This document shows, in pieces, positions 1 to 64,000 of a stretch of DNA of 64,000 bases. The translations under genes and the position numbers were made by a program. The first letter of the stretch is position 1. Each line of letters starts with the position of its first letter. A model generated the notes under the pieces. It was not told where the DNA came from and searched no databases. It saw only the letters and a list, made by a program, of their open reading frames with translations. Source of the DNA: Methylobacterium aquaticum. Lineage in GTDB: Bacteria; Pseudomonadota; Alphaproteobacteria; Rhizobiales; Beijerinckiaceae. Location: positions 2,865,001 through 2,929,000 of the forward strand of contig NZ_CP043627.1 of NCBI RefSeq assembly GCF_016804325.1, given 5' to 3'.

Positions 1-77
1 ACGATGAGCGCACCCCGCGGGCCGATGCCCTCCAGGATGCGCAGGGCAGCCTCCGCCGCCTTGCCCCAGCTCTCCAT
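1..77 (-). CDS. Phage protein, partial (runs off left edge)
   Basis: Only the first 25 codons are inside the window; the ATG is at 75-77 on the minus strand and shares its A with the TGA stop of the upstream membrane-protein gene, the usual spacing in this prophage. The visible N-terminus (MESWGKAAEAALRILEGIG) is amphipathic helix and matches no family I recognise. Its position after the lysis genes suggests a small late-region phage protein, such as a terminase- or head-associated factor, but that is inference from Mu-like gene order only. Confidence 0.5.
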   Translation of the reverse strand, partial: MESWGKAAEAALRILEGIGPRGALI

Positions 78-535
78 CACCCCGCCTTCCGGGGCAGCCC
101 CGCCAGGTAGACGCCGCCGACGAGGGCCCAGGCCCCGATGATCGCGTAGGCGATGACGCCCGTGGTCATCTCGACCCGCACGAGGCTCAACGCGACGAAG
201 AGCCAGTGCCAGGCCGAGAGGAACGCCGCCCCGATCCGCAGCACCCGCCAGTAGGGCCGCACCAGGCCGATGCCGTGGAGCGCCGTCAGCAGGCAGTGCA
301 GGGAGAACCACACCGGGTCGGAGACCCATGACAGGCCGACGAAGGCGCCGCTGTCGAAGAGCTGGGGCCGGGTCACCTCCAGGATCGCCCAGCCGGCCGG
401 CAGGAGCATCAGACCCAGGTCGAGCCCGGGGGCGAGCGGCCCGAACAGCCACTCCGCGAAGCGGATCGGCCGCACGGCCAGGGATGTCCAGCCGCCCCGC
501 ATGCTCCAGCCCTCTCCCTGCACCGCCTGCTCCAT
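77..535 (-). CDS. Phage membrane protein, four predicted TM segments
   Basis: This 152-residue protein of unknown function starts at the ATG at 533-535. The reading frame is open further upstream, but that part is arginine-rich antisense-like sequence and overlaps the preceding gene, so I rejected it. Hydrophobic stretches at roughly residues 37-55, 65-90, 97-117 and 122-145 look like membrane helices. It follows the holin and a small unknown protein in the prophage late region and is translationally coupled to the next gene. It may be an accessory lysis or membrane protein; no catalytic motif is visible. Confidence 0.7.
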   Translation of the reverse strand: MEQAVQGEGWSMRGGWTSLAVRPIRFAEWLFGPLAPGLDLGLMLLPAGWAILEVTRPQLFDSGAFVGLSWVSDPVWFSLHCLLTALHGIGLVRPYWRVLRIGAAFLSAWHWLFVALSLVRVEMTTGVIAYAIIGAWALVGGVYLAGLPRKAG

Positions 536-540
536 CGTCG

Positions 541-831
541 TCACTCTTCGCCCAGGTACCGGATGCCGTCGCTGCCTGCCTTGGCCGCCTCCAGCGCCGC
601 ACGCTCGAACAGGACATGGACCGGCGTGCGCCCCTCTTCGTTCGGCGCCCGTTGCAGCTCTGCCAGCACGCCGCGGGCGAAGGCGTACTCGTCGGTGATT
701 GTCGGTGCGTCGCCGTCGGCCGCGCCGGTCAGCGTCGGCATCACGGCCTGGCACAGGGCCGAGACGCCGATGCTGATGGTGACCACGCCGCCGACGATCT
801 CGACCGTGAGGGGAAGATCCTTGTTCGCCAT
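541..831 (-). CDS. Small phage protein with N-terminal hydrophobic segment
   Basis: The product is 96 residues starting at the ATG at 829-831, whose A is shared with the TGA of the holin gene, so the two are probably co-translated. An N-terminal hydrophobic stretch (about residues 9-33) is followed by a charged, mostly helical tail. The arrangement of a short hydrophobic helix plus a soluble tail beside a holin is compatible with a spanin-like or holin-regulatory role, but no family is recognised. Confidence 0.65.
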   Translation of the reverse strand: MANKDLPLTVEIVGGVVTISIGVSALCQAVMPTLTGAADGDAPTITDEYAFARGVLAELQRAPNEEGRTPVHVLFERAALEAAKAGSDGIRYLGEE

Positions 832-1109
832 CACTCGGCGCCCTTCTTCGTCAGCGTGACGGTCTTGGCGGCCTTGAACCGCCCGTAGATCGCCAGCAGC
901 GTGCCGCCGAGGGCGACGCCCGCGGTGACGAAGGCGGTGGTCTGATCGGCCACGACCCGCTGCGTCTCGGCGTCGAGCTGGAAGCCGACGGCCATCCCGC
1001 CGAGGACCGAGGCCCCGGCGATGCCGGCGCCCCAGATCGTGCGCGACCGCCACCACGGCTTCGCCCCGGAGGCGACGGCCGCCGCCTCCGTCAAATCGGT
1101 CTGGTCCAT
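831..1109 (-). CDS. Putative phage holin
   Basis: A 92-residue protein with a charged N-terminus, a basic-tryptophan patch (PWWRSRTIWG), and two hydrophobic segments at about residues 26-44 and 60-76 ending in a lysine-rich tail. Size, topology and position directly after the phage lysozyme gene (1134-1919) are those of small holins that release the endolysin at the inner membrane. The gap to the lysozyme is 24 bases and the stop overlaps the next start. The assignment rests on topology and context, not on a specific sequence signature. Confidence 0.65.
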   Translation of the reverse strand: MDQTDLTEAAAVASGAKPWWRSRTIWGAGIAGASVLGGMAVGFQLDAETQRVVADQTTAFVTAGVALGGTLLAIYGRFKAAKTVTLTKKGAE

Positions 1110-1133
1110 GGTGATGCTCCTGGGAGGGCCGCG

Positions 1134-1919
1134 TCAGGCGGCCATGGGGAGGTCGAGCGCCTGGCCGGCGAGCGGGTACATCGCGACCTGCGGGGCGGTG
1201 CCGGCACGCAGGAGGGCCGCGGCGATGGCGGCGCGGGTCGCGGGGCCGACGCGGCCGTCCGCGGTGAGGCCGGGCGTGGCGGCCTGGAACCTCTCGACCG
1301 CCGCCTCCGTCTTCAGCCCGAAATCGCCGTCATCGTTCCCGGCCAGGAGGTAGCCGAGCCGCATCAGGTCGACCTGGAGCGCGCGGACGCCCTCCGGGTA
1401 GGCCGAGCCGCGGGCGAGCACGACGCCGACGGTCTCGTCCCCGTCGCTCGCGAGGGTGAGGCCGTACTGGCCGGTCTCGAACAGGGTGCGCTCCGCCGCC
1501 CGGCGGCGCACGAGGCCGCTCATCACCTTGCCGGCCGCCTTGTTCCAGCGGGGGAAGGCAGCGGCGGCGTCGAGCCAGCGATTGCCGTTGATGTGGCTGA
1601 CGATGGAGCTTTTGCGGAAGTTCTCCGACCCGATGTTGAAGCAGAGCGACACGCATGCGTCGAACTGATGCTGCTTCAACGGCCGCTTCACGGCCTTCTC
1701 AACCCAGGCCTCGAACACACGGAGGTCGGCCGCCAGGATCTCGAACGCCTTGGCCCGGGTGATGGCCATTCCCGGCGCGACCCTCGGGAGGCCCGCCGCC
1801 GAGGTGTGTCCGATGCCGATGGTCCAGGGCGCGCCGCCGGTGGCGGGATCGGGGTAGGCGCGGAGCACCACACCCTCGAAGGCGGCGAGGAACTGCCGGC
1901 CGTATTCCGATGTCTGCAT
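1134..1919 (-). CDS. Phage lysozyme (GH24) with peptidoglycan-binding domain
   Basis: This is the endolysin of the Mu-like prophage; it cleaves the glycan strands of peptidoglycan. The N-terminal half has the T4-lysozyme-type layout: Glu15 in AFEGVVLRAY, Asp24 in YPDP, and the WTIGIGHT segment carrying the catalytic-region Thr33. About residues 175-240 form a peptidoglycan-binding repeat (ALQVDLMRLGYL, FGLKTEAAVERFQ, DGRVGPATRAAI). I place the start at the ATG at 1917-1919; an upstream GTG at 1958 would add 13 residues. It precedes the holin gene in the same direction, forming a lysis cassette. Confidence 0.88.
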   Translation of the reverse strand: MQTSEYGRQFLAAFEGVVLRAYPDPATGGAPWTIGIGHTSAAGLPRVAPGMAITRAKAFEILAADLRVFEAWVEKAVKRPLKQHQFDACVSLCFNIGSENFRKSSIVSHINGNRWLDAAAAFPRWNKAAGKVMSGLVRRRAAERTLFETGQYGLTLASDGDETVGVVLARGSAYPEGVRALQVDLMRLGYLLAGNDDGDFGLKTEAAVERFQAATPGLTADGRVGPATRAAIAAALLRAGTAPQVAMYPLAGQALDLPMAA

Positions 1920-2011
1920 GATCCGGGTCCCGGCGAGCGAAGCAGTTGGCCCGCTCACAATCCCGGAATTCCCGTCTCAGGGTGACGGCGAAGCGCTTCG
2001 CCTGATCGACT

Positions 2012-2428
2012 TCAGAAGCCGAAGTTGCCCTGGTCGTCGTCGCCGTGCTCCCGCCGGCGCGCCAGGTGCATCTGCACCCCGCGCCGCGTCATGCCAGCTT
2101 GGCGGGCAATGTCCGTGGTGCGCAAGCCCTGCGCCGCAAGATCGGCCAGGCGCCTCGCGCGCTGCCGGCGCTCGCGCATGTAGGACCCCGCCGGTCCTAT
2201 AGGAAACTCGATCTCGACGCCTTGGCTGCCGACGGCGAAGTGATCGATGATGGTGGCTGCCGCCTCAGGCCCGACTGCCTTGATGAGCCAGTTGTCCGCC
2301 GACGGCCGGCGCGCGATGTAGGCGCGCGTGCCGCCGACGGCCTCGGCAACCGCGAGGGCTGCGCCGACGCCGACGAGATCGGCGATCTCGCCAAGCACTC
2401 CGGGGAGGCCGTGGCCAGCTTTGCTCAT
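2012..2428 (-). CDS. Mor/C-type transcription activator of the prophage
   Basis: The 138-residue product has the Mor family signature: a helical dimerisation part (GEIADLVGVGAALAVAEAVG), the GTRAYIARRP strand motif, and a second conserved block near residues 46-75. A C-terminal helix-turn-helix follows (TTDIARQAGMTRRGVQMHL, about 103-121). In Mu, Mor activates middle transcription and C activates late promoters. Lying after gemA and just before the lysis genes, this protein probably switches on late transcription here. As the sequence reads, the upstream ASCH gene overlaps it by 164 bases, which I attribute to a frameshift in that gene. Confidence 0.85.
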   Translation of the reverse strand: MSKAGHGLPGVLGEIADLVGVGAALAVAEAVGGTRAYIARRPSADNWLIKAVGPEAAATIIDHFAVGSQGVEIEFPIGPAGSYMRERRQRARRLADLAAQGLRTTDIARQAGMTRRGVQMHLARRREHGDDDQGNFGF

Positions 2429-2879
2429 GGCGCAGCCTCAGACCCGAAGAGATCCATCTGCCCCCCCGGCGAGCACCTTCCGGTGCGAGGTCTTCCGCGG
2501 CGATCGGCTCCCACCGGATCAGCACTCCGGAGAACAGCAGCACGCCCGGGTGCCGGCCGCGCCAGAACATCGTCATGGCCGCCCAGTCGCAGAACCCGTC
2601 GCTCCAGGCGAAGGCGTCAAGATCATCCAGCGCGGTGTGCTTGACGTGGGGCAGGATCACCACCCCGGCGTCCAGGTCGAGCTGGACGGGCCAGACCACC
2701 TCGCAGAGCGGCTGGGCAATCAAGCGGCAGTGCTCGGTCCGCATGCCCTGGTAGAGCTGCATCGCCTCGCCCGGGCGGGCGTGACGCGAGCGGCCCGCCC
2801 GCTCCGCCCGGATGGTCTGGCGCTTGTTGCCCTTGCGGATGTAGGGGACGAATTGTGGATCGAAGTTATAGGCGACCAT
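2265..2879 (-). CDS. ASCH-like phage protein, probably frameshifted at its 3' end
   Basis: The ATG at 2877-2879 is preceded by GGGAGG at good spacing; a GTG six bases upstream is a poorer choice. Residues 1-140 read as a compact ASCH-type fold (YNFDPQFVPYIRKGNKRQTIR, then the RPGEAMQLYQGMRT strand and a C-terminal beta region). ASCH proteins bind RNA or modified nucleosides. After about residue 145 the product becomes arginine-rich and overlaps the Mor gene out of frame. Removing one base from the seven-C run at 2461-2467 would end the gene at a TGA at 2438-2440, ten bases before the Mor start, giving a normal-length protein. Confidence 0.7.
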   Translation of the reverse strand: MVAYNFDPQFVPYIRKGNKRQTIRAERAGRSRHARPGEAMQLYQGMRTEHCRLIAQPLCEVVWPVQLDLDAGVVILPHVKHTALDDLDAFAWSDGFCDWAAMTMFWRGRHPGVLLFSGVLIRWEPIAAEDLAPEGARRGGRWISSGLRLRHEQSWPRPPRSAWRDRRSRRRRRSPRGCRGRRRHARLHRAPAVGGQLAHQGSRA

Positions 2880-3078
2880 CGGCACCTCCCAGGGGCTCGA
2901 TCCGCTCCCAGACCTCCAGGCCGTCGTGTCCCGGGTCGATCGCAGCCCTGACCTCCGGATGCCGGAACCAGCCCGGGCAGGTGAGGCAGAGCGCGCAGAG
3001 TGGCGGGGTCGGCACCGACGTGGCGACGATCGCCACGATGTGCCGGCCGCATTCGCAGCAGTCGAACTCAGCGCTCAT
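2866..3078 (-). CDS. Small zinc-ribbon phage protein
   Basis: The 70-residue product starts at the ATG at 3076-3078, preceded by GGCGAGG. It begins MSAEFDCCECGRH and has a second Cys pair (CALCLTC), giving a CxxC...CxxC zinc-binding layout, followed by an acidic tail. No function is known to me. It is in frame with the upstream winged-helix gene as the sequence stands, but its own start, SD-like site and compact zinc-ribbon argue for an independent cistron. The stop overlaps the following ASCH gene by 14 bases. Confidence 0.6.
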   Translation of the reverse strand: MSAEFDCCECGRHIVAIVATSVPTPPLCALCLTCPGWFRHPEVRAAIDPGHDGLEVWERIEPLGGADGRL

Positions 3079-3798
3079 GGGAGCCTCGCCCTGACCAGCG
3101 CGTGGACCGCCCCCCCGGAGACCGGCAGCGGGGCGGTTGCGGGTCTCGGCCTGGCTGGCCGCCAGTTCGCGCCAGGTGCGGCGCACCCGCTGGCCTGACG
3201 ATGCTTCGGCCGGCGCGGGACCGGCCGGCGCAGCGGCCCGACCGGCGGCGTCCAGCTCGGCCTTGAGGCGGGCCACCTCCGCCTCGGCCTGGGCGATGAT
3301 GGCACCCAGTTCGGTCGCAAGACGGGTATTCTCACGCTGAAGCGCAGCGACCCGATCGGAGAGTTCCGCCGTCAGGTCGGGCCCGTCCGCCCGCATCCCG
3401 GACACGGTCCGGTACAACCGGTCGGCGTCTGGGGCCTCAACGAAGAAACCCTCGCCCCACTGCGTCCGGATCGTTATCCCAGCGTCGGCCGCCCGAAGCT
3501 TCGCGCGGATCTTGCAGACGAACGTGGCGATGATTTTCTCGTCGGCATCCGGCTCCAGGCCGTAGAGCGCGACCATGAGGTTGGGCACGGACACCACGTT
3601 GCCGCGCGCCCGCACCAAGGCGGCGACCAGGCGCGTCTCCTTCGGGGTCAGTCCCCATTCCGCGGGATAGGCCGGCGTGCTCTCGGCCGCCTCGCGGTAC
3701 TGCCGAACCTGCTCCTCAAGGAGGTCGATCCGGTCGCGCATGTCGCGCACGACGTGGGGCGAGACGCCGTCGTCGAGGCAGTGGAGCGGCCTATTCAT
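2866..3798 (-). CDS. PhoB-type winged-helix regulator, read through into a zinc-ribbon protein
   Basis: As read this is one 310-residue protein. Residues 14-40 are coiled coil. Residues 45-120 form an OmpR/PhoB-like winged helix (LTPKETRLVAALVRARGNVV, then KIRAKLRAADAGITIRTQWG and GEGFFVE). A long coiled coil follows at about 140-190. The last 70 residues are a separate Cys-rich module that starts with Met. A seven-C run (3110-3116) sits just before the join. Deleting one base would stop the regulator at a TGA at 3075-3077 overlapping the ATG at 3078. Two adjacent genes fused by a one-base error or indel is the likelier reading. Its start overlaps the GemA stop by 8 bases. Confidence 0.7.
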   Translation of the reverse strand: MNRPLHCLDDGVSPHVVRDMRDRIDLLEEQVRQYREAAESTPAYPAEWGLTPKETRLVAALVRARGNVVSVPNLMVALYGLEPDADEKIIATFVCKIRAKLRAADAGITIRTQWGEGFFVEAPDADRLYRTVSGMRADGPDLTAELSDRVAALQRENTRLATELGAIIAQAEAEVARLKAELDAAGRAAAPAGPAPAEASSGQRVRRTWRELAASQAETRNRPAAGLRGGGPRAGQGEAPMSAEFDCCECGRHIVAIVATSVPTPPLCALCLTCPGWFRHPEVRAAIDPGHDGLEVWERIEPLGGADGRL

Positions 3799-4489
3799 CG
3801 TCGCCTCCCGCCGCCTGCGCGGCGCGGATCAGCACGCCGAGATCGTTCGAGACGCGATAGAGCGCGTGCGTCAGGGCCGGGTCGGAGACCGACCTGAACC
3901 GGCTGCGGTCCCCATGCACCACCTGGCCGGCGTATTCCCGCAGGCCGTCGTCGCCCGGCGGGAACTCCGCGACCGCATCGAGGGCGACCGCGCGCCGCCA
4001 CTGCGCCACCAGCACCGCCTGGGTCGCCGCGGGGCCGGATGCCATCCGGCCGGTCGGCCAGTCGACGCCGGCCGACCGCTCCAGCCACGCCTTCACGCCC
4101 TCGATCACGGCCTGCGCCTGGTGTTGGTCGATCAGGAACCGGGAATGCGAGACCCCGAACCGATCCTCGATGAAGGCGTGGAGCGCGGCATCGCTCTTGT
4201 TGCGGATGACGCCGAGGTTCCAGCCACTGATCCACAGCGCCCAGAGCTTCTTCGCGAACGGGCCGTCCGCCCGGTCCTTCCTGGGCTTTTGAAGCGCCCT
4301 TAAACGAGCGATCACGGCATCGGCCTGTGGTTCGGTCAGGTCGCTCGACGAGGCGACGCCGACACCGGCGAGCAACCCGCGGTAGCTCGCGTCGTCGAGG
4401 CCGACGTCCCTGCGGATCGCGTGGATGGCCCGGCGCTGGCCGGCCTGGATCGGCCGCTCGGCCGTGGTGGTGGCGCGACGGGCGGTCAT
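3791..4489 (-). CDS. GemA-like (Mu gp16) regulatory protein
   Basis: The 232-residue protein matches the GemA/DUF1018 family of Mu-like phages: an N-terminal block (QRRAIHAIRRDVGLDDASYR), the KKLWALWISGWNLGVIRN segment around residue 80, and FGVSHSRFLIDQHQAQAVIEG near residue 115. Mu GemA affects host gyrase-dependent gene expression and phage early functions. The C-terminal 75 residues are an extra helical region beyond the usual family core. The ATG at 4487-4489 overlaps the TGA of the upstream ribbon-helix-helix reading frame, and its own stop overlaps the next gene by eight bases. Confidence 0.85.
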   Translation of the reverse strand: MTARRATTTAERPIQAGQRRAIHAIRRDVGLDDASYRGLLAGVGVASSSDLTEPQADAVIARLRALQKPRKDRADGPFAKKLWALWISGWNLGVIRNKSDAALHAFIEDRFGVSHSRFLIDQHQAQAVIEGVKAWLERSAGVDWPTGRMASGPAATQAVLVAQWRRAVALDAVAEFPPGDDGLREYAGQVVHGDRSRFRSVSDPALTHALYRVSNDLGVLIRAAQAAGGDDE

Positions 4490-4826
4490 GCGGCTCTCCT
4501 GAGATAGTCGGCGAGCGCCCGGGCGATGATGACCTCCGGGACCTCGTCGCGGGCAGCGGCGAGGGCCAGGAGCTGCGCATCGGCCTCCGGCTCGAGGTGG
4601 ACGGTGTGGGTGCCGGCGTCGGGGCGAGGCGGATGCCGCGGCCGCGCCCCGGCTCGCGCCGCACCACGCCCTTGCGGACCAGTTGCGAGACCACCCGGTG
4701 GGCGTTGCCCTTCGAGACGCCGACTTCGGCGAGTTCGTCGTAGCTCGGCGCCCGGCCGATGGTGAGGATGTCCCGGCGGATGCGGGCGTAGACCCGTTGC
4801 TCGACAGGCGTGAGGGTGCCTTTCAC
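4486..4826 (-). pseudogene. Winged-helix plus ribbon-helix-helix regulator, frameshifted
   Basis: From the GTG at 4824-4826 the frame encodes a LexA-like winged helix (LTPVEQRVYARIRRDILTI, SYDELAEVGVSKGNAHRVVS, GVVRREPGRGRGIRLAP) and then fails to stop, running out of frame through GemA. In another frame the downstream bases encode a clean ribbon-helix-helix (HTVHLEPEADAQLLALAAA, then EVIIARALADYLRRAA) that stops at a TGA at 4486-4488 overlapping the GemA ATG. Adding one G to the four-G run at 4621-4624 joins both halves into one protein of about 113 residues. It is either a consensus error or a genuine mutation of a prophage regulator. Confidence 0.65.
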
Positions 4827-5104
4827 AGCGGCAGCCCTCCCGTCGCGGCGGGGCCGGTCCGATCGGCGAGGCGGCGGGTGACCTGCCCCTGGAACGACCG
4901 CGCCGCCTCCAGCGCCTCCACGTCGGAGGCCGCCTCCGGGATGCCCGGAACGAGCAGGGTCCGGCCGTCGTAGGCGTGCCGCGCCACCACCTCGACGATG
5001 CGGCGCAGATTGCGGCCCCGGGCCGAGACGAGGGGCAGGCTGCCGCGCGGGGCGCGGCGGCCGATCCCGATGACGCCGTCGCGAGAACAATAGACGACGG
5101 GCAT
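4823..5104 (-). CDS. Hypothetical phage protein
   Basis: The product is 93 residues, starting at the ATG at 5102-5104, which shares one base with the stop of the preceding gene; its own TGA overlaps the GTG of the winged-helix gene. The N-terminal half is beta-rich (VVYCSRDGVIGIG, GSLPLVSARG) and the rest helical (NLRRIVEVVARHAYDGRTLL). I recognise no family. Tight coupling on both sides makes expression as part of the prophage early operon very likely. Confidence 0.65.
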   Translation of the reverse strand: MPVVYCSRDGVIGIGRRAPRGSLPLVSARGRNLRRIVEVVARHAYDGRTLLVPGIPEAASDVEALEAARSFQGQVTRRLADRTGPAATGGLPL

Positions 5105-5376
5105 CACGCCACCTCGTCGCGCGGGAGGATGCGGAGCGAGGCCTTCTCCACCATGAACGACAGGCCGTCGTCGGCCTCCAGGAGCACGTGCGTCGCAGAC
5201 AGCTCCTTCCTGACCATGCCGGTGATGTCGCCGCCGCCGTTCGGGTCGACGACGGCGACCCGGACCGGCCGGGTGGCCGACAGGTCGAGGACGGACAGGG
5301 TCATGGCGTCGACCGGCAACATCAGGGGCCTCGGGGGCTGGTGGGGGAGCGGGGCGAGAAGCACTGGGGCGGTCAT
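5104..5376 (-). CDS. Hypothetical phage protein
   Basis: A 90-residue protein, ATG at 5374-5376, overlapping the stop of the DnaA-domain gene by four bases. After a proline-rich N-terminus the sequence looks like a small beta-barrel (SVLDLSATRPVRVAVVDPNG, DITGMVRKELSATHVLLEAD, SFMVEKASLRILP). No family is recognised and no catalytic residues stand out. Its role is probably in early phage functions given the operon position. Confidence 0.6.
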   Translation of the reverse strand: MTAPVLLAPLPHQPPRPLMLPVDAMTLSVLDLSATRPVRVAVVDPNGGGDITGMVRKELSATHVLLEADDGLSFMVEKASLRILPRDEVA

Positions 5377-5942
5377 CGCAACCCCCGGGCGTCGGCGTAT
5401 TCGCGGTAGGTGCTAACGAGGGCGTCGAAGTCGTCGTCCGCCCGGCGGCGGGCACTGGGCTCCAGCCGCGTGTGCCGGGCGAGCGCCAGCGCCGACCGGC
5501 TCGCGACGTAATGGCGGACGGCATCGATCACGCGGATCGTGTCCGGGCTGTCACGCGTCGGGGTGACCGAGAGACGGACCGACGCCCCAGGCTCAACCAC
5601 CTCTTGAAGGCCGGCCATGAAGCGCACCTCGGCGGTATTGATGCGCTCTTCGAGGTCCAGCAGGCGGCCCGCCAGGACGTGATCCCGTCCGGCCTCCTCG
5701 GCTACGACCCGGACCGCGTGCAGTACCGTCGTGTGATCCTTGTTGAAGTACCGCCCGATCGCCGGGAGAGACTGTCCGGTCAGGCGGTGCGCCAAGAACA
5801 TCGCGACCTGGCGCGGCTTGACGTCCTCGTTCCTGCGGCGCGAGCCTCGCATCTCCGCGAGCGACGAGCCGTAATCGTCGGCGACGATCAAGGCGACGTG
5901 CCGGATGGTGAGGTGCCGGGCGGTGAGGGAATGATCGCTCAT
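5373..5942 (-). CDS. DnaA domain IV-like DNA-binding protein of the prophage
   Basis: Residues about 18-85 of this 189-residue protein resemble the C-terminal DNA-binding domain of the replication initiator DnaA: MRGSRRRNEDVKPRQVAMFL followed by GRYFNKDHTTVLHAVRVV, where the DHTTVLHA block is the DnaA-box recognition motif. The AAA+ part of DnaA is absent. The C-terminal 100 residues are helical and unassigned. In cellular DnaA this domain reads DnaA boxes, so the phage protein may bind similar sites in host or phage DNA. It overlaps the upstream gene by four bases and the downstream one by four, within the early operon after MuA and MuB. Confidence 0.85.
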   Translation of the reverse strand: MSDHSLTARHLTIRHVALIVADDYGSSLAEMRGSRRRNEDVKPRQVAMFLAHRLTGQSLPAIGRYFNKDHTTVLHAVRVVAEEAGRDHVLAGRLLDLEERINTAEVRFMAGLQEVVEPGASVRLSVTPTRDSPDTIRVIDAVRHYVASRSALALARHTRLEPSARRRADDDFDALVSTYREYADARGLR

Positions 5943-6289
5943 CGCGCCACCTCACGAGCGAGCGCGGTCGGCAGGCGCACCACGCGGCCCTCCGGGTCGA
6001 GCGCGACGGCGAGGCGGGCGAGCTGGCGGCGCTCGACCGGGGTGCGCGGACCGGACAGCGGCACCACGTTCTGGTCCAGCGCGCCCGGCAGCGGGAGCAC
6101 GTGGTGCTCCAGGAGGCCGGCATCCTCCATGCGGGAGCACAACTGCGCGATCGCCAGGATCGCGTCGCTCAAGCCGTCGACCGCGGCGTGGCACAGTGCC
6201 TGGTCGACGAAGGTGCCGCCCTTCTCGGCACCGTCCTCGAACAGCTCCAGCAGCTTTTCGAGGCCCAGGATGGGGTTGACGAGGTCCAT
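5939..6289 (-). CDS. Hypothetical phage protein
   Basis: The product is 116 residues, mostly helical and acidic in the first half (LEKLLELFEDGAEKGGTFVD, DGLSDAILAIAQLCSRMEDA), with a short beta-rich tail. Start ATG 6287-6289 lies three bases after the stop of the HTH gene; the stop overlaps the start of the DnaA-domain gene. No family is recognised. Confidence 0.6.
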   Translation of the reverse strand: MDLVNPILGLEKLLELFEDGAEKGGTFVDQALCHAAVDGLSDAILAIAQLCSRMEDAGLLEHHVLPLPGALDQNVVPLSGPRTPVERRQLARLAVALDPEGRVVRLPTALAREVAR

Positions 6290-6292
6290 GGT

Positions 6293-6670
6293 TCAACCCT
6301 CCTTCAGGCGGGAGTGGGGGCAGCCGGAGCGGCAGGCGTGGAACATCGCCACGCGGTCGGATGAGGTCTGAGCGAAGGGCTTGGCCTGCCACGCCATGCA
6401 GACGTCGCGGCGCATCCGGCCCTTGCGCGGGCAGACGACGTGCTGGCCGAGAAAGGCGCCGCGGGTGCGCTCGGCGATCTCGGCGACGTCACCGGTGTAT
6501 TTGTTGGCGAGCGTGGCGCTGACGGCGGAGGGGGAGTAGCCGATCAGGCGGGCCACCTCGCCCTGCGTCTTGCTCGTGCAGGCTTCCGCCAATGCGACCA
6601 CCCAATCGGGTGGATCGGGCCAGCTCTCGCGCACCCGGGCGAGGAAGTCGGTGCGAGGGCGGCCGGTCAC
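6293..6670 (-). CDS. Helix-turn-helix phage protein with Cys/His tail
   Basis: The start is the GTG at 6668-6670, whose GTGA overlaps the TGA of the previous gene; the longer open frame upstream is antisense-like. The 125-residue product has an N-terminal helix-turn-helix (KTQGEVARLIGYSPSAVSATL, about residues 34-54) and a C-terminal region with cysteines at about 80, 91, 113 and 117 (VVCPRKG, DVCMAW, HACRSGCPH) that may bind a metal. Related small HTH proteins follow MuB in many Mu-like phages. A role as a transcriptional regulator is likely but unproven. Confidence 0.65.
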   Translation of the reverse strand: MTGRPRTDFLARVRESWPDPPDWVVALAEACTSKTQGEVARLIGYSPSAVSATLANKYTGDVAEIAERTRGAFLGQHVVCPRKGRMRRDVCMAWQAKPFAQTSSDRVAMFHACRSGCPHSRLKEG

Positions 6671-7281
6671 GACTGCACCTCGCTCGCCTCGACGGGCCCG
6701 ACGGCCCGGCCCGTGTTCTGGTCGAACACGATCTCGCCGCGCAGGATCACCGGCGGCAGCGGGCCAAGCCCGGCCCGAGCGCGCCACAGGGCAGGCACAC
6801 CGGGCTTCCTCGGGCGGATACACCGCAGCAGGCCCGCGCGGGACAGGTGGGTGATGTAAGTCCGCGCCGTGAGGTGCTTGACCGTCAGGCTCTCGGTCGA
6901 GGCATAGAAGGCAAGATCCTGGGCGGTCACGCCCTGGCGCCCCAGCGGCCCGCGCAGGACGTTCCACATCGCCGTGCGGATCCGGCCCTGCTCTCCCGGC
7001 TTGCCGTCCCGGCGCAGGCACGGCGTGGCGAGCTGGGTGCGCAGCAGCCGGTAGCGTCCCTCCCCGCCCTCGTCCGCCGCCGCGAACCCGCCCGCGACCA
7101 GTCGACCGACGAAGTCGCAGATGTCGCCCCGGTTGACCGGCGCGGCGCATCGATCCGCGATCTCGCCGGTGGTCCAGGCCTCTCCGCGCTGGTGCAGGGA
7201 GAGGATCACCGACCAGTAGTGGTCCTGGCCGCGCAGGACGACGCCGCCCGGCGGCACCTCGAAGCGGAGGTTGCGCGGCAT
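6667..7281 (-). CDS. Conserved Mu-like phage protein with winged-helix features
   Basis: The 204-residue protein starts at the ATG at 7279-7281, which overlaps the MuB stop. Two segments look like helix-turn-helix or winged-helix modules: TTGEIADRCAAPVNRGDICDF around residue 40 and a second around residues 120-150 (QDLAFYASTESLTVKHLTAR, YITHLSRAGLLRCIRP). The tail contains short beta strands ending with a FDQNTGRAVG segment. Proteins of this type sit directly after MuB in alphaproteobacterial Mu-like phages; the function is unknown, with DNA binding the best inference. Confidence 0.65.
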   Translation of the reverse strand: MPRNLRFEVPPGGVVLRGQDHYWSVILSLHQRGEAWTTGEIADRCAAPVNRGDICDFVGRLVAGGFAAADEGGEGRYRLLRTQLATPCLRRDGKPGEQGRIRTAMWNVLRGPLGRQGVTAQDLAFYASTESLTVKHLTARTYITHLSRAGLLRCIRPRKPGVPALWRARAGLGPLPPVILRGEIVFDQNTGRAVGPVEASEVQS

Positions 7282-7994
7282 CAGACGCCTCCCTGGGCGT
7301 AATCCGCCACCAGCACTCGGTTAAGGTTACGGCTCCGGGCGAGGTTCGAGACCTTGTAGAGGGCGTTCGCCACGCGGCGTGTCGAGCCCTTCGCCTCCGC
7401 AACGATGTAGTCCAGCAGCTCGTAATCGACGTCGATACCCGGCGCGATCATCCCGGCCAGCTCGCCGGCGTCCTCGGCATCGCAGGGCAGCGCCTCGACC
7501 CGCTCCAGCACGCGGCCGTCGCAGCGCTCATAGGCTTGGAGCTTGTTCTTCAACTGCTCTTCGCCGACGAGGATGACCGGCGCCCGGGTCATTTCCTGGA
7601 GGTCGCGGGCCAGCTCGATCATCCGCTTGTCGATGAGCTTGTCCGCCTCGTCGATGATGACGGCGCGGCCGTAATCCATGCCGAGGAGCCCGATGATCTC
7701 GCGCATCATTGCCGAGATCGTGCCGCGCGGGCGCTGGCCCAGCTCCTCCAGAAAGGCGACGCAGAAATCCCTCCGCGTCCAGAACTCGCGGACCTCGATG
7801 TAGAGGCAGTTCTCCTCGTTCTGGGCGTAGGTGCTGGCGACCGTCTTGCCGTAGCCCGAACGGCCGTAGAACAGGCCGAAGCCTGCGGACTGCTCCGGGC
7901 GCTGCCGAACCGTCTCGATCAGCGTCATCATCGCGCTGACATTCTTAAGGATAGCGGTAGAGCCGCCCTTGACCGGCGTCGCGTGCATGTTCAT
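7281..7994 (-). CDS. MuB-like transposition AAA+ ATPase
   Basis: The 237-residue ATPase has Walker A GRSGYGKT at residues 44-51 and Walker B AVIIDEAD at 111-118. In Mu, MuB is an ATP-dependent DNA-binding protein that captures target DNA, stimulates MuA and gives target immunity. Like other short alphaproteobacterial homologues it lacks the long N-terminal HTH extension of Mu MuB. The gene follows the transposase with a 59-base gap that contains an opposing hairpin/T-run, and its stop overlaps the next gene. Confidence 0.88.
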   Translation of the reverse strand: MNMHATPVKGGSTAILKNVSAMMTLIETVRQRPEQSAGFGLFYGRSGYGKTVASTYAQNEENCLYIEVREFWTRRDFCVAFLEELGQRPRGTISAMMREIIGLLGMDYGRAVIIDEADKLIDKRMIELARDLQEMTRAPVILVGEEQLKNKLQAYERCDGRVLERVEALPCDAEDAGELAGMIAPGIDVDYELLDYIVAEAKGSTRRVANALYKVSNLARSRNLNRVLVADYAQGGV

Positions 7995-8021
7995 TGATGC
8001 CTCACTGATTTTCCTGTCGAT

Positions 8022-8051
8022 GGCCCTGGATCAAGTCCGGGGCCTTTTTTT
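8022..8051 (+). terminator. Rho-independent-type terminator on the plus strand between MuB and MuA genes
   Basis: A nine-pair stem (GGCCCTGGA / TCCGGGGCC, one G-T pair) with a five-base loop is followed by a run of seven T on the plus strand. Both flanking genes are on the minus strand, where no T-run follows the hairpin. It would therefore stop antisense transcription rather than the phage operon itself. Confidence 0.55.
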
Positions 8052-8053
8052 AT

Positions 8054-10000
8054 TCACGCCCCGCTGTTCGGGGTCTTCTTCTGTTCGCGGTCGTGGATCT
8101 TGCGCAGAGCCACGTATTCGGGGGTGCCCTGGTAGCGCCCGAGGCTGATCAGCTCGTCGGGCTCCACGGCCTCGCCGGCCGCGTGCCGCAACTCCACCGC
8201 GAGCATCCGGGCGAAGCGCTGGCGCGAGGTCTCCTGCTGGCGCAGCGGCGTGACATTGGGCGCCTGGCGCGCCTGCTCCCGCAGGCGGGCATGGGTCGCC
8301 GCGGCGGCCTCCGAGAGGGGCTTTGCCACCGGCCCGCGCCCGCGCTGGACCGCGGCGTCGCGGGCTGCGGCGATGTGCGGGGTGGTGTGCTCAACCTCGG
8401 GCCGCGGGAACGGCACCACGTCGGCCTTCTCCGCCGCACGCCCGGCCGCGTCGCGCTCCCAGACTTTGCGGGCCCGCTGGGCGAGGTTCGGCCCCTTGCG
8501 CAGCTCGCGGCGGATCTTCTCGACCTGCTTCGTGCGCTCGGCCAGCACCTCGGCGCGGATCTCGCGCTCTGCTGCGACCAGGGCCGCCGCCGGCAGGCCG
8601 GAGAGCTGGGCGTTGACCGCCTCGCCAAGGAAGGTCTCGCCGTCGGGCTCGAACAGGTAGAGGCGCCCCAGGTCGAGGGGATCGCGCCGGACGAACACGC
8701 GGGTGCCGGGCAGGATCGCGCCGCAATGGTAGGCGTGGTTCTCGACGTGGATGCCGGTCTTCGTCATCACGCGAGTGCCGTCGCCCCGCGCGGCCGGCGC
8801 CAGCAGGAGGTCGAGGGCGCGCACGTCGACCCGGCGCACCGTGTGCGAGGCCTGCGCCGCCGCCTCGGCCGGGGTCTGACCCTTGAGCCCCTTGTGGGCG
8901 CGGTGCTCGTAATGCAGCTCGGCCCAGGCATCCACGTGGGCCTGCATCTCGGCGGCGGTGAGCTGAACCGCGAAGGTCGCGGCGTCGTCGGCACCTAAGC
9001 GTTGGGCGAAGGACTTCCGGCCCTCGATCGCCTTCCGGTCGGCCACGCTGTGCCCGACGAAGCCCGGGAGTAGCGTTGTCGCGTCATGCTGGAAAGTCTT
9101 GATCAGACGCTCGACGTGGCCCTTCTGCTCCGGCGAGAAGGCGTCCGAGGTGACCGCAGTAATGCCGAGCGAGGCCAGCAGGCGTTGCGTGGACTTCGCA
9201 ACGAAATCGCTGCCGTTGTCGGTCTTGATTTCGGATGGGGCGCCCCAGGCCATGATGGCCTTGCGCAGGAGCAACCCCACCGCCTCGGCCCTGGGCGTGC
9301 GCGACATGTAGAACACGCCGCGGCGGGTCGCGATGTCGATACAGACGTAGATGGAATGGCGCCCGTCTGTGCAGAGCGCGTCGACCGGCGAGGCGTCAAT
9401 CTGCCAGAGCTGGTTCGGCTCGCCGATGTGCCGCAGCGATCCGGAGCCCGACAGCTGCATGTGCGAGCGGAAGCGGTCCGGGTCGGTGAGCTTCGTGAGC
9501 ACCACCTTCTCGGCCTCTTTCAGAGCCTTCAAAGCAGCCTGAAAGGTGCGCAGGGGCGGCATGGCGACCGTGCTGCCCCGGACCGTGATCTTGTCTCCGA
9601 ACTCGTCCCGGCAGAGGGTGCGGACATGCGCTGCCGAGAGGTGCGGCTGGTGGGCGATCAGTCCGAGGATCCAGGCACGCACCTTGCCGTCATTGGCGGT
9701 ATCAAGGACACCAGTGCCCTTGCGGGCGGCACCGCGATCGAAGGCCAGTCCGTCGCGGTCCTTGGCCGCCTCTGCGCGCCAGCGGGCGAGTGTCCGGCGG
9801 GAGAAGGACGGCACCAATTCGCGCACCCAAGCCTCGATCGCGAAGGTGCCGGCCTGGTACTTCGCGACGAACAGTTGCTCGCAGCCCTGAGCGTTCCCGA
9901 GCGCTCCGCGACCCGCTACGTCGCCGCCGTAGCCGACGGTGACCGGCTCGGGCGCGTAGGCCGCGAGATCGTGGGCATTGGGGTCGCGGGGCGGGGGCAT
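8054..10000 (-). CDS. MuA-type DDE transposase
   Basis: This 648-residue protein carries out replicative transposition and integration of the prophage. The catalytic core has the DDE triad with D-35-E spacing: Asp202 in QIDASPVDAL, Asp261 in IKTDNGSDFV and Glu297 in KGHVERLIKTF. About residues 20-190 would hold the end-binding helical domains, and residues 385-460 the Mu-C beta-barrel. The C-terminal 150 residues are charged and helical and may contact MuB. It starts at the ATG at 9998-10000, 31 bases after the ParB-like gene, in the early operon led by the Ner-like gene. Confidence 0.92.
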   Translation of the reverse strand: MPPPRDPNAHDLAAYAPEPVTVGYGGDVAGRGALGNAQGCEQLFVAKYQAGTFAIEAWVRELVPSFSRRTLARWRAEAAKDRDGLAFDRGAARKGTGVLDTANDGKVRAWILGLIAHQPHLSAAHVRTLCRDEFGDKITVRGSTVAMPPLRTFQAALKALKEAEKVVLTKLTDPDRFRSHMQLSGSGSLRHIGEPNQLWQIDASPVDALCTDGRHSIYVCIDIATRRGVFYMSRTPRAEAVGLLLRKAIMAWGAPSEIKTDNGSDFVAKSTQRLLASLGITAVTSDAFSPEQKGHVERLIKTFQHDATTLLPGFVGHSVADRKAIEGRKSFAQRLGADDAATFAVQLTAAEMQAHVDAWAELHYEHRAHKGLKGQTPAEAAAQASHTVRRVDVRALDLLLAPAARGDGTRVMTKTGIHVENHAYHCGAILPGTRVFVRRDPLDLGRLYLFEPDGETFLGEAVNAQLSGLPAAALVAAEREIRAEVLAERTKQVEKIRRELRKGPNLAQRARKVWERDAAGRAAEKADVVPFPRPEVEHTTPHIAAARDAAVQRGRGPVAKPLSEAAAATHARLREQARQAPNVTPLRQQETSRQRFARMLAVELRHAAGEAVEPDELISLGRYQGTPEYVALRKIHDREQKKTPNSGA

Positions 10001-10031
10001 CAGGCTCGCGCCTCAGTGGGACGGTCCGTCA

Positions 10032-10913
10032 TCACGCCGCTCCCCGCCCGGGGGCCGCTCGACGACCGGTGCCACGCGCCGCCGACCATCGCTCGATCGC
10101 CTCGGCGTTGAGGTCGAAGAAGCGGTCCTGATCCTTCGGCGGGAGCCGGGAGAAGGTCTGGTGGATCTTGTCCGTGGGTGAGAGGCGCGGTGCGGCCGGC
10201 GTGCCGTCGAGGGCGATGATCGCCTCCGCCACCGTGGCTGCCCGCGGCTCGGAGGCCGTGAGCATGTCGATGACGGAAACCTGACGGGCGGCCGTCTGGT
10301 CGGCGAGCGCCAGCAGCTCGGCGCGGCTGTTCGCCGAGGCATGGCCGACCAGGCGGTGCCCCTGCTCCGGCGGGATCGAGGCGATCCGCAGGTAGCGAGA
10401 CATGGTCGGCTGCGAGATCTGGAGCGCTTTCTGAGCGGCCTCCGACAGGCTCAGAACGAAGGCATCGGCGACGTCGTCGTTGCCGGCCTCGGGAATTCCA
10501 TTCCGCTGGAATGGAATTCCCTTGGGCTTTGGGCCTCGCTTGATGGTGCCGTTGACGCCCTCGTACACCCCGCGCCATGCGGCTACGTAATAGGCCCGCT
10601 CGAGCATGGTCAGCTCGGCGCGCAGGAAGTTGCTCTTGATCTCGGCGAGCCGCACGAAGGCGTCGTCGGCCAGGGCCGCTTCCGGCTCGATCGCGGCCTC
10701 GATGCCGGTGCGTCCGAGCTGAAGACACGCCGCCACGCGCCGGGCGCCGTCGATGAGCTGGAAGCGGGCACCGCGCTCGACGACGCGGATGGGCTGGACT
10801 TGCCCGTCCGCCTGAATTTCCTCGGCCAGGAGGTTGACCCAGGCCGGGTCGAGGGCGCGCAGGCGTCCTCCGACGTCTACCGATGCAAGGTCGACGGTAC
10901 GCACGTTCATCAC
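10032..10913 (-). CDS. ParB/Spo0J N-domain protein of the prophage
   Basis: The 293-residue product begins with a ParB-type nucleotide-binding domain: EIQADGQVQPIRVVERG and the FQLIDGARRVAACLQLG block (about residues 32-67), the latter replacing the usual GERR motif with GARR. A helix-turn-helix lies near residues 165-190 (ISQPTMSRYLRIASIP). ParB-family proteins bind CTP and load on DNA in partition systems, but no ParA gene is nearby. Located between the Ner-like and MuA genes, it is more likely a regulator or transposition accessory. Start is an ATG at 10911-10913; a second ATG is one codon later. Confidence 0.8.
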   Translation of the reverse strand: MMNVRTVDLASVDVGGRLRALDPAWVNLLAEEIQADGQVQPIRVVERGARFQLIDGARRVAACLQLGRTGIEAAIEPEAALADDAFVRLAEIKSNFLRAELTMLERAYYVAAWRGVYEGVNGTIKRGPKPKGIPFQRNGIPEAGNDDVADAFVLSLSEAAQKALQISQPTMSRYLRIASIPPEQGHRLVGHASANSRAELLALADQTAARQVSVIDMLTASEPRAATVAEAIIALDGTPAAPRLSPTDKIHQTFSRLPPKDQDRFFDLNAEAIERWSAARGTGRRAAPGRGAA

Positions 10914-10995
10914 AGGGTGATCCTGCTGTGGTGGGGGAGCTGTGAACGTCGCGAGGCTTGGCCGTCAGCGATCGTGGTTAAGGCTGCCAAGGCGC

Positions 10996-11307
10996 TCAGG
11001 CCCGGGCTGCAATCTTGTCAGTGGGGGCGGCGCGCTTTTGCCGGGACTCTGCCAGCTGCTTCACGCTAGCTTGGCGCCGGCTCTGAACGAACCCATCGGG
11101 GAAGAGCTTGTCGAAGGGGATGTTGAGCGCTTCCGCAAGCGCATCGGCGCCCTTCCGGTTGATCCCATGAAGGGCCTGGCGACAGGCCGCCTCGTGGAGG
11201 CCGGCGGCGAGCGCAATCCCCCGGAGCGAGAGGTGACGGCGCCTGACCTCGTCTCGGATGAGGTCGGGGGTCCACCGATCGGGCTGCGTTTTCGCAGGCT
11301 GGGTCAC
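10996..11307 (-). CDS. Ner-like transcriptional regulator
   Basis: The 103-residue protein matches the Ner/Nlp family. The core TPDLIRDEVRRRHLSLRGIA, the AGLHEAACRQALHG helix and the ALNIPFDKLFPDGF ending are typical of this lambda-repressor-like fold. In Mu, Ner is the first early gene product and represses early and repressor promoters once lytic growth starts. Here it is likewise the first gene leftward from the control region, divergent from the repressor. The last 35 residues, after the family core, are basic and glutamine-rich. Confidence 0.88.
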   Translation of the reverse strand: MTQPAKTQPDRWTPDLIRDEVRRRHLSLRGIALAAGLHEAACRQALHGINRKGADALAEALNIPFDKLFPDGFVQSRRQASVKQLAESRQKRAAPTDKIAARA

Positions 11308-11488
11308 ATTCTGGCTCCTGGGAACCGCCGGCTGGCAGGCCGGCCTCTCGGGTCGCGTTGCAACAGTTGGTAGAACGATCGTATCCGTGATTTTACGGTT
11401 TTGAAAGCGGGAAAGCGCGTTCCCACTTCAATATCCGTATTTTTGCGGAATTGCGGGAGTTCTTGCTTTAAATTCAATGGCTTAAGGT
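11308..11488 (+). promoter_or_regulatory. Prophage control region with paired operator palindromes
   Basis: This gap separates the divergent Ner-like and repressor genes and must contain both promoters. Two inverted repeats of the form CCGT-N6-(A/G)CGG lie at 11385-11398 and 11435-11448, exactly 50 bases apart. A third variant (CCGT...ACGG) lies at 11763-11777 inside the repressor gene. They are good candidates for repressor or Ner operators. A short open frame across this region is not credible as a gene. Confidence 0.65.
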
Positions 11489-12256
11489 ATGGCAAGGCCG
11501 ATAAAGGAAACCGGGAAGCCGGTTCCCGGTTTCACGAGCGGCTTCAGAGACCGGTTGGAGGCCGTGATTAACCGGGTTGGCGGCGGGCAGGCCGCTGCCG
11601 ACCTAACGGGTGGCTCGATTGACCAGCTCACCTCGTGGAGGTTGGGCCGAAGCAGGCCCGATTTTTTCGCGCTGCTCCGCTTGTGCGAGGCCGCAGGGGA
11701 AACTGTGGATTGGCTCGCGAAAGGCGTGCTCCACCCTGACGTGAAACCAGACAATGTTCTATCCGTTATGAGAACGGAAAGAGAACATATGGGGCAGCAG
11801 CTAATGCAAGGCACTGTGCCGGTCGAGGGCAGCGAGGATGCTATCGCCCTGCCGCGGCTCACCATTGACGGCTCAGCGGGTCATGGCTTGATCCCAACGC
11901 GGGAGGAAATCGAGGACTATCTGTCCGTCAGTAGACGCTACTTGCGAGAGGTAGGCATCAACCCTCACTACGCGCACGTCCTGCGCCTTAGCGGTCATTC
12001 GATGGCGCCGACGCTGCTGGATAAAGACCTCGTGATCGTCGATACATCGCAGAACCGTGTTCGCGACGAAGAGATCTATGCCTTGGCTTATGGAGATGCC
12101 GTTCTGATCAAGCGCATTCGCCCCCAACTCGATGGTGGTCTGAAGATCGTCAGCGACAACAAGGGCGGTCACTACGAAGACGCCGTCGTGCCTGCTGCGG
12201 AGCGCGGCCAAGTCCGCATCGTTGGTCGCGTAGGCGGTTTCCTACGTTACGTATAG
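11489..12256 (+). CDS. Prophage repressor, HTH plus S24 (LexA-like) peptidase domain
   Basis: This 255-residue protein is the probable lysogeny repressor. Residues 17-75 form an N-terminal HTH domain (GGGQAAADLTGGSIDQLTSW). The C-terminal half is a LexA/CI-type autoprotease domain with nucleophile Ser171 in RLSGHSMAPTLLDKD and general base Lys208 in YGDAVLIKRI. An Ala-Gly pair at 130-131 is a plausible self-cleavage site, suggesting SOS-responsive induction. This differs from Mu itself, whose repressor is not of the S24 type. It is the only rightward prophage gene apart from the small secreted-protein gene behind it. Confidence 0.9.
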   Translation: MARPIKETGKPVPGFTSGFRDRLEAVINRVGGGQAAADLTGGSIDQLTSWRLGRSRPDFFALLRLCEAAGETVDWLAKGVLHPDVKPDNVLSVMRTEREHMGQQLMQGTVPVEGSEDAIALPRLTIDGSAGHGLIPTREEIEDYLSVSRRYLREVGINPHYAHVLRLSGHSMAPTLLDKDLVIVDTSQNRVRDEEIYALAYGDAVLIKRIRPQLDGGLKIVSDNKGGHYEDAVVPAAERGQVRIVGRVGGFLRYV

Positions 12257-12266
12257 AGCATCGATC

Positions 12267-12851
12267 ATGTCGCCATCATTCAAGAATAGATCATTGATAG
12301 AGGTCCGCGCTGCGATTTTCGCAGTCGCCCTTATTCTGCAAGCCGCTTGGGGTGCCCCCTCAAGCTACGCGTCTGGGCGTAGTGCGGATGGGCTTGAGCC
12401 ACTATTCCCGTCTTCTCACGGCGAATTCTATAACGCGATGCGCGCGGCGGCCGAAAAGAATAGGCTTAGATTAGGCGCTCAAACGCCGATGCCCTGCGGC
12501 CCCGCTAGAAACGACACTCGATTTATGTATTTTTGCGAATACGAAGTGTTTCGCGTTCGGGTTGGTGCGTGGTCGTCAGGGCCTAGCGATCCGGTTTTGT
12601 TTGTAACGGCAAGGCCCTTCTTTCACGCCTCTCCCTCGGATTTGGTTTTGGCTATATCTCTCATAATAGCCGTTACTGAGGAGGCTATGTCTAACTCCGA
12701 CATTCAGCGCGTCGCGGAAACCTTAGTGTCAGCTGGTCGGAGCCTCGATGGGACATCGACTTTCGACGGGAAGAATGGGCGGTTTGTGGCGCGCCTGAGC
12801 AAGGGCGGTTTCGCCCTCCTAGCCTCGGGGCTCAACAAGCCTCGTCCCTAG
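12267..12851 (+). CDS. Predicted exported protein, possible lysogenic accessory gene
   Basis: The 194-residue protein starts ten bases after the repressor stop and is probably co-transcribed with it, hence expressed in the lysogen. The N-terminus has a signal-peptide profile: basic residues, a hydrophobic core (AAIFAVALILQAAWG), then Ala-rich sequence. The mature part has cysteines at about 77 and 90 that could form a disulfide. Position between the repressor and the phage end, and lower GC than the neighbouring genes, fit a moron such as a superinfection-exclusion factor. No family is recognised. Confidence 0.65.
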   Translation: MSPSFKNRSLIEVRAAIFAVALILQAAWGAPSSYASGRSADGLEPLFPSSHGEFYNAMRAAAEKNRLRLGAQTPMPCGPARNDTRFMYFCEYEVFRVRVGAWSSGPSDPVLFVTARPFFHASPSDLVLAISLIIAVTEEAMSNSDIQRVAETLVSAGRSLDGTSTFDGKNGRFVARLSKGGFALLASGLNKPRP

Positions 12852-13044
12852 CAGGAGCAGAGGACAATTGAACTTGCGCGTCTGCCGTGACGAGCGCCAC
12901 GCCTGTCATTTGAACCTGCGCGCCCCTCGGCGCCCACCTCATAAGCCGGAGGGCAAAATACCTTTTCCGGCCAATTACCTGTCCCGCAAAAAACCGGCCA
13001 ATCCCGGTCGATCCCGGTTCTGCCAACTGAACTAGCGTCCTACA
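12852..13044. repeat. Putative left end of the Mu-like prophage with transposase-site repeats
   Basis: Read on the minus strand, this gap holds four related short repeats: TAGTTCAGTTGGC, AGGTAATTGGCC, CGCAGGTTCAAATGAC and CGCAAGTTCAATTGTC. The spacing is irregular, as expected for MuA-type binding sites. The outermost one follows TGTAGGACGC, so the phage may begin with TG at base 13044 (CA on the plus strand). The other end lies outside the window, so neither the boundary nor the target duplication can be confirmed. Confidence 0.5.
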
Positions 13045-13138
13045 GGTCGAGGCTTGACGGCGGCGGGCGGCCCGGGATGTGCTGCATTCAGGTTTCCCTG
13101 CCCGTTTCCCGGACGCCCGATCCCACGCCAGAGGCCCG

Positions 13139-14326
13139 ATGAGCATCACCCCGCCCCGCGACAAGAGCCGCCTCGGCACCCGCACCCGCCTGGTCCATGC
13201 CGGCCGCGACCCGTCGCAGCAGCACGGCTTCGTCAACACCCCGATCTATCGCGGCTCGACCGTGCTGTTTCCGAGCTACGACGCGATCCAGAACCGGCGG
13301 GCGGAATACACCTACGGCACCGCCGGCACGCCGACGATCCGCGCCCTCGAGACCGCCTGGACCGAGCTCGCCGGCGCCGCCGGCACGGTGCTGACGCCTT
13401 CGGGCCTCGCCGCGGTCACGGTCGGGCTCCTGTCCTGCCTCAAGGCCGGCGACCACCTGCTGGTGACCGATTCCGCCTACCGCCCGACCCGGGCCTTCTG
13501 CGACGGGTTCCTCAAGCGCTTCGGGGTCGAGACTACCTATTACGTGCCGACGATCGGCGCCGGCATCGCCGAGCTGATGCGCGACAACACGGCCGCCGTG
13601 CTCACCGAGGCGCCCGGCTCGCAGAGCTTCGAGATGCAGGACATCCCGGCGATCGCCGAGGCCGCGCATGCCCGCAGCGCCTGCGTCCTGATGGACAACA
13701 CCTGGGCGACGCCGCTGCTGTTCCCGCCCCACGAGCGCGGGGTCGACATCGCCATCGAGGCGGGCACCAAGTACCTGTCGGGCGGCTCCGACCTGCTGCT
13801 CGGCCTGACCTCGGCCAACGCGCAATACTGGCCGGCCCTGCGGCGGACCTTCGACCTGTTCTCGATGTGCGCCGGGGCCGAGGACGTCTTCCTGGCCCTG
13901 CGGGGCCTGCGCACCCTGCCCTTGCGCCTGCGCGAGCACGGCGAGCAGGCGCTCAAACTCGCCCGCTGGTTCCAGGACCGGCCCGAGGTCGCCCGGGTGC
14001 TCCACCCGGCCCTGCCGGAGGATCCCGGCCACGCGATCTGGTCGCGCGACTTCCTGGGATCCTCGGGCCTGTTCTCGATCATCCTGAAGCCCTGCCCCGA
14101 GGCCGCGGTCGCGGCGATGCTCGACGGGCTGGAACTGTTCGGGATGGGGTTTTCCTGGGGCGGCTTCGAGAGCCTGGTGATCCCGTTCGACTGCGCGCCC
14201 TACCGCAGCGCCGCCCCCTGGGCCCCTGGCGGGCCGGGCCTGCGGTTCCAGGTCGGGCTGGAGGATCTCGACGACCTGACGCGGGACCTGGAGGCGGGCT
14301 TCGCGCGGCTGCGGGCGGCCTCGTGA
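13139..14326 (+). CDS. metC: Cystathionine beta-lyase-like PLP enzyme
   Basis: The 395-residue protein is a Cys/Met-metabolism PLP enzyme (fold type I), in the size range of cystathionine beta-lyase. Asp186 in LMDNTWATPL contacts the pyridine nitrogen and Lys211 in AGTKYLSGGSD is the Schiff-base lysine. The usual TKY(L/I)SGHSD motif has Gly in place of His. The predicted role is cleavage of cystathionine to homocysteine or a related C-S lyase reaction. The ATG at 13139 follows AGAGGCCCG; an upstream in-frame ATG at 13079 lies close to the prophage end and is less likely. It is the first host gene right of the prophage. Confidence 0.85.
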   Translation: MSITPPRDKSRLGTRTRLVHAGRDPSQQHGFVNTPIYRGSTVLFPSYDAIQNRRAEYTYGTAGTPTIRALETAWTELAGAAGTVLTPSGLAAVTVGLLSCLKAGDHLLVTDSAYRPTRAFCDGFLKRFGVETTYYVPTIGAGIAELMRDNTAAVLTEAPGSQSFEMQDIPAIAEAAHARSACVLMDNTWATPLLFPPHERGVDIAIEAGTKYLSGGSDLLLGLTSANAQYWPALRRTFDLFSMCAGAEDVFLALRGLRTLPLRLREHGEQALKLARWFQDRPEVARVLHPALPEDPGHAIWSRDFLGSSGLFSIILKPCPEAAVAAMLDGLELFGMGFSWGGFESLVIPFDCAPYRSAAPWAPGGPGLRFQVGLEDLDDLTRDLEAGFARLRAAS

Positions 14327-14509
14327 CCGCGGCGGCGGAGCGCGGGCGCTGCTGCAGGCGGTGACCCGGGCTCCGCCGGCCCTCCGGCTGCGACCGGGGG
14401 CAGCGCTGCCAAAAAATCTTACAATATGACTATTGCCTCGCCAGGGCGGCTGTCTCATGCTCGGCTCACGCACGCAGATGCGCCACGACAACGATCGAGG
14501 GAGCCGCCC

Positions 14510-15514
14510 ATGCCCGGTGCCAAGTCGCTTGGTTCCAAGACGCATCGTTCCACAACGCGTCGCCTTCTTCTCGCCGCCACGCTCCTCGCGGGCCTCGGCC
14601 CTTCCGCCGCTTCGGCGGCCGGGCTGACGGTGGGCTTCTCGCAGATCGGGTCCGAATCCGGCTGGCGCGCCGCCGAGACCTCGGTCACCAAGTCCGAGGC
14701 GCAGAAGCGGGGCGTCACCCTGAAGATCGCCGACGCCCAGCAGAAGCAGGAGAACCAGATCAAGGCGATCCGGTCCTTCGTGGCGCAAGGCGTCGACGCG
14801 ATCTTCCTGGCGCCCGTGGTGGCGACGGGCTGGGACGCGGTGCTGAAGGAGGCGCGGGAAGCCAAGATCCCGGTCGTGCTCCTCGACCGCGACATCGATC
14901 CCTCCGGCAAGGACCTGTATCTCACGGCCGTCACCTCCGACAGCGTCCATGAGGGCAAGGTCGCGGGCGACTGGCTGGCGAAGACCGTCGGGTCGAAACC
15001 CTGCAACGTCGTCGAGTTGCAGGGCACGGTGGGCGCCAGCGTCGCGACCAACCGCAAGAAGGGCTTCGAGCAGGCCATCGCCGGCACGCCCACCATCAAG
15101 GTCGTACGCAGCCAGACCGGCGACTTCACCCGCTCCAAGGGTAAGGAGGTGATGGAGAGCTTCATCAAGGCCGAGGGCGGCGGCCGGTCGATCTGCGCGG
15201 TCTACGCCCACAACGACGACATGATGGTCGGCGCGATCCAGGCGATGAAGGAAGCCGGCCTGAAGCCCGGCAAGGACATCCTCACCGTCTCGATCGACGG
15301 CGTTCCCGACATCTTCAAGGCGATGATCGCCGGCGACGCCAACGCCACCGTCGAGCTGACCCCGAACATGGCCGGCCCGGCCTTCGACGCCGTCATCGCC
15401 TACAAGACCAAGGGCACCGCCCCGCCGAAATGGATCCAGACCGAATCGAAGCTCTTCACCGCGGCCGACAACCCGCAGGCGGTGTACGATTCGAAGAAGG
15501 GGCTGGGGTATTGA
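14510..15514 (+). CDS. ytfQ: Sugar ABC transporter substrate-binding protein (YtfQ type)
   Basis: The product is a 334-residue periplasmic binding protein of the Peripla_BP_4 (ribose/galactofuranose) class. It has a signal peptide (RRLLLAATLLAGLGPSAASA), then GLTVGFSQIGSESGWR, the VDAIFLAPVVATGWDAVL hinge strand and a late YAHNDDMMVGAIQAMKEAG block. It captures a furanose-type sugar for the downstream YtfR/YtfT/YjfF importer; YtfQ in E. coli binds galactofuranose. The ATG at 14510 has GAGGGAG at good distance. A 300-base gap with a long inverted repeat separates it from ytfR. Confidence 0.88.
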   Translation: MPGAKSLGSKTHRSTTRRLLLAATLLAGLGPSAASAAGLTVGFSQIGSESGWRAAETSVTKSEAQKRGVTLKIADAQQKQENQIKAIRSFVAQGVDAIFLAPVVATGWDAVLKEAREAKIPVVLLDRDIDPSGKDLYLTAVTSDSVHEGKVAGDWLAKTVGSKPCNVVELQGTVGASVATNRKKGFEQAIAGTPTIKVVRSQTGDFTRSKGKEVMESFIKAEGGGRSICAVYAHNDDMMVGAIQAMKEAGLKPGKDILTVSIDGVPDIFKAMIAGDANATVELTPNMAGPAFDAVIAYKTKGTAPPKWIQTESKLFTAADNPQAVYDSKKGLGY

Positions 15515-15604
15515 GGCGGAATTTGCTTGGTAAGCTCGATTAAAAGCTAAGTATATATCCCTCCATCGCGTTCGGGCAGAGCTGTCCAGAGAAAAGGATG
15601 GCAC

Positions 15605-15787
15605 GGGTTTCCCCCTCCCCCCTCTGCGGGGGAGGGTGCCCGGCAGAGCCGGGCGGGAGAGGGGGCGACGCTTCCGGAGAGGTCGCGACCGTGATGACGG
15701 GCGCCACATCCTTCAACGTCGCGCTGCCCCTCTCCCGGCTCGCTGACGCTCGCCACCCTCCCCCGCAGAGGGGGGAGGGAGAAACCC
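15605..15787. repeat. Long imperfect inverted repeat (intergenic repeat unit)
   Basis: A 34-base arm at 15605-15638 (GGGTTTCCCCCTCCCCCCTC...) is almost perfectly complementary to 15754-15787, with a second inner pair (AGCCGGGCGGGAGAG / CTCTCCCGGCT). The whole unit could fold into one extended hairpin. The form resembles the CCCTCTCCC/GGGGGAGGG intergenic repeats common in high-GC alphaproteobacteria. It lies between ytfQ and ytfR and might reduce read-through, or protect the ytfQ transcript, in the operon. Confidence 0.7.
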
Positions 15788-15813
15788 GAGCTATCCTTGT
15801 CGGAACCTAGAGC

Positions 15814-17358
15814 ATGTCTTCAGGCCAAGCTGACGACCCCCCTCTCCTCGCGATCCGCGGCCTCACGAAGAGCTTCGCGGGCTTCCCAGCGCTCGCCGGC
15901 GTCGATCTCACGCTGCAGGCGGGCGAGATCCACGCGCTGCTCGGGGAGAACGGTGCCGGCAAGTCGACGCTGATCAAGACGGTGACGGGCATCGTCACGC
16001 GCGATGCCGGGACGGTGACGCTCGACGGCACGGCCATCGCGCCGCGCTCCGGCGAGGCGGCGCAGGGGGCCGGCATCGCCACCGTCTACCAGGAGGTGAA
16101 CCTGCTGCCGAACCTCTCGGTGGCGCAGAACCTCTTCCTGAACCGCGAGCCGACCCGGTTCGGCCTCCTGCGCCACGGCGAGATGCGCCGGCGCGCCGCC
16201 GCCATCCTCGCCGAGTTCGACCTCGCGATCGACACGAGCGCGCCGCTCGGCGACTACTCCGTCGCGGTCCAGCACCTCGTCGCCATCGCCCGCGCCGTCG
16301 ACCTGTCGGCCCGGGTGCTGATCCTCGACGAGCCGACGGCGAGCCTCGACGCGCACGAGGTCGAGGTCCTGTTCCGCGTGATGCGCCGGCTTGCCGCTAA
16401 GGGGCTGGGCATCGTCTTCGTCACCCATTTCCTCGACCAGGTCTATGCGGTGACCGACCGGATCACGGTGTTGCGCAACGGCCGGCTCGTCGGCTCCTGG
16501 GCGACCGCGGACCTCCCGCGGATGAGGCTGATCCAGGCGATGCTCGGTCGCGAGCTCAGCGAGGCCACCAAGGAGGCGGGTCCTGCGGACCGGCACCGAT
16601 CCGCCGCCACCGAAGCGGGCGAGGTCGCGCACTTCGAACAATTCGGGAAACCCGGCTACGTCGCGCCCTTCGACCTGACGCTGCGGCGCGGCGAGGTCGT
16701 GGGCCTGGCCGGCCTCCTCGGGTCGGGCCGCACCGAGACCGCCCGCCTGCTCTTCGGCGCCGAGATCGCGCAGACGGGCCGGGCCCGCATCGACGGCACG
16801 GAGGTCCGGCTGCGCACGCCGCGCGACGCCATCCGCCACCGCTTCGGCTACTGCCCGGAGGAGCGCAAGACCGAAGGCATCATCGCCGAGCTGTCCGTCC
16901 GCGAGAACATCGTCCTGGCGCTCCAGGCCCGGCGCGGGCCGTTCCGCCCGATCCCGCGGCGGGAGCAGGAGGCGCTGGCGCGCCGCTACATCGCCATGCT
17001 CGACATCCGCCCGCCCGATCCCGAGCGCCCGATCGGCCTGCTGTCCGGCGGCAACCAGCAGAAGGCGCTGCTCGCCCGCTGGCTCGCCACCGAGCCGCGG
17101 GTGCTGATCCTCGACGAGCCGACCCGCGGCATCGATGTCGGGGCGCATGCGGAGATCATCCGGCTGATCCGGCGCCTCTGCGACGCGGGGCTCGCCCTCG
17201 TCGTCATCTCCTCGGAGCTGGAGGAGATCGTCACCTACGCCGACCGGGTCGTGGTGATGCGCGATCGGACCCAGATCGCCACGCTCGAGGGCGAGGCCGT
17301 CGACGTCACCGCGATCCTCAAGGCGATCGCCGGCGACGAGGCCGCGGAGGCCGCCTGA
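15814..17358 (+). CDS. ytfR: Sugar ABC transporter ATPase, two nucleotide-binding domains (YtfR type)
   Basis: The 514-residue protein has two ABC ATPase domains in tandem, as in RbsA/YtfR/MglA. The first has Walker A GENGAGKST at residues 44-52 and Walker B LILDEPTASLD. The second lacks a canonical Walker A (GLLGSGRTET) but keeps LSGGNQQKALLARWL and LILDEPTRGIDVG, which is normal for this family. It powers uptake of the sugar bound by YtfQ through the two permeases encoded immediately after it; ytfT begins three bases downstream. Confidence 0.9.
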   Translation: MSSGQADDPPLLAIRGLTKSFAGFPALAGVDLTLQAGEIHALLGENGAGKSTLIKTVTGIVTRDAGTVTLDGTAIAPRSGEAAQGAGIATVYQEVNLLPNLSVAQNLFLNREPTRFGLLRHGEMRRRAAAILAEFDLAIDTSAPLGDYSVAVQHLVAIARAVDLSARVLILDEPTASLDAHEVEVLFRVMRRLAAKGLGIVFVTHFLDQVYAVTDRITVLRNGRLVGSWATADLPRMRLIQAMLGRELSEATKEAGPADRHRSAATEAGEVAHFEQFGKPGYVAPFDLTLRRGEVVGLAGLLGSGRTETARLLFGAEIAQTGRARIDGTEVRLRTPRDAIRHRFGYCPEERKTEGIIAELSVRENIVLALQARRGPFRPIPRREQEALARRYIAMLDIRPPDPERPIGLLSGGNQQKALLARWLATEPRVLILDEPTRGIDVGAHAEIIRLIRRLCDAGLALVVISSELEEIVTYADRVVVMRDRTQIATLEGEAVDVTAILKAIAGDEAAEAA

Positions 17359-17361
17359 CCG

Positions 17362-18354
17362 ATGCATGCCCTCTCTCTCCGCCTCCCCCGCCGCGGCGCC
17401 CCGCAGCTCCTCGCCTTCGCGGCGATCCTGCTCGTTGACTGGCTCGTCTCGCCGCAATTCTTCGACCTCAGGATGCAGGGCGGCCGGCTGTTCGGCAGCC
17501 TGATCGACGTGTTCAACCGGGGCGCGCCGGTGGCGCTCCTGTCGATCGGCATGGTCCTCGTCGTCGCGACCCGCGGCATCGACCTGTCGGTCGGCGCCGT
17601 CATGGCGATCGCGGGCGCGGTCGCCGCGACGCTGGCCGACGGCCACGCCCTGCCGGTGGTGCTCGCGGCCTCGCTCGGCGCCGGGATCCTGTGCGGGGCC
17701 TGGAACGGCCTCCTCGTCGCGGTGCTGGGCATCCAGCCGATCATCGCGACGCTGATCCTGATGGTGGCGGGGCGCGGCATCGCGCAGCTCCTCACCGAGG
17801 GGCGCATCGTCACCTTCAGCGCCCCGGGGCTCGCCGCCTTCAGCAACGGCGCGGTGTTCGGCCTGCCCGCCCCGATCGTCCTCACCTTCGGCGTCCTCGC
17901 CGTCACCGTGCTGGCCGTGCGCGGCACGGCGCTGGGCCTCCTCATCGAGGCCACGGGCGCCAACGCGCGGGCGAGTGCGCTCGCCGGCGTCAGCACCCGC
18001 ACGACCACGCTCTCGGTCTATGTCTGGAGCGGGTTCTGCGCCGGCCTCGCCGGCCTCGTCACCACCGCCGACATCCTCGGGGCGGACGCCAACAATGCCG
18101 GCCTGTGGCTCGAGCTCGACGCGATCCTGGCGGTGGTGATCGCCGGGACCTCGCTCCTGGGCGGCCGGTTCAGCGTGCCGCTCGCGGTGCTCGGCGCCTT
18201 CATCATCCAGGCGATGAATACCGGCATCCTGCTCTCGGGCCTGCCCTCGGAATTGAACCTTCTCGTCAAGGCGGTGGTGGTGCTCGCGGTGCTTCTCGTC
18301 CAGTCGCCCCGGCTCGCCGGCCTGTCCCTGCTGGTCCGGCGGAGGCCGTCGTGA
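17362..18354 (+). CDS. ytfT: Sugar ABC transporter permease (YtfT type)
   Basis: A 330-residue BPD_transp_2 family permease with about nine hydrophobic segments. The family hallmark RGIDLSVGAVMAIAGAVAA lies near residue 75, and LDAILAVVIAGTSLLGG near residue 255. It forms half of the membrane channel with YjfF. The stop (18352-18354) overlaps the GTG start of yjfF, so the two subunits are translationally coupled. Confidence 0.88.
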   Translation: MHALSLRLPRRGAPQLLAFAAILLVDWLVSPQFFDLRMQGGRLFGSLIDVFNRGAPVALLSIGMVLVVATRGIDLSVGAVMAIAGAVAATLADGHALPVVLAASLGAGILCGAWNGLLVAVLGIQPIIATLILMVAGRGIAQLLTEGRIVTFSAPGLAAFSNGAVFGLPAPIVLTFGVLAVTVLAVRGTALGLLIEATGANARASALAGVSTRTTTLSVYVWSGFCAGLAGLVTTADILGADANNAGLWLELDAILAVVIAGTSLLGGRFSVPLAVLGAFIIQAMNTGILLSGLPSELNLLVKAVVVLAVLLVQSPRLAGLSLLVRRRPS

Positions 18355-19373
18355 ACCGATATCTCCCCGTCCTGGTCACGGCGCTGGTCTTCGCGGCGGG
18401 CTACGCACTCTGCGCCGCGGAGTTCCCGGCCTTCCTGTCGACCCGGGTCGTCGGCAACCTCCTCACCGACAGCGCCTTCCTCGGCATCGTCGCGGTCGGC
18501 ATGACCGTCGTGATCGTGTCGGGCGGCATCGATCTGTCGATCGGCTCGGTGATCGCCTTCACGGGCGTCTTCCTGGCCATCGCCATCGAGCGCTGGGGCC
18601 TGCCGCCGCTCGCCGCCTTTGCCCTCGCGCTCGGGATCGCGGCCGCGTTCGGGGCGGCGATGGGCGGGATCATCGCCTTCCTCGACCTGCCGCCCTTCAT
18701 CGTGACGCTCGCCGGCATGTTCCTGGCGCGCGGCGCGAGCTTTCTCCTCTCCACCGAATCGATCCCGATCACCGCGCCGTTCTACACCGCCGTGAGCGAG
18801 GCGAGCCTGCGCCTGCCCGGCGGCGGCCGGCTCACCGTGATCGCGGCGATCATGCTGGCGGTCTTCCTCGTCGGCGGCCTCGCCCTGCACCTGACGCGCT
18901 TCGGCACGGCCGCCTACGCGCTCGGCGGCAACCGCGTCTCTGCCCGGCTGATGGGCCTGCGCACCGGCGCGAGCACGGTGGCGATCTACACCCTGTCGAG
19001 CGCGCTGACGGGGCTCGCGGGCATCGTGTTCTCGCTCTACACCTCGTCGGGCAATTCGCTCTCGGCGGTCGGGGTCGAGCTCGACACCATCGCCGCGGTA
19101 GTGATCGGCGGGACGCTGCTCACCGGCGGCCAGGGCCTGATGGTCGGCACCTTCCTCGGCGTGATGATCCAGGCCTTGATCGGCACCTACATCACCTTCG
19201 ACGGCACGCTGTCGAGCTGGTGGGCGAAGATCGCCACGGGTGCGCTGCTGTTCGTCTTCATCGCGCTCCAGCAGGGCCTGTCCGTCCTGGCGGGCCGCGC
19301 CCGCCGCCCCGGCCGGGCCTCGCCCCCTCAGGCGGCGGCCACCGGCCCCCTGCCCGCCCGCGTCTTGCCATGA
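18351..19373 (+). CDS. yjfF: Sugar ABC transporter permease (YjfF type)
   Basis: The gene starts at the GTG at 18351-18353 overlapping the ytfT stop. The much longer open frame upstream is antisense-like and rejected. The 340-residue product is a second BPD_transp_2 permease (SGGIDLSIGSVIAFTGV, LDLPPFIVTLAGMFLARG, LDTIAAVVIGGTLLTGG). It pairs with YtfT in the YtfQRT-YjfF importer. The C-terminal 30 residues are a hydrophilic Arg/Pro/Ala tail. No clear terminator follows, only a short GCGGGATTCCCGC palindrome just after the stop. Confidence 0.88.
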   Translation: MNRYLPVLVTALVFAAGYALCAAEFPAFLSTRVVGNLLTDSAFLGIVAVGMTVVIVSGGIDLSIGSVIAFTGVFLAIAIERWGLPPLAAFALALGIAAAFGAAMGGIIAFLDLPPFIVTLAGMFLARGASFLLSTESIPITAPFYTAVSEASLRLPGGGRLTVIAAIMLAVFLVGGLALHLTRFGTAAYALGGNRVSARLMGLRTGASTVAIYTLSSALTGLAGIVFSLYTSSGNSLSAVGVELDTIAAVVIGGTLLTGGQGLMVGTFLGVMIQALIGTYITFDGTLSSWWAKIATGALLFVFIALQQGLSVLAGRARRPGRASPPQAAATGPLPARVLP

Positions 19374-20267
19374 GCGCGGGATTCCCGCTGCCAGGAGGAG
19401 GCCGGTCTGTGGATGGGGCGCGGTGGTGGTGCTTTTCCAAGCGCTCGGAGCAGGGACTGGCGGAAGGGGTGGGATTCAAGCGTTCGCCCTGCACATTATA
19501 AATATATGATATAAATAGGAAATAAGACTTGGCTCCGGATCGCTGTTGGACGTTTTGTTGGACACTGTCGGGTCTGTCCCCGTTGTGGTTTTCTGCAGTC
19601 CGGACGGGTCGCAAGAAAGCAAGGGCCGGTGTGGCCCAAGGGTGGCGACCTGATCCTCAGATCCCGTCCTGACGCGAGCCACGCGCCACCTCGGCCCTCA
19701 TCTCGTCCCAGAGCGGGTGCTGCAGCTGTACGGCCTCCTCAGCCGGCGCATCGAGCCAAGTGCGCCGCTCCTCAACGGTGGTGAGCAGCACCGGCATAGC
19801 CTTCGGATGCTCCGGCCTGACCGCGTCGTTCGCTTCCGTGGTCAGGAACGAGAACAGCGTGTGCTCCTCCTCAACAGGCTCGTCAGTTCAAGGCGTCGCA
19901 TCCCAATCACATCGGCGCTCACCCCACTCGTGACGCCCCTCTGCAGATACAGCTTGGTTGTCGCAGGTGTCAGCGCTTCCTCATAATATCTCTATAGTAA
20001 TAAACATCAACAGTAAATCTGGAATCATTGCTATTATCAGGATCCAATTTTTTGCAAATTACGAGGCATCGTTTAGTTTTTTATTTACTTATTGATACTC
20101 TGAGTAAGTTCGGAACTATGTGTGTATATCTCACTGGAATAAGTTTCCGCCTCAGACATCCGCCTTGCAGCTTGCGAAGGCGGAATGGTTACGCTAGCCT
20201 CAACAGATGGGCTCGTTCTGATGTACTACCACGGTCTTCCACCTCCGAACCTGAGGGGATTGTCGAT
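19374..20267. other. Accessory DNA without an intact gene
   Basis: This stretch holds the SRAP gene fragment (19657-19862) and otherwise shows no convincing coding sequence on either strand. GC content falls sharply after about 19980, which is the upstream region of the unknown gene pair. The change of composition marks the left side of an acquired segment. Confidence 0.5.
19657..19862 (-). pseudogene. SOS response-associated peptidase (SRAP/YedK) C-terminal fragment
   Basis: The minus strand reads the last 67 residues of an SRAP-domain protein: TLFSFLTTEANDAVRPEHPK, then AMPVLLTTVEERRTWLDAP and AEEAVQLQHPLWDE before a TGA at 19657-19659. The HPKAMPV(L/I)LT block is diagnostic; its His is part of the active site that handles abasic-site DNA-protein crosslinks. 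The catalytic N-terminal Cys and most of the domain are missing, and upstream codons no longer match. It is a dead remnant, probably left by a rearrangement. Confidence 0.75.
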
Positions 20268-20852
20268 ATGGCCCAGACTCCGCAGAAGCGAACACGGACC
20301 AAGCGATCCGAGGAGGTCGTGCCGCCACAGGATGCGGGAGAACCACCGCCTCCTCCCGATGAATCGCGCCCGGTCAGTTCGGGATCTCTCACCACCGCGC
20401 TCCTCGCACACGCAGAGGCGTTGAACCGCCTGACAGAGGTCGTTTCAGCCAGGAATGCGCAAGGTTCATCAGCGGACGGCAACGCGCTTTTTGCTCATGC
20501 ATTCGCAGAGCTGCAAAGTTTTGGGGTGGCTGGTGTCGGAGCGACTGCAATGCCGCTCCAGGCGCCGAATGCATTGCCACCACTCAACGTCATTCAGGAA
20601 TTTAGAAGCCTGATTCCGCATGCCGGCGCCCTGCCCGGTACGCCGCTCACGACATATATCGGAGGGGGCGGACCGGGAGCTGTCATCAATTTTTTCGCTC
20701 CGAAAATCAGGTCTTGGCAGCCATTTGTAATTCGTGGTTTATATTTGGATCTTGCCGACCTTTCGAGTGCATATCTCATCGGCCATCTAACCTTCGCGAT
20801 AGCGAAAAAGGCCAGCGCGGCCGGCGAACCTTTGGTGGCAGGCTCATGGTGA
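20268..20852 (+). CDS. Unknown protein, first of an overlapping pair
   Basis: The 194-residue product begins at the ATG at 20268 after GAGGGG. It has a basic, proline-rich N-terminus (KRTRTKRSEEVVPPQDAGEP), a helical Ala/Leu segment at about 45-95, and a C-terminal part with strands and a Gly-rich turn (TYIGGGGPGAVINFFAPK). There is no signal peptide or known domain. Its TGA overlaps the ATG of the outer-membrane-like gene, so the two are likely made together. GC content is well below that of the chromosome, pointing to horizontal origin. Confidence 0.6.
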   Translation: MAQTPQKRTRTKRSEEVVPPQDAGEPPPPPDESRPVSSGSLTTALLAHAEALNRLTEVVSARNAQGSSADGNALFAHAFAELQSFGVAGVGATAMPLQAPNALPPLNVIQEFRSLIPHAGALPGTPLTTYIGGGGPGAVINFFAPKIRSWQPFVIRGLYLDLADLSSAYLIGHLTFAIAKKASAAGEPLVAGSW

Positions 20853-21946
20853 TGCGTCTTGCTCTACTGCTCGTCGCGACTGCGTTTACCTGTGAGGCGC
20901 ACGCGAGTTCCCTGGCCGATAAATCCGATCGGTACCTTCTTGAAATGAAGGCCAAGATTGATCAGATTATCACGTCGAGAAAAGCCGCTAGACATCGCCA
21001 CGTTAACTCTGCTGCTGCAAATGAAAGCGTCACTGCTCCGGCGCCCATCGGTAGCTCGCCGATCATGCCTAGCGTCGAGCGCAGGCCGCCTCAGAATTTA
21101 TTCATCAGAAGTGACCCACTGGACGGTTTGGCGCTTCCATTCGATTATCCTTACCTTATGGACGGTAAGGGTGCTTCGATTTCATTTTCGGGCAATCAGA
21201 TTACCAATACCCAGACGTTGAATGCGAATGCCTTTCTCGCGCTCAGAGGCAATCCTATCAAAAATGGTGACCTGCTGCTGGGATACGGTGCCTTCACTTA
21301 CGTGAATGGCACGCTTAACAATCCCCCGCGCCTAGCTACCGAGCGCAATGCGCTCCAAGCCGGCGTCGATCTCCAAGCAGCCTATTCCGGGGGAGACTAT
21401 TCAAGCTTGCTGGTTGGCGGCTTGCGCCCTTATTTTCAGACAGATTTTCGAGGTTACGCTCAGATCGGTGGGTTCAGTCTGACTTTCGAGCCCTACCGCA
21501 TGAATGAACTCAACCTCGGAGGTCGAGCGGCTGCCCTAGTGACTGGACCACAATACGTGTCATGGTATTGGCGCATATTGCCGGAATTAAATTATTTCCA
21601 TGTTGGCGACCAGGGTCAAACGTCATTCCGGCCGAACCGGGACTATGCTTTTCTGGGAGGTACGGTGCAACTCAGGACGCTTCTCTTTGATGGAATTGGC
21701 CCTGGTTGGCTGAGCAGTCGATTCTACTTCAATGGTTCGGTGACACAGTTTTGGAATATCGCTGCACGTGGAAAAGAATTCCACGATTCGCAAATCGAGT
21801 TCGGCTACCTCATCTCAAAAGGTCAACCCATTGATCCCAACATCCCTTTGGTTGCAAGCATCTCCGCCGTGTACAACAATGGTACAAACCGCCTCACCTT
21901 TGTCAAAAGAGACGAGTATAAAGTCCAACTCAATCTGCAGTATTGA
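20846..21946 (+). CDS. Predicted outer-membrane beta-barrel protein
   Basis: The 366-residue protein has a signal peptide (MRLALLLVATAFTCEAHA) and a short coiled region. From about residue 100 it shows alternating-hydrophobicity segments with many Tyr, Gly and Asn residues (LLGYGAFTYVNGTL, YSSLLVGGLRPYFQTDF, WLSSRFYFNGSVTQFW), ending in an aromatic residue (LNLQY). These are features of outer-membrane barrels. Either ATG (20846 or 20852) is possible; the latter shares its A with the previous stop. I recognise no family. The coupled upstream gene may supply a partner or regulator. Confidence 0.6.
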   Translation: MVMRLALLLVATAFTCEAHASSLADKSDRYLLEMKAKIDQIITSRKAARHRHVNSAAANESVTAPAPIGSSPIMPSVERRPPQNLFIRSDPLDGLALPFDYPYLMDGKGASISFSGNQITNTQTLNANAFLALRGNPIKNGDLLLGYGAFTYVNGTLNNPPRLATERNALQAGVDLQAAYSGGDYSSLLVGGLRPYFQTDFRGYAQIGGFSLTFEPYRMNELNLGGRAAALVTGPQYVSWYWRILPELNYFHVGDQGQTSFRPNRDYAFLGGTVQLRTLLFDGIGPGWLSSRFYFNGSVTQFWNIAARGKEFHDSQIEFGYLISKGQPIDPNIPLVASISAVYNNGTNRLTFVKRDEYKVQLNLQY

Positions 21947-22240
21947 TTTGATCCATCGATTGTAATACCAAGGAGCCCGTAACGCAGCCGCGTGGTCGAC
22001 CGGTCCGAGCGTCGGATATCGGTACGGTCGATCAGTCCTTCCTACGATTTGTGGACCGTGACTGCGGCGCTTTTGCCGCGGCATCTGTGTCGAGACGCTC
22101 CGTACCCACGTCCTGGCCACGGTCTAGGTGAGAGCGGGGCTCGCACCCCTATCCTCGTATCCGTGCGACAGGGGCGCATCCGGTCGCAAGGCTTAGCGAG
22201 CAGAACATCGAAGCTGCGGCCGGGCAGAGGCAGTTTCAGA
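21947..22240. other. Intergenic region without a recognised feature
   Basis: About 290 bases lie between the convergent outer-membrane gene and the left end of the phage remnant. A GTAATACCAA string near 21962 resembles the end of the repeat seen at 58.5 kb. No gene or clear terminator is visible. Confidence 0.4.
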
Positions 22241-22570
22241 CTAGCGCCGGGCCGGAGGGCGGATCTCCTGCCGGATCTCACGCAACAAGTCGGTCGCAAT
22301 GCGCACCTGCTCCTCCAGGCGCACCAGCCGGTCGCGGTCACGTTCCAGGCTTTCGAGGCGGCCGATGACGAGGCCGTAGCGCTCGTCGTCCCGCTTGGCC
22401 TGCCGCTGATCGGAGGCGGCCAGATCCTCGAGCCGGGCGTCGATCCGGGCGGCGTAGGAGCCGATCCAGAGGAGTTGCCCGGCAAGACCCACCACCAGGG
22501 TCGCCATGGCCCAGAACGAGGTCCGCCGCGGCAGGATGATGACGCCCTCGGCGTCTTCGGGAAGAGGCAC
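22241..22570 (-). CDS. Small phage membrane protein with coiled coil (spanin-like)
   Basis: The start is a GTG at 22568-22570 with GGAG seven bases upstream. The 109-residue product has one hydrophobic segment at about residues 18-38 (SFWAMATLVVGLAGQLLWIG). A long charged coiled coil then runs to the end (GRLESLERDRDRLVRLEEQV). An N-in membrane anchor plus a periplasmic coiled coil next to a holin and a muramidase is the form of i-spanin or Rz-like lysis proteins. The function is inferred from topology and position. Confidence 0.6.
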   Translation of the reverse strand: MPLPEDAEGVIILPRRTSFWAMATLVVGLAGQLLWIGSYAARIDARLEDLAASDQRQAKRDDERYGLVIGRLESLERDRDRLVRLEEQVRIATDLLREIRQEIRPPARR

Positions 22571-22574
22571 CGCC

Positions 22575-22844
22575 CTACTCCGCCGGCTGGACCTTGGCGC
22601 TCGGGATCGCGTTCGCGGTCACCGGGTCCGCCAGGATCGTCTTCACGGTCGGCAGCGCGGCCGCGGAGGCGACGAGGCCGGCGTTGCGCCGCACGTACAG
22701 GCCCCACACGGTGACGAGGAGCGTGACCAGGGCGCCGGTCAACGCGGTGGCCGTATCGGCATCGATCCAGCCGCGCCCGACGGCGATCCCGCCACCGAAC
22801 TGCAGCAGGGTGCGCAGCAACGCGGTGAGCTGTTCCTGGTTCAT
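22575..22844 (-). CDS. Phage holin, Pam3-gp28-like
   Basis: The 89-residue protein has LLRTLLQFGGGIAVGRGWID followed by a second hydrophobic segment ATALTGALVTLLVTVWGLYV and a basic RRN turn. This layout recalls small holins of the Pam3 gp28 type. The C-terminal part contains Ala/Val-rich sequence with PTVKTILADP. It lies between the GH108 muramidase and the spanin-like gene, forming a lysis cassette for this phage remnant that is distinct from that of the Mu-like prophage. Confidence 0.75.
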   Translation of the reverse strand: MNQEQLTALLRTLLQFGGGIAVGRGWIDADTATALTGALVTLLVTVWGLYVRRNAGLVASAAALPTVKTILADPVTANAIPSAKVQPAE

Positions 22845-22884
22845 GGCGATCTCCTTTTGAAGGCGGAGGGACAGGAATGTGCGG

Positions 22885-23460
22885 TCAGGCTGCGACGGGC
22901 TTGCCGCAGGCGGGACAGGTGGATGGCGCTGCGGGCCGGTCCGGGGCGGCGTGGAACGCGAGGGCGGCAGCGCGCACCTCCTCGACCCGCCGGCCCCAGC
23001 CGCGGCCGAAGCGCGGCCAGGTCGAGAGCGCCCGCAGGAACGACAGCCGCCCGTCGCTCACGGCGTCGACCAGCGCCGCCACGTCCCGGCCCCGGAGCGC
23101 CGCCAGCGTGACCGGCCCGAGCCGGCCGTCGTCGGCGATCCCGAGCACCCGTTGCAGCCCGATCACCGCCCGGCGCGGTCCGCTATTCACCGCGAAGTCG
23201 AACAGCGCGACATCGAGTCCGGCCGGCAGCGCGTCGCCCTGGATCGCGTCCCAGAACCGGCGCCGGTAGAGCGGGGCGACGGTCTCCGGTGTCAGCGCCC
23301 GCACCTCGGCGCGTGTCGCCGGCCGGCCGAGCCACAGGCTGAGCGTGCCGATCGTGACGCCGAGATTCGTCGCCCCTCCCGGGTCGGCCGGGTCGTCCGA
23401 CCATCCGCCCTCATGTGTCAGGACGAGCGAAAGCGCCCGCTCGAAACTCGTCGCGGCCAT
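22885..23460 (-). CDS. Phage muramidase (glycoside hydrolase family 108)
   Basis: The 191-residue protein begins with the GH108 signature: LVLTHEGGWSDDPADPGGAT with catalytic Glu17 in the EGG motif, then NLGVTIGTL. A putative peptidoglycan-binding region follows (VLGIADDGRLGPVTLAAL). It would degrade the cell wall during phage or GTA-like particle release. A Cys-x-x-Cys pair near the C-terminus (CPACGKPV) is an unusual addition, possibly a small zinc knuckle. It follows the tail-fibre genes and precedes the holin. Confidence 0.88.
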   Translation of the reverse strand: MAATSFERALSLVLTHEGGWSDDPADPGGATNLGVTIGTLSLWLGRPATRAEVRALTPETVAPLYRRRFWDAIQGDALPAGLDVALFDFAVNSGPRRAVIGLQRVLGIADDGRLGPVTLAALRGRDVAALVDAVSDGRLSFLRALSTWPRFGRGWGRRVEEVRAAALAFHAAPDRPAAPSTCPACGKPVAA

Positions 23461-23529
23461 GACCGTCTCTCCAGGTTGTGCAGGACTTGCGTGGTGCGCC
23501 GGCCGTGCGGCCCGGGCGTCAGACCAGGA

Positions 23530-23973
23530 TCACAGGGCGGCGGCCTGGCGCCACAGCGCGTCCAGGGCCGCCGCGTCGTAGCCGAGCACGGCGCCGAGCT
23601 GCGCCACCATCGGGTGTCCGCGCTCGAACGCCGTCGCACCCGACAGCAGCATCCGGGCGGCGAAGCGCTCGGCCTCCGGCAGCGCTTCCACCGCCGCGGC
23701 GATCGGCGCCGGCAGCTGGCCGGTCATCACCGCCGCCAGCGCCGCGTCGGGCGTGATCGCGCCGGCGAGCGCGAGCGCCTGGAAGAACTGCCGATCCGAG
23801 ATGGCAGCCGGCGCCAGAGCGGCGGGAGCGGTCGTCACCGCGGGCACGTTCCCGCTCGCCCGCCATGCCTCGAAGGCTTGCCGGTCGAGGTTGGCCGGAT
23901 CGTCGGGGATCTCGGCGCCGTCGTCGCGACGCACGATATCGCCGGTCGGGGTGCGGATCAGATGATAGGTCAT
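23530..23973 (-). CDS. Phage tail-fibre-associated hypothetical protein
   Basis: The 147-residue product starts at the ATG at 23971-23973 overlapping the fibre gene stop. The N-terminus (YHLIRTPTGDIVRRDDGAEI, then DPANLDRQAFEAWRASG) recalls small proteins encoded directly after tail fibres that act in fibre assembly. The rest is Ala-rich helix (AAISDRQFFQALALAGAITP). No direct evidence of function is available beyond position. Confidence 0.6.
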   Translation of the reverse strand: MTYHLIRTPTGDIVRRDDGAEIPDDPANLDRQAFEAWRASGNVPAVTTAPAALAPAAISDRQFFQALALAGAITPDAALAAVMTGQLPAPIAAAVEALPEAERFAARMLLSGATAFERGHPMVAQLGAVLGYDAAALDALWRQAAAL

Positions 23974-25589
23974 AGCTCGGCGCTCGCCGTCATATTGACT
24001 TGGACTCCGTATATAGCCTCATCCAATAGGGTGCATGTAAGGCTAATTCTTGAATTTGCCGAAGCATAGACGCGCACGTCCGTATCGGAGTTGTTGGCAT
24101 AGGCATTTCCAGTGGCCCCACTCTTGGGGCTGTAGAACGTCACGGACGGCACGGCCCGCATAACGGTCGGAAGGACCACGCTAAATACAGTCTGGTACGC
24201 ACTCTTTGTCAGAAGAAAAGTCGAGAAAGAAACCCATGCGTTCGTCGTCCCGGGAGACGTTCCATCATAGGAACTGAAGTAGTACCGTAGGCAGCGCCGC
24301 AATTCGTCGTCACGCGGTTCGAACACCGTGCGGCGGGTGCCGGGCTCGACCTGCGGCAGGGCGAGCGTGCCGGTGCCCCATTCCACGGTCAGATTCGCGT
24401 CGGCCGTGAGCCCGTTCGCCACGATCGGCGAGGCCGCATAGGCGCCGCCGTTGAGCCGCGCTAAAGCCGTGCCGAGCCACGACGCGGTGTAGGTGCCGCC
24501 CTCGGTCATGTAGAGGGCACCTTCGATCACCTGGACGAGCGTCCCGGCCGAGATGGTCAGCGTCGTCACGCCGCTAGAGCGCGCGAAGGTGTAGGTGCAG
24601 CCGTTTGCACCCGCCTTGAAGCCGTCATGGCCGTAGGCGCCCGCCGCCAGGGTCACCGTGCCGGACACGGCCCGCTGGTTGATCGTGAAGCCGGCATTCC
24701 GGAGGCGATTGCGGAAGCTCGGCCCGAGACCGAGCGCGACGGACGCCGCGCCGGCATCGGCCGCCGTCAGTACTGCCCGGCCGGTCGCGCCGGCATCCGT
24801 GATGTCGGCAGCAGTCGGGCCGGAGATCGGCTTGCCTGAGGCGCGGACGTAGTCGACCACGCGCCAGTTGCCCGACGCATCCGAGACCGCCAAAGCCGTG
24901 TCGCCGGCGGCGGTGACGAGGCTGGCGCCTCCCGGCAGGACCAGGCTGGTGGCGTTGTGCGTCAGCGTCGCCGCGCCGGTGAAGCGCAGCAGGCGCACCC
25001 GGTTCGGGCTGGTGCCGAAGCCCGTGACCGTGCCGGACCCGGTCAGCGCGACCCGCAGGCAGCCCAGCCCGCCGAGGTCGACCGTCGCGGCGATCGGCGT
25101 CGAGGCCTCCGCCGCCGTGAGGTCGAGGCCGCCGGTCGAGCGGTCGACCCGCAGGGCCTCGCGCCAGGTGCCGCCGTCCGACGACACCTTGAGCCGAAGG
25201 TCGTCGTCGCCGGTCAAGCCGATCTCGGCGCGGCCGGAAAAGCCCGACTGGAACAGCAGCGACAGGGTGTTGCCGGCGGTTTCCTTGTTCAGGGTGTAGC
25301 GCAGATCCCCGGTCCCGCCCTCGCCCGCGGTCGAGGCGGTCCAGAGCGCCTTGTTCAGCTTGGCCGCGAAGGGGTTCGTGGCGTCGGCGGTGGTGCCGAC
25401 GCCGAGGCGGGTCACGTTCTGAAGGTTCTTCAGGTCCGCTGCGGTTGCCGTCGGGAATCCGCCCGGGGTCGTCCCGTCATGGATGGCGAGACGGTTGTTC
25501 GTCGCGTCGACCACGATCTCGCCGGGGCGGCCCACGAAGGTCGAGAGGAACGACCACGCTTCGCGCAGATACTGCAGACGGATGCTCAT
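23970..25589 (-). CDS. Phage tail fibre protein
   Basis: The gene starts at the ATG at 25587-25589. The N-terminal segment (FVGRPGEIVVDATNNRLAIH, DGTTPGGFPTA) is the repeat-type module found at the start of phage hyaluronidase and tail-fibre proteins. The centre is a long beta-rich shaft with Ala-Asp-Ala repeats, and the C-terminal 150 residues probably form the receptor-binding tip. The product is 539 residues. The last about 130 codons (23970-24290) have markedly lower GC than the rest, suggesting that the tip was exchanged. Confidence 0.8.
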   Translation of the reverse strand: MSIRLQYLREAWSFLSTFVGRPGEIVVDATNNRLAIHDGTTPGGFPTATAADLKNLQNVTRLGVGTTADATNPFAAKLNKALWTASTAGEGGTGDLRYTLNKETAGNTLSLLFQSGFSGRAEIGLTGDDDLRLKVSSDGGTWREALRVDRSTGGLDLTAAEASTPIAATVDLGGLGCLRVALTGSGTVTGFGTSPNRVRLLRFTGAATLTHNATSLVLPGGASLVTAAGDTALAVSDASGNWRVVDYVRASGKPISGPTAADITDAGATGRAVLTAADAGAASVALGLGPSFRNRLRNAGFTINQRAVSGTVTLAAGAYGHDGFKAGANGCTYTFARSSGVTTLTISAGTLVQVIEGALYMTEGGTYTASWLGTALARLNGGAYAASPIVANGLTADANLTVEWGTGTLALPQVEPGTRRTVFEPRDDELRRCLRYYFSSYDGTSPGTTNAWVSFSTFLLTKSAYQTVFSVVLPTVMRAVPSVTFYSPKSGATGNAYANNSDTDVRVYASANSRISLTCTLLDEAIYGVQVNMTASAEL

Positions 25590-27717
25590 GACGAGGCAAG
25601 CCCGAGATCGATGAAGATCGGATAGGGATCGGAGGCGAGGCCAAAATCGTCGGACAGCGCTGCGACCTGCGAGGCGATGCCGAGGTCGACCGGGTTGCCC
25701 GCTGCCAGGGCCTCCGCCACCGGCCCCATCCGGCCCGAGCCGACGGGCGTGTAGGCGTAGGCCACGCAGGTGGCGAGATCCTGCACAGCCCCGCCGAACA
25801 CGTTGAAGCTCTGAAGTTTGAGGCTGATCGGCACGCCGATATAGGCGGCCGGCAGGGAATAGCGGAACACCGCGTCGTCGAGGCGGGCGAACGGCGCTCC
25901 GGCGGCATGGGCCGCGGGGGCCGAGCCGTACAGCCCACGCATCAGGTAGGTCAGCGCATAGGCATTCGGACCGGTAAGCGTTGCACCCGCGTAGGCGACG
26001 AGTTCGCGGTCGACCAGCGCGAGCGTGACGGCGTTCCGGGCGTCGGCCTGCGAGCCGCCCGCCAGCACCCCGCCGGATCTGGAGAGATCCACCGTGAGGG
26101 TGTTGGCGGTGTCCGGGTTCGCCCCGGTCGGGGCCGGCAGAGCCGCGGTTAGAACCCCGTGCCGGGCCGGCGCCGTGATCGTGCCGATCTCGGCGTAGCT
26201 CGTGCCGTCGCGCGAGATCCAGACGTTCGCCCCGCCCCAGTTGGGATCGGCGACCCCGCCGCTCCCGCCCGAGACCGCGATCCAGACCTGTGCCTCGCCT
26301 CCGGTCAGCCCCGGCGGCGGCTCGAAGACCACCGGCGGGTTGACCGGCGCGGCGGCGACGTTGCGGTTGATGCTGCGGCCGGCGGACCCGGCGACCGGGT
26401 AGAGGGTCGCGGTCGCGAAGCCGCCCGGGAACTCCTCCGCCACGACCGTCAGCAGGCCTTCCTCGTCCTCCTCGATCTCGCGGATGCGCACCGGCGTGCG
26501 GGCGAGCCCCAGGCCCGGGTCGGTCAGGGTGACGATGTCCATCGGCTCGAGGAGGCAGTACTCCCAGGACAGCCGGAATGCGTAGGTGTTGCGGATGTAG
26601 AGCGCGCGCTGGAGCAGGAGCTGCGCCACGAGGCCCGCGACCGGCAGCGAACAGATCTCCCGGGCCGTGACGCTCGCGCCCGCTTTGAGGCCGAAGCGCT
26701 CGATCGCCGCCTGGTCCCGCGCCTCGACGGTGGTGGCGGCGTAGGCGTGGCCGCGGTCGGAGCACTCGATCCGCTGGAGGTTGGGGATGCCGTGCGGGTC
26801 GCTGCGGGTGAGGCGGACCGGATCCTCGTCCTCGGCGTGCAGGAAATCGTCGTCGGTGAGGTCGTAGACCGGCGCGATGGTCGGCTGGAAGGTGATAGTG
26901 CCGCCGGCCACCGTCCCGCCCGTGACCGGCAGGTCGCCGTAGGGGATGACCTTGAGCAGGCCGCCCGACCAGACCGGGGCGGCGTTGGTCAGGAGGAGCC
27001 AGCGGGTCAGGATGCTGCTGGCGGTCTCCTGGTCGGCCAGCACCGGGCTCAGGGCGATGCCGAGTGCCGCGCAGGAGGTCTGGTAGGACCCGTCGCCGGA
27101 GCTCCCCAGGATCGTGCGGGCATCGAGGGAGGCGGCCGGGAAGCCGACGCCGTACTGCGCATTGGTCAGGAAATCGACCATCATGGCGGCCGGGTCGGCG
27201 TCGTCGGCGCTCGACGCGCTGCCGACGAGCCGCCCTCTCACCTCGAAGGCGATCTGCGGGACGCTGGCCGAGCTGCCGAGGTCGAAATCGGTTGCGGCCG
27301 CATAGGCGGTGGCCGGATAGGCCAGGGCCGCTTCGGGATACCGGACCGTGGCCGGCGCCCAGGCGTCCTGCGGGGTGGTGCCGGGGATCAGGCTCAGGCC
27401 GTAGGCCGGGTAGGATGCGCTGGCCTGTCCGCTCCAGATCGTGCCGATGCCCTGGATCGGTCCTTCGCCGACGCCGAGCATCAGCCACGTCGAGTAGGTG
27501 TAGCCGGTGACGGTGGCCTTCTGGCCGCCGCCCTTGCCCCGGAGGTCTTGCTGCGCTGCGCGTGGGTCTGGAAGCCGTCGTGCCAGATCAGGTTCGGCGC
27601 GGCGCGGTTGGTGCCGTAGACGATCGCGACCGGCAGTGCGCTCGAGGCGGTCTGGATCTGGAGGCCGGTGTAATCCGGCGTGACCGCCCGCTTCTTCTTG
27701 GCTCCGAACAGGCTCAC
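25586..27717 (-). CDS. Tail-tip/host-specificity protein (GTA gp15-like), frameshifted near its start
   Basis: The true start appears to be a GTG at 27715-27717 (VSLFGAKKKRAVTPDYTG), overlapping the NlpC stop. That frame continues through IVYGTNRAAPNLIWHDGF, and then breaks. The rest of the protein reads from about 27535 in another frame (ATVTGYTYSTWLMLGVGEGP and onward for 630 residues). Inserting one C in the CCCC at 27537-27540 restores a GGKGGGQ linker typical of these proteins. The main part has tail-hub features (YGVGFPAA, CLLEPMDIVTLTDPGLG, YAYTPVG). It would sit at the tail tip and contact the host envelope. Confidence 0.78.
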
Positions 27718-28163
27718 GGCGCGCCCCAGAGGCTGAATAAGCGGGGCGCGCGAGACGGCTGCGCCAGCAGCCCGTTGCGGCTCAGGGGTTCCTCGATCAC
27801 GGCTTGCGCGGGCGAGAAGGCATGCACGAGCGTCAGCGGCTCGGCGGCGGTGACGATGCCGCCGTGGGAATAGGCCCGGCCCTGTCGGAACATCACGATG
27901 TCGCCGGGCTTGGCCGCCGCCACCTCGCGGGTGCGTCCGAACAGGAAGCCAAGGTAGCGCTCGTCGTCGCGGTGGATGTGCCAGTCCTGCGGGTAGGGCC
28001 GCGGGTCGAAGGGCGGCACGAGGCCGGTATCGACGAACACCCGCACCAGGAGCATGCCGCAATCCACGCCGACGCCGTGGATGTCGGCACCCGGGTGATA
28101 GGGCGTGCCGATCCAGCGCCGCGCCTCCGCGACGACGCGGGTGCGCTCCAGTGTTTCGCTCAT
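27714..28163 (-). CDS. Phage NlpC/P60 cell-wall peptidase
   Basis: The 149-residue protein has the catalytic Cys35 in GVGVDCGMLL and His100 in GRAYSHGGIV, the standard NlpC/P60 pair. The N-terminal ARRWIGTPYHPGADIHG block is typical of tail-associated peptidases in gene transfer agents and siphophages. There the enzyme cuts peptide stems so that the tail can pass the wall. The ATG is at 28161-28163. Its stop overlaps the GTG of the tail-tip gene, while upstream a 2-kb insertion separates it from its usual DUF2163 neighbour. Confidence 0.88.
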   Translation of the reverse strand: MSETLERTRVVAEARRWIGTPYHPGADIHGVGVDCGMLLVRVFVDTGLVPPFDPRPYPQDWHIHRDDERYLGFLFGRTREVAAAKPGDIVMFRQGRAYSHGGIVTAAEPLTLVHAFSPAQAVIEEPLSRNGLLAQPSRAPRLFSLWGAP

Positions 28164-28720
28164 GGCAGCATCCTGGCAACTGGTTGCCATGCATCGACGG
28201 CGTCGAGCGCATGCATGCTCTCCCGTCCGTGTCCGCGGCCGATATGTCGGGGCCGATCTGGCGCCTTCGGCCGGACCGGTGGTGAACGCCGGGAGCACGG
28301 AGACCTCAGGAGGCTGCGTCGAGGCCGCGGCGTGCAGCGATTTCCGGTCGCCGGCCGCCTCAGGCCAAGGGCGCCGGTGAGACAGGGGCCGCGATGACAC
28401 CGAACGAGCTCCAATCGGATCGGCCGACCCTTCGGTCACCGCAACTCTATGCAGGGCCGGGTCGAGCAGGGTCCGGTCCGAATCCGGCCGGTCGCTTCGG
28501 CCGATTGCCGCGCAGTTGCCCTCGATCGGCGGATATCGGCCCCGCCGGGACTCGATCCAGGACGGCTCGGCGGGTTCCGACCTGCGCCCTCTGCTCAGGC
28601 CTGAACCAGACTGAGCCTTGCGAAGCGCGGCCCGTCGACGATGGCGGCCTTCCACCGCCGTCGCAGACCATGGGCTAGCGGCTCGGCCGGAATCACGTCA
28701 CGGCATCCCGGTCCCAGCCC
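28164..28720. other. GC-rich DNA without a recognised gene
   Basis: More than 550 bases between the membrane-protein gene and the NlpC peptidase show only arginine/proline-rich, antisense-looking open frames on both strands. Many short CGGCCG-type palindromes occur. I see no gene, RNA or clear repeat. It is the promoter-side flank of the peptidase gene and part of the inserted segment. Confidence 0.4.
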
Positions 28721-29902
28721 CTACTTCGGAGGTTTGGCCTCGGGAATCTTCAGGCCGAGATAGGTCAGAACGCTCAAGGTTTGCACGCCGAGAAGCGTGC
28801 TGAAGTCCGGCATCTCGAGATTTCGGTAGACGTCGTAGATGAAGATCACCGTCAGAATGAGGGTCCAGGCGATCACCTGAAAACGATGGAACGTCACGCC
28901 GTTGGCATCGCTCATCACGTCGGAGAGCAGGTTGCGCGAGAGGCCGAGCATTCGCCTCATGTCCCAGTAATTTCCGGCCTTCGCGGCATCATCTAACTCG
29001 TTGTTGTTGACCGGCTTGCGATTGGCCCCATTGTCGGCCTGCGCCGCATCGATGGTGGCCGAGCCGGCCAGCGTCGCGGCGCCGATGCCCAGCAGGCCCA
29101 GAGCCGACGCGTTCAGCGCGTTGGCGTGGTCCCCTGTGACGACCACGATGAGCGCGAAAGCGCTCGCCACCACGAAGAACCACCACGCGGCTTGAACTCG
29201 CGCGAGGCTATATTGCGGTTTCAGCGTCGCTTTTGGTACCGTCTTGATGATCTTGGCCGTTGCGTCCTCGAACGTTGGCCATGGCGCGCGGAGCATGTCC
29301 GTCCTCCGCGCGGTGACGATGAATAGGACCACGAGCACCGCCAGCACGGCCGCCCACAGCAGTAACAGACGCTTCGGCACCGGCAGGAGCCGCGCCTTAG
29401 CGTCGGACGGGATCGCCGGCTCGTCGACGGGCGCGACGCTGACGGCCACGGTCCTCCCCGCGAGGCTGGGCTGGCCAAGATGCTGGACCCAATCCTTGCG
29501 CGACGCGTCGCCACCCAGTCCGAGGTCGAAGCGCAGGATCTCGTTCGCCGGGTCCAGCGGCGGGGCAGCCTTGAGCTGCGCGATCGCCCGTTGGTCCAGC
29601 GCCAGGACGAGCCCCTTGTGGCATTTGGCGTAGGCGAGAAGGTCCGGAAGTTTGTCGATCGCCAGAGCGATCGTGTCGCCGATCCGGATGCGCGGGAGTT
29701 CTTGCGCTTGGGCGACCTTGTCGCGCTGCGCCTGCGTGTCGACGCTGATGCCGGGGTCGAGCCGGTACACGGCCTTGACCTTCGCGCCCGGTACGGAATC
29801 GGGGCAGGCCGCCGCAACGCCTGATGTCGCGGCCACGACAAGCAGGAGGAGCATGGCTCCGACGCACACCAACAGACGCGTCATGGCTGGTGATGTCGTC
29901 AT
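28721..29902 (-). CDS. Membrane protein of unknown function inserted in the tail module
   Basis: I chose the ATG at 29900-29902; an ATG at 29884 is also possible, and the open frame further upstream is AT-rich leader. The 393-residue product has a signal peptide (RLLVCVGAMLLLLVVAATSG), a soluble region with several cysteines, and TM segments near residues 185-205, 255-280 and 285-305. The C-terminal FHRFQVIAWTLILTVIFIYD and LTYLGLKIPEA block looks conserved in unrelated membrane proteins. It is foreign to tail modules and interrupts the usual DUF2163-NlpC order, so it is a probable moron. Confidence 0.65.
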   Translation of the reverse strand: MTTSPAMTRLLVCVGAMLLLLVVAATSGVAAACPDSVPGAKVKAVYRLDPGISVDTQAQRDKVAQAQELPRIRIGDTIALAIDKLPDLLAYAKCHKGLVLALDQRAIAQLKAAPPLDPANEILRFDLGLGGDASRKDWVQHLGQPSLAGRTVAVSVAPVDEPAIPSDAKARLLPVPKRLLLLWAAVLAVLVVLFIVTARRTDMLRAPWPTFEDATAKIIKTVPKATLKPQYSLARVQAAWWFFVVASAFALIVVVTGDHANALNASALGLLGIGAATLAGSATIDAAQADNGANRKPVNNNELDDAAKAGNYWDMRRMLGLSRNLLSDVMSDANGVTFHRFQVIAWTLILTVIFIYDVYRNLEMPDFSTLLGVQTLSVLTYLGLKIPEAKPPK

Positions 29903-30247
29903 CGTTATATGCAAATCGACCCATCGATTCATCGATCCGCTCCCCGGCCGGCTCGGCAAGATTGGATCATCATTCGCATTTATCAAAATGGCAACGGATT
30001 TTTTTCTTGTCTTATATTTAGGTTGGGCAATGAAATGAATGACATATGCGAAATATATTTTGATTTTCAAATATATAAATGAAAGTATATGGGAATGTAT
30101 ATTTAACTAACAATCAATAAATGATGAAATATTGGTGACTGCATTGACGAGCAATGCCGATGTGGATGGCCTGATGGGCGGCACAGTGGATTATTGAAGG
30201 TCGGAAGGGGTTCGCTCGTGTTTCGGTACTCTGCCCTCTCCTGACCT
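29903..30247. other. AT-rich upstream region of the inserted membrane-protein gene
   Basis: About 345 bases, very AT-rich between 29985 and 30130 with runs such as AAATATATTTTG. It probably contains the promoter of the minus-strand membrane-protein gene. No gene is apparent. The composition contrasts with the flanking phage genes and marks the right side of the insertion. Confidence 0.5.
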
Positions 30248-31114
30248 TCACAGCGCCGCCTCCGGCGTCGGCACGAACGGGAAGCCGCGGAACCGGGCCG
30301 CGTTGGCGAACTTCGCCCGGCAGGTCGCCAGGGTGTGGTCGCAGCCCTGATAGGCCACGAAGGTGTCGCCGACGGCCGGCGCGGTCTGGAGCGGATAGGC
30401 CAGGGTCAGGCCCGTGGCGTCCGCCATCTTGATGGTGGCGGTGGCACCGGCATTGGCTCCGCCGGTGACCGTGAGCGTGCCCTGGGCGTAGGCCGGCGAG
30501 GCGCCCGTCCACGGGATGCGCGTCGGGGTGGCGCCGACACCGACCGCCCCGGCGCCTCCGAACGCCTCCTTGGGCAGGCCGCAGCCGGAATCGAACAGGA
30601 CGTGGTTGCAGGTCGGCTGCCAGACGTTGCGCGGCATGTCGACGTCGAGCAGCACAAGATCCGAGGCGACCGTGATCCGCGCCGCGGTGCGCCCGACTGC
30701 GTCCACAGTAGAGACACGGCCCTGGAACAGCAGCACGGCGCCGACCGGCGGCAGGGTCCAATCGGTCAGGAAGGCGCGCTCCCGCCGGATCCTCGCCCCG
30801 TCGAGGGCGCCGTTGCGGATCGCCACCATGGCGGGCACGCCGCCGACCAGATCCGTCGGGCGTGCCGAGAGGGTGACCTGCTGCTGGTCGACCTCGAGGC
30901 CGACCGAGCAGCGGAAGCGCAGGCCGTCGACCATCAGCGAGTTGGCGAGGTAGACGAACCCATTGAGCGGCACCGCGACGTCGGCATTGGTGACCGCGAT
31001 CACCGTGCCCGACCGCAGGGTGATCGTGAAGCAGTCGGCGTAGAGCAGGGCGACATCCCGCTGCGCCCGCAGGCCTGTCAGGTAAGCGACCAACGCCGAA
31101 GGCGCGGCCCTCAC
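30248..31114 (-). CDS. DUF2163/BR0599-family phage tail protein
   Basis: Start is the GTG at 31112-31114, overlapping the TGA of the upstream DUF2460 gene. The 288-residue protein has the DUF2163 N-terminal part (LTGLRAQRDVALLYADCFTI, the SVGLEVDQQQVTLSA strand). Its C-terminal BR0599-type part has conserved cysteines (WQPTCNHVLFDSGCGL, CDHTLATCRAKFAN). In gene transfer agents this protein is part of the distal tail (iron-sulfur or metal-binding hub component). It would normally be followed directly by the NlpC gene. Confidence 0.88.
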   Translation of the reverse strand: MRAAPSALVAYLTGLRAQRDVALLYADCFTITLRSGTVIAVTNADVAVPLNGFVYLANSLMVDGLRFRCSVGLEVDQQQVTLSARPTDLVGGVPAMVAIRNGALDGARIRRERAFLTDWTLPPVGAVLLFQGRVSTVDAVGRTAARITVASDLVLLDVDMPRNVWQPTCNHVLFDSGCGLPKEAFGGAGAVGVGATPTRIPWTGASPAYAQGTLTVTGGANAGATATIKMADATGLTLAYPLQTAPAVGDTFVAYQGCDHTLATCRAKFANAARFRGFPFVPTPEAAL

Positions 31115-31734
31115 GGCGTGGTGCTCCGGAAGCGCAGGCTCTTCACCTGCCATAGGCCCCGCATCAGGTGCTCGAAGTCCACGCCGTCGTCCATGAAGCG
31201 GCAGAGGAAGGCGTATGTGAAATCGGCGGCGATCACGGCGCCTGCGGCGGGCGCCGTCACGAAGGTGAGGAGGTTCGGGACGGTCAGGCTCCAGCCGCCC
31301 GCCTGCGCGACACCTGCCACGGTCACCCGGCTCACCGCCGTCACCCATCCCACCGTCTCGGTGAGCTCGCCCAGGGTGCGCACGAACGGGAAGACGGTCG
31401 TCGCGCCATCGCCGGCCGCGAGGGCCTGGTTGGCGACGGCGCCGTCGGTCGGGTCGGTGAACAGGAACGTCCCCCAGGTCCCGCGGCATTGGACGTAGAG
31501 GCCGAGCAGCGCCTGCAGGCTTGCGGTACCAAGGCCCGGGAACGAACCGTCCGGCGTCAGACCCTCCACCGGCAGCGTGAACTCGTAGAGCGCGGCCGGA
31601 TAGAGCGGGCTGCGCACCTCCCGCCCCGAGGCGTGCGCCTCCACCCGGGTCGCCGTGACCGGGCGCTTGGTGACGGGCCAAGCGGCGCCCGGCAGGCTCG
31701 GGAAGGTCGCGGGCATCAGGCCGGCACCGGACAT
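31111..31734 (-). CDS. DUF2460-family distal tail protein
   Basis: The ATG at 31732-31734 shares one base with the stop of the TIM-barrel gene. The 207-residue protein has the family pattern: AWPVTKRPVTATRVEAHASG, the RGTWGTFLFTDPTDG block, and a C-terminal FLCRFMDDGVDFEHLMRGLW. In gene transfer agents this is the distal tail component that links tube and hub. The C-terminal 120 residues of the preceding gene are a recognisable paralogue of this same fold, so the pair looks like a duplication. Confidence 0.85.
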   Translation of the reverse strand: MSGAGLMPATFPSLPGAAWPVTKRPVTATRVEAHASGREVRSPLYPAALYEFTLPVEGLTPDGSFPGLGTASLQALLGLYVQCRGTWGTFLFTDPTDGAVANQALAAGDGATTVFPFVRTLGELTETVGWVTAVSRVTVAGVAQAGGWSLTVPNLLTFVTAPAAGAVIAADFTYAFLCRFMDDGVDFEHLMRGLWQVKSLRFRSTTP

Positions 31735-33086
31735 CAGGCCGGCACGCTGACGAGCTTGAGCGAGCGCAGCTCCCACAGCCGCGCCATGAACTGCTCGGGC
31801 GCGATGGCATCCTCGGCAAAGCGGCAGAGCAGCGACGAGCCCTGGCCGAGATAGGTCGGCACCGGCACCGTGAACGGCGTCGCCCGCCCGCGCATGCGGC
31901 CGAAGAAACCGACGAGCGCCTGGAGGTCGGCGATGACATCCATGCGCAGCACGTCGAAGGTCATCTCGATCTCCCAGGTGGGCTGGCTGCGGCGGGTGGC
32001 GCGGCTCTCGCGGCCCGAGACGTGGCCCGCCACCGTTGTGGCGAAGGCCGGCCGGTAGCGGGTCGACCAGCCCCGGCCCGCGAGCGTCGGGAAGCCCGGA
32101 TACGGCCCGCCCGGCGCAGGTGGTGCGTCGGCGGCCGGCGGCGGCAGGGCCGGCCCCTTGCCGCCGAGCCAGTTGCCGACCCGCCAGTTCGCCGCGTCGC
32201 CCCAGACCGAGCCGAGGAGCGGGAAGGTCGGGAACGGGCGGGCGTCCCAGTTCCAGGCCGCCATGAAGGCCGGCTCGACCATCTTCAGGCCGGCCGGCGA
32301 GGCGGCGTTCTTCCCGTCGACCACCCAGTACTCGTAGACCGCCTGCAGCCCGAGCGCCGCCAGGGTGTCGTCACGGCGCGGCGCGAGGCGACCGCCCGCC
32401 GCCGGATCCCAGGCCGACCAGTAGGGCGTGAAGCTCTCGGTGGATTTCGGGTCGTAGAAGACGTTGGGCTGGTTGGTGCAGCGGTCGCAGGTCGGGAAGC
32501 CGTATTCGGTGAAGGTGATCGACCGCGACTGGGGCACCCACTTCGAAGATGCACCGCGCGGCACCCAGCCCTGGCCGTCGCCAGCGTCGTAGACGGCCTG
32601 GTGGGCGTTGTTCCACCACCAGCGCAGCATCTTGGGCGCGAGGAGCTGCTGGCCGGCCGCGTAGGGCGTGCGGATCTGGTTCGCCCGGTCGCCGCTCGGG
32701 CGCGAGACGGTGAGCCCCGAACCGAGCGGATCGGGGCCGGGTCCGAGGTTCGTCGAATCGGCGTAGAACCAATTGTATTTCTCGCCGCCCTCGATGTTGG
32801 CCTTCAGGTAGGCGAGCGAGGCGAGCATCGGCGGCCCGGAGAGCCCGAGCCCGTTCATGGTGGCGGCCGTGGGCGGCCAGGTGGTCGGTGCCGGGGCGCT
32901 CCAGTTCGACGCGTCGAGGCCGCCGGTGCCCGTGGTCCAGTCGGAGAGCGGCAGGTAGTTGTCGATCGCCACGAGGTCGATGGCGGGCGAGGCGTAGAGC
33001 TGGTCGAGGTGCGGCCATTGGCCGGCCTCGCCCGGGTGCTGGTACCCAGTCCAGACCGACCAGTCGGCCGCATAGCTGACGAGGTT
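31734..33086 (-). pseudogene. GTA-type TIM-barrel plus DUF2460-like tail protein, 5' end lost
   Basis: The frame is open from the stop at 31734 to about 33086, beyond the first internal ATG at 32972. It reads VSYAADWSVWTGYQHPGEAG, LYASPAIDLVAIDNYLPLSD and TFTEYGFPTCDRCTNQPNVF, the GTA TIM-barrel (glycosidase-like) domain normally found in tail megatron proteins. The last 120 residues are DUF2460-like (SGRESR, FFGRMRG, LLCRFAEDA, LWELRSLKL). The N-terminus of the barrel is missing: at about 33086 the sequence changes to an integrase fragment and then the IS. The gene is truncated and probably non-functional. Confidence 0.8.
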
Positions 33087-33175
33087 CCTCGAAGCAGTGC
33101 CTGAACGAATAGGCCGATTGCCCGGGCAGGGGCAGCAGGCCTGCCGCGCGCATCACCTTGTTGGTGATCGCCGAT
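33084..33175 (-). pseudogene. Integrase gene fragment
   Basis: The minus strand encodes TNKVMRAAGLLPLPGQSAYS followed by FRHCFEE, which resembles the box containing the second Arg-His motif of site-specific tyrosine recombinases (SLRH.FE). Only about 30 codons survive between the IS21 end and the truncated tail gene. It is neither the tRNA-Ser island integrase nor in frame with the tail gene. It is a scar of an earlier element. Confidence 0.55.
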
Positions 33176-33290
33176 TGTGATTAGGCGTGGAATAAGGACC
33201 CCGTTTCCGGGGTGATCGGCGTCCAAACGGGACCCCCAGGATACTTCATCCAGACTGCCTCCCGCATTCGGAACGGGAGGCTCGCGGAGG

Positions 33291-34790
33291 ATGTTGGTCG
33301 TGGAGACGGTCGCGAAGATCCGCCGCGCGTACTTCGTGCAGCATAAGCCGATCAAGCAGATCTGCCGGGAGCTGAAGCTCTCCCGCAAGGTCGTCAGGAA
33401 GGTGATCCGCTCGGAGGCAACTGCCTTCCGCTACACCCGCAGCGTCCAGCCTGCACCCAAGCTCGGGCCCTGGCGCGACGAGCTCGACCGGATGCTGGCG
33501 GCCAATACGGGGAAGCCGGCGCGGGAGCGGCTGACGCTGACCCGTATCTTCGAGGCGCTGCGGGGGCTCGGCTACGAGGGCGGCTATGATGCCGTCCGCC
33601 GCTACGCCAAGACGTGGAAGCGCCAGCAGGCCAGCGTGACGGCTCCCGCCTTCGTGCCACTCGCCTTCGCCCCGGGTGAGGCCTACCAGTTCGACTGGAG
33701 CCACGAGATCGTGCTGATCGCCGGCGTCACCACGACGGTCAAGGTCGCCCACGTCCGGCTCTGCCACTCGCGCATGCTGTTCGTGCGGGCCTATCCGCGC
33801 GAGAGCCAGGAGATGGTCTTCGACGCCCACGACCGGGCGTTCGCCTTCTTCCGCGGCACCTGCCAGCGGGGCATCTACGACAACATGAAGACCGCGGTCG
33901 AGACGATCTTCGTCGGGCGCGAGCGCGCCTACAACCGCCGCTTCCTGCAGATGTGCTCGCACTACCTCGTCGAGCCCGTGGCCTGCACGCCCGCGTCAGG
34001 CTGGGAGAAGGGGCAGGTCGAGAACCAGGTCGGGCTGGTGCGCGAGCGCCTGTTCACCCCGCGCGTCCGGGTGAGAAGCTACGACGAGCTCAACGCCCTG
34101 CTGCTCGACGGGGTCGTCGCCTACGCCAAGGCCCACCCGCATCCCGAGCAGCGCGAACTGACGATCTGGCAGGCCTTCGAAGCCGAACGGGGAGCCCTGG
34201 TCCCCTACGCCGGACGCTTCGACGGCTTCCACGCCGTCCCGGCGGCCGTGTCCTCGACCTGCCTGGTGCGCTTCGACAACAACAAGTACTCGGTCATGGC
34301 CTCGGCCATCGGTCGCCCGGTCGAGGTGCGCGCCTATGCCGAGCGCATCGAGATCCGCCAGGACGGACGCGTCGTCGCCGAGCACCCGCGGGCCTTCGGA
34401 CGCGGCCAGACGGTGTTCGACCCCTGGCACTACGTCCCCGTGCTCGCCCGCAAGCCCGGCGCGCTGCGCAACGGCGCACCGTTCAAGGACTGGGTCCTGC
34501 CCGCCGCCCTCGAACGGATCCGCCGCAAGCTCGCCGGCAGCGCCGACGGCGACCGCCAGATGGTCGAGATCCTCACCGCCGTGCTCGGCGACGGCCTCTC
34601 CGCGGTCGAAGCGGCCAGCGCCGAGGCACTGCGCGAGGGCGTGCACTCGGCCGACGTGGTGCTCAACATCCTGGCCCGCCAGCGGGAGCCGCCCGCGCCC
34701 GTCTCGCTGCTGACGCCCGAGAGCCTGCGGCTGCGCCACGAGCCGGTCGCCGACTGTGCCCGCTACGACAGCCTGAGGAGAGCCCCATGA
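33291..34790 (+). CDS. istA: IS21-family transposase IstA
   Basis: The 499-residue transposase has an N-terminal helix-turn-helix ([20 protein letters not shown]). A DDE core follows: Asp135 in YQFDWSHEI, Asp197 in [10 protein letters not shown] and Glu244 in KGQVENQVG. The C-terminal domain contains [10 protein letters not shown]. It cuts and joins IS21 ends with help from IstB. The ATGA overlap at 34787-34790 couples istA and istB. The gene is full length with no disruption, so the element may still be active. Confidence 0.92.
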
Positions 34791-35521
34791 TGGAACGTCA
34801 GCAGATCCTCGCCACCATGGGCGAGCTGAAGCTGTTCGGGATGAAGGCGGCCTACGACGAGATCATCAAGGTCGCCCTCAAGCGCAGCCACGAACCGCAG
34901 CAGATCGTCGGCGACCTGTTGCAGGCCGAGATCAGCGAGAAGCAGGCGCGCTCGATCCGCTACCAGATGACGATTGCCAAGCTGCCCCTGGCCAAGGACC
35001 TCGCCGAGTTCGCCTTTGCCGGGACGCCGATCAACGAAGGTCTGGTGCGCGACCTCTGCGGCGGCGAGTTCCTGGCCCACCAGCGCAACGTCGTGCTGGT
35101 GGGCGGCACCGGCACGGGCAAGACGCACCTGGCCATCGCGGTCGCCCGGTCGTGCATCCGGGACGGGGCGCGGGCCCGGTTCTACAACGTGGTCGACCTC
35201 GTCAACCGGCTCGAGGCCGAGGCGCGAGCCGGCCGGCAGGGCCGCATCGCCGACCACCTCGCCCGGCCCGACCTGGTGGTGCTGGACGAACTCGGCTACC
35301 TGCCGTTCGCGCAGTCGGGCGGTCAGCTGCTGTTCCACCTGATCAGCCGGCTCTACGAGACCACCTCGATCGTGGTGACGACCAACCTGGCGTTCGGGGA
35401 GTGGCCGAGCGTGTTTGCCGGCGACGCCAAGATGACGACGGCACTGCTCGATCGGCTGACCCACCACTGCGAGATCGTCGAGACCGGCAACGAGAGCTGG
35501 CGCTTCAAGAACCGGGCGTGA
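34787..35521 (+). CDS. istB: IS21-family helper ATPase IstB
   Basis: The 244-residue AAA+ ATPase starts at the ATG at 34787 overlapping the istA stop; a second ATG follows immediately. Walker A is GGTGTGKTH at about 106-114 and Walker B is [12 protein letters not shown]. The IstB/DnaC-like C-terminal part ([25 protein letters not shown]) is intact. IstB remodels target DNA and activates IstA. Length and motifs match functional IS21 helpers. Confidence 0.92.
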
Positions 35522-35676
35522 GGGCGGCCTGTGCGCGGCTCATCCTGGCCCCCTGCTCAGCCCGGCTGCGCCACCCCGACCCGCTTCGCCGGGCTGAGCA
35601 GGGGCGTCGCGCATGCTCAACAAGGGGGCCCGATTGGACGCCGATCAGGGGTCCCGTTCCGATGCCGTTTGACACA

Positions 35677-36120
35677 CCCCGCGCGGATCGCGGCACGCAG
35701 CCGCGCCATGTCGAGGCCATCGACGGACGTGGCGCGGGCCGGAGCAGCGCCGACGCCCGGGTCGGCAACAAACGGGCGCAGATGGTCGGGAACGACGGTG
35801 GCGATCTTGGCAAGCAGATCGCGCGCCGCGTTCGCCAGCCCTGAATCGCCGCGATCTGCGACCCACTGCGCGCCCAGCACCGCCGCCTCCAACTCGTCAG
35901 TGCTGAGCATCAACGGCGGCATGTCGTAGTCGCGGTCGAGGATGTAGCCGATCCCTGCTTCACCCCGGATCGGCACGCGCTGCGCGATCAGGTCCGCCAC
36001 GTCGCGGTAGACCGTGCGGACCGTCACTTCGAGTTCGGCCGCCAGCATCGAGGCTGTGATCGGTCGCGCCGAGCGGCGCAGGATCTGGATGATCTGGAAC
36101 AGGCGATCGGCGCGACGCAT
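35677..36120 (-). pseudogene. YafY/DeoR-type HTH regulator truncated by the IS element
   Basis: The gene starts at the ATG at 36118-36120 (MRRADRLFQIIQILRRSARP) and has the winged helix LAAELEVTVRTVYRDVADLI and the GIGYILDRDYDMPPLMLSTD linker of YafY-type regulators. The WYL ligand-sensing domain and C-terminus are absent: at about 35676 the frame enters the IS21 end and stops at 35617 after unrelated residues. It lies divergent to a VOC-family gene, which it may once have regulated. Confidence 0.85.
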
Positions 36121-36211
36121 CGGCTCATCCCTGCTGACAGGACGGTGTCAGCAGGGTTCGGTTACGCCCATGCTCCGCGGCGTCAATGCCGCGGCCGTTC
36201 CGGAGGACAGC

Positions 36212-36619
36212 GTGCATCTCGCCTCGACCCGCATCATCACCGCTGACGTTGATCGTCTCGTCGCGTTCTACGAGGCGGTGACGGGGCTCCCCGCTACCCG
36301 CTACACGCCTGACTTCGCCGAGTTGCGCACGACGGGCGCGACGCTGGCGGTCGGCAGCACGCGCACCCTGGCCCTGTTCGGCCGTGACGCCGTTGCCCAG
36401 GCGGCGGCCAACCGCAGCGCGATCATCGAGTTCCGGGTCGGTGATGTAGACGCGGAATACGCACGGCTCGTGCCCGACCTTGGTTCGGCGCTGGTGCAGC
36501 CGCCGACGACGATGCCATGGGGCAACCGCTCGCTGCTGCTGCGCGACCCGGACGGCACGCTCGTCAATCTGTTTGCCCCGGTGACGGCGGAAGCCAAGCA
36601 GGGCCTCGACCAACCATAA
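36212..36619 (+). CDS. VOC (glyoxalase/bleomycin-resistance fold) protein
   Basis: I place the start at the GTG at 36212, which has GGAGGA at ideal spacing; an in-frame ATG lies at 36170. The 135-residue product has two beta-alpha-beta-beta-beta modules (TADVDRLVAFYEAVTGLPAT, LLLRDPDGTLVNLFAPV). Family members are metal-dependent dioxygenases, glyoxalases or antibiotic-binding proteins, and the substrate cannot be told here. It is divergent from the truncated YafY-type regulator, a common arrangement in which the regulator controls the VOC gene. Confidence 0.8.
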   Translation: MHLASTRIITADVDRLVAFYEAVTGLPATRYTPDFAELRTTGATLAVGSTRTLALFGRDAVAQAAANRSAIIEFRVGDVDAEYARLVPDLGSALVQPPTTMPWGNRSLLLRDPDGTLVNLFAPVTAEAKQGLDQP

Positions 36620-36681
36620 CCTTTGTTGGGATTCGATCGTCCGCGTCCTACGGGTCGGAAGCGGACACCTGCCCGGCGGAA

Positions 36682-37155
36682 TTAGTGATCCTTGGCGGTA
36701 GCTGGCGGCTGCATGAACTCGATCGTCGCGCCGTCAGGACCAACAGCGTAGATCACCCGCGTTCCAGCCCGCGCACCGCTCGCGATCGGCTGCGGCGTGC
36801 CTTGCGCCTTCCAGCCGTAGGCGGAAATCCGCATCAGGAGCGCGTCGATGTCATCGACCACAAGGGCCAGATGCGCGAAGCCTGGGTCGAACGGCTTGGC
36901 TGGTACGCTGGGTCGGTCCGGACCCTGATACTCCAGGAGTTCGATCGTCTGATCCGCCAGCGAAACGATCGCTAGGCGCACCTTCGCCCCATGCGCTCCG
37001 GTTACCTGACCGAGGAACTCGCCCCCCATCTCGCCCGTCCGCACGAGGCGTGCGCCGAGCCCATCGACCCAGAACCGAAGTGCCTCGTCGAGGGAGCCGA
37101 CCGCGAAGCCGACATGATCGGCGCGCTGTACATGGATGCTCGTGTGTTCCGTCAT
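36682..37155 (-). CDS. VOC-family protein
   Basis: The ATG at 37153-37155 (MTEHTSIHVQRADHVGFAVG) is chosen over an upstream start that adds 13 residues. The 157-residue product has a two-module VOC fold (LDEALRFWVDGLGARLVRTG, GFAHLALVVDDIDALLMRIS, GPDGATIEFMQPP). His and Glu residues in HVGF, HLAL and IEFMQ could bind a divalent metal. It is convergent with the neighbouring VOC gene but only distantly similar. Function unknown. Confidence 0.8.
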   Translation of the reverse strand: MTEHTSIHVQRADHVGFAVGSLDEALRFWVDGLGARLVRTGEMGGEFLGQVTGAHGAKVRLAIVSLADQTIELLEYQGPDRPSVPAKPFDPGFAHLALVVDDIDALLMRISAYGWKAQGTPQPIASGARAGTRVIYAVGPDGATIEFMQPPATAKDH

Positions 37156-37380
37156 GCAGGACGTTCTACCGGCAAAGGGACCGCTCGTCTGCAATAGGTC
37201 GGAAGCGGCTGCTGACTCGCCCGAACGGTAGGAGCGGCCCGCCGCCGATCTCTAAACGGCGAGCCCCTCTGCCTACCAGCCGCTGGCGTTCCGCAGCACC
37301 TGCTCTCCCTCGCCTCGACGCCGCTGCTAATGTTCTATAAGGCGCGCGACCCGGGCTAGGACCATCGCTTCGCGAATACC
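37156..37380. other. Intergenic DNA without a recognised feature
   Basis: About 225 bases upstream of the VOC gene. No conserved open frame, hairpin or repeat stands out. Confidence 0.4.
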
Positions 37381-37503
37381 CTATCGGGCTCGGCAGTCAG
37401 TCAATTCACCCTCAAGCTCGCGGATGTGATGACGGGCGTGGGCGAAATTGGCTTCGATCGTGGTGATGTGGTCGACCACAGCGGTGACCACCTCGCCAAT
37501 CAC
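37381..37503 (-). CDS. Short ORF coupled to the repeat-containing gene
   Basis: A GTG at 37501-37503 overlaps the TGA of the upstream gene (GTGA). The frame encodes 40 residues (VIGEVVTAVVDHITTIEANF, then AHARHHIRELEGELTDCRAR) and ends at a TAG at 37381-37383. The peptide is a clean amphipathic helix with heptad-like spacing, unlike random out-of-frame sequence. It could be a small partner of the upstream protein. Coding status is uncertain because of its size. Confidence 0.4.
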   Translation of the reverse strand: MIGEVVTAVVDHITTIEANFAHARHHIRELEGELTDCRAR

Positions 37504-38093
37504 TGGACGCCTCCCCAGACCATCTTAAAACAAATCGCATGATCAGGGTCCGCGAAACCGATAAAGCGGGTCTTCGGGAATTGCGACCATCCAGGCGCGT
37601 TCTCATCGAGCCACTCACGCACGTCTTCGAGAAGGATGGGATGGTAGCACATCTGCCAAATCCGATATTGGGCGGCGCGACGCAGTCGATGCGTCACCGG
37701 GTACTCCGCCCGGAAATGGGCCAGCTTCTTGGTCCGATCCTCACGATCTTCGCGCGCCGTCGCGTCCTGACGCGAGCGCCATTGTTCCCGGTAGAGCATC
37801 ATGGACGCAGCCACCTCAAACCACGCCGTATGGTGGGGTTTGGCGAAGCCGATGTAGCTCCCGCCCACGGAGGTATAAAGCAAGCCCCACCCAGGACAGT
37901 GCTCATCAAGCCAGTCTCTGGCGCATGGCATGATCTTGAACGGGGGAATGACCCAGTTTGCACTGACCGAGCAATAATGTTCGGCATTAAGCCGCTGGGA
38001 GCGCGGGTAATTCTTCCTGAAGGCAGCGGCCTTGATAGCAGCGCACTGCCTCTCAGTGCGGGACGAGCCCTTCGGGATGCGGGGAGCCATCAT
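37500..38093 (-). CDS. Unknown protein with a duplicated WLDE-PGW module
   Basis: The ATG at 38091-38093 has GAGG eight bases upstream; longer starts are possible. The 197-residue product has two related halves. One is YCSVSANWVIPPFKIMPCAR, DWLDEHCPGW, YIGFAKPHHTAWF; the other is YRIWQMCYHPILLEDVR, EWLDENAPGW, FIGFADPDHAICF. A basic helical linker joins them. The tandem arrangement suggests internal duplication of a unit of about 90 residues. I do not recognise the family. GC is a little lower than the chromosome. Confidence 0.6.
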   Translation of the reverse strand: MMAPRIPKGSSRTERQCAAIKAAAFRKNYPRSQRLNAEHYCSVSANWVIPPFKIMPCARDWLDEHCPGWGLLYTSVGGSYIGFAKPHHTAWFEVAASMMLYREQWRSRQDATAREDREDRTKKLAHFRAEYPVTHRLRRAAQYRIWQMCYHPILLEDVREWLDENAPGWSQFPKTRFIGFADPDHAICFKMVWGGVQ

Positions 38094-38150
38094 CGCGATG
38101 CCTCGGGAAGATTCAGCCATTCGCTCGACGTCGAACAGGCATTCACGCAA

Positions 38151-39503
38151 TCATTGTAGTAACACATACTGAAAAATGGTCCGTGTAGGTGACCATCTCT
38201 TTTTAGCAGGCCGCTACAGCGAATCGAAAACTTAAATTGCTTGATGGAGGTTTGTTTTAATTTGACATTAAGAAAAAATTGCGTTGCTCATGGCGTGCAT
38301 GGCTGCAATAATAAATAAATTGTCACAACGAATATTTTCGTTTATTGTCGTTCAAGATACTGCTCAGGGTGATCGCAAGATCCTGATGGCTGACCCGGCC
38401 AAAACACTATCCCGGAGATTGAGGTGCTTGGACGCGTGAAGGCGTCGGCCGTAGACGGGACGGATGAGGTGAGAGCAACCGATCGGGCGGACGGTCCCTT
38501 GAAGTAGGGCAACGGCACGGCTCCCGGACCGACAGCGATCGGTGAAAGGCACGTAAATGATGATCCAGGCCGTTGTAGAATTTCGGCTGGATCACGTGGA
38601 GGTCGAGTTCGTCAATTCGCTCGATCCCACGAATGCCCCGAAAGGGGCGACCGTCATGGCATTCAAGCACCAGCATTGGGCAAGACCCGGTTGAGAAAGG
38701 GCTCCGACACTTCGTCGTCGAGCACTCACCCGGACCATCCCGACCAAGCACTTTACGAGGGTGCGCCAGAGATAGGGCTGCAATGCAGGTACAGGGTGAC
38801 CGCCTGCCTCGGAGAGATCCGAGTAAGTAGCTGATTGACCGTTTCCGACTCAGTGCGAACGAAATTACATCTCCTCTTCCACAGCGCTTATTCGTTGAGC
38901 GTTGTGGAGGGGGAGAAAAGCGTAGGATCTAGTGCGAGACGAAGGAGATCGATCCAGAAGTTCTTCGAGAGCGGGTTGGAGGCGAAGTAGTTCCCCTCCC
39001 ATGCGCGCCTGAAGTCCTCGGCGGAGGCGCGTAAGCGCAGTAGCCGAGGGCGAGGACGCCCGGTGAGGTCGAAGCCGAAGGCGTAGATCTCGCCGCAACG
39101 AGTTTTAGGAACAAAAACTTGAATTCGACGAACTCGTGCGATAGTTATTCCGACATCGGACCCGTAGAAAACAACACCGATTTTCTGCTAAGTACAACGA
39201 GTGCATGGAGGTGAGCAGGACTTCTGGCTTTCCATGAAGGCACATGGGAAGAACTCGTCGAGTTGGTAGCCCGGCAAAGCCTTTTTGGGTGCCGGAACGG
39301 CGGTCGTGCAACTGGAACAGCAGCGCTCAACCCCCTCAGTCGTACTCGCGCTCGGGTTCGGAGCCGCACACGGCTCATGATTACCTGCGCCCGTACAATC
39401 TCCCCCGGTGCTATCGAGCACGACCGCTGTGTCGCGGCCAGGGCACGGCTAACGGGATTGTTGGCCATCGCGTTGACGCCGAACACAATCCTCGCCAAGG
39501 GTT
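38151..39503. other. Decayed accessory region without an intact gene
   Basis: A stretch of 1.35 kb, AT-rich at 38150-38370, with no intact gene. A minus-strand fragment (38888-39095) is clearly protein-coding in character. A second possible fragment around 38400-38690 (LDLHVIQPKFYNGLDHHLRA) has no clear start, stop or family. The area looks like accumulated remnants ahead of the cobalamin riboswitch. Confidence 0.5.
38888..39095 (-). pseudogene. C-terminal gene fragment of unknown family
   Basis: The minus strand reads GEIYAFGFDLTGRPRPRLLR, then LRASAEDFRRAWEGNYFASN, then a helical stretch ending TTLNE and a TAA at 38888-38890. The residue pattern is that of a real folded protein, but no start codon or upstream continuation is present; beyond 39095 the bases change character. 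I interpret it as the tail of a gene whose front was lost. Confidence 0.45.
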
Positions 39504-39682
39504 GTTTTGACGGTTCCCCTCGGGGATCAAAAGGGAACGCGGTGAGGCGCGCGAGCGCCAAGACCCCGGCTGCCCCCGCAACTGTGAACGGTGAGTCTTC
39601 CGCCACCAAGTCACTGGATGGAACCCATCCGGGAAGACGGCATGAAGGCAGCGACCCGTGAGCCAGGAGACCTGCCGTCAGT
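39504..39682 (+). ncRNA. Cobalamin riboswitch
   Basis: The core elements are present in order: a GGGAACGCGGTGAGG paired region, the GCTGCCCCCGCAACTGT conserved segment, the GGATGG...CCGGGAAG stem and the terminal GAGCCAGGAGACCTGCC (B12 box). It lies about 120 bases before the GTG of a TonB receptor. Binding of adenosylcobalamin should repress the receptor and the cobalt permease behind it. Confidence 0.93.
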
Positions 39683-39800
39683 CGTGGTCACGCGCGAAGC
39701 GCGTCGGGCGGGGTGTCCTGGCGGGTGTCGATACGGGTCATCGGGATCCGGGCGGCCTTGTTCGCGGTGACGTGCCACTGCCGTTACCCAGGTCCCGCCC

Positions 39801-41930
39801 GTGCCTACTTCCCGCCTGTCGATAGCTCCATCGGTTTTTACGTGCGCCGCGGCGCTCCTGTTGGCTCCTCCCGCTGTCGCTCAGGAGGCGGCAGGCGAGA
39901 TCCGCCTCGACGAGATCGAAGTCGCTGCGCCGCGGCCCGCGTCGTCCAGCGCTGCCGCCAGCGCCGGGTACGTCGGAGGCATCAGTGGGATCGGCGGCGG
40001 CCTTCGCCCTGTCGATGCTGCCAGCGCCGGGATCATCTCGGGCGCCCAGATCAACAGCCGCCCCGTCACCCGCCCGGGCGAGGTGCTGGAGGAAGTGCCG
40101 GGCCTGATCGTCACCCAGCATTCCGGCGAGGGCAAAGCCAACCAGTTCTTCCTCCGCGGCTTCAACCTCGACCACGGCACCGACATCGCCATCCACGTCG
40201 ACGGCATGCCGGTGAACATGCGCACCCACGCCCACGGCCAGGGCTACGCCGACCTCAACTTCCTGATCCCCGAACTGGTCGGCGCGGTCGAATTCCACAA
40301 GGGACCGTACTTCGTCCGCGACGGCGACTTCGCCTCCGCGGGCTCGGTGCGGATCGACTACCTCGACAAGCTCGACCGGAACCTCGCCCTCACTACCCTC
40401 GGCAGCTTCGGCTTCAAGCGCGGGCTCTCGTCGGCCTCGGTGCCGCTCGGCGCGGGCAACCTCTTGGTGGCGGGCGAGGCGCAGACCTACGACGGGCCGT
40501 GGGTCGTGCCCGACGCCCTGCGCAAGCTCAACGGCGTCGCCCGCTACAGCCAGGGCACCGCGACGGACGGCTTCGCCGTCACCGGCATGGCGTATTGGGC
40601 CAAGTGGAACGCCACGAACCAGATCCCGGAGCGGGCGGTGGCGGAGGGGTTCATCGGCCGCTACGGCACCCTCGACCCGACCGATGGCGGCGACACCGGG
40701 CGCTTCTCGCTCTCCGGACGCTGGAGCCAGTCGGACGCGGGCGGCATCACGCGGGCCTCGGCCTACGTGATCCGCTACCAGATGAACCTCTGGAACAACT
40801 TCACCTACTTCCTCAACGACCCCATCAACGGCGACCAGTTCCGCCAGCGCGACGCCCGGGTGCTCGGTGGCGGCGAGATCAGCCGCGTCTTCCAGGGCGA
40901 CCTGTTCGGGTTGCCGATGGAGAACGAGATCGGCGTGCAGACCCGCACCGACGACATCCGGGTCGGCCTGTTCAACACGACGGCGCGGCAGTACCGCTCG
41001 ACCGTGCTCGACGATCGGGTGTTAGAGGCGAGCGCGGCCTTCTACTACGAGAACCGGGTGCGCTGGACCGACTGGCTGCGCACCAGCGTCGGCTTCCGGG
41101 CGGACGGCTACTATGCCGACGTCCGCTCCGACACGCCCGCGAACTCGGGCCGCGCCCGCGACAGCATCGTCAACCCGAAGCTCGGGGCGGTGTTCGGGCC
41201 GTGGGCGGATACCGAGATCTACCTGAACTACGGCGGCGGCTTCCACTCGAACGACGCCCGCGGCATCACCGCGACGGTCGATCCGGCGAGCCCTCTGTTC
41301 AACATCAGCCGCTCGCCCTTCCTGGTGCCCTCGACGGGCTACGAGGTCGGGATCCGCAACCGCTCGATCGCCGGGTTGGAGACCAGCCTCGCCCTGTTCC
41401 GACTCGACTTCGCCTCCGAGAACCTCTTCCAGGGCGACACCGGCACTACCGAGCCGAGCCGCCCGACGCGGCGCTTCGGCATCGAATGGAGCAACCACTA
41501 CGCGATCACGCCCTGGCTGCGGCTGGAGGGCGATCTGACGATCACCAACGCGCGCTTCTCCGACCGCGATCCTGTCGGCCAGCGCGTGCCGGAGGCGCCG
41601 ACCACCATCGCGTCGGCGGGCGTCACCTTCGGCGAAGGCCAGGGCTGGTTCGGCAGCTTGCGCTTCCGGTACTTCGGCCCCCGGCCGTTGATCGAGGACA
41701 ACTCGGTGCGCTCGAAGCCGACCGCGCTGCTCAACGGTAGGATCGGCTACACCTTCGACAATGGCGTGAGCCTCGCCCTCGACGTGCTCAACCTGACGAA
41801 CGCCAAGGCCGACCAGATCACCTACTACTACGAGTCCCGCCTGCCCGGAGAGGCCGCAGCCGTCGCCGATCGGCACTTTCACCCCGTCGAACCGACTGCG
41901 GTACGCCTGACCCTCGCGGGGCGGTTCTGA
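39801..41930 (+). CDS. TonB-dependent receptor, likely cobalt/nickel or cobalamin uptake
   Basis: The 709-residue receptor has a signal peptide (VFTCAAALLLAPPAVAQ), a plug domain (VTRPGEVLEEVPGLIVTQHS, GKANQFFLRGFNLDHGTDIA) with the His-rich loop THAHGQGYADL, and a 22-strand-type barrel ending in LTLAGRF. The predicted start is the GTG at 39801. A cobalamin riboswitch precedes it and a NiCoT permease gene follows 46 bases later. Together they suggest outer-membrane uptake of cobalt (or its chelate) for B12 synthesis. The substrate is inferred from regulation and context, not from the sequence of the receptor itself. Confidence 0.85.
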   Translation: MPTSRLSIAPSVFTCAAALLLAPPAVAQEAAGEIRLDEIEVAAPRPASSSAAASAGYVGGISGIGGGLRPVDAASAGIISGAQINSRPVTRPGEVLEEVPGLIVTQHSGEGKANQFFLRGFNLDHGTDIAIHVDGMPVNMRTHAHGQGYADLNFLIPELVGAVEFHKGPYFVRDGDFASAGSVRIDYLDKLDRNLALTTLGSFGFKRGLSSASVPLGAGNLLVAGEAQTYDGPWVVPDALRKLNGVARYSQGTATDGFAVTGMAYWAKWNATNQIPERAVAEGFIGRYGTLDPTDGGDTGRFSLSGRWSQSDAGGITRASAYVIRYQMNLWNNFTYFLNDPINGDQFRQRDARVLGGGEISRVFQGDLFGLPMENEIGVQTRTDDIRVGLFNTTARQYRSTVLDDRVLEASAAFYYENRVRWTDWLRTSVGFRADGYYADVRSDTPANSGRARDSIVNPKLGAVFGPWADTEIYLNYGGGFHSNDARGITATVDPASPLFNISRSPFLVPSTGYEVGIRNRSIAGLETSLALFRLDFASENLFQGDTGTTEPSRPTRRFGIEWSNHYAITPWLRLEGDLTITNARFSDRDPVGQRVPEAPTTIASAGVTFGEGQGWFGSLRFRYFGPRPLIEDNSVRSKPTALLNGRIGYTFDNGVSLALDVLNLTNAKADQITYYYESRLPGEAAAVADRHFHPVEPTAVRLTLAGRF

Positions 41931-41976
41931 CGGGCATTCCCTGACTGAGACGAGCCCTACCATCCGGAGCGGACCC

Positions 41977-43023
41977 TTGCTGCCCAATCCCTTCGACGAT
42001 CAGCCTGCCCGTCTGAGGGTAAAGGTCGGGCTCGTCTACGCCGTCCTGATCGCCGCCAACATCGCGGCCTGGGCCGCGGCCTTCACGACCTTCGCCCACC
42101 AGCCCGTCCTGCTCTCGACCGCTTTCCTGGCCTACAGCTTCGGCCTGCGCCACGCCTTCGACGCCGACCACATCGCGGCCATCGACAACGTGGTGCGCAA
42201 GCTCATGCAGGAGGGCAAGAAGCCCCACGCGGTCGGCTTCTTCTTCTCCCTCGGCCACTCGACGATCGTCATCCTGGCCTCGGGCCTGATCGCCGTCACG
42301 GCTGGAGCGATGAAGGACAGCCTCGACCAGTTCCACGGCATTGGCGGCTTGATCGGCACGGCGGTCTCGGCGACCTTCCTGCTCGTCGTCGGCATCGCCA
42401 ACCTGTTTATCCTGCGTGGTGTCTGGACCGCGTTCAGCCGCGTGCGCCGGGGCGGCAAGATCGTGGACGAGGATCTGGATGCGCTTCTTGCCGGGCGCGG
42501 GCTGCTGGCACGCGTGTTCCGCCGGATCTTCGGCGTGGTCTCGCGCTCGTGGCACATGTACCTGATCGGCTTCCTCTTCGGGCTGGGCTTCGACACCGCG
42601 ACCGAGGTCGCCCTGCTCGGCATGTCCGCGACGCAGGCCACGCAGGGCCTGTCGTTCTGGTCAATCCTGATCTTCCCGGCGTTATTCACGGCGGGGATGA
42701 CGCTCATGGACACCACCGACAGCGTACTGATGACCGGCGCCTACGGCTGGGCGCTCGACAACCCGATCCGCAAGCTCTGGTACAACCTGACAATCACAGC
42801 GGCCTCCGCGACGATCGCGCTGTTCATTGGCGGCCTGGAAGCTCTGGGCCTGATTGGCGACAAGCTCGGGCTTGAGGGCGGCGTGTGGCGGGTAGTAGGC
42901 ACGCTCAACGATAACCTCGGCGAGGCAGGCTTCGCCGTCGTCGGCATCTTCGTGGTGGCGTGGATCGCCTCGATCATCGTCTACCGCGCCAAGGGGTACG
43001 ATCGGCTCGAACCCGCTCGTTGA
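41977..43023 (+). CDS. NiCoT-family nickel/cobalt permease
   Basis: The likely start is a TTG at 41977 with GGAG nine bases upstream. The 348-residue membrane protein has the family signature RHAFDADHI at about 58-66, the FFSLGHSTIV motif in the next helix, and LGFDTATEVALLG, with eight hydrophobic segments. NiCoT carriers import Ni2+ or Co2+ at the inner membrane. Behind a cobalamin riboswitch, cobalt is the expected substrate. It forms an operon with the upstream TonB receptor. Confidence 0.9.
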   Translation: MLPNPFDDQPARLRVKVGLVYAVLIAANIAAWAAAFTTFAHQPVLLSTAFLAYSFGLRHAFDADHIAAIDNVVRKLMQEGKKPHAVGFFFSLGHSTIVILASGLIAVTAGAMKDSLDQFHGIGGLIGTAVSATFLLVVGIANLFILRGVWTAFSRVRRGGKIVDEDLDALLAGRGLLARVFRRIFGVVSRSWHMYLIGFLFGLGFDTATEVALLGMSATQATQGLSFWSILIFPALFTAGMTLMDTTDSVLMTGAYGWALDNPIRKLWYNLTITAASATIALFIGGLEALGLIGDKLGLEGGVWRVVGTLNDNLGEAGFAVVGIFVVAWIASIIVYRAKGYDRLEPAR

Positions 43024-43175
43024 GAGCATGGTGTTGGATGGCCGACATCCGCAATGGAGGAAGCGGATCCTTGGCTGCGCCCCCTATGAACGCCAGTAGG
43101 TTCGCTGGTTCAGCCTGGATCGCGGGTAGTGGTCCCAGCTACGACTGGCATCGAGGCTTTCATCTACGGACACGT

Positions 43176-44642
43176 TCAACCTACCTGCCGGTGGTTCGCA
43201 TCAACCCGGTAGGTCTGCGCCGTTCCCTTCCGCGAGCGTTTGGCGGCGTAGAGCGCCGCATCGGCCTGACGCAGGAGCATATCGCGGTCCTGCCCAGCCA
43301 CACTCGACCACGCGATGCCGATCGTCCCCGTCACTCGGGCGATGTGACCCTGTCCGTCCATGACGATCTCAAGGTCGTGCAGGAGCCGCCGTACCTTCCG
43401 GTCGACTCCTACGCGATCGAGATCGGCCGATAACACGACCGCGAACTCGTCGCCGCCTAGCCGTGCTGGAAAGGATCGACCGTCGCATGAGGCGCGCAGC
43501 CGATCCGCGACCTTTCGCAATACTGCGTCGCCCGCGGCATGGCCGAGGGTGTCGTTGACGTCTTTGAAGCCGTCGAGGTCGATCAGAAGCACCGCTACGT
43601 CACCGTCCACGCTGCGTGCCTCGCGCAGCCGCGCATCGAGAACGCGGTGAAACTCGGCTCGGTTGGCCAGTTCGGTCAGGTCGTCGGTGCGGGCTTGGTG
43701 GCGCAGACGCTGTTCCAGGTTGTGCCGTTCGGTGATGTCCTGGATCAGGCCGATGAGAGCGACAGATCTGCCTTTAGCCAACTCGATCTCGCAGGAACAT
43801 CGCACGCGCCGCACGTTGCCTTTGGCAGTCACGAAGTCGGCTTCCATCTCGAATGGCTCGCCCGTGTCCAGCGTGCGCATCACCGAGGCGACAAATGTGC
43901 TGCGGTCGGGCTCGGGAAAGTGGTTCATGATCTCGTCGCCGGGTACGCCGCCGCTGACGGGCCGCTCGTGGATGGCGAAGACGCCGTCCGACCAAGTGGT
44001 GGACTGCTTCTCGATGTCGTACCGGTACGATCCCATGTCGGCCATACGCTCGGCCTGCTTGAACTGGCGGCGCTCGCGCTCAAGCCGCTCAGCAGTAAGA
44101 CGATGCTCTTCGGCGGTCTCGGCCGCGCGAAGGGCGACGGCCCGCGCCTCGATCAGAGCCTCGGCGAGGCAGGCCAGTTCCTCCAGAACTTCCAGGTCGG
44201 TCGGCGTCGGCTCGCGCGGCCGTTCGTCGAGCACGCAGAGCGTGCCGATCGTCACCACATCACCAGCAGGCCGCCGAGCCCGCACCGGCACACCCGCGTA
44301 GTAGCGGATGTGCGGTGCTCCTGTGACGAACGGGCTTTCGGCGAAGCGGGGGTCGAGGCGGGCGTCGGCCACCGTGAGCGGCGCTTCGGTCTCGACCACG
44401 ACGGGGCAAAACGCCTGAGCCCGCACGGTCTCCGGTGCCAGGGGCCCGCAGCGTGCCTTGAACCACTGGCGCTCCGGGGCGATCAGGGTGATGGAGGACA
44501 TGCCGGTGCCGAGCATACGTTGCGCGAGCTTCGCCAGCACATCGAACTCGCGCTCGGGCGGCGTGTCGAGGAGGGCGATCTCGGCCAACGCTTCTTGGCG
44601 AAGCGCCTCGCGCTGATTGTCCAACATGCGCCGTCTCACCAT
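43176..44642 (-). CDS. GAF-PAS-GGDEF diguanylate cyclase
   Basis: I place the start at the ATG at 44640-44642, with GAGG upstream; an earlier start at 44711 is possible. The 488-residue protein has an N-terminal GAF domain (EFDVLAKLAQRMLGTGMSSI), a coiled linker, and a PAS/PAC domain (YRYDIEKQSTTWSDGVFAIH, IGLIQDITERHNLEQRL). The C-terminal GGDEF domain has an intact active site (RLGGDEFAVVL). It should make c-di-GMP in response to a soluble signal. No EAL domain is present. An RxxD inhibitory site is not obvious just before GGDEF. Confidence 0.9.
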   Translation of the reverse strand: MVRRRMLDNQREALRQEALAEIALLDTPPEREFDVLAKLAQRMLGTGMSSITLIAPERQWFKARCGPLAPETVRAQAFCPVVVETEAPLTVADARLDPRFAESPFVTGAPHIRYYAGVPVRARRPAGDVVTIGTLCVLDERPREPTPTDLEVLEELACLAEALIEARAVALRAAETAEEHRLTAERLERERRQFKQAERMADMGSYRYDIEKQSTTWSDGVFAIHERPVSGGVPGDEIMNHFPEPDRSTFVASVMRTLDTGEPFEMEADFVTAKGNVRRVRCSCEIELAKGRSVALIGLIQDITERHNLEQRLRHQARTDDLTELANRAEFHRVLDARLREARSVDGDVAVLLIDLDGFKDVNDTLGHAAGDAVLRKVADRLRASCDGRSFPARLGGDEFAVVLSADLDRVGVDRKVRRLLHDLEIVMDGQGHIARVTGTIGIAWSSVAGQDRDMLLRQADAALYAAKRSRKGTAQTYRVDANHRQVG

Positions 44643-44817
44643 CACGTAGCCTCGCTGAGGCCAAATGCTGGCAGGGCTTAAACTGGCGGGATTAACCACC
44701 TGTAGCATCACCTAACGGCACTTCGAAGCTTGGAATGCACAATTTCCTCGCTGCCGGTATGAACCGTATGCTTACGGTTGAAAGCATGCATGCTGCACAC
44801 GCGCTGCGTGGTCGTCG

Positions 44818-45078
44818 TCAGTGGGCTTCGGTGGGTGCCTTGCGGATGAAGGCCAGCACTTCGTTCAGGGGTAGTGATCCTGGGTATTCGGGGAAAGCGA
44901 GGCTTACAGGTGCACCCAGGGCCGTCATGATGTCCCGCAGCCCCTCAACCCAGGCACTGGCATCGGCCTGGGTCGCAAAGCCAGTGCGGACCATCGTTTT
45001 GTTCGGGTCAATGGTCACCGTGACGGAAAATCGGCCGTCCGGCATGTCGAAGATCTGGCAGCTCACACGACGGGCCAT
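44818..45078 (-). CDS. Conserved hypothetical small protein
   Basis: The 86-residue product starts at the ATG at 45076-45078 and is beta-rich at first (FDMPDGRFSVTVTIDPNKTM), then helical (ATQADASAWVEGLRDIMTAL). Its layout resembles small conserved Methylobacterium/Rhizobiales proteins of unknown function. It stands alone, with AT-rich DNA upstream, so it probably has its own promoter. Confidence 0.6.
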   Translation of the reverse strand: MARRVSCQIFDMPDGRFSVTVTIDPNKTMVRTGFATQADASAWVEGLRDIMTALGAPVSLAFPEYPGSLPLNEVLAFIRKAPTEAH

Positions 45079-45269
45079 CTGCTCTTTCTAGGGTTTGATG
45101 TTTGCGAAGCAACAAATAATTTGCATGAGCTAGTTTTGAATTGGTCTAAATTTCTTTGAGATTGGCCTATTTTAAATTCTAGCATTGGCCAATCGCAGCC
45201 ATCTTGATCGTGCGAGGGTTACGACAGTCGCGAGCATCCTCGACACGGTCAAGCTGGTTGAGTTCGATC

Positions 45270-46451
45270 CTAGAGATACTTCAGCCAAGCGATGTCGCGC
45301 CGCGACGCCTTGAAGCGCGAGAACCAAGCTGTCGGCAGGTAGAGGGGTACGATCAACCCGACATACCACACCAACACCCAGCCGTAGTTGGCGACGACGA
45401 ACAGAGAGCCCTGCGTCGAGCCCCAGATCGCGTAGGCGGCGTGGTACAGCACCCGCAGCACCGTCAGGTGGAGCAGGTAGAAGAACATCGGGGCACCGCC
45501 GAACACCGCCAACGCCGTGACGACTGGAGCATCGCGCCTCCGCTCCAGCGCAACGAGGAGAAGCGCACCGATCCCGAGCGTCAGCAGCAGGAACAGCAGC
45601 GAGGTTGGGTACTTCGTCAGCGCGAAGAAGCTCATCGCCGTCCGCAGGGCGCTGCCGTCGACAACGAACCAGGGCTTGTCGCCGTAGCTGTTCGCGAGGC
45701 GCAGCAGCCCGAAGGCGACCAGCATCGTGCAGCCGAGCCCCACGAGACGCCGCTCGCGCGTGCGCGTCCCGACCCCGGGCAGGAACCACGGACCGATTGC
45801 GAAGCCGAGTACGATGACGCCGATCCACGCCAGCACCGGATAGGTCGTCTTCGCAACCAGTCCGAACGGCAGCGCGATCGTGTCGCGCTGGTGCAGCATG
45901 GCCCAGACGGGGAACAGCGCCTGATCGGGCTGGAGTTGGATTGGGTCGAGAAGGTTGTGACCGCAGACGATCAGGAGCCCGATCGCGAGGAGGACCGAGC
46001 GCGGCAGGCCGATCAGTGCCGCGAGGACGATCATGCACACGCCGATGCACCAGATCACCTGAAGCCAGAGGGTCGGGCTGGCCACCCCCCAGTACAGTTC
46101 GGAGAGGTAGAGGATTTCCAGGGCCATCAGCACGAGACCGCGCTTCACCAGATAGGCGCGTGTCTCTGCCCGTGTGTGCCGGGTGCTGAAGAGGAATGCG
46201 GCCACGCCCGTCAGCGCGACGAAGACGGGCGCGCACAGGCTGACCGCGAGGCGGGCCAGATACAGGGCTGGCAGGGCAGTCCTGGCGTCGATCGGATCGG
46301 CGACGGGCACGTGCAGGAACCACGTCTCGCGCAGGTGATCGAGGAGCATCAGCACCATCACCAGCCCGCGGAGCGCATCGACGGAGCCGATGCGTTCAGA
46401 GGTGAGCGGTGCACCTGTCGACGCCGGAAGCGTCCCTCGATGCACGCCCAT
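45270..46451 (-). CDS. DUF1624 membrane protein (acyltransferase-like)
   Basis: The 393-residue protein has about ten hydrophobic segments and the DUF1624/HGSNAT-like N-terminus (RIGSVDALRGLVMVLMLLDH), with Asp/His residues in the first loops and VFVALTGVAAFLFS. Members include acetyl-CoA transmembrane acyltransferases. Its ATG overlaps the stop of the TonB receptor gene by one base, so it is translationally coupled and under the same cobalamin riboswitch. A role linked to metal-chelate or B12-precursor handling is possible, but nothing in the protein proves it. Confidence 0.8.
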   Translation of the reverse strand: MGVHRGTLPASTGAPLTSERIGSVDALRGLVMVLMLLDHLRETWFLHVPVADPIDARTALPALYLARLAVSLCAPVFVALTGVAAFLFSTRHTRAETRAYLVKRGLVLMALEILYLSELYWGVASPTLWLQVIWCIGVCMIVLAALIGLPRSVLLAIGLLIVCGHNLLDPIQLQPDQALFPVWAMLHQRDTIALPFGLVAKTTYPVLAWIGVIVLGFAIGPWFLPGVGTRTRERRLVGLGCTMLVAFGLLRLANSYGDKPWFVVDGSALRTAMSFFALTKYPTSLLFLLLTLGIGALLLVALERRRDAPVVTALAVFGGAPMFFYLLHLTVLRVLYHAAYAIWGSTQGSLFVVANYGWVLVWYVGLIVPLYLPTAWFSRFKASRRDIAWLKYL

Positions 46452-48586
46452 CAGAAGCGAGCCGTCATGCTGACGGTCACGCGCCGAGGCTCGCCGACGC
46501 CGACCCAGAACGAGTTGTAGGAGCGCTCGTAGTAGGTTGCGTCGAAGATGTTGTCGACGTTCAGCCCGAAGCGCAGGTTCTCGTACCGGTAGTAGACCAG
46601 GGCGTCGGCGAGCACGTAGCCCGGCAGCCGGAACCGCTCGTTGCCGCTGTCGCCCAGGCGCGAGCCGACTGCCCGGACGCCGCCGCCGATCCCGAAGCCC
46701 TTCCAGTCGCCGCCCTGGACCTCATACACGCCGAGCAGACTGCCCGAGTGGCGCGGGATGTTGAGGAGCGGCGAGCCGATCCGCAGAACCTCGTCGTGCG
46801 TCACCGCCGCGTCGATGAAGGCGTAGCCGCCGATCACCCGGAACTCGGGCGTCACCTGCCCGACGAAGCTCAGGTCGAAGCCCTGGCTGCGCACGGCCCC
46901 CGCGGCGATCTGGAAGAAGAAGTCCTTGGGATCGGTGGTGAGGACGTTCTCCTTCTCAATGTGGAAGGCCGCGGCCGTCACGCTCAGGCCCGTGAAGAGG
47001 TCGAGCTTGGCCCCGACCTCGTAACCGAAGCCCGTCTCCGGGGCGAAGGGGCGTGTCGCACTGTCGAAGCCGGTGTTCGGACGGAAGGAGGCCGCCACGT
47101 TGCCGTAGAGCGAGAGGAAGGACAGCGGCTGATAGACGAGCCCGGCACGTGGCGAGAAGCCAGTGCGGTCCTGCTCGGTGCGTTCCCCACCGACCTTGTC
47201 GCGGAAGGTCTGGTTGTAGAAATCGGTGCGGTTGCCGAGCAGGAGCTTCCACTCCGGGCTCAGGGCGATCTGGTCCTGCGCGTAGACGGCGGTGTTGCCG
47301 ACGTTCTCGCTGGCGCTGTAGCGGCGCGTGAAGGGCGGCTTGGGCTGGCCGTACACCGGGTTGAACAGGTCGAGCGCGAACGGGTCGATGCGCGGCGTTG
47401 AGCGCAGCAGGTTCTCGGTGCTGTTGTAGCGCTCGTGCTCCAGGCCGAGCAGCAGGGTGTGGGCGAACGGCCCGGTGTCGAAGCGCCCGACGAGTTCGGC
47501 TTGGCCGATGGCCACACCCCAGGTGAAGTCGTGGCGGCGGAACTCGCGGAGCAGGGTTCGCCCATCATCGAGCAGCCCGGTAGCGCCCGTCTGGAGACCA
47601 GTCAGGCTGCCGGTGTTGAAGTGGCCCGCGACCCGCAGGTTCCAGTCGGGGCTGAAGGCGTGCTCCAGCCGCACCTGCACGATCCCGCTCTCCGACACCG
47701 AGTTGTCACCCGGTTCGCCGAAGAACCGCGAGCGCGGGACGAGGCCGAGGCGGTCGTTCACCGCGACGGTGCCGCGGTCGAAGGTCTGGCGGTTACGCAG
47801 GTACTGCGTCTCGACGGTGAGCTTGGTGTCGGGGCTGATCTGCCAACTCACCACGGGCGCCGCCAGCACGCGGTCACCGTCGACGTAATCGCGAAAGCTG
47901 TCCTGGCGGGCGAGCGCGCCGTTGAAGCGGTAGAGGACAGTGCCGTCCTCGTTCAGGGGTCCGCCCGCATCGACGGTGGTGCGCGCCGTGCCGAAGCTGC
48001 CGAACAGGGTGCCCATCTCGACGAAGGGCAACGCCACGGGCTGCTTGGTAAGGATATTGACGGTGCCGCCCGGGTCGCTGCGCCCGTAGAGCGCCCCGCT
48101 CGGACCCTTCAGCACCTCGATCGACTGGACGTTCTGGGTATCGGGCGCGCCGTTGTAGCCGCGGGCGATGTTGAAGCCGTTCTGGAAGATGTCCTGGGTG
48201 GCGAAGCCCCGCACGGAGTAGAGGGCAAGGTTCTGGGCGCCGAAGTCGTTCTGCTTGCCGACCCCCGGGACGTAGTCGAGAGCGCGCTCCACGCGGGTAG
48301 CGGCGGTGTCGCGCAGCACCTCCCGGGGCACGACGTCGACCTGCTGGGGCAGGTCGCGCCGCGGCGTGATGGTCTTCGTGCCGCTGTAGAGTTCCTCGAC
48401 GCGATAGCTGGGCGTCGCCGTGAAGGTGCCTTCGACCGAGATCGGGTCGAGCGGGATGGTGGCGTCAGCCGCCGCGGCGGGACTTGCGGGCTGGGCGTAG
48501 CTCGGGATGACGGTGATCACGGGCGTGATCGCGCAGGCGGCGACAGCGCAGCGCCGCAGCGACGAATGGAGACGGGGCGGGTTCAC
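46451..48586 (-). CDS. TonB-dependent siderophore-type receptor under B12 control
   Basis: The 711-residue protein has a signal peptide, a TonB-box-like segment (LDPISVEGTFTATPSYRVEE), a plug with the siderophore-receptor hallmarks (ALDYVPGVGKQ, VRGFATQDIFQNGFN, VEVLKG-type VQSIEVLKGPSGALYG, then PGGTVNILTKQP) and a C-terminal barrel ending TVSMTARF. It resembles FhuE/FpvA-type receptors. A cobalamin riboswitch in its leader suggests that it imports a cobalt or B12-related ligand rather than ferric siderophore, or one whose need is tied to B12. It is coupled to the DUF1624 gene. Confidence 0.88.
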   Translation of the reverse strand: MNPPRLHSSLRRCAVAACAITPVITVIPSYAQPASPAAAADATIPLDPISVEGTFTATPSYRVEELYSGTKTITPRRDLPQQVDVVPREVLRDTAATRVERALDYVPGVGKQNDFGAQNLALYSVRGFATQDIFQNGFNIARGYNGAPDTQNVQSIEVLKGPSGALYGRSDPGGTVNILTKQPVALPFVEMGTLFGSFGTARTTVDAGGPLNEDGTVLYRFNGALARQDSFRDYVDGDRVLAAPVVSWQISPDTKLTVETQYLRNRQTFDRGTVAVNDRLGLVPRSRFFGEPGDNSVSESGIVQVRLEHAFSPDWNLRVAGHFNTGSLTGLQTGATGLLDDGRTLLREFRRHDFTWGVAIGQAELVGRFDTGPFAHTLLLGLEHERYNSTENLLRSTPRIDPFALDLFNPVYGQPKPPFTRRYSASENVGNTAVYAQDQIALSPEWKLLLGNRTDFYNQTFRDKVGGERTEQDRTGFSPRAGLVYQPLSFLSLYGNVAASFRPNTGFDSATRPFAPETGFGYEVGAKLDLFTGLSVTAAAFHIEKENVLTTDPKDFFFQIAAGAVRSQGFDLSFVGQVTPEFRVIGGYAFIDAAVTHDEVLRIGSPLLNIPRHSGSLLGVYEVQGGDWKGFGIGGGVRAVGSRLGDSGNERFRLPGYVLADALVYYRYENLRFGLNVDNIFDATYYERSYNSFWVGVGEPRRVTVSMTARF

Positions 48587-48703
48587 GGAGCCTCGGTGGA
48601 CGGCAGTGGCACGTCACCGCGAACGAGGTCTCAGGCGGAGGCAGGCGCATCCGCTTCGACACCCATCAGGAAATCCCGCCCGACGTGTTTCGCGTGTGAC
48701 CAC

Positions 48704-48886
48704 GGCTGACGGCAGGTCTCCTGGCTCGCGGGTCAGCGCCTGCCACCGTCTTCCCGGGTGAGGCACCCAGTGACTTCGGTGGTGGAAGGCTCGCCGCTCA
48801 CAGTTGCGGGTACAGCCGCGGCATCGGGCTCTCCGCCCTCACCGTGTTCCCTTTTGATCCTCCGGGGAGGAACCGTCCTGTCCAGG
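48704..48886 (-). ncRNA. Cobalamin riboswitch
   Basis: On the minus strand the order is GGTTCCTCCCCGG, GGGAACACGGTGAGG, the GTACCCGCAACTGTGAGCG conserved segment, a stem with GGGAAGACGG, and the terminal GAGCCAGGAGACCTGCC. It lies about 120 bases before the siderophore-type TonB receptor gene. It shares extended identity of motifs with the riboswitch at 39.5 kb, so both receptor operons should respond to the same ligand. Confidence 0.92.
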
Positions 48887-48971
48887 GAAGCCGATCAACC
48901 GGCGCGTCGTCAATGTCGCGATTCGCTTTACAGGGCATGTGTGTTCGGAGGGTGACAGCAACTACTCCCAC

Positions 48972-49220
48972 TCAAACGCAGGTGATCAAGGTCGGCGCCC
49001 TCTTCGTGATCTTCCTGAAAAGATCAGCGTCACCCTGGACGGCGAAGTCGAACGCGATCGTTCCAGTCTCCATGTAGACCCTGTATCGCCAGTCGTTGTC
49101 GATGAAATGCACACACCACTCGCGCGTCCGATCAAGGAGTATCTGGTCGCTTGGGCCCGTAAACGTGAAACTACCGATGGCGGTATCGGCAACAGAGTTC
49201 ATGCTGAAATTTGGCTTCAT
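48972..49220 (-). CDS. Small hypothetical protein
   Basis: From the ATG at 49218-49220 the product is 82 residues with a beta-rich pattern (IGSFTFTGPSDQILLDRTRE, WCVHFIDNDWRYRVYMETGT). It is acidic and has lower GC than the receptor genes. No family is recognised. It is divergent from a 100-residue gene starting at 49275. Confidence 0.5.
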   Translation of the reverse strand: MKPNFSMNSVADTAIGSFTFTGPSDQILLDRTREWCVHFIDNDWRYRVYMETGTIAFDFAVQGDADLFRKITKRAPTLITCV

Positions 49221-49274
49221 GATCAACCTAAATAACTTGACAGATATATTTATCCCACTTGCTCAATCCCGGCT

Positions 49275-49577
49275 ATGCTCTACGGACACCAAATCATCGC
49301 GACCGCCAACGCCGTGATCGCCCTCGGCCTGACCCACTCGCATCAGTCGTTCTCTCTGAACTTCTGCGCGAGGGATCGCAGCTACCTTCGCGACTTCAAA
49401 CGGCGCGGCGGTGCGACGGCGCGTGTCTCACCCCAAACGATGCTGGCTGTCAGATCACGGTTGGCCGAGGCGGCTTCCCTTCGCCCAGATCTCGCCTCCG
49501 AGATCGAGAAGATCGACGTGGCGATCGTCAGGGATATGCGTGTGGCCAATCTCCTGGGTCGTCGCTCGTACCGTTGA
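49275..49577 (+). CDS. Small hypothetical protein
   Basis: The 100-residue product (LYGHQIIATANAVIALGLTH, then DRSYLRDFKRRGGATARVSP) is largely helical, with a tyrosine-leucine-arginine motif that might contact nucleic acid. It reads rightward, toward the minus-strand cluster. No family is recognised; the coding call rests on codon use and length only. Confidence 0.5.
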   Translation: MLYGHQIIATANAVIALGLTHSHQSFSLNFCARDRSYLRDFKRRGGATARVSPQTMLAVRSRLAEAASLRPDLASEIEKIDVAIVRDMRVANLLGRRSYR

Positions 49578-49602
49578 TCCGACTTGCGGCTTGGTCGAAA
49601 AC

Positions 49603-49968
49603 TTAGGTGTCCTTCGGCTCCTTCTTGAAAGTCACGATCCTCAGTGGCGGGCGTGATCTTTGAGCAGCCTCGGCGGCGTCCTCGAATTCGGCAAGCCGCT
49701 TTTCTAGGTGGGAGGCGTATGCACGTTCGTGCTCCAGATCAGTGACAAGAGAGGCGATCGTCGCCTCCGCTTCAAGGACCTCGACGCGTAGCGCTTCCAG
49801 TTCTATCTGTGTGCTGGCGCGTGCTCGAAGAACATCCACCAGACCCCGAAGAACTTCGAGGTTGTGCCGCATGACCGTCGTATGGTCTTCTGGACGCTGA
49901 AGCCTTGTTCGAACAACTTCCGCTCTCTCAAAGACCTTCAAGCCGAACGGCGGCCATGCCTTCATCAT
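49603..49968 (-). CDS. Coiled-coil protein at the end of the unknown cluster
   Basis: The 121-residue protein starts at the ATG at 49966-49968, overlapping the stop of the upstream 426-residue gene. From residue 30 to 105 it is a continuous charged helix with heptad spacing (ALRVEVLEAEATIASLVTDL), ending in a basic tail. Coupled expression with the upstream gene suggests that the two act together, but neither has a known family. Confidence 0.6.
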   Translation of the reverse strand: MMKAWPPFGLKVFERAEVVRTRLQRPEDHTTVMRHNLEVLRGLVDVLRARASTQIELEALRVEVLEAEATIASLVTDLEHERAYASHLEKRLAEFEDAAEAAQRSRPPLRIVTFKKEPKDT

Positions 49969-51245
49969 GCAAACTCGGCTGCCGATGCCGCCACTCCAAA
50001 TTCCCGAACAAGGCTGTCGAGTTCTTCCTCGATCTCTGCGAGACTGAGTGGCTCCGGGGTGTCAAATTCATTGACGTCCGCGATATTCCAATCGTAGATG
50101 TCAAGCAGCTTGGCTGCCGCATTTACGCCAGCGATGCCGTTCGCGGGGCGGTCGTAGATTGCGATACCGTGGGCCGCGAGTTTGCTACGAGCAGCCGCAG
50201 CAAGATCTCGGGGAACTCGCCCATTGCCGCGTTGATGGAGCATGTGAAGGACCCAGCATCGAGAGGTTCGTCTCAGTTCGGCAATCAGACCGCGGCTGCG
50301 GCCAGTTTTGACCTCAACATACAGATTGCGCCCTACCAGCACGTCAGGGATTTTAGTCGAGAGGCAGTTATCGTAGCGGCGCCCGGCGTCGAGTAGCGCA
50401 GCCCCCGTGTTCAACACCACCAGGGACGGGTCGGCAAGTTCGAGTAGAAATGGCAATTGGTCAAACCGTTTCGCCCACCGCCGCACTAATGCTTCGACGA
50501 TCTTCTGCTCGGGGAAGGACGAAACTGACTGCCAGATCGCCTCGTTGGTGGCGGCTGAGCAGTGGGCGCGAATGTAAGCAAAGGCGTCGCTGAGGTCGCG
50601 AGCCTCCTCGACCGTCTCGATCTTCATCACGAAGCGGGGATGCAGGAGGACGGGGTCGATGACCATCACGATCGCGATCTGCATCGGCGAGATGGTGCCC
50701 GGCAACTGCCGTAGAACGCGAACTCGGGCGCGGTCGGCGGGAATGCGAGACGCGAAGAGTTGGTAAAGCTCTCGATACAGAGCGGGGTTGGGTAGCGGAC
50801 CGGGGCCGAGGCGCTTGAGAGTGCCGAGGAAGGCGTTCGGGACGACCTTGAAGATGGCCTCGACGATCTCGCGAGGCTTGAAGACCGCAAGGGCCCTGCC
50901 GATCACCGCCTGATCGGAGTCGGCGTTCCTGATGGCGGACGATACCTCGGCACTGCCAAGGCGGTTTGCGAGTGCCGCGGCACCCCCGGTCGCAATCTCC
51001 GCATACGCCAGGAACCTCGTCTGGCGGGCCAGATCGGATCCGTGAAGAGCCAGCCCAAGGTGTCCAGGATACACCGCGTCAAGTTCCACGGCGATTTGAA
51101 GGTAGGTCTCGCCAAAGGGGCGAGGCCCAAACTTACGTGCGCCTGTCGGGTTCAAGCGTAGCTCCGTGGATGTTCCGCTTGAACCAGCGTGATACAATTC
51201 CAAATTTCCGCAACGATTTCCGAGCGCGTAGAAACTACATAGCAC
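49965..51245 (-). CDS. Unknown 426-residue protein with CLS-type motif
   Basis: The GTG at 51243-51245 is the longest start; the true start may be later. The product is helical through residue 270 and then contains GRRYDNCLSTKIPDVLVGRN and LYVEVKTGRSRGLIAELRR, an arrangement of a conserved Cys followed by a beta strand with Glu and Lys that could be an enzymatic or nucleic-acid-related core. I know no family that fits with confidence. It is coupled to a coiled-coil protein downstream and preceded by other unknown minus-strand genes, forming a cluster. Confidence 0.6.
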   Translation of the reverse strand: MLCSFYALGNRCGNLELYHAGSSGTSTELRLNPTGARKFGPRPFGETYLQIAVELDAVYPGHLGLALHGSDLARQTRFLAYAEIATGGAAALANRLGSAEVSSAIRNADSDQAVIGRALAVFKPREIVEAIFKVVPNAFLGTLKRLGPGPLPNPALYRELYQLFASRIPADRARVRVLRQLPGTISPMQIAIVMVIDPVLLHPRFVMKIETVEEARDLSDAFAYIRAHCSAATNEAIWQSVSSFPEQKIVEALVRRWAKRFDQLPFLLELADPSLVVLNTGAALLDAGRRYDNCLSTKIPDVLVGRNLYVEVKTGRSRGLIAELRRTSRCWVLHMLHQRGNGRVPRDLAAAARSKLAAHGIAIYDRPANGIAGVNAAAKLLDIYDWNIADVNEFDTPEPLSLAEIEEELDSLVREFGVAASAAEFA

Positions 51246-51277
51246 CCGCTCGGTCTGGGTCCCGCGACGGCATGAAG

Positions 51278-51802
51278 CTATCGGGCGATAGGCTTCGACA
51301 AGCTCCAGTCGATAGCCAGCTTGCGGGCCTTAACCCCTCTGGCCGTCCCTCGCGCTTGCGCCAGGACTCGGTCAAGATCGGGCTCGCGCGCTGCCACTTC
51401 TTCGAACCGGATAAGGCGGGATAGGACCCGGGCCATGCTCTTCATCTTCGCTCTCGGCGGTGGATCCTCAAGGATGCATCTGACCGCCACGTAGGCCGAC
51501 AGGACGCGCTGAGCGCGATGAATGCCCGCCGCAGCAAGGGCGACGATCACCTGCTGAAGCTCGACGGATAGCTCGGTGGTCGCTCTCAGCAGCGGGGTGA
51601 CCTGATCTTGCTCCACGTCAACGAGGACGACTCCGGCGAGGTCGTATTCGCCGGTGAGAAGAAGCTCGGTGGCGGTGTCGGCCAGGGTGGCTACCATCAT
51701 GCTCGACGATCTCGCGGCTACCGCGACAAGCGGGGTGATGCGATGCTTGAACGGGTCGTCGACCTTCTGGACGAGATTTACCGAGCAAAGGCGGCGTAAC
51801 AC
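51278..51802 (-). CDS. Unknown helical protein
   Basis: The frame is open from a GTG at 51802, but an ATG pair at 51700 gives a more usual N-terminus (MMVATLADTATELLLTGEYD). The product is helix-rich (LLRATTELSVELQQVIVALA, RAQRVLSAYVAVRCILEDPP) and ends in a basic tail. It lies 32 bases before the 426-residue gene and probably shares its transcript. No family is recognised. Confidence 0.55.
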   Translation of the reverse strand: MLRRLCSVNLVQKVDDPFKHRITPLVAVAARSSSMMVATLADTATELLLTGEYDLAGVVLVDVEQDQVTPLLRATTELSVELQQVIVALAAAGIHRAQRVLSAYVAVRCILEDPPPRAKMKSMARVLSRLIRFEEVAAREPDLDRVLAQARGTARGVKARKLAIDWSLSKPIAR

Positions 51803-51846
51803 CGGCGCCCAAACGATCGCCCGGTACAGTAGGCCGATCGATCATG

Positions 51847-51882
51847 GGACCAACCAACCGGAACCCTCCGGTTGGTTGGTCC
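51847..51882. terminator. Perfect 16-bp hairpin, terminator-like
   Basis: A perfect 16-base stem (GGACCAACCAACCGGA and its complement) encloses a four-base loop ACCC and is followed by TTCTT on the plus strand. It is the strongest simple hairpin in the window. It may stop plus-strand transcription, or act as a boundary between the minus-strand genes 52162-52686 and 51278-51802. Confidence 0.6.
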
Positions 51883-52161
51883 TTCTTGGTGCGGCATGCA
51901 CAAGTCTTCGCCTACAATAGCCTGCCGCCCCAAAATTCCTTCAATTGGTCCGGTTGGTACAGTTGGTTGAAGAGCTTTTTCGTGTCCGTCATTGAACGTT
52001 CAAGGAGACGTTTCGGGGCGGTTAGCCAGAAGTAGTGGCCGACTGTTTATGCCGAGGCACCGCACATCATCATTAAGGCCGCGTCGGCGACCTGTGTATC
52101 CCGTGATGAGCGTTCTTCCCGTCACCAACCGTTCGAGGCCAAGGCGGTAGTACACTGGGTC

Positions 52162-52686
52162 CTACTTTCCCGCTCGCTGGTCGATCCGCGCTCCGGCGTC
52201 GCGCAGGCGGTCTTCGTGCGAGCGTCCGTCCTCGAAATCAGAACCCCAAAATCGATCAGCGACCTCCGCGATCGGGACGATGTAGGGAGTTCTGTTCGAG
52301 ATCTTTGCAAGTAATGCGTCGGGCTCATAGCCATGGCGGGCAGCAACACCTTCCTCGTGAGCGGCCTGCATCATGTCGACTACGCCGTCAGGTAGGCGTG
52401 AAACCCTTCTGAAGTCCATACGCGGATTGCACGCGTCCATGACCCCGAGCCATTCTGAGGCGGTGAGGAGGGGCATCTCGTCCTCGACCATGAACCGGTA
52501 GCGCTCACAGATCATGTCGATGCGCTCGGCCCGGGAGAGTCCCTCTCGGTCGACCCGCTTCTCGCACCGCACGTCCTTCAACGCGGCATAGAGGTGGTCT
52601 TTGCCTTTGAGCAGAAGCGAGATGTGCCGCTGCCGGTCGTCCTTCGGAACAGCCTTGGCCCGACCCTTCCGCTTCATCTCCACCAC
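52162..52686 (-). CDS. Unknown protein, helical and charged
   Basis: The GTG at 52684-52686 has AGGGAG upstream; an ATG three codons later is the alternative. The 174-residue product has a basic N-terminus (KRKGRAKAVPKDDRQRHISL) and a helical middle (DMICERYRFMVEDEMPLLTA, SEWLGVMDACNP). It starts four bases after the stop of the 72-residue gene, so the two form a small operon. No domain is recognised. Confidence 0.6.
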   Translation of the reverse strand: MVEMKRKGRAKAVPKDDRQRHISLLLKGKDHLYAALKDVRCEKRVDREGLSRAERIDMICERYRFMVEDEMPLLTASEWLGVMDACNPRMDFRRVSRLPDGVVDMMQAAHEEGVAARHGYEPDALLAKISNRTPYIVPIAEVADRFWGSDFEDGRSHEDRLRDAGARIDQRAGK

Positions 52687-52689
52687 GTC

Positions 52690-52908
52690 CTACTCCCTGG
52701 TACTACCGATTAACACGGACAGGCTCGTAACAGGATCGTTCGGTCCTGCCAAGCGGTTGTCAACCACGGTACTACCTGCTGGAATGACGGCTACGTCGTA
52801 TCCCTGATCGAACCAATCCCGGTCGTATCGCGGAGGGGTAATCCGCATAGATCGTTGCGGTGGCGATCTCACGCGCCTTGCTTCGATCGCTTCGATCGCT
52901 TCGGCCAC
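52690..52908 (-). CDS. Small unknown protein
   Basis: A 72-residue product from a GTG at 52906-52908. It begins with an EAIEAIEARR repeat helix, then a YDRDWFDQGYDVAVIPAGST segment and a short hydrophobic end. The nearly immediate start of the next gene implies co-translation; the layout recalls two-gene toxin-antitoxin units, but no family supports that. Confidence 0.5.
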   Translation of the reverse strand: MAEAIEAIEARRVRSPPQRSMRITPPRYDRDWFDQGYDVAVIPAGSTVVDNRLAGPNDPVTSLSVLIGSTRE

Positions 52909-52940
52909 GATCGTGGTGAGGCTCCTCGGATCGTCCTGCC

Positions 52941-53303
52941 CTACGATGCGCGCTGTGGCCGCCGATCCAGCCGTCCGCGCGTAGCTGGCTGATCGTAGAC
53001 GTCGAGCGCCACGCCGATTATGGAGCCAGTGATTAGCGCCGACCGCTCGGGGCGACGATCATCGGGGGGGCCTTGCGAGATCGTCGGCATCATCGTCACC
53101 CGGGAGGTGCCCCGAACCCTGGCTCGGTCGCCATAGGGCCTGCCGGGACCGTCGCGGAGAACGTCGAAGGTAGCGCGCAGTGCGCTCGGCAGGACGTTGG
53201 TGGGCACGGTGGGCGCGATCGCCGCCGGGGCGGTGATCCCCGAGACCATCCACCAACGCTGTGCCGACTCCGCGTGCGCGGCCGTCACAAGCCGCCCGCG
53301 CAC
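52941..53303 (-). CDS. Small unknown protein
   Basis: The open frame encodes 120 residues; an ATG at 53249 (MVSGITAPAAIAPTVPTNVL) is a more natural start. The middle (LPSALRATFDVLRDGPGRPY) is helical and the end basic. It lies about 75 bases from the att copy at 53377, making it the last gene before the island boundary. Coding status is moderately supported. Confidence 0.45.
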   Translation of the reverse strand: MRGRLVTAAHAESAQRWWMVSGITAPAAIAPTVPTNVLPSALRATFDVLRDGPGRPYGDRARVRGTSRVTMMPTISQGPPDDRRPERSALITGSIIGVALDVYDQPATRGRLDRRPQRAS

Positions 53304-53376
53304 GCTCTGGGATTAAGCCACTACGAACAATAACGAATTGCCTTCAAGACCTCCTCCGGGCACCGAGCAGATCGAC

Positions 53377-53688
53377 CTTGAAAACCGCCGTGGGGGCAAC
53401 TCCACCGTGGGTTCGAATCCCACCCCTTCCGCCAGAAATTTCAATGACTTAGGTGAGATTGACCGACGCGAACTTCGTCGGACTCCGCCGTGTCTGTGCC
53501 CAGGCTTGTGCCGAGCTTTGCCATTGCGCGGTGGAGGTGATCGGTCACGAGATGCGAGTAGCGCATCGTCATGGTCACGGTTCGATGGCCGAGGATCGCC
53601 TGAAGAGCGGCAAGGTCGCCGGTTTTCATCAGGAAGACCGAGGCGAACCGGTGGCGGAGATCGTGACAGCGCCACGGCACGCCCGCAC
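53377..53688 (+). repeat. Inverted copy of tRNA-Ser 3' end plus integrase 3' end (att-like)
   Basis: Bases 53377-53434 repeat the tRNA-Ser from its anticodon loop (CTTGAAAACC) to GCCA. From 53435 to 53688 the sequence matches the reverse complement of the 3' end of the integrase gene, giving 312 bases in all. The same segment occurs at 57566-57877 in the opposite orientation. The encoded 79 integrase residues are identical, so the duplication is recent. The tRNA part lacks the 5' half and cannot be functional. It marks the left edge of the ATPase island. Confidence 0.9.
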
Positions 53689-53743
53689 TGGTTCATGCTT
53701 TGACTGCCGCTAATGCGAGGATGAAAATTTATTCAGACGTCAT

Positions 53744-53780
53744 CGTCGCCTGTTTTTCAGGAAAAACAAAACAGGCGACG
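53744..53780. terminator. 13-bp hairpin downstream of the island ATPase gene
   Basis: CGTCGCCTGTTTT at 53744-53756 pairs perfectly with AAAACAGGCGACG at 53768-53780, with an 11-base loop. It lies about 140 bases after the ATPase stop. Internal T-runs in the stem suggest a factor-independent or bidirectional terminator, though a clean terminal T-tail is lacking. Confidence 0.45.
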
Positions 53781-53917
53781 CCATAATATGTGCCGATATC
53801 TGCTCAAGATGAGTATTGTTTCTATTTCGTTGGTCATCTTCGGCTGATCGGCCAAACATTTGTGCTATCCAACCCTTGTATTGTCCGAATGTATAATCAT
53901 TTATTTTAGTATTTTAT

Positions 53918-56053
53918 TCAATCATCTTCGCGTATATTGAGATATCTGTCCTGATTTCTATCAAAATATTCTTTCGCGGCTTCCGGTCTAAGCCGATACA
54001 CACGCCGAGAATTTTCCTTCCTAATTCGGTCAAGCAATCCTCTCTCTTCCATTATCTTGCCACGTCGCCCGATAAGTTGGTAAGAACAATCTAACTCTTC
54101 AGCGATTTCCCGAGCGTAGAGATCCCGATTCTCTGTGTGCAAAGTCTCAAGCATGCCTAATTCGATTTCAGGCAGTAATAATTCGGGGCGTATATTGTTA
54201 ATCACCTCACCGTAGCGTTGGGACAGATTGGTTACTTCACATTTTCCACTTTTGCATTTTGGGCAAAGCATATCAAAAAGAGCCAAACTCGACAGTTTAT
54301 CTACGCCATAAACCTCACCGCAGTTGCCGCACTTAATTTCCTGATTGTGCTCCAAGTATCGCCTGAGTATATTGGTAAAATCAAAAAACCTCTCAACAAA
54401 ATAGAGGCGAAACTCTCGACGTCCAACAGGGCGCCCAAATTCGATGCTATATTTGTTACACATTCCAAAATTGAGTGCGTATACGGAGACTTTTCGACCG
54501 TCCCTATCCTTCATCTCAAAATATTTCGTCATAAAAAAATTAAGTTCTAACGTCGAAAGGAGGTCGTCAAGTTCGCTAACGACATGGAAATGACTTGTTG
54601 GGGGTTGCCCGTGGATATCCTTAGTAACAGCGGACCCACGATAATTTCTTAGTTCGCGTGATCGTGTCACTATATCCTCTAGAAGTTCTTTTAAGCTGAA
54701 CGCCGAGGATCTTTCGGAAAAGGTTTCTTGACGAAATTTCTGGATACCGAAAAACGGCTCAATTTTCTCATCGTAATATTTGACTGACGCATCTCTCACG
54801 GCCCGATTTGTCACCAATCTCGTATATGCAATGTGTGACTCCTGTAAATTATATAAAATATGTCCCAGCGTCCTCGGATTTCCCATGCTTGCGAAAAAAA
54901 GATTTTTTATTATCTCCTCATAATTTGATCTACAAAGATCTTCGAACGGAATTTTGCAAAAATATTTGATTCTGTTGTCTAGTAGTCTGGCTGTGAAATC
55001 CACCCCTTTTTCTTCCATTGTAATAACATCATTTGATCCATAAAGTTTAAAAAGATCGAGATAAATCTCATCCATCTTCAACGGATCTATCTTGCCGTAG
55101 TAAATTCTTCCAGGATATGCCGCAATTTTAAATTTGATGAGTTCGTTCGACCAGTTATTTAGAGGACTTAGTATCGCATCAACGAAAACACGCATTGCAT
55201 CTTCAGGCAACTCTGAAAAATCATCGATGAATATAAACAGATTTCTCACTTCGATTACGTGCAAAATTTCTTGCAATTCTTCGATTATGCCTGTAATATT
55301 TAACGTGCGCATAAGCAGGCGCGAGTAGCTGTTTTCCGACTCTTGCTCAGCGCTGGATGCATTCTCTACATTAAAGCTCCCGGTCAATTCTGCACTGATA
55401 GCGCTTTCGCTGGCCGAGACTTTTCCCGAAGAGCTAAGCTTTGTCGCACCTGAAGCCTTAGCATTTTGCTTTTCTTTTTGGCCGTGATGTTGCAATGCGG
55501 TGATATCAGTTACCTGCACACTGAGAGATGTATCAATTAGTTCATCCAATCGCTCAAATATTTGAACTGGTCCTCGACCCATTTTATCTCGCAACTTGTT
55601 TAAAAAAGAATGTTCAATTTGTTTCCTCAATTCTGCTTTTATCTCGGATAAAACACTGCGCATAAATGATTTAAACAGCAATAGCTGCCTAATCGCGTCT
55701 TGGCTGAGCGCTGCGTTCTCGCCAGCCGCTTTCGCGAGAAGCGCTGGATCAACAGATGCCGATTCAAAAACCGTCTTGATATCCACATATGCTGAAACAG
55801 AACGTTTCTGCTTTCTGATTTCATGCTGCGCCCGCTGGAAAATCGTTGACTTACCCGTTCCTTTTCTGCCCACTAAAAATGTTGTATTTGATCGAAGAAT
55901 AGTTTCCAGAGTCGCGTTGTTAGGTAAGGGATCGACGTAAAGCTGCTCAATCAGCGGTCGGTCCTTCTGATCGACTAATTCGGCCCGCCTATATAGTTTC
56001 AACGACTGAGCGGCGTCAGCGAATCCCTTAACAGTTTTTTTGTCATATGTCAT
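53918..56053 (-). CDS. Island-encoded P-loop ATPase with zinc ribbon and winged helix
   Basis: The 711-residue protein starts at the ATG at 56051-56053. Walker A is GRKGTGKST at residues 62-70 and Walker B is LFIFIDD at about 272-278, an unusually long spacing filled by helical and Ser/Ala-rich sequence (roughly 180-245). GNPRTLGHIL at 391-400 resembles the sensor-2 GxPR of ORC/STAND-type ATPases. CGNCG (575-579) and CPKC (597-600) form a zinc ribbon, and a winged helix lies at about 630-690 (EIAEELDCSYQLIGRRGKIM). It is extremely AT-rich for this genome and the only complete cargo gene between the att copies. A phage-defence or element-maintenance ATPase is the best inference; I recognise no named family. 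Confidence 0.75.
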   Translation of the reverse strand: MTYDKKTVKGFADAAQSLKLYRRAELVDQKDRPLIEQLYVDPLPNNATLETILRSNTTFLVGRKGTGKSTIFQRAQHEIRKQKRSVSAYVDIKTVFESASVDPALLAKAAGENAALSQDAIRQLLLFKSFMRSVLSEIKAELRKQIEHSFLNKLRDKMGRGPVQIFERLDELIDTSLSVQVTDITALQHHGQKEKQNAKASGATKLSSSGKVSASESAISAELTGSFNVENASSAEQESENSYSRLLMRTLNITGIIEELQEILHVIEVRNLFIFIDDFSELPEDAMRVFVDAILSPLNNWSNELIKFKIAAYPGRIYYGKIDPLKMDEIYLDLFKLYGSNDVITMEEKGVDFTARLLDNRIKYFCKIPFEDLCRSNYEEIIKNLFFASMGNPRTLGHILYNLQESHIAYTRLVTNRAVRDASVKYYDEKIEPFFGIQKFRQETFSERSSAFSLKELLEDIVTRSRELRNYRGSAVTKDIHGQPPTSHFHVVSELDDLLSTLELNFFMTKYFEMKDRDGRKVSVYALNFGMCNKYSIEFGRPVGRREFRLYFVERFFDFTNILRRYLEHNQEIKCGNCGEVYGVDKLSSLALFDMLCPKCKSGKCEVTNLSQRYGEVINNIRPELLLPEIELGMLETLHTENRDLYAREIAEELDCSYQLIGRRGKIMEERGLLDRIRKENSRRVYRLRPEAAKEYFDRNQDRYLNIREDD

Positions 56054-56757
56054 GATTGGCCGAATCCAACGTAAGTTGGCGCCAGCTTAGGCATATGCAA
56101 CCTTTTGTCAAGAAACGCTGAATACGTGAGGGGTTTGAAAGGTGCGATTTGAGTTAGTCAACATCGTCATTTGCTTAAATCATGAAAGTACCGGCGTGAA
56201 TCTGAGTAATATTGCTACGAGCGCGAATTTTCTGGGAGCAGATATTATGAAATTTTCGCTCGTACTTTTGATTCTGACTCGAGCCTGAGATATGAAGTAT
56301 TTTGTCGATGTAGGCAATAAATAAACAGTATATTAATATTATTCCTAAATAATTATATATAATCGATTTTCAGTAATTCATATACGAAACTATGGCGGTT
56401 AATATTTTTCTAAGTAGATACTTACGTGATTGTTATGTCCGCACGGCGGAAAAAATACCTGCCAAGTATTTGTAATATGCGAACTTTAAAAGCCGCGTAA
56501 ATTGTCGGTTGCCGGACTCTGCCCGCAGTGCTCCTAGGTCCAAGGCGATGCTCGTTTAGGTACTTCGTGTACGAATTATAGAAAGGTGTGCTGCCGTTTC
56601 TGCACGATAGCTGAAAGTGATGGTCTGCCTGCCACTGTCCCCCTCCCTGCCGCTTCTCATCAGAATAACGCTTTCGACCCAGCGGGGGATCGAAAATAGT
56701 TGCCGGATTTCGCGATCGTGCGACCCTCGTTTGCTGAGCTTCAGCAGGAGGGGATGA
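56054..56757. other. Long AT-rich intergenic region of the island
   Basis: Seven hundred bases separate the divergent ATPase and integrase genes. It contains an imperfect hairpin at 56217-56263 (ACGAGCG.GAATTT / AAATTTTCGCTCGT) and long A/T stretches around 56320-56420. Minus-strand open frames at the right are not credible as protein. It probably holds both promoters and could encode a small RNA. Confidence 0.5.
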
Positions 56758-57813
56758 GTGGCGTCGGTTTACAAGCGGGGGCAGACCTATTGGATCCGGT
56801 TCCAATGGCGCAGTCGAGAAGTTCGACGTTCGGCAAGAACGGCTTCCAAGGCCGTCGCCCAACAGTACCTCGCGCAGGTGCTAGAGGAGCACCGCCGCCT
56901 CGATCGCGGTGGTCGTCCACGCCGGAGCTACAAGGAAGCGCTTGAGAGGTTCGCGCTCGAGTTCATGCCCACCCTCCGACCCGCGACCCAACGTCGCTAT
57001 CGGTCCAGTTTGCGGCTACTCGAACCTCACTTCGGTGACTGCTACCTCGACGAGATCAACAAGACCCGCCTGAGCGACTACGTGACCGCGCGGCGACGTG
57101 GCGGAGCTATGGGGGCAACTATCAGGCGTGACCTCGCCACCTTGAGCGGCGTTTGCTCCTGCGCAGTAGCTTGGGACTACATCGACCTCAACCCCGTTAA
57201 AGCTTTCGATAAGCGGCACATCAGGGAAGCGCCGCCGCGGACTTCCTTCCCGAGTAAGGCTGAGGTCGAGCGTCTCGTCGCACACGCTTCACCAATGGTC
57301 GGGCGGATCATCCGGTTCTTGGCCGCCACGGGCATGCGCCAGGAGGAGGCCGTTTCCCTGGAATGGTCGCAGGTCTCGATCGAGCGGCGCGAGATCCGCC
57401 TTACGAAAACCAAGACCTCGAGCCCGCGCGTTGTGCCGCTGAGCGACGAAGCCCTGACCGTCCTAGTCGGAACCCCTCGGCACATTACCCGGCACCACGT
57501 TTTCTGGAACGGCGACGGCCGCCGCTACACGCATTTTGCCAGTCAGTACCGTAATATCGCGAGGCGTGCGGGCGTGCCGTGGCGCTGTCACGATCTCCGC
57601 CACCGGTTCGCCTCGGTCTTCCTGATGAAAACCGGCGACCTTGCCGCTCTTCAGGCGATCCTCGGCCATCGAACCGTGACCATGACGATGCGCTACTCGC
57701 ATCTCGTGACCGATCACCTCCACCGCGCAATGGCAAAGCTCGGCACAAGCCTGGGCACAGACACGGCGGAGTCCGACGAAGTTCGCGTCGGTCAATCTCA
57801 CCTAAGTCATTGA
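56758..57813 (+). CDS. Tyrosine-type site-specific integrase
   Basis: The 351-residue integrase starts at a GTG at 56758 preceded by AGGAGGGG. It has an N-terminal arm-binding region (SVYKRGQTYWIRFQWRSREV), a SAM-like core-binding domain, and a catalytic domain with Arg in ATGMRQEEAVSLEW, the box HDLRHRFASVF, and LGHRTVTMTMRYSHL with nucleophile Tyr. Its 3' end abuts tRNA-Ser (UGA), the expected attachment site. An identical copy of its last 79 codons lies inverted at 53.4-53.7 kb. Confidence 0.92.
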   Translation: MASVYKRGQTYWIRFQWRSREVRRSARTASKAVAQQYLAQVLEEHRRLDRGGRPRRSYKEALERFALEFMPTLRPATQRRYRSSLRLLEPHFGDCYLDEINKTRLSDYVTARRRGGAMGATIRRDLATLSGVCSCAVAWDYIDLNPVKAFDKRHIREAPPRTSFPSKAEVERLVAHASPMVGRIIRFLAATGMRQEEAVSLEWSQVSIERREIRLTKTKTSSPRVVPLSDEALTVLVGTPRHITRHHVFWNGDGRRYTHFASQYRNIARRAGVPWRCHDLRHRFASVFLMKTGDLAALQAILGHRTVTMTMRYSHLVTDHLHRAMAKLGTSLGTDTAESDEVRVGQSHLSH

Positions 57814-57877
57814 AATTTCTGGCGGAAGGGGTGGGATTCGAACCCACGGTGGAGTTGCCCCCACGGCGGTTTTCAAG
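57566..57877 (-). repeat. Right copy of the att/integrase inverted repeat
   Basis: This is the partner of the repeat at 53377-53688; positions add up to 111254 at every base checked. It covers the integrase 3' end, the short spacer and the tRNA-Ser sequence from the 3' CCA to the anticodon loop. The pair encloses the whole ATPase island in inverted orientation, unlike the direct repeats of a simple integration. Confidence 0.9.
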
Positions 57878-57909
57878 ACCGCTGCCTTAAACCACTCGGC
57901 CACCCTTCC
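57820..57909 (-). tRNA. tRNA-Ser (anticodon UGA)
   Basis: Read on the minus strand: acceptor GGAAGGG...CCCTTCC with discriminator G and encoded CCA, D-arm GGCCGAGTGGTTTAAGGC, anticodon loop CTTGAAA with UGA, a long variable arm (class II) and T-loop GTTCGAATC. Length is 90 bases with CCA. The tRNA 3' half is the attachment site for the neighbouring integrase. Confidence 0.97.
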
Positions 57910-58082
57910 GAACCGGCTGCGGGCGCTTGCGAACCCGCCGCGGGCGCCTCTGGCCCGGGCCTCTTCTGTAGGGCGCGGCGCGGGATTGCGTCAACCGGGG
58001 CCGGTCCGCCTATCGCACGGCGCGGCGGCGACGTACGGTGCGGGCCGGGACGAGCGGCGCGCCGCGCCGGAGGGAGACCCGC

Positions 58083-58460
58083 ATGGGCTACGTGTACGAC
58101 CATCTCCACCTGCGCAGCCGGGACGCGGTGGCGGCGGCGCGGTTCTACGGCGAGGTGCTGGGCGCCCGGGAGACCGGGCGCGAGGGCGGCGAGAGCCCGA
58201 GCCGGATCATCCTGGATCTCGGCGGGATGCGGATGTTCATCGAGCAGGCGCCCGAGGGCACCGGGCCGGCCGCCGTGCCGCCGCATCGCGGCATCGAGCA
58301 TATCGGGCTTCGCGTCGAGGACATCGAGGCGACGGTGGCGGATCTCGCCGCCCGCGGCATCCCCCTGGTCTCGGGCATCACCGACGTGAAGCCGGGCCTG
58401 CGGATCGCCTTCTTCGAGGGACCGGACGGCGTGCGCATCGAGGTGCTGCAGCGCGGCTGA
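58083..58460 (+). CDS. VOC-family (lactoylglutathione lyase-like) protein
   Basis: The ATG at 58083 follows a strong CGGAGGGAG. The 125-residue product has the two-module VOC layout: YDHLHLRSRDAVAAARFYGE, the IILDLGGMRMFIEQAPEG strands, HIGLRVEDIEATVADLAARG and a final FEGPDGVRIEVLQRG. His10 in HLHLRS, His79 in IEHIGLRV and Glu122 in IEVLQ are plausible metal ligands. It may act on a small aldehyde adduct or be a binding protein; the substrate is unknown. It stands alone between tRNA-Ser and the cyclase gene. Confidence 0.85.
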   Translation: MGYVYDHLHLRSRDAVAAARFYGEVLGARETGREGGESPSRIILDLGGMRMFIEQAPEGTGPAAVPPHRGIEHIGLRVEDIEATVADLAARGIPLVSGITDVKPGLRIAFFEGPDGVRIEVLQRG

Positions 58461-58489
58461 CCCCGCCTCCGCCCGGGCCGGTCCCGAAC

Positions 58490-58616
58490 CTTATACCAAT
58501 GGCCCAAGATGCTGACGCATCGGGCCACTGAGCCATCTCGAATTGTCTATGCCAAGCCAGAGGCTTGACGAAAATTCGAGAACGGAACCAAAGGTCGTTT
58601 CCGACGACCGTTGGTA
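58490..58616. repeat. Palindromic intergenic repeat with ATACCAA ends
   Basis: The segment starts with TTATACCAATGGCCC and ends with CCGTTGGTATTAC, giving inverted ATACCAA/TTGGTAT termini. It also contains CGAATTGTCTATGCC and an internal AAAGGTCGTTTCCGACGACC hairpin. The form is that of a small non-autonomous or REP-like unit. A related GTAATACCAA end is seen at about 21962. Confidence 0.5.
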
Positions 58617-60080
58617 TTACTCGGCGACGTGGACCACGATCGGCTGGGTGCGGCCGCGCAGGGTCAGGGGCAGCGAGCGGGTGAAGCGGGCCGCCACCTC
58701 CGGCCCGGCCGCCGCGAGGCAGCATTCGGAGGCGAGGATGCGGCCGCCGACCTCGCGGGTGGCGGCCTGCAGGCGGCTCGCGACGTTGACGACGTCGCCG
58801 ATCACCGTGAACTCGATCCGCTGGTCGGCGCCGATGTTGCCGATCACCACCGGGCCGCAATGCACGCCGACCGCGACCCGGATCGGCGGCGCCCCGCGGG
58901 CCGCGCGCTTGGCGGTCCAGGCGTCGATCTCGCGCTGGAGGTCGACCGCGCAGGCCACCGCCCGGGCGGCCCCGTCGCCGCGCCCGTCGAGGCCGCCGAA
59001 GGTCGCCATGAAGCCGTCGCCGAGGAACTTGTCGAGGGTTCCGGCATGGCGGAACACCACCTTGCAGCTGCGCTCGCGAAAGCCGCGCAGCAGCGCGAAG
59101 GCGCGCTCCGGCTCCAGGTCCTCGCTCAACCCGGTGAAGCCGACCATGTCGGCGAACAACACCGCCACCACCCGGGTCTGCGGCGTACCGAAGCCCGCAT
59201 GGGCCCGGGCCGCCAGGGCGTCGGCGACGTCGGGCGAGACGTAGCGGGCGAGGTCGGACCGCACCACCTCGGCGCGTACCTGCGCCAGCATCGTGCCCCG
59301 GCCCCGCCACACCGCGATGGCGAGCAGCAGGGTGAACAGGCCGGTGACGATGGCTTGCGTCCATAGCGGGGTCAGGCCGACATAGGCCGGGTCGAGGAAG
59401 ACCCGCAACGCCGCCTCGGCGCTCAACGACCCGTCGTGGACGGTGTCGGCGAAGCGCACGGTATCCGCGCGGCCGTAGACCAGCCAGACGCCGGACGACC
59501 AGATCGCCACGATCCAGGTGCCGGTCCAGAGCACCGCGACCGGCCAGTAGGTCAGCGCCGCCTCGCCCAGCAGCAGCAGCACGTAGAGGAATTCCGGGGT
59601 GCGCAGGCGGGTCTGAATCGGCCAGTCGACCCCGAGCCCGGCCGGCGGCGGCATGATGATCGCCGTGGTCATCAGCGCGATGTCGAGGAGTGTGAAGCCG
59701 AGCTTGATCGGCCCCGCCCATCGGTGGCGGCGGAGCCGGTAGGGCACGTAGCCGAGGAGGAAGAACAGGCCGGCGACGGCGAGGTAGTACAGGTTGCGCG
59801 GCCAGGGCACGAGGATCAGGAGCCACAGCGACACCACCAGGATGGCGACGGCGCGGGCCCGGAACGCGAAGGCGAGGCCGGCGAGCTCGGCGGCGCGCAC
59901 GTTCTCGGCCAGCCGCCCGCGGGCCCGGGGCGGCAGCTTTCCGGCGAGCCAGTGGCGCAGGCGCGCGACCCGCAGGCTGGTGCGGAAGGCGAGCATGCGG
60001 GCGAGGCTCGTTCGGGCGAGGCCCGAGGCCTTCGGCTCGGACAGGGGCGGCGGCTCGGCCGCCGCGATGGGCTCACTCAC
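58617..60080 (-). CDS. Membrane-anchored class III adenylate/guanylate cyclase
   Basis: The 487-residue protein starts at the ATG at 60078-60080. About six TM segments occupy residues 60-270 (FRARAVAILVVSLWLLILVP, LGEAALTYWPVAVLWTGTWI). A C-terminal class III cyclase domain follows at roughly 305-480, with metal-binding VLFADMVGFTGLS and the KFLGDGFMATFGG motif, then VAVGVHCGPVVIGNIG and GDVVNVASRLQ. It should make cAMP or cGMP at the inner membrane. The two catalytic aspartates are present. Confidence 0.92.
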   Translation of the reverse strand: MSEPIAAAEPPPLSEPKASGLARTSLARMLAFRTSLRVARLRHWLAGKLPPRARGRLAENVRAAELAGLAFAFRARAVAILVVSLWLLILVPWPRNLYYLAVAGLFFLLGYVPYRLRRHRWAGPIKLGFTLLDIALMTTAIIMPPPAGLGVDWPIQTRLRTPEFLYVLLLLGEAALTYWPVAVLWTGTWIVAIWSSGVWLVYGRADTVRFADTVHDGSLSAEAALRVFLDPAYVGLTPLWTQAIVTGLFTLLLAIAVWRGRGTMLAQVRAEVVRSDLARYVSPDVADALAARAHAGFGTPQTRVVAVLFADMVGFTGLSEDLEPERAFALLRGFRERSCKVVFRHAGTLDKFLGDGFMATFGGLDGRGDGAARAVACAVDLQREIDAWTAKRAARGAPPIRVAVGVHCGPVVIGNIGADQRIEFTVIGDVVNVASRLQAATREVGGRILASECCLAAAGPEVAARFTRSLPLTLRGRTQPIVVHVAE

Positions 60081-60181
60081 GGATCAGGTCGCCAGGCTCC
60101 CGCTCTTCCCCATGATGGTAGGGCATGCGGCGGCGCAGCGAAGCCCCCGGGCGTTGAATTGACCGTGATGCGGGGGCCCCC

Positions 60182-61182
<1,001 letters not shown>

Positions 61183-61186
<4 letters not shown>

Positions 61187-62205
61187 CGGACGGCCTCCGC
61201 GCTGGCGCCGACGGGATGGTCCTGGCGGATGCGGGCCTCGCGCGACGGATCGTCGAGCGGATAGTGGCAGCGCACGAAACCGTCCTGCCACGGCCGCAGC
61301 GCCGGGCGCTGTTCCCGCGAATGATCGGTGGCGTAGGTGCAGCGCGGCGAGAACAGGCAGCCGCGCGGGCGGTCGTAGAGGCCCGGCACCACGCCCGGGA
61401 TGGTGGCGAGCCGCCCGCCCTCGCTGCGCTCGGGCAAAGCCGCCAGCAGGGCCGCGGTGTAGGGGTGCTGGGGCGAGGCGAAGAGCGCGTCGGCGCGCCT
61501 CTCCTCCATCACCTGGCCGGCATACATCACCATCATCCGGTCGGCGGTCTCGGCGACCACGCCCATGTTGTGGGTGATGAGAACGAGCGCCATGCCGCGC
61601 TCGCGCTGGAGCGAGAGCAGCAGGTCGAGGATCTGGGCCTGGATGGTGACGTCGAGGGCGGTCGTCGGCTCGTCGGCGATGAGGAGCTTCGGGTTGCAGG
61701 CGATCGCCATGGCGATCATCACCCGCTGGTTCATGCCGCCGGAGAGCTGGTGCGGGTAGGACGACAGCCGGCTCTCGGCCGCCGGGATGCCGACCTGCTC
61801 CAGGAGCTCGATCGCCCGCTTCCTCGCCGCCTTGCGGTCGAGGCCGAGATGCTGGCGCAAGCTCTCGGTGATCTGGAAGCCGATCGTGAAGCAGGGGTTG
61901 AGGCTGGTGGTCGGCTCCTGGAAGATCATCGCCACGTCGCGGCCGGTGAGGCGGCGGCGCTCGCGCGCCGGCATGCCGAGCAGGTCGCGCCCGGCGAAGG
62001 CGAGGCGGTCGGCGGAGACCCGGCCCGGATAGGCGACGAGGCCCATCAGCGCCATCATGGTCACGCTCTTGCCCGAGCCCGATTCGCCGACGACGCCGAG
62101 CACCTCCCCCTCCTCCAGGGTCAGGCTGACGCCGTCGACGGCCTGGAGCGTGCCGCCGGCGGAGGGGAATTCGACGGAGAGGTTGGTGATCTCGAGGAGC
62201 GGCAT
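61183..62205 (-). CDS. Oligopeptide/dipeptide ABC transporter ATPase (DppD/OppD type)
   Basis: The ATG at 62203-62205 begins [18 protein letters not shown]. The 340-residue ATPase has Walker A GESGSGKS at about 40-47, signature [15 protein letters not shown], Walker [13 protein letters not shown] and the [21 protein letters not shown]-terminal motif. It is the partner of the DppF-type subunit. The gene lies eight bases after the permease stop, and its stop overlaps the dppF-like start. Confidence 0.92.
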
Positions 62206-62213
62206 GGGTCGCC

Positions 62214-63125
62214 TCACCGCTTCAGCTTGGGGTCGAGGGCGTCGCGAAGACCGTCGCCGACGAGGTTGAAGGCGAGCACGGTGATCAGGATGATCAGGCC
62301 CGGGAAGGTCACCACCCACCAGGCGCGGAGCACGAATTCGCGGGCATCCGCCAGCATCGTGCCCCATTCCGGCGCGGGCGGCTGGGCACCGAGGCCCAGG
62401 AAGCCCAGAGCCGCCGCGTCGAGGATCGCGGTCGAGACGCCGAGGGAGGCCTGGACGATGAGGGGGGCGGCGCAGTTCGGCAGCACCTCGCCCACCATCA
62501 GCCGCAGGGGGCCGGCCCCGCCGACCCGGGCCGCCGTCACGTAGTCCTTCGACTTTTCCGCGATCACCGCCGCGCGGGCGATGCGGACGTAATGCGGCAG
62601 CACCACCACGGCGACCGCCAGCATCGCGTTCATCAGCCCGGGGCCGAGGATCGCCACGATGACGATGGCCAGTAGCAGCGACGGCAGGGTCAGGATGATG
62701 TCCATCACCCGCATGATGACGATGCCGACGGCGCCGCCGACGAAGCCCGCGACCAGCCCCAGCATCGTGCCGACGAGGATCGACACCGTCACGACGGCAA
62801 GGCCGATCGACAGCGACAGCCGGGCGCCGTGGATCAGGCGCGAGAGGATGTCGCGGCCGATCGCGTCGGTGCCCAGCGGATAGGTGAGCGTGCCGCCCTC
62901 CTGCCAGAACGGCGGCTTGAGGAAGGCCGCGGCGTTGGTGAGGTTCGGCGGGTGCGGGGCGATGAGATCGGCGAAGACCGCCATCAGCAGCACCGCGACG
63001 ATGATCGCGAGCCCGATCACCGCGCCCGTATTGGCGCAGAAGCTCGTCCAGAACTCGGCGAGCGGGTGCGGCGGGCCGGCGGGGGAAGCCGAGGCGGCGG
63101 GAGTATCGAGGAGTTCGGCGCTCAT
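62214..63125 (-). CDS. Oligopeptide/dipeptide ABC transporter permease (DppC/OppC type)
   Basis: The ATG at 63123-63125 overlaps the stop of the DppB-type gene. The 303-residue permease has an N-terminal OppC_N segment ([20 protein letters not shown]), the [20 protein letters not shown] motif, and the EAA loop ([19 protein letters not shown]). Five to six TM segments are visible. It forms the channel with the DppB-type subunit. Confidence 0.92.
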
Positions 63126-64000
63126 CGGGCGTGCCGGATGCGGGGGTTCACGAGGCCGTAGGCGAGGTCGACGAGGAGGTTCACCGCCATCACCACCGCG
63201 CCGATCAGCAGGATGCCGCCCTGGAGGACGGGATAGTCGCGCCGGCCGATCGCCTCGATCAGCCACTTGCCGATGCCGGGCCAGGAGAAGATCGTCTCGG
63301 TCAGGATCGCGCCGGTGAACAGCACGCCGACCTGCAGCCCGATCACCGTGACGACCGGGATGAGCGCGTTGCGCAAGGCGTGCAGCCCGACGATGCGCCA
63401 GGACGGCAGGCCCTTGGCCCGGGCGGTGCGTATGTAATCCTCGCCGAGCACCTCCAGCATCGCCGAGCGGGTCATGCGGGCGATGACCGCGAGCGGCACC
63501 GTGCCCAGCACCACCGCCGGCAGGATCAGGTGGCCGAGGGCCGATCGGAAGGCGCCGGATTCGTCCGACAGAAGCGTGTCGATCAGCAGGAAGCCGGTCA
63601 CCGGCTCGATGAAGTACTGCACGTCGATGCGGCCCGAGACCGGTGTCCAGCCGAGCTGCACCGAGAACAGCAGGATCAGCAGCAGGCCCCACCAGAAGAT
63701 CGGCATCGAGTAGCCGGTGAGCGACAGCCCCATCACCCCGTGGTCGAAGACCGAGTTCCGTTTCAGCGCCGCCAGGATGCCGGCCGGCAGGCCGACGAGG
63801 AGCGCGAACAGGATCGCGCAGACCCCGAGCTCGATCGTCGCCGGAAACAGGCTGGCGAATTCCGCGATCACCGGCTCCTTGGTGCTGATCGAGCGGCCGA
63901 GATCGCCGTGCGCCAGCCGCTCGAGATAGATGCCGTATTGCACGAGCAGGGGCTTGTCGAAGCCGTACTCGGCGCGGAGCGCCGCGTGCCGCGCCGGATC
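63122..64000 (-). CDS. Oligopeptide/dipeptide ABC transporter permease (DppB/OppB type), partial
   Basis: The stop is at 63122-63124 and the frame is open to the right edge, so the N-terminus is outside the window; the ATG at 63943 is internal. The visible part has [31 protein letters not shown], then permease helices and the EAA loop ([20 protein letters not shown]). It is the first visible gene of the dpp-type operon; a substrate-binding protein gene may lie further right. Confidence 0.92.

Follow-up and report, generated by a model that had tools for sequence, protein, structure and literature searches.

An ORC/Cdc6-like ATPase in a mobile region of Methylobacterium aquaticum as a possible stand-alone immune or exclusion factor

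Described relatives and placement of the family

Replication initiation in archaea and eukaryotes is the best-known task of ORC/Cdc6-like ATPases, and ATP-bound Orc1/Cdc6 protomers assemble on DNA using a winged helix. Members of the clade also act in bacterial defense. Passages of PMC12839542 describe BrxC/DUF499 of the BREX systems as an ORC/Cdc6-clade ATPase followed by a winged helix, and part of PMC13092281 places DS-41 among the transcription units that protect E. coli MG1655 from phage; from its name, we infer that the profile NF053860 ("DS41_1") represents the DS-41 system of that paper. A word search of PMC7159879 returned no mention of ORC.

Here, we analyzed an open reading frame (ORF) for a 711-amino-acid ATPase, located in a 64,000-nucleotide stretch of M. 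aquaticum DNA that is referred to below as the window. The protein scored 25.3 bits against the ORC-CDC6-like family PF24389 (E 8.1e-6), which is just under the gathering score of 27 bits, and many of its homologues among those listed carry the PF24389 label in precomputed annotation (e.g., P0001, P0002, and P0007). It also matched the Sll1717 P-loop ATPase model (NF047389; 38 bits, E 1.1e-9; cutoff 75 bits) and DS41_1_antiphage (NF053860; 27.4 bits, E 1.5e-6; cutoff 370 bits), in both cases falling far below the cutoff. When 47 diverse family members were scanned at E <= 1e-3, 46 matched DS41_1 and all 47 matched Sll1717, every one of them distantly; the orc1/cdc6 model TIGR02928 was matched by just one. 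Two proteins above the DS-41 cutoff, one of them from an E. coli plasmid typed IncF, were also above the Sll1717 cutoff, and one of the two passed PF24389 (27.5 bits). On these matches, the window family fits best beside the Sll1717/DS-41 ATPases, as a sister group that belongs to neither. Against this placement, an hhalign comparison of the family with a single DS-41 sequence gave a probability of 1.5%, which is not significant.

DS-41 resembles the window ATPase in that its P-loop ATPase is homologous and has Walker A near the N terminus, with an SPR motif after Walker B. DS-41 proteins occur on E. coli plasmids. Unlike the window ATPase, DS-41 is only approximately 500 amino acids long, and no MarR-type domain was found in the two DS-41 proteins checked; at the C terminus, paired CxxC motifs were recognized by eye in one of these (L043) and were absent in the other. 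A search for DS-41 members found them in 1 of 297 genomes in one family and in five E. coli plasmid records, and none in phage records or viral contigs. One E. coli IncF plasmid (L074, 1754-3262) encodes a "hypothetical protein" that scores 414.7 bits, above the DS-41 cutoff, and a RelE/ParE-type toxin gene and a CopG-type gene lie approximately 1.5 kb from it.

The likeness to the Sll1717 family rests on the NF047389 matches given above. The Sll1717 member L046 (565-2631, E 8.7e-81) carries ECKNY near its C terminus, whereas no such motif was recognized in the window ATPase; by eye, ECKNY looks like part of a PD-(D/E)XK nuclease, which would fit a defense role of the superfamily. BrxC, set beside the window ATPase by its published description, shares the ORC/Cdc6-clade ATPase and the winged helix but, according to the same passages of PMC12839542, has 1,200-1,300 residues and forms part of multi-gene systems. 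No BREX families were detected by PADLOC in 150 ORFs close to the ATPase gene in related loci. Compared with archaeal and eukaryotic Orc1/Cdc6, the window ATPase adds a large helical insert, a zinc ribbon, and an extra MarR-type winged helix.

Searches of the open-licence PMC literature found no paper describing the window family and no experiment or phenotype for it. It is therefore fair to call the family undescribed, as had been proposed from the DNA letters in an earlier note, although novelty does not extend to the superfamily, which already holds the tested defense protein DS-41; ORC/Cdc6-clade defense ATPases are already known from BREX (PMC12839542) and, via the superfamily, from DS-41.

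Protein architecture and upstream region

The stop-free run at the ATPase ORF is 722 codons long. In 300 dinucleotide-preserving shuffles of 53690-56750, the corresponding run had a median of 113 codons and reached 234 at most. This difference, together with the homologues described below, indicates that the ORF did not arise by chance. Its GC content is 0.419, against 0.715 at 58000-64000 and 0.66 for the whole window, so the strong composition contrast remarked on earlier is real. The gene and its recognizable parts are as follows.

53918..56053, minus strand: ORC/Cdc6-like ATPase ORF, 711 amino acids, ATG start
55844..55870, minus strand: Walker A, GRKGTGKST, residues 62-70, with Lys68 (from the sequence)
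55256..55756, minus strand: insert between Walker A and B, approximately residues 100-266, predicted helices with low confidence at 178-250 (AlphaFold model)
55211..55243, minus strand: Walker B, LFIFIDDFSE, residues 271-281, with Asp277/278 (from conservation)
54872..54883, minus strand: GNPR, residues 391-394 (from conservation)
54473..54592, minus strand: predicted first winged helix, approximately residues 488-527 (AlphaFold models)
54254..54331, minus strand: C4 zinc ribbon, Cys 575/578/597/600, all four conserved
53936..54178, minus strand: MarR-type winged helix, residues 626-706 (approximate; Pfam MarR match at 635-685)
56072..56089: imperfect palindrome, 19-36 nucleotides upstream of the ATG

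The earlier note had described Walker A and B approximately 200 residues apart, a GxPR motif, a CxxC...CxxC zinc ribbon, and a winged helix, and all of these are present where it placed them. Conservation was assessed in an alignment of 30 sequences (the window, 28 genome loci, and one plasmid). Asp277, Asp278, Pro393, Arg394, and the four cysteines are each kept in all 30, Asn392 is kept in 29, and Lys68 is kept in all 28 sequences that cover its position. The distance from Walker A to Walker B is 200-219 in the 27 sequences, out of 30, in which both motifs were found by pattern, which makes the insert a conserved part of the protein. The order of parts is that of the ORC/Cdc6 type: a winged helix comes after an AAA+ core that holds Walker A, Walker B, and a sensor-2-like arginine. 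GNPR probably occupies the sensor-2 position of ORC-like ATPases. In the structural alignment, the stretch aligned with A. pernix ORC2 stops at residue 527 of the window ATPase. The ORC-type reading raised in the earlier note is thus supported by the near-threshold PF24389 match and by the alignment of the predicted structure.

Other comparisons gave less. Foldseek against the PDB and a fold search against BFVD produced no match at E <= 0.001. Sequence matches in the PDB were to prions only, at E 0.7 or worse, and were taken as chance; the family profile produced weak matches to PDB sequences, mostly of MarR type. When the C-terminal part of the model (435-711) was compared with the PDB, the list was filled by winged helices aligned at the model end, and residues of approximately 535-620 were poorly covered. 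No nuclease or other effector domain was recognized with Pfam, PADLOC, or NCBIfam. With a zinc ribbon and two winged helices attached to its ORC-like AAA+ core, the protein is a putative DNA-binding switch with no recognized nuclease, as judged from sequence and predicted structure.

The same fold is what would be expected of an initiator-like maintenance factor, an ATPase that aids the replication or persistence of its carrier element and has no effect on invaders. The upstream DNA bears on this reading in both directions. An AT-rich intergenic stretch of approximately 700 nucleotides precedes the window gene, in keeping with a maintenance role, but none of ten upstream regions examined contains an iteron-like array or a repeat family with three or more copies, and the region upstream of the window gene has a single two-copy 12-nucleotide repeat. 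A replication origin beside the gene was set aside as a candidate, there being no iteron array, though the ATPase may still bind an origin. The palindrome at 56072..56089 is a possible operator; the nine other upstream regions contain different palindromes or none.

The tRNA-Ser site and surrounding mobile region

The ATPase gene lies to the left of an integrase gene that adjoins a tRNA gene. These genes and the associated repeats are as follows.

56758..57813, plus strand: tyrosine recombinase/integrase, 351 amino acids (PF00589, E 1.5e-24)
57820..57909, minus strand: tRNA-Ser(TGA), adjoining the integrase gene
57566..57877: right arm of a perfect 312-nucleotide inverted repeat, comprising the integrase 3' end and the 3' part of the tRNA
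53377..53688: inverted att-like copy that forms the left arm of the repeat and starts in anticodon-loop sequence
19458..19477, minus strand: tRNA-Ser 3' end repeated directly over 20 nucleotides, a candidate distal boundary of the island

The tRNA-Ser gene is likely to be the integration site. It appears to have been reused and to be disturbed in related genomes too: in G534, approximately 21 kb separates the whole tRNA from the flank carrying its 5' part; in G522, the tRNA is followed by a sequence approximately 80% like the integrase 3' end. The arms of the inverted repeat enclose the ATPase gene and most of the integrase gene, and the 30-nucleotide core of the repeat was found at only these two places in the whole genome, allowing up to three mismatches. 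Recombination between the arms would flip the enclosed segment and leave the integrase intact. It is also possible that the repeat is an assembly artifact.

In G522, similarity to the window (92%) extends as far as 19362, just left of the 20-nucleotide tRNA copy at 19458, so the full island may run from 19.46 to 57.88 kb. An empty integration site was looked for and not seen, the related contig stopping at this point. That interval holds many other genes, including phage-type genes and a TonB receptor. The earlier description of the ATPase as single-gene cargo therefore suits the AT-rich patch but not the mobile region, which is possibly larger. The phage-type genes lie at 20000-38000 and encode an Mtd_N domain (23970-27488), a baseplate hub/BR0599 protein (30248-31939), and a Mu-type transposase (33291-34790), which suggests a putative Mu-like prophage inside the possible island. 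A cobalamin riboswitch (48694-48890, minus strand, E 1e-30) lies upstream of the TonB-dependent receptor gene (46451-48586, minus strand); it and the tRNA were the only Rfam matches at gathering scores in 48500-58500. Three minus-strand ORFs to the left of the ATPase gene (49965-52686; 426, 174, and 174 amino acids) had no credible match in Pfam, PADLOC, NCBIfam, or PHROGs. To the right, a repeat of approximately 130 nucleotides (58490-58622) has eight or more further copies in the genome at 96-98% identity (nine candidates scored) and is absent from the same spot in four aligned related genomes; being multicopy and missing there, it is probably a short mobile element.

Distribution, neighborhoods, and proposed function

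Scoring of 7,991 candidates gave at least 1,541 homologues of the window ATPase at E <= 0.001, and the listing covered the top 120. Scoring was confined to candidates with the most words in common with the query, and the full family is probably larger still. A second query, a relative of 33% identity, gave at least 1,461 homologues among 7,995 scored, with Bacillota present by name. In a draw of 385 genomes from the class, three had the gene (E <= 1e-20); in a draw of 398 from the phylum, one did (E <= 1e-30). The window's own genome is included in both counts. The family is large and unnamed, yet rare in genomes, and its occurrence is patchy. Pattern scans located relatives at 34 loci in GTDB contigs and on three viral contigs in IMG/VR; homologues were present in 1 of 72,556 PLSDB plasmid records and in 2 of 50,697 phage records, both of phage KSF-1phi. 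In L008, L026, and L034, the copy is broken into two ORFs, and sequencing errors may account for some of these breaks. A database entry 98% identical to the window ATPase (P0008) spans only residues 248-711.

A tree of 28 rows from seven phyla, built by a quick method and containing one long branch, clusters by phylum (7 changes, where the minimum possible is 6 and the shuffled mean is 10.5; as low in 0 of 200 shuffles). Some mixing is seen, with Pedobacter adjoining Acidobacteriaceae (support 96, starred). Because of the clustering, transfer of the gene between phyla seems to happen but looks limited, not rampant.

The plasmid carrier is a small mobilizable Enterobacter plasmid in which the ATPase ORF (2830-4986) overlaps rep (1901-2833) by 4 nucleotides; no DNA match to this relative was found in complete E. 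coli genomes. An ORF that begins 4 nucleotides before the end of rep favors the maintenance reading. Against it, plasmid carriage amounts to that one record, the contig is longer than 100 kb for 15 of the 34 genome loci (which may include megaplasmids), and the neighbors listed include housekeeping families. Confinement of homologues to plasmid replication loci, which the earlier note had named as refuting its reading, was not observed: the 25 neighbor families listed, out of 103, include none for plasmid replication. On balance, we regard a maintenance role as unlikely.

No recurrent partner gene emerged from an all-against-all BLASTP of 492 ORFs of at least 90 amino acids from 37 loci, a comparison that distant relatives would escape, and the suggestion that the ATPase works as a one-gene system has held up in this respect. 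The commonest neighbor group, ABC-transporter ATPases by eye, occurs in 6 of the 37 loci. A methyltransferase-like partner with a DPPY motif, located after the ATPase gene in L013 and with a relative in L035, was considered and set aside, as both loci are from Acidobacteriota and are too few. The lack of a recurrent neighbor to control, along with rarity in genomes, counts against an ATP-dependent transcription regulator, i.e., a STAND-like activator or repressor that uses MarR-type DNA binding to control neighboring or host genes. An ORC-like core that carries a zinc ribbon and two winged helices is also unusual for STAND-like regulators, and we consider regulation a doubtful explanation.

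Pfam families were assigned to an inner set comprising 150 of 168 near-neighbor ORFs (the other 18, from L033, L034, L038, and L039, were left out). Matches were to 103 families, the 25 listed being mostly ordinary or housekeeping, and just 2 of the 150 ORFs matched the integrase family (E <= 1e-6). PADLOC at E <= 1e-8 detected 21 families in the inner set and 13 in an outer set of 150 ORFs drawn at random from 251 farther ones, with no clear difference, given that these counts are of families and not proteins and that several matches are generic. Each inner family was found in one member and 7 of the 21 are MTase_II models, representing one methyltransferase type; 5 of the 13 outer families are PbeC models, and mad3 was found in four members of the outer set. 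Since the counts differ unconvincingly, we do not claim an association with defense islands. The anti-phage reading of the earlier note has indirect support in the distant DS-41 homology (46 of 47 members), the patchiness, and the mobile contexts. Defense-gene matches are not clearly more frequent near the gene than farther out.

The mobile contexts are varied. In L006, a recombinase and, by eye, AlpA-like and HipA-like ORFs lie near the ATPase gene, and in L018 a recombinase adjoins it. Phage portal proteins are encoded near the gene in L012 and L032, with a terminase also in L032; these phage genes look P2-like. Beyond the portal gene in L032, a 464-amino-acid protein (3494-4888) matches phage families of unknown function (phrog_5978 and others). 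tRNA genes occur within approximately 2.2 kb in 5 of 39 loci (L003, L008, L012, L019, and L023), many loci having short flanks. The filamentous phage KSF-1phi (L042, 6535-6900) carries an N-terminal copy of the ATPase, which aligns at 56% identity across residues 11-99. Near-identical pieces of this copy (94-99%) are listed for Vibrio cholerae, and 40 relatives of the fragment were found, eight of them named partial, in a search that admitted short proteins only. The idea that the fragment is an anti-defense decoy was considered and set aside, as the copy looks truncated and decay is the simpler reading.

Carriage on a mobilizable plasmid, truncation in a filamentous phage, and proximity to phage portal genes could also mean that mobile elements keep the ATPase as a selfish passenger for superinfection exclusion and not for protection of the cell. 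However, the KSF-1phi copy aligns over residues 11-99 only, and viral carriage looks uncommon because only three IMG/VR contigs were found by pattern scan. This explanation, which overlaps mechanistically with an immune or exclusion role, is to our minds improbable, more so than maintenance or regulation.

The reading we prefer, and hold with middling confidence, is an accessory role in immunity or exclusion that the protein exerts on its own, as an AAA+ ATPase of ORC/Cdc6-like type with two winged helices and a zinc ribbon that mobile elements have moved between bacteria. Its putative defense role rests on the distant homology to DS-41, the patchy occurrence, and the mobile contexts; scores far below the Sll1717 and DS-41 cutoffs, the hhalign result, the unconvincing defense-gene counts, mostly ordinary or housekeeping neighbors with few integrase matches, the limited transfer between phyla, and the failure to recognize an effector domain or a Foldseek match in the PDB were counted against it. 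By analogy with Orc1/Cdc6, the protein with ATP bound would assemble through its AAA+ cores on what we presume to be invading DNA, which the winged helices, the zinc ribbon, and the expanded insert would grip. The bound ATPase might then block replication or transcription of the invader, akin to an initiator that loads and never fires. Direct obstruction is the simplest mechanism because the protein has further DNA-contact modules and no recurrent partner. A more speculative extension, which we think is probably wrong, is that there exists a bacterial "origin-recognition" immune class, made up of single, nuclease-free proteins in which an ORC/Cdc6 assembly mechanism, enlarged by the conserved helical insert, the zinc ribbon, and the additional winged helix, would serve to recognize and occupy the replication start sites or forks of invading phages and plasmids. 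A widespread bacterial ORC-like branch linked to a tested anti-phage protein suggests that origin-recognition machinery became immunity more than once.
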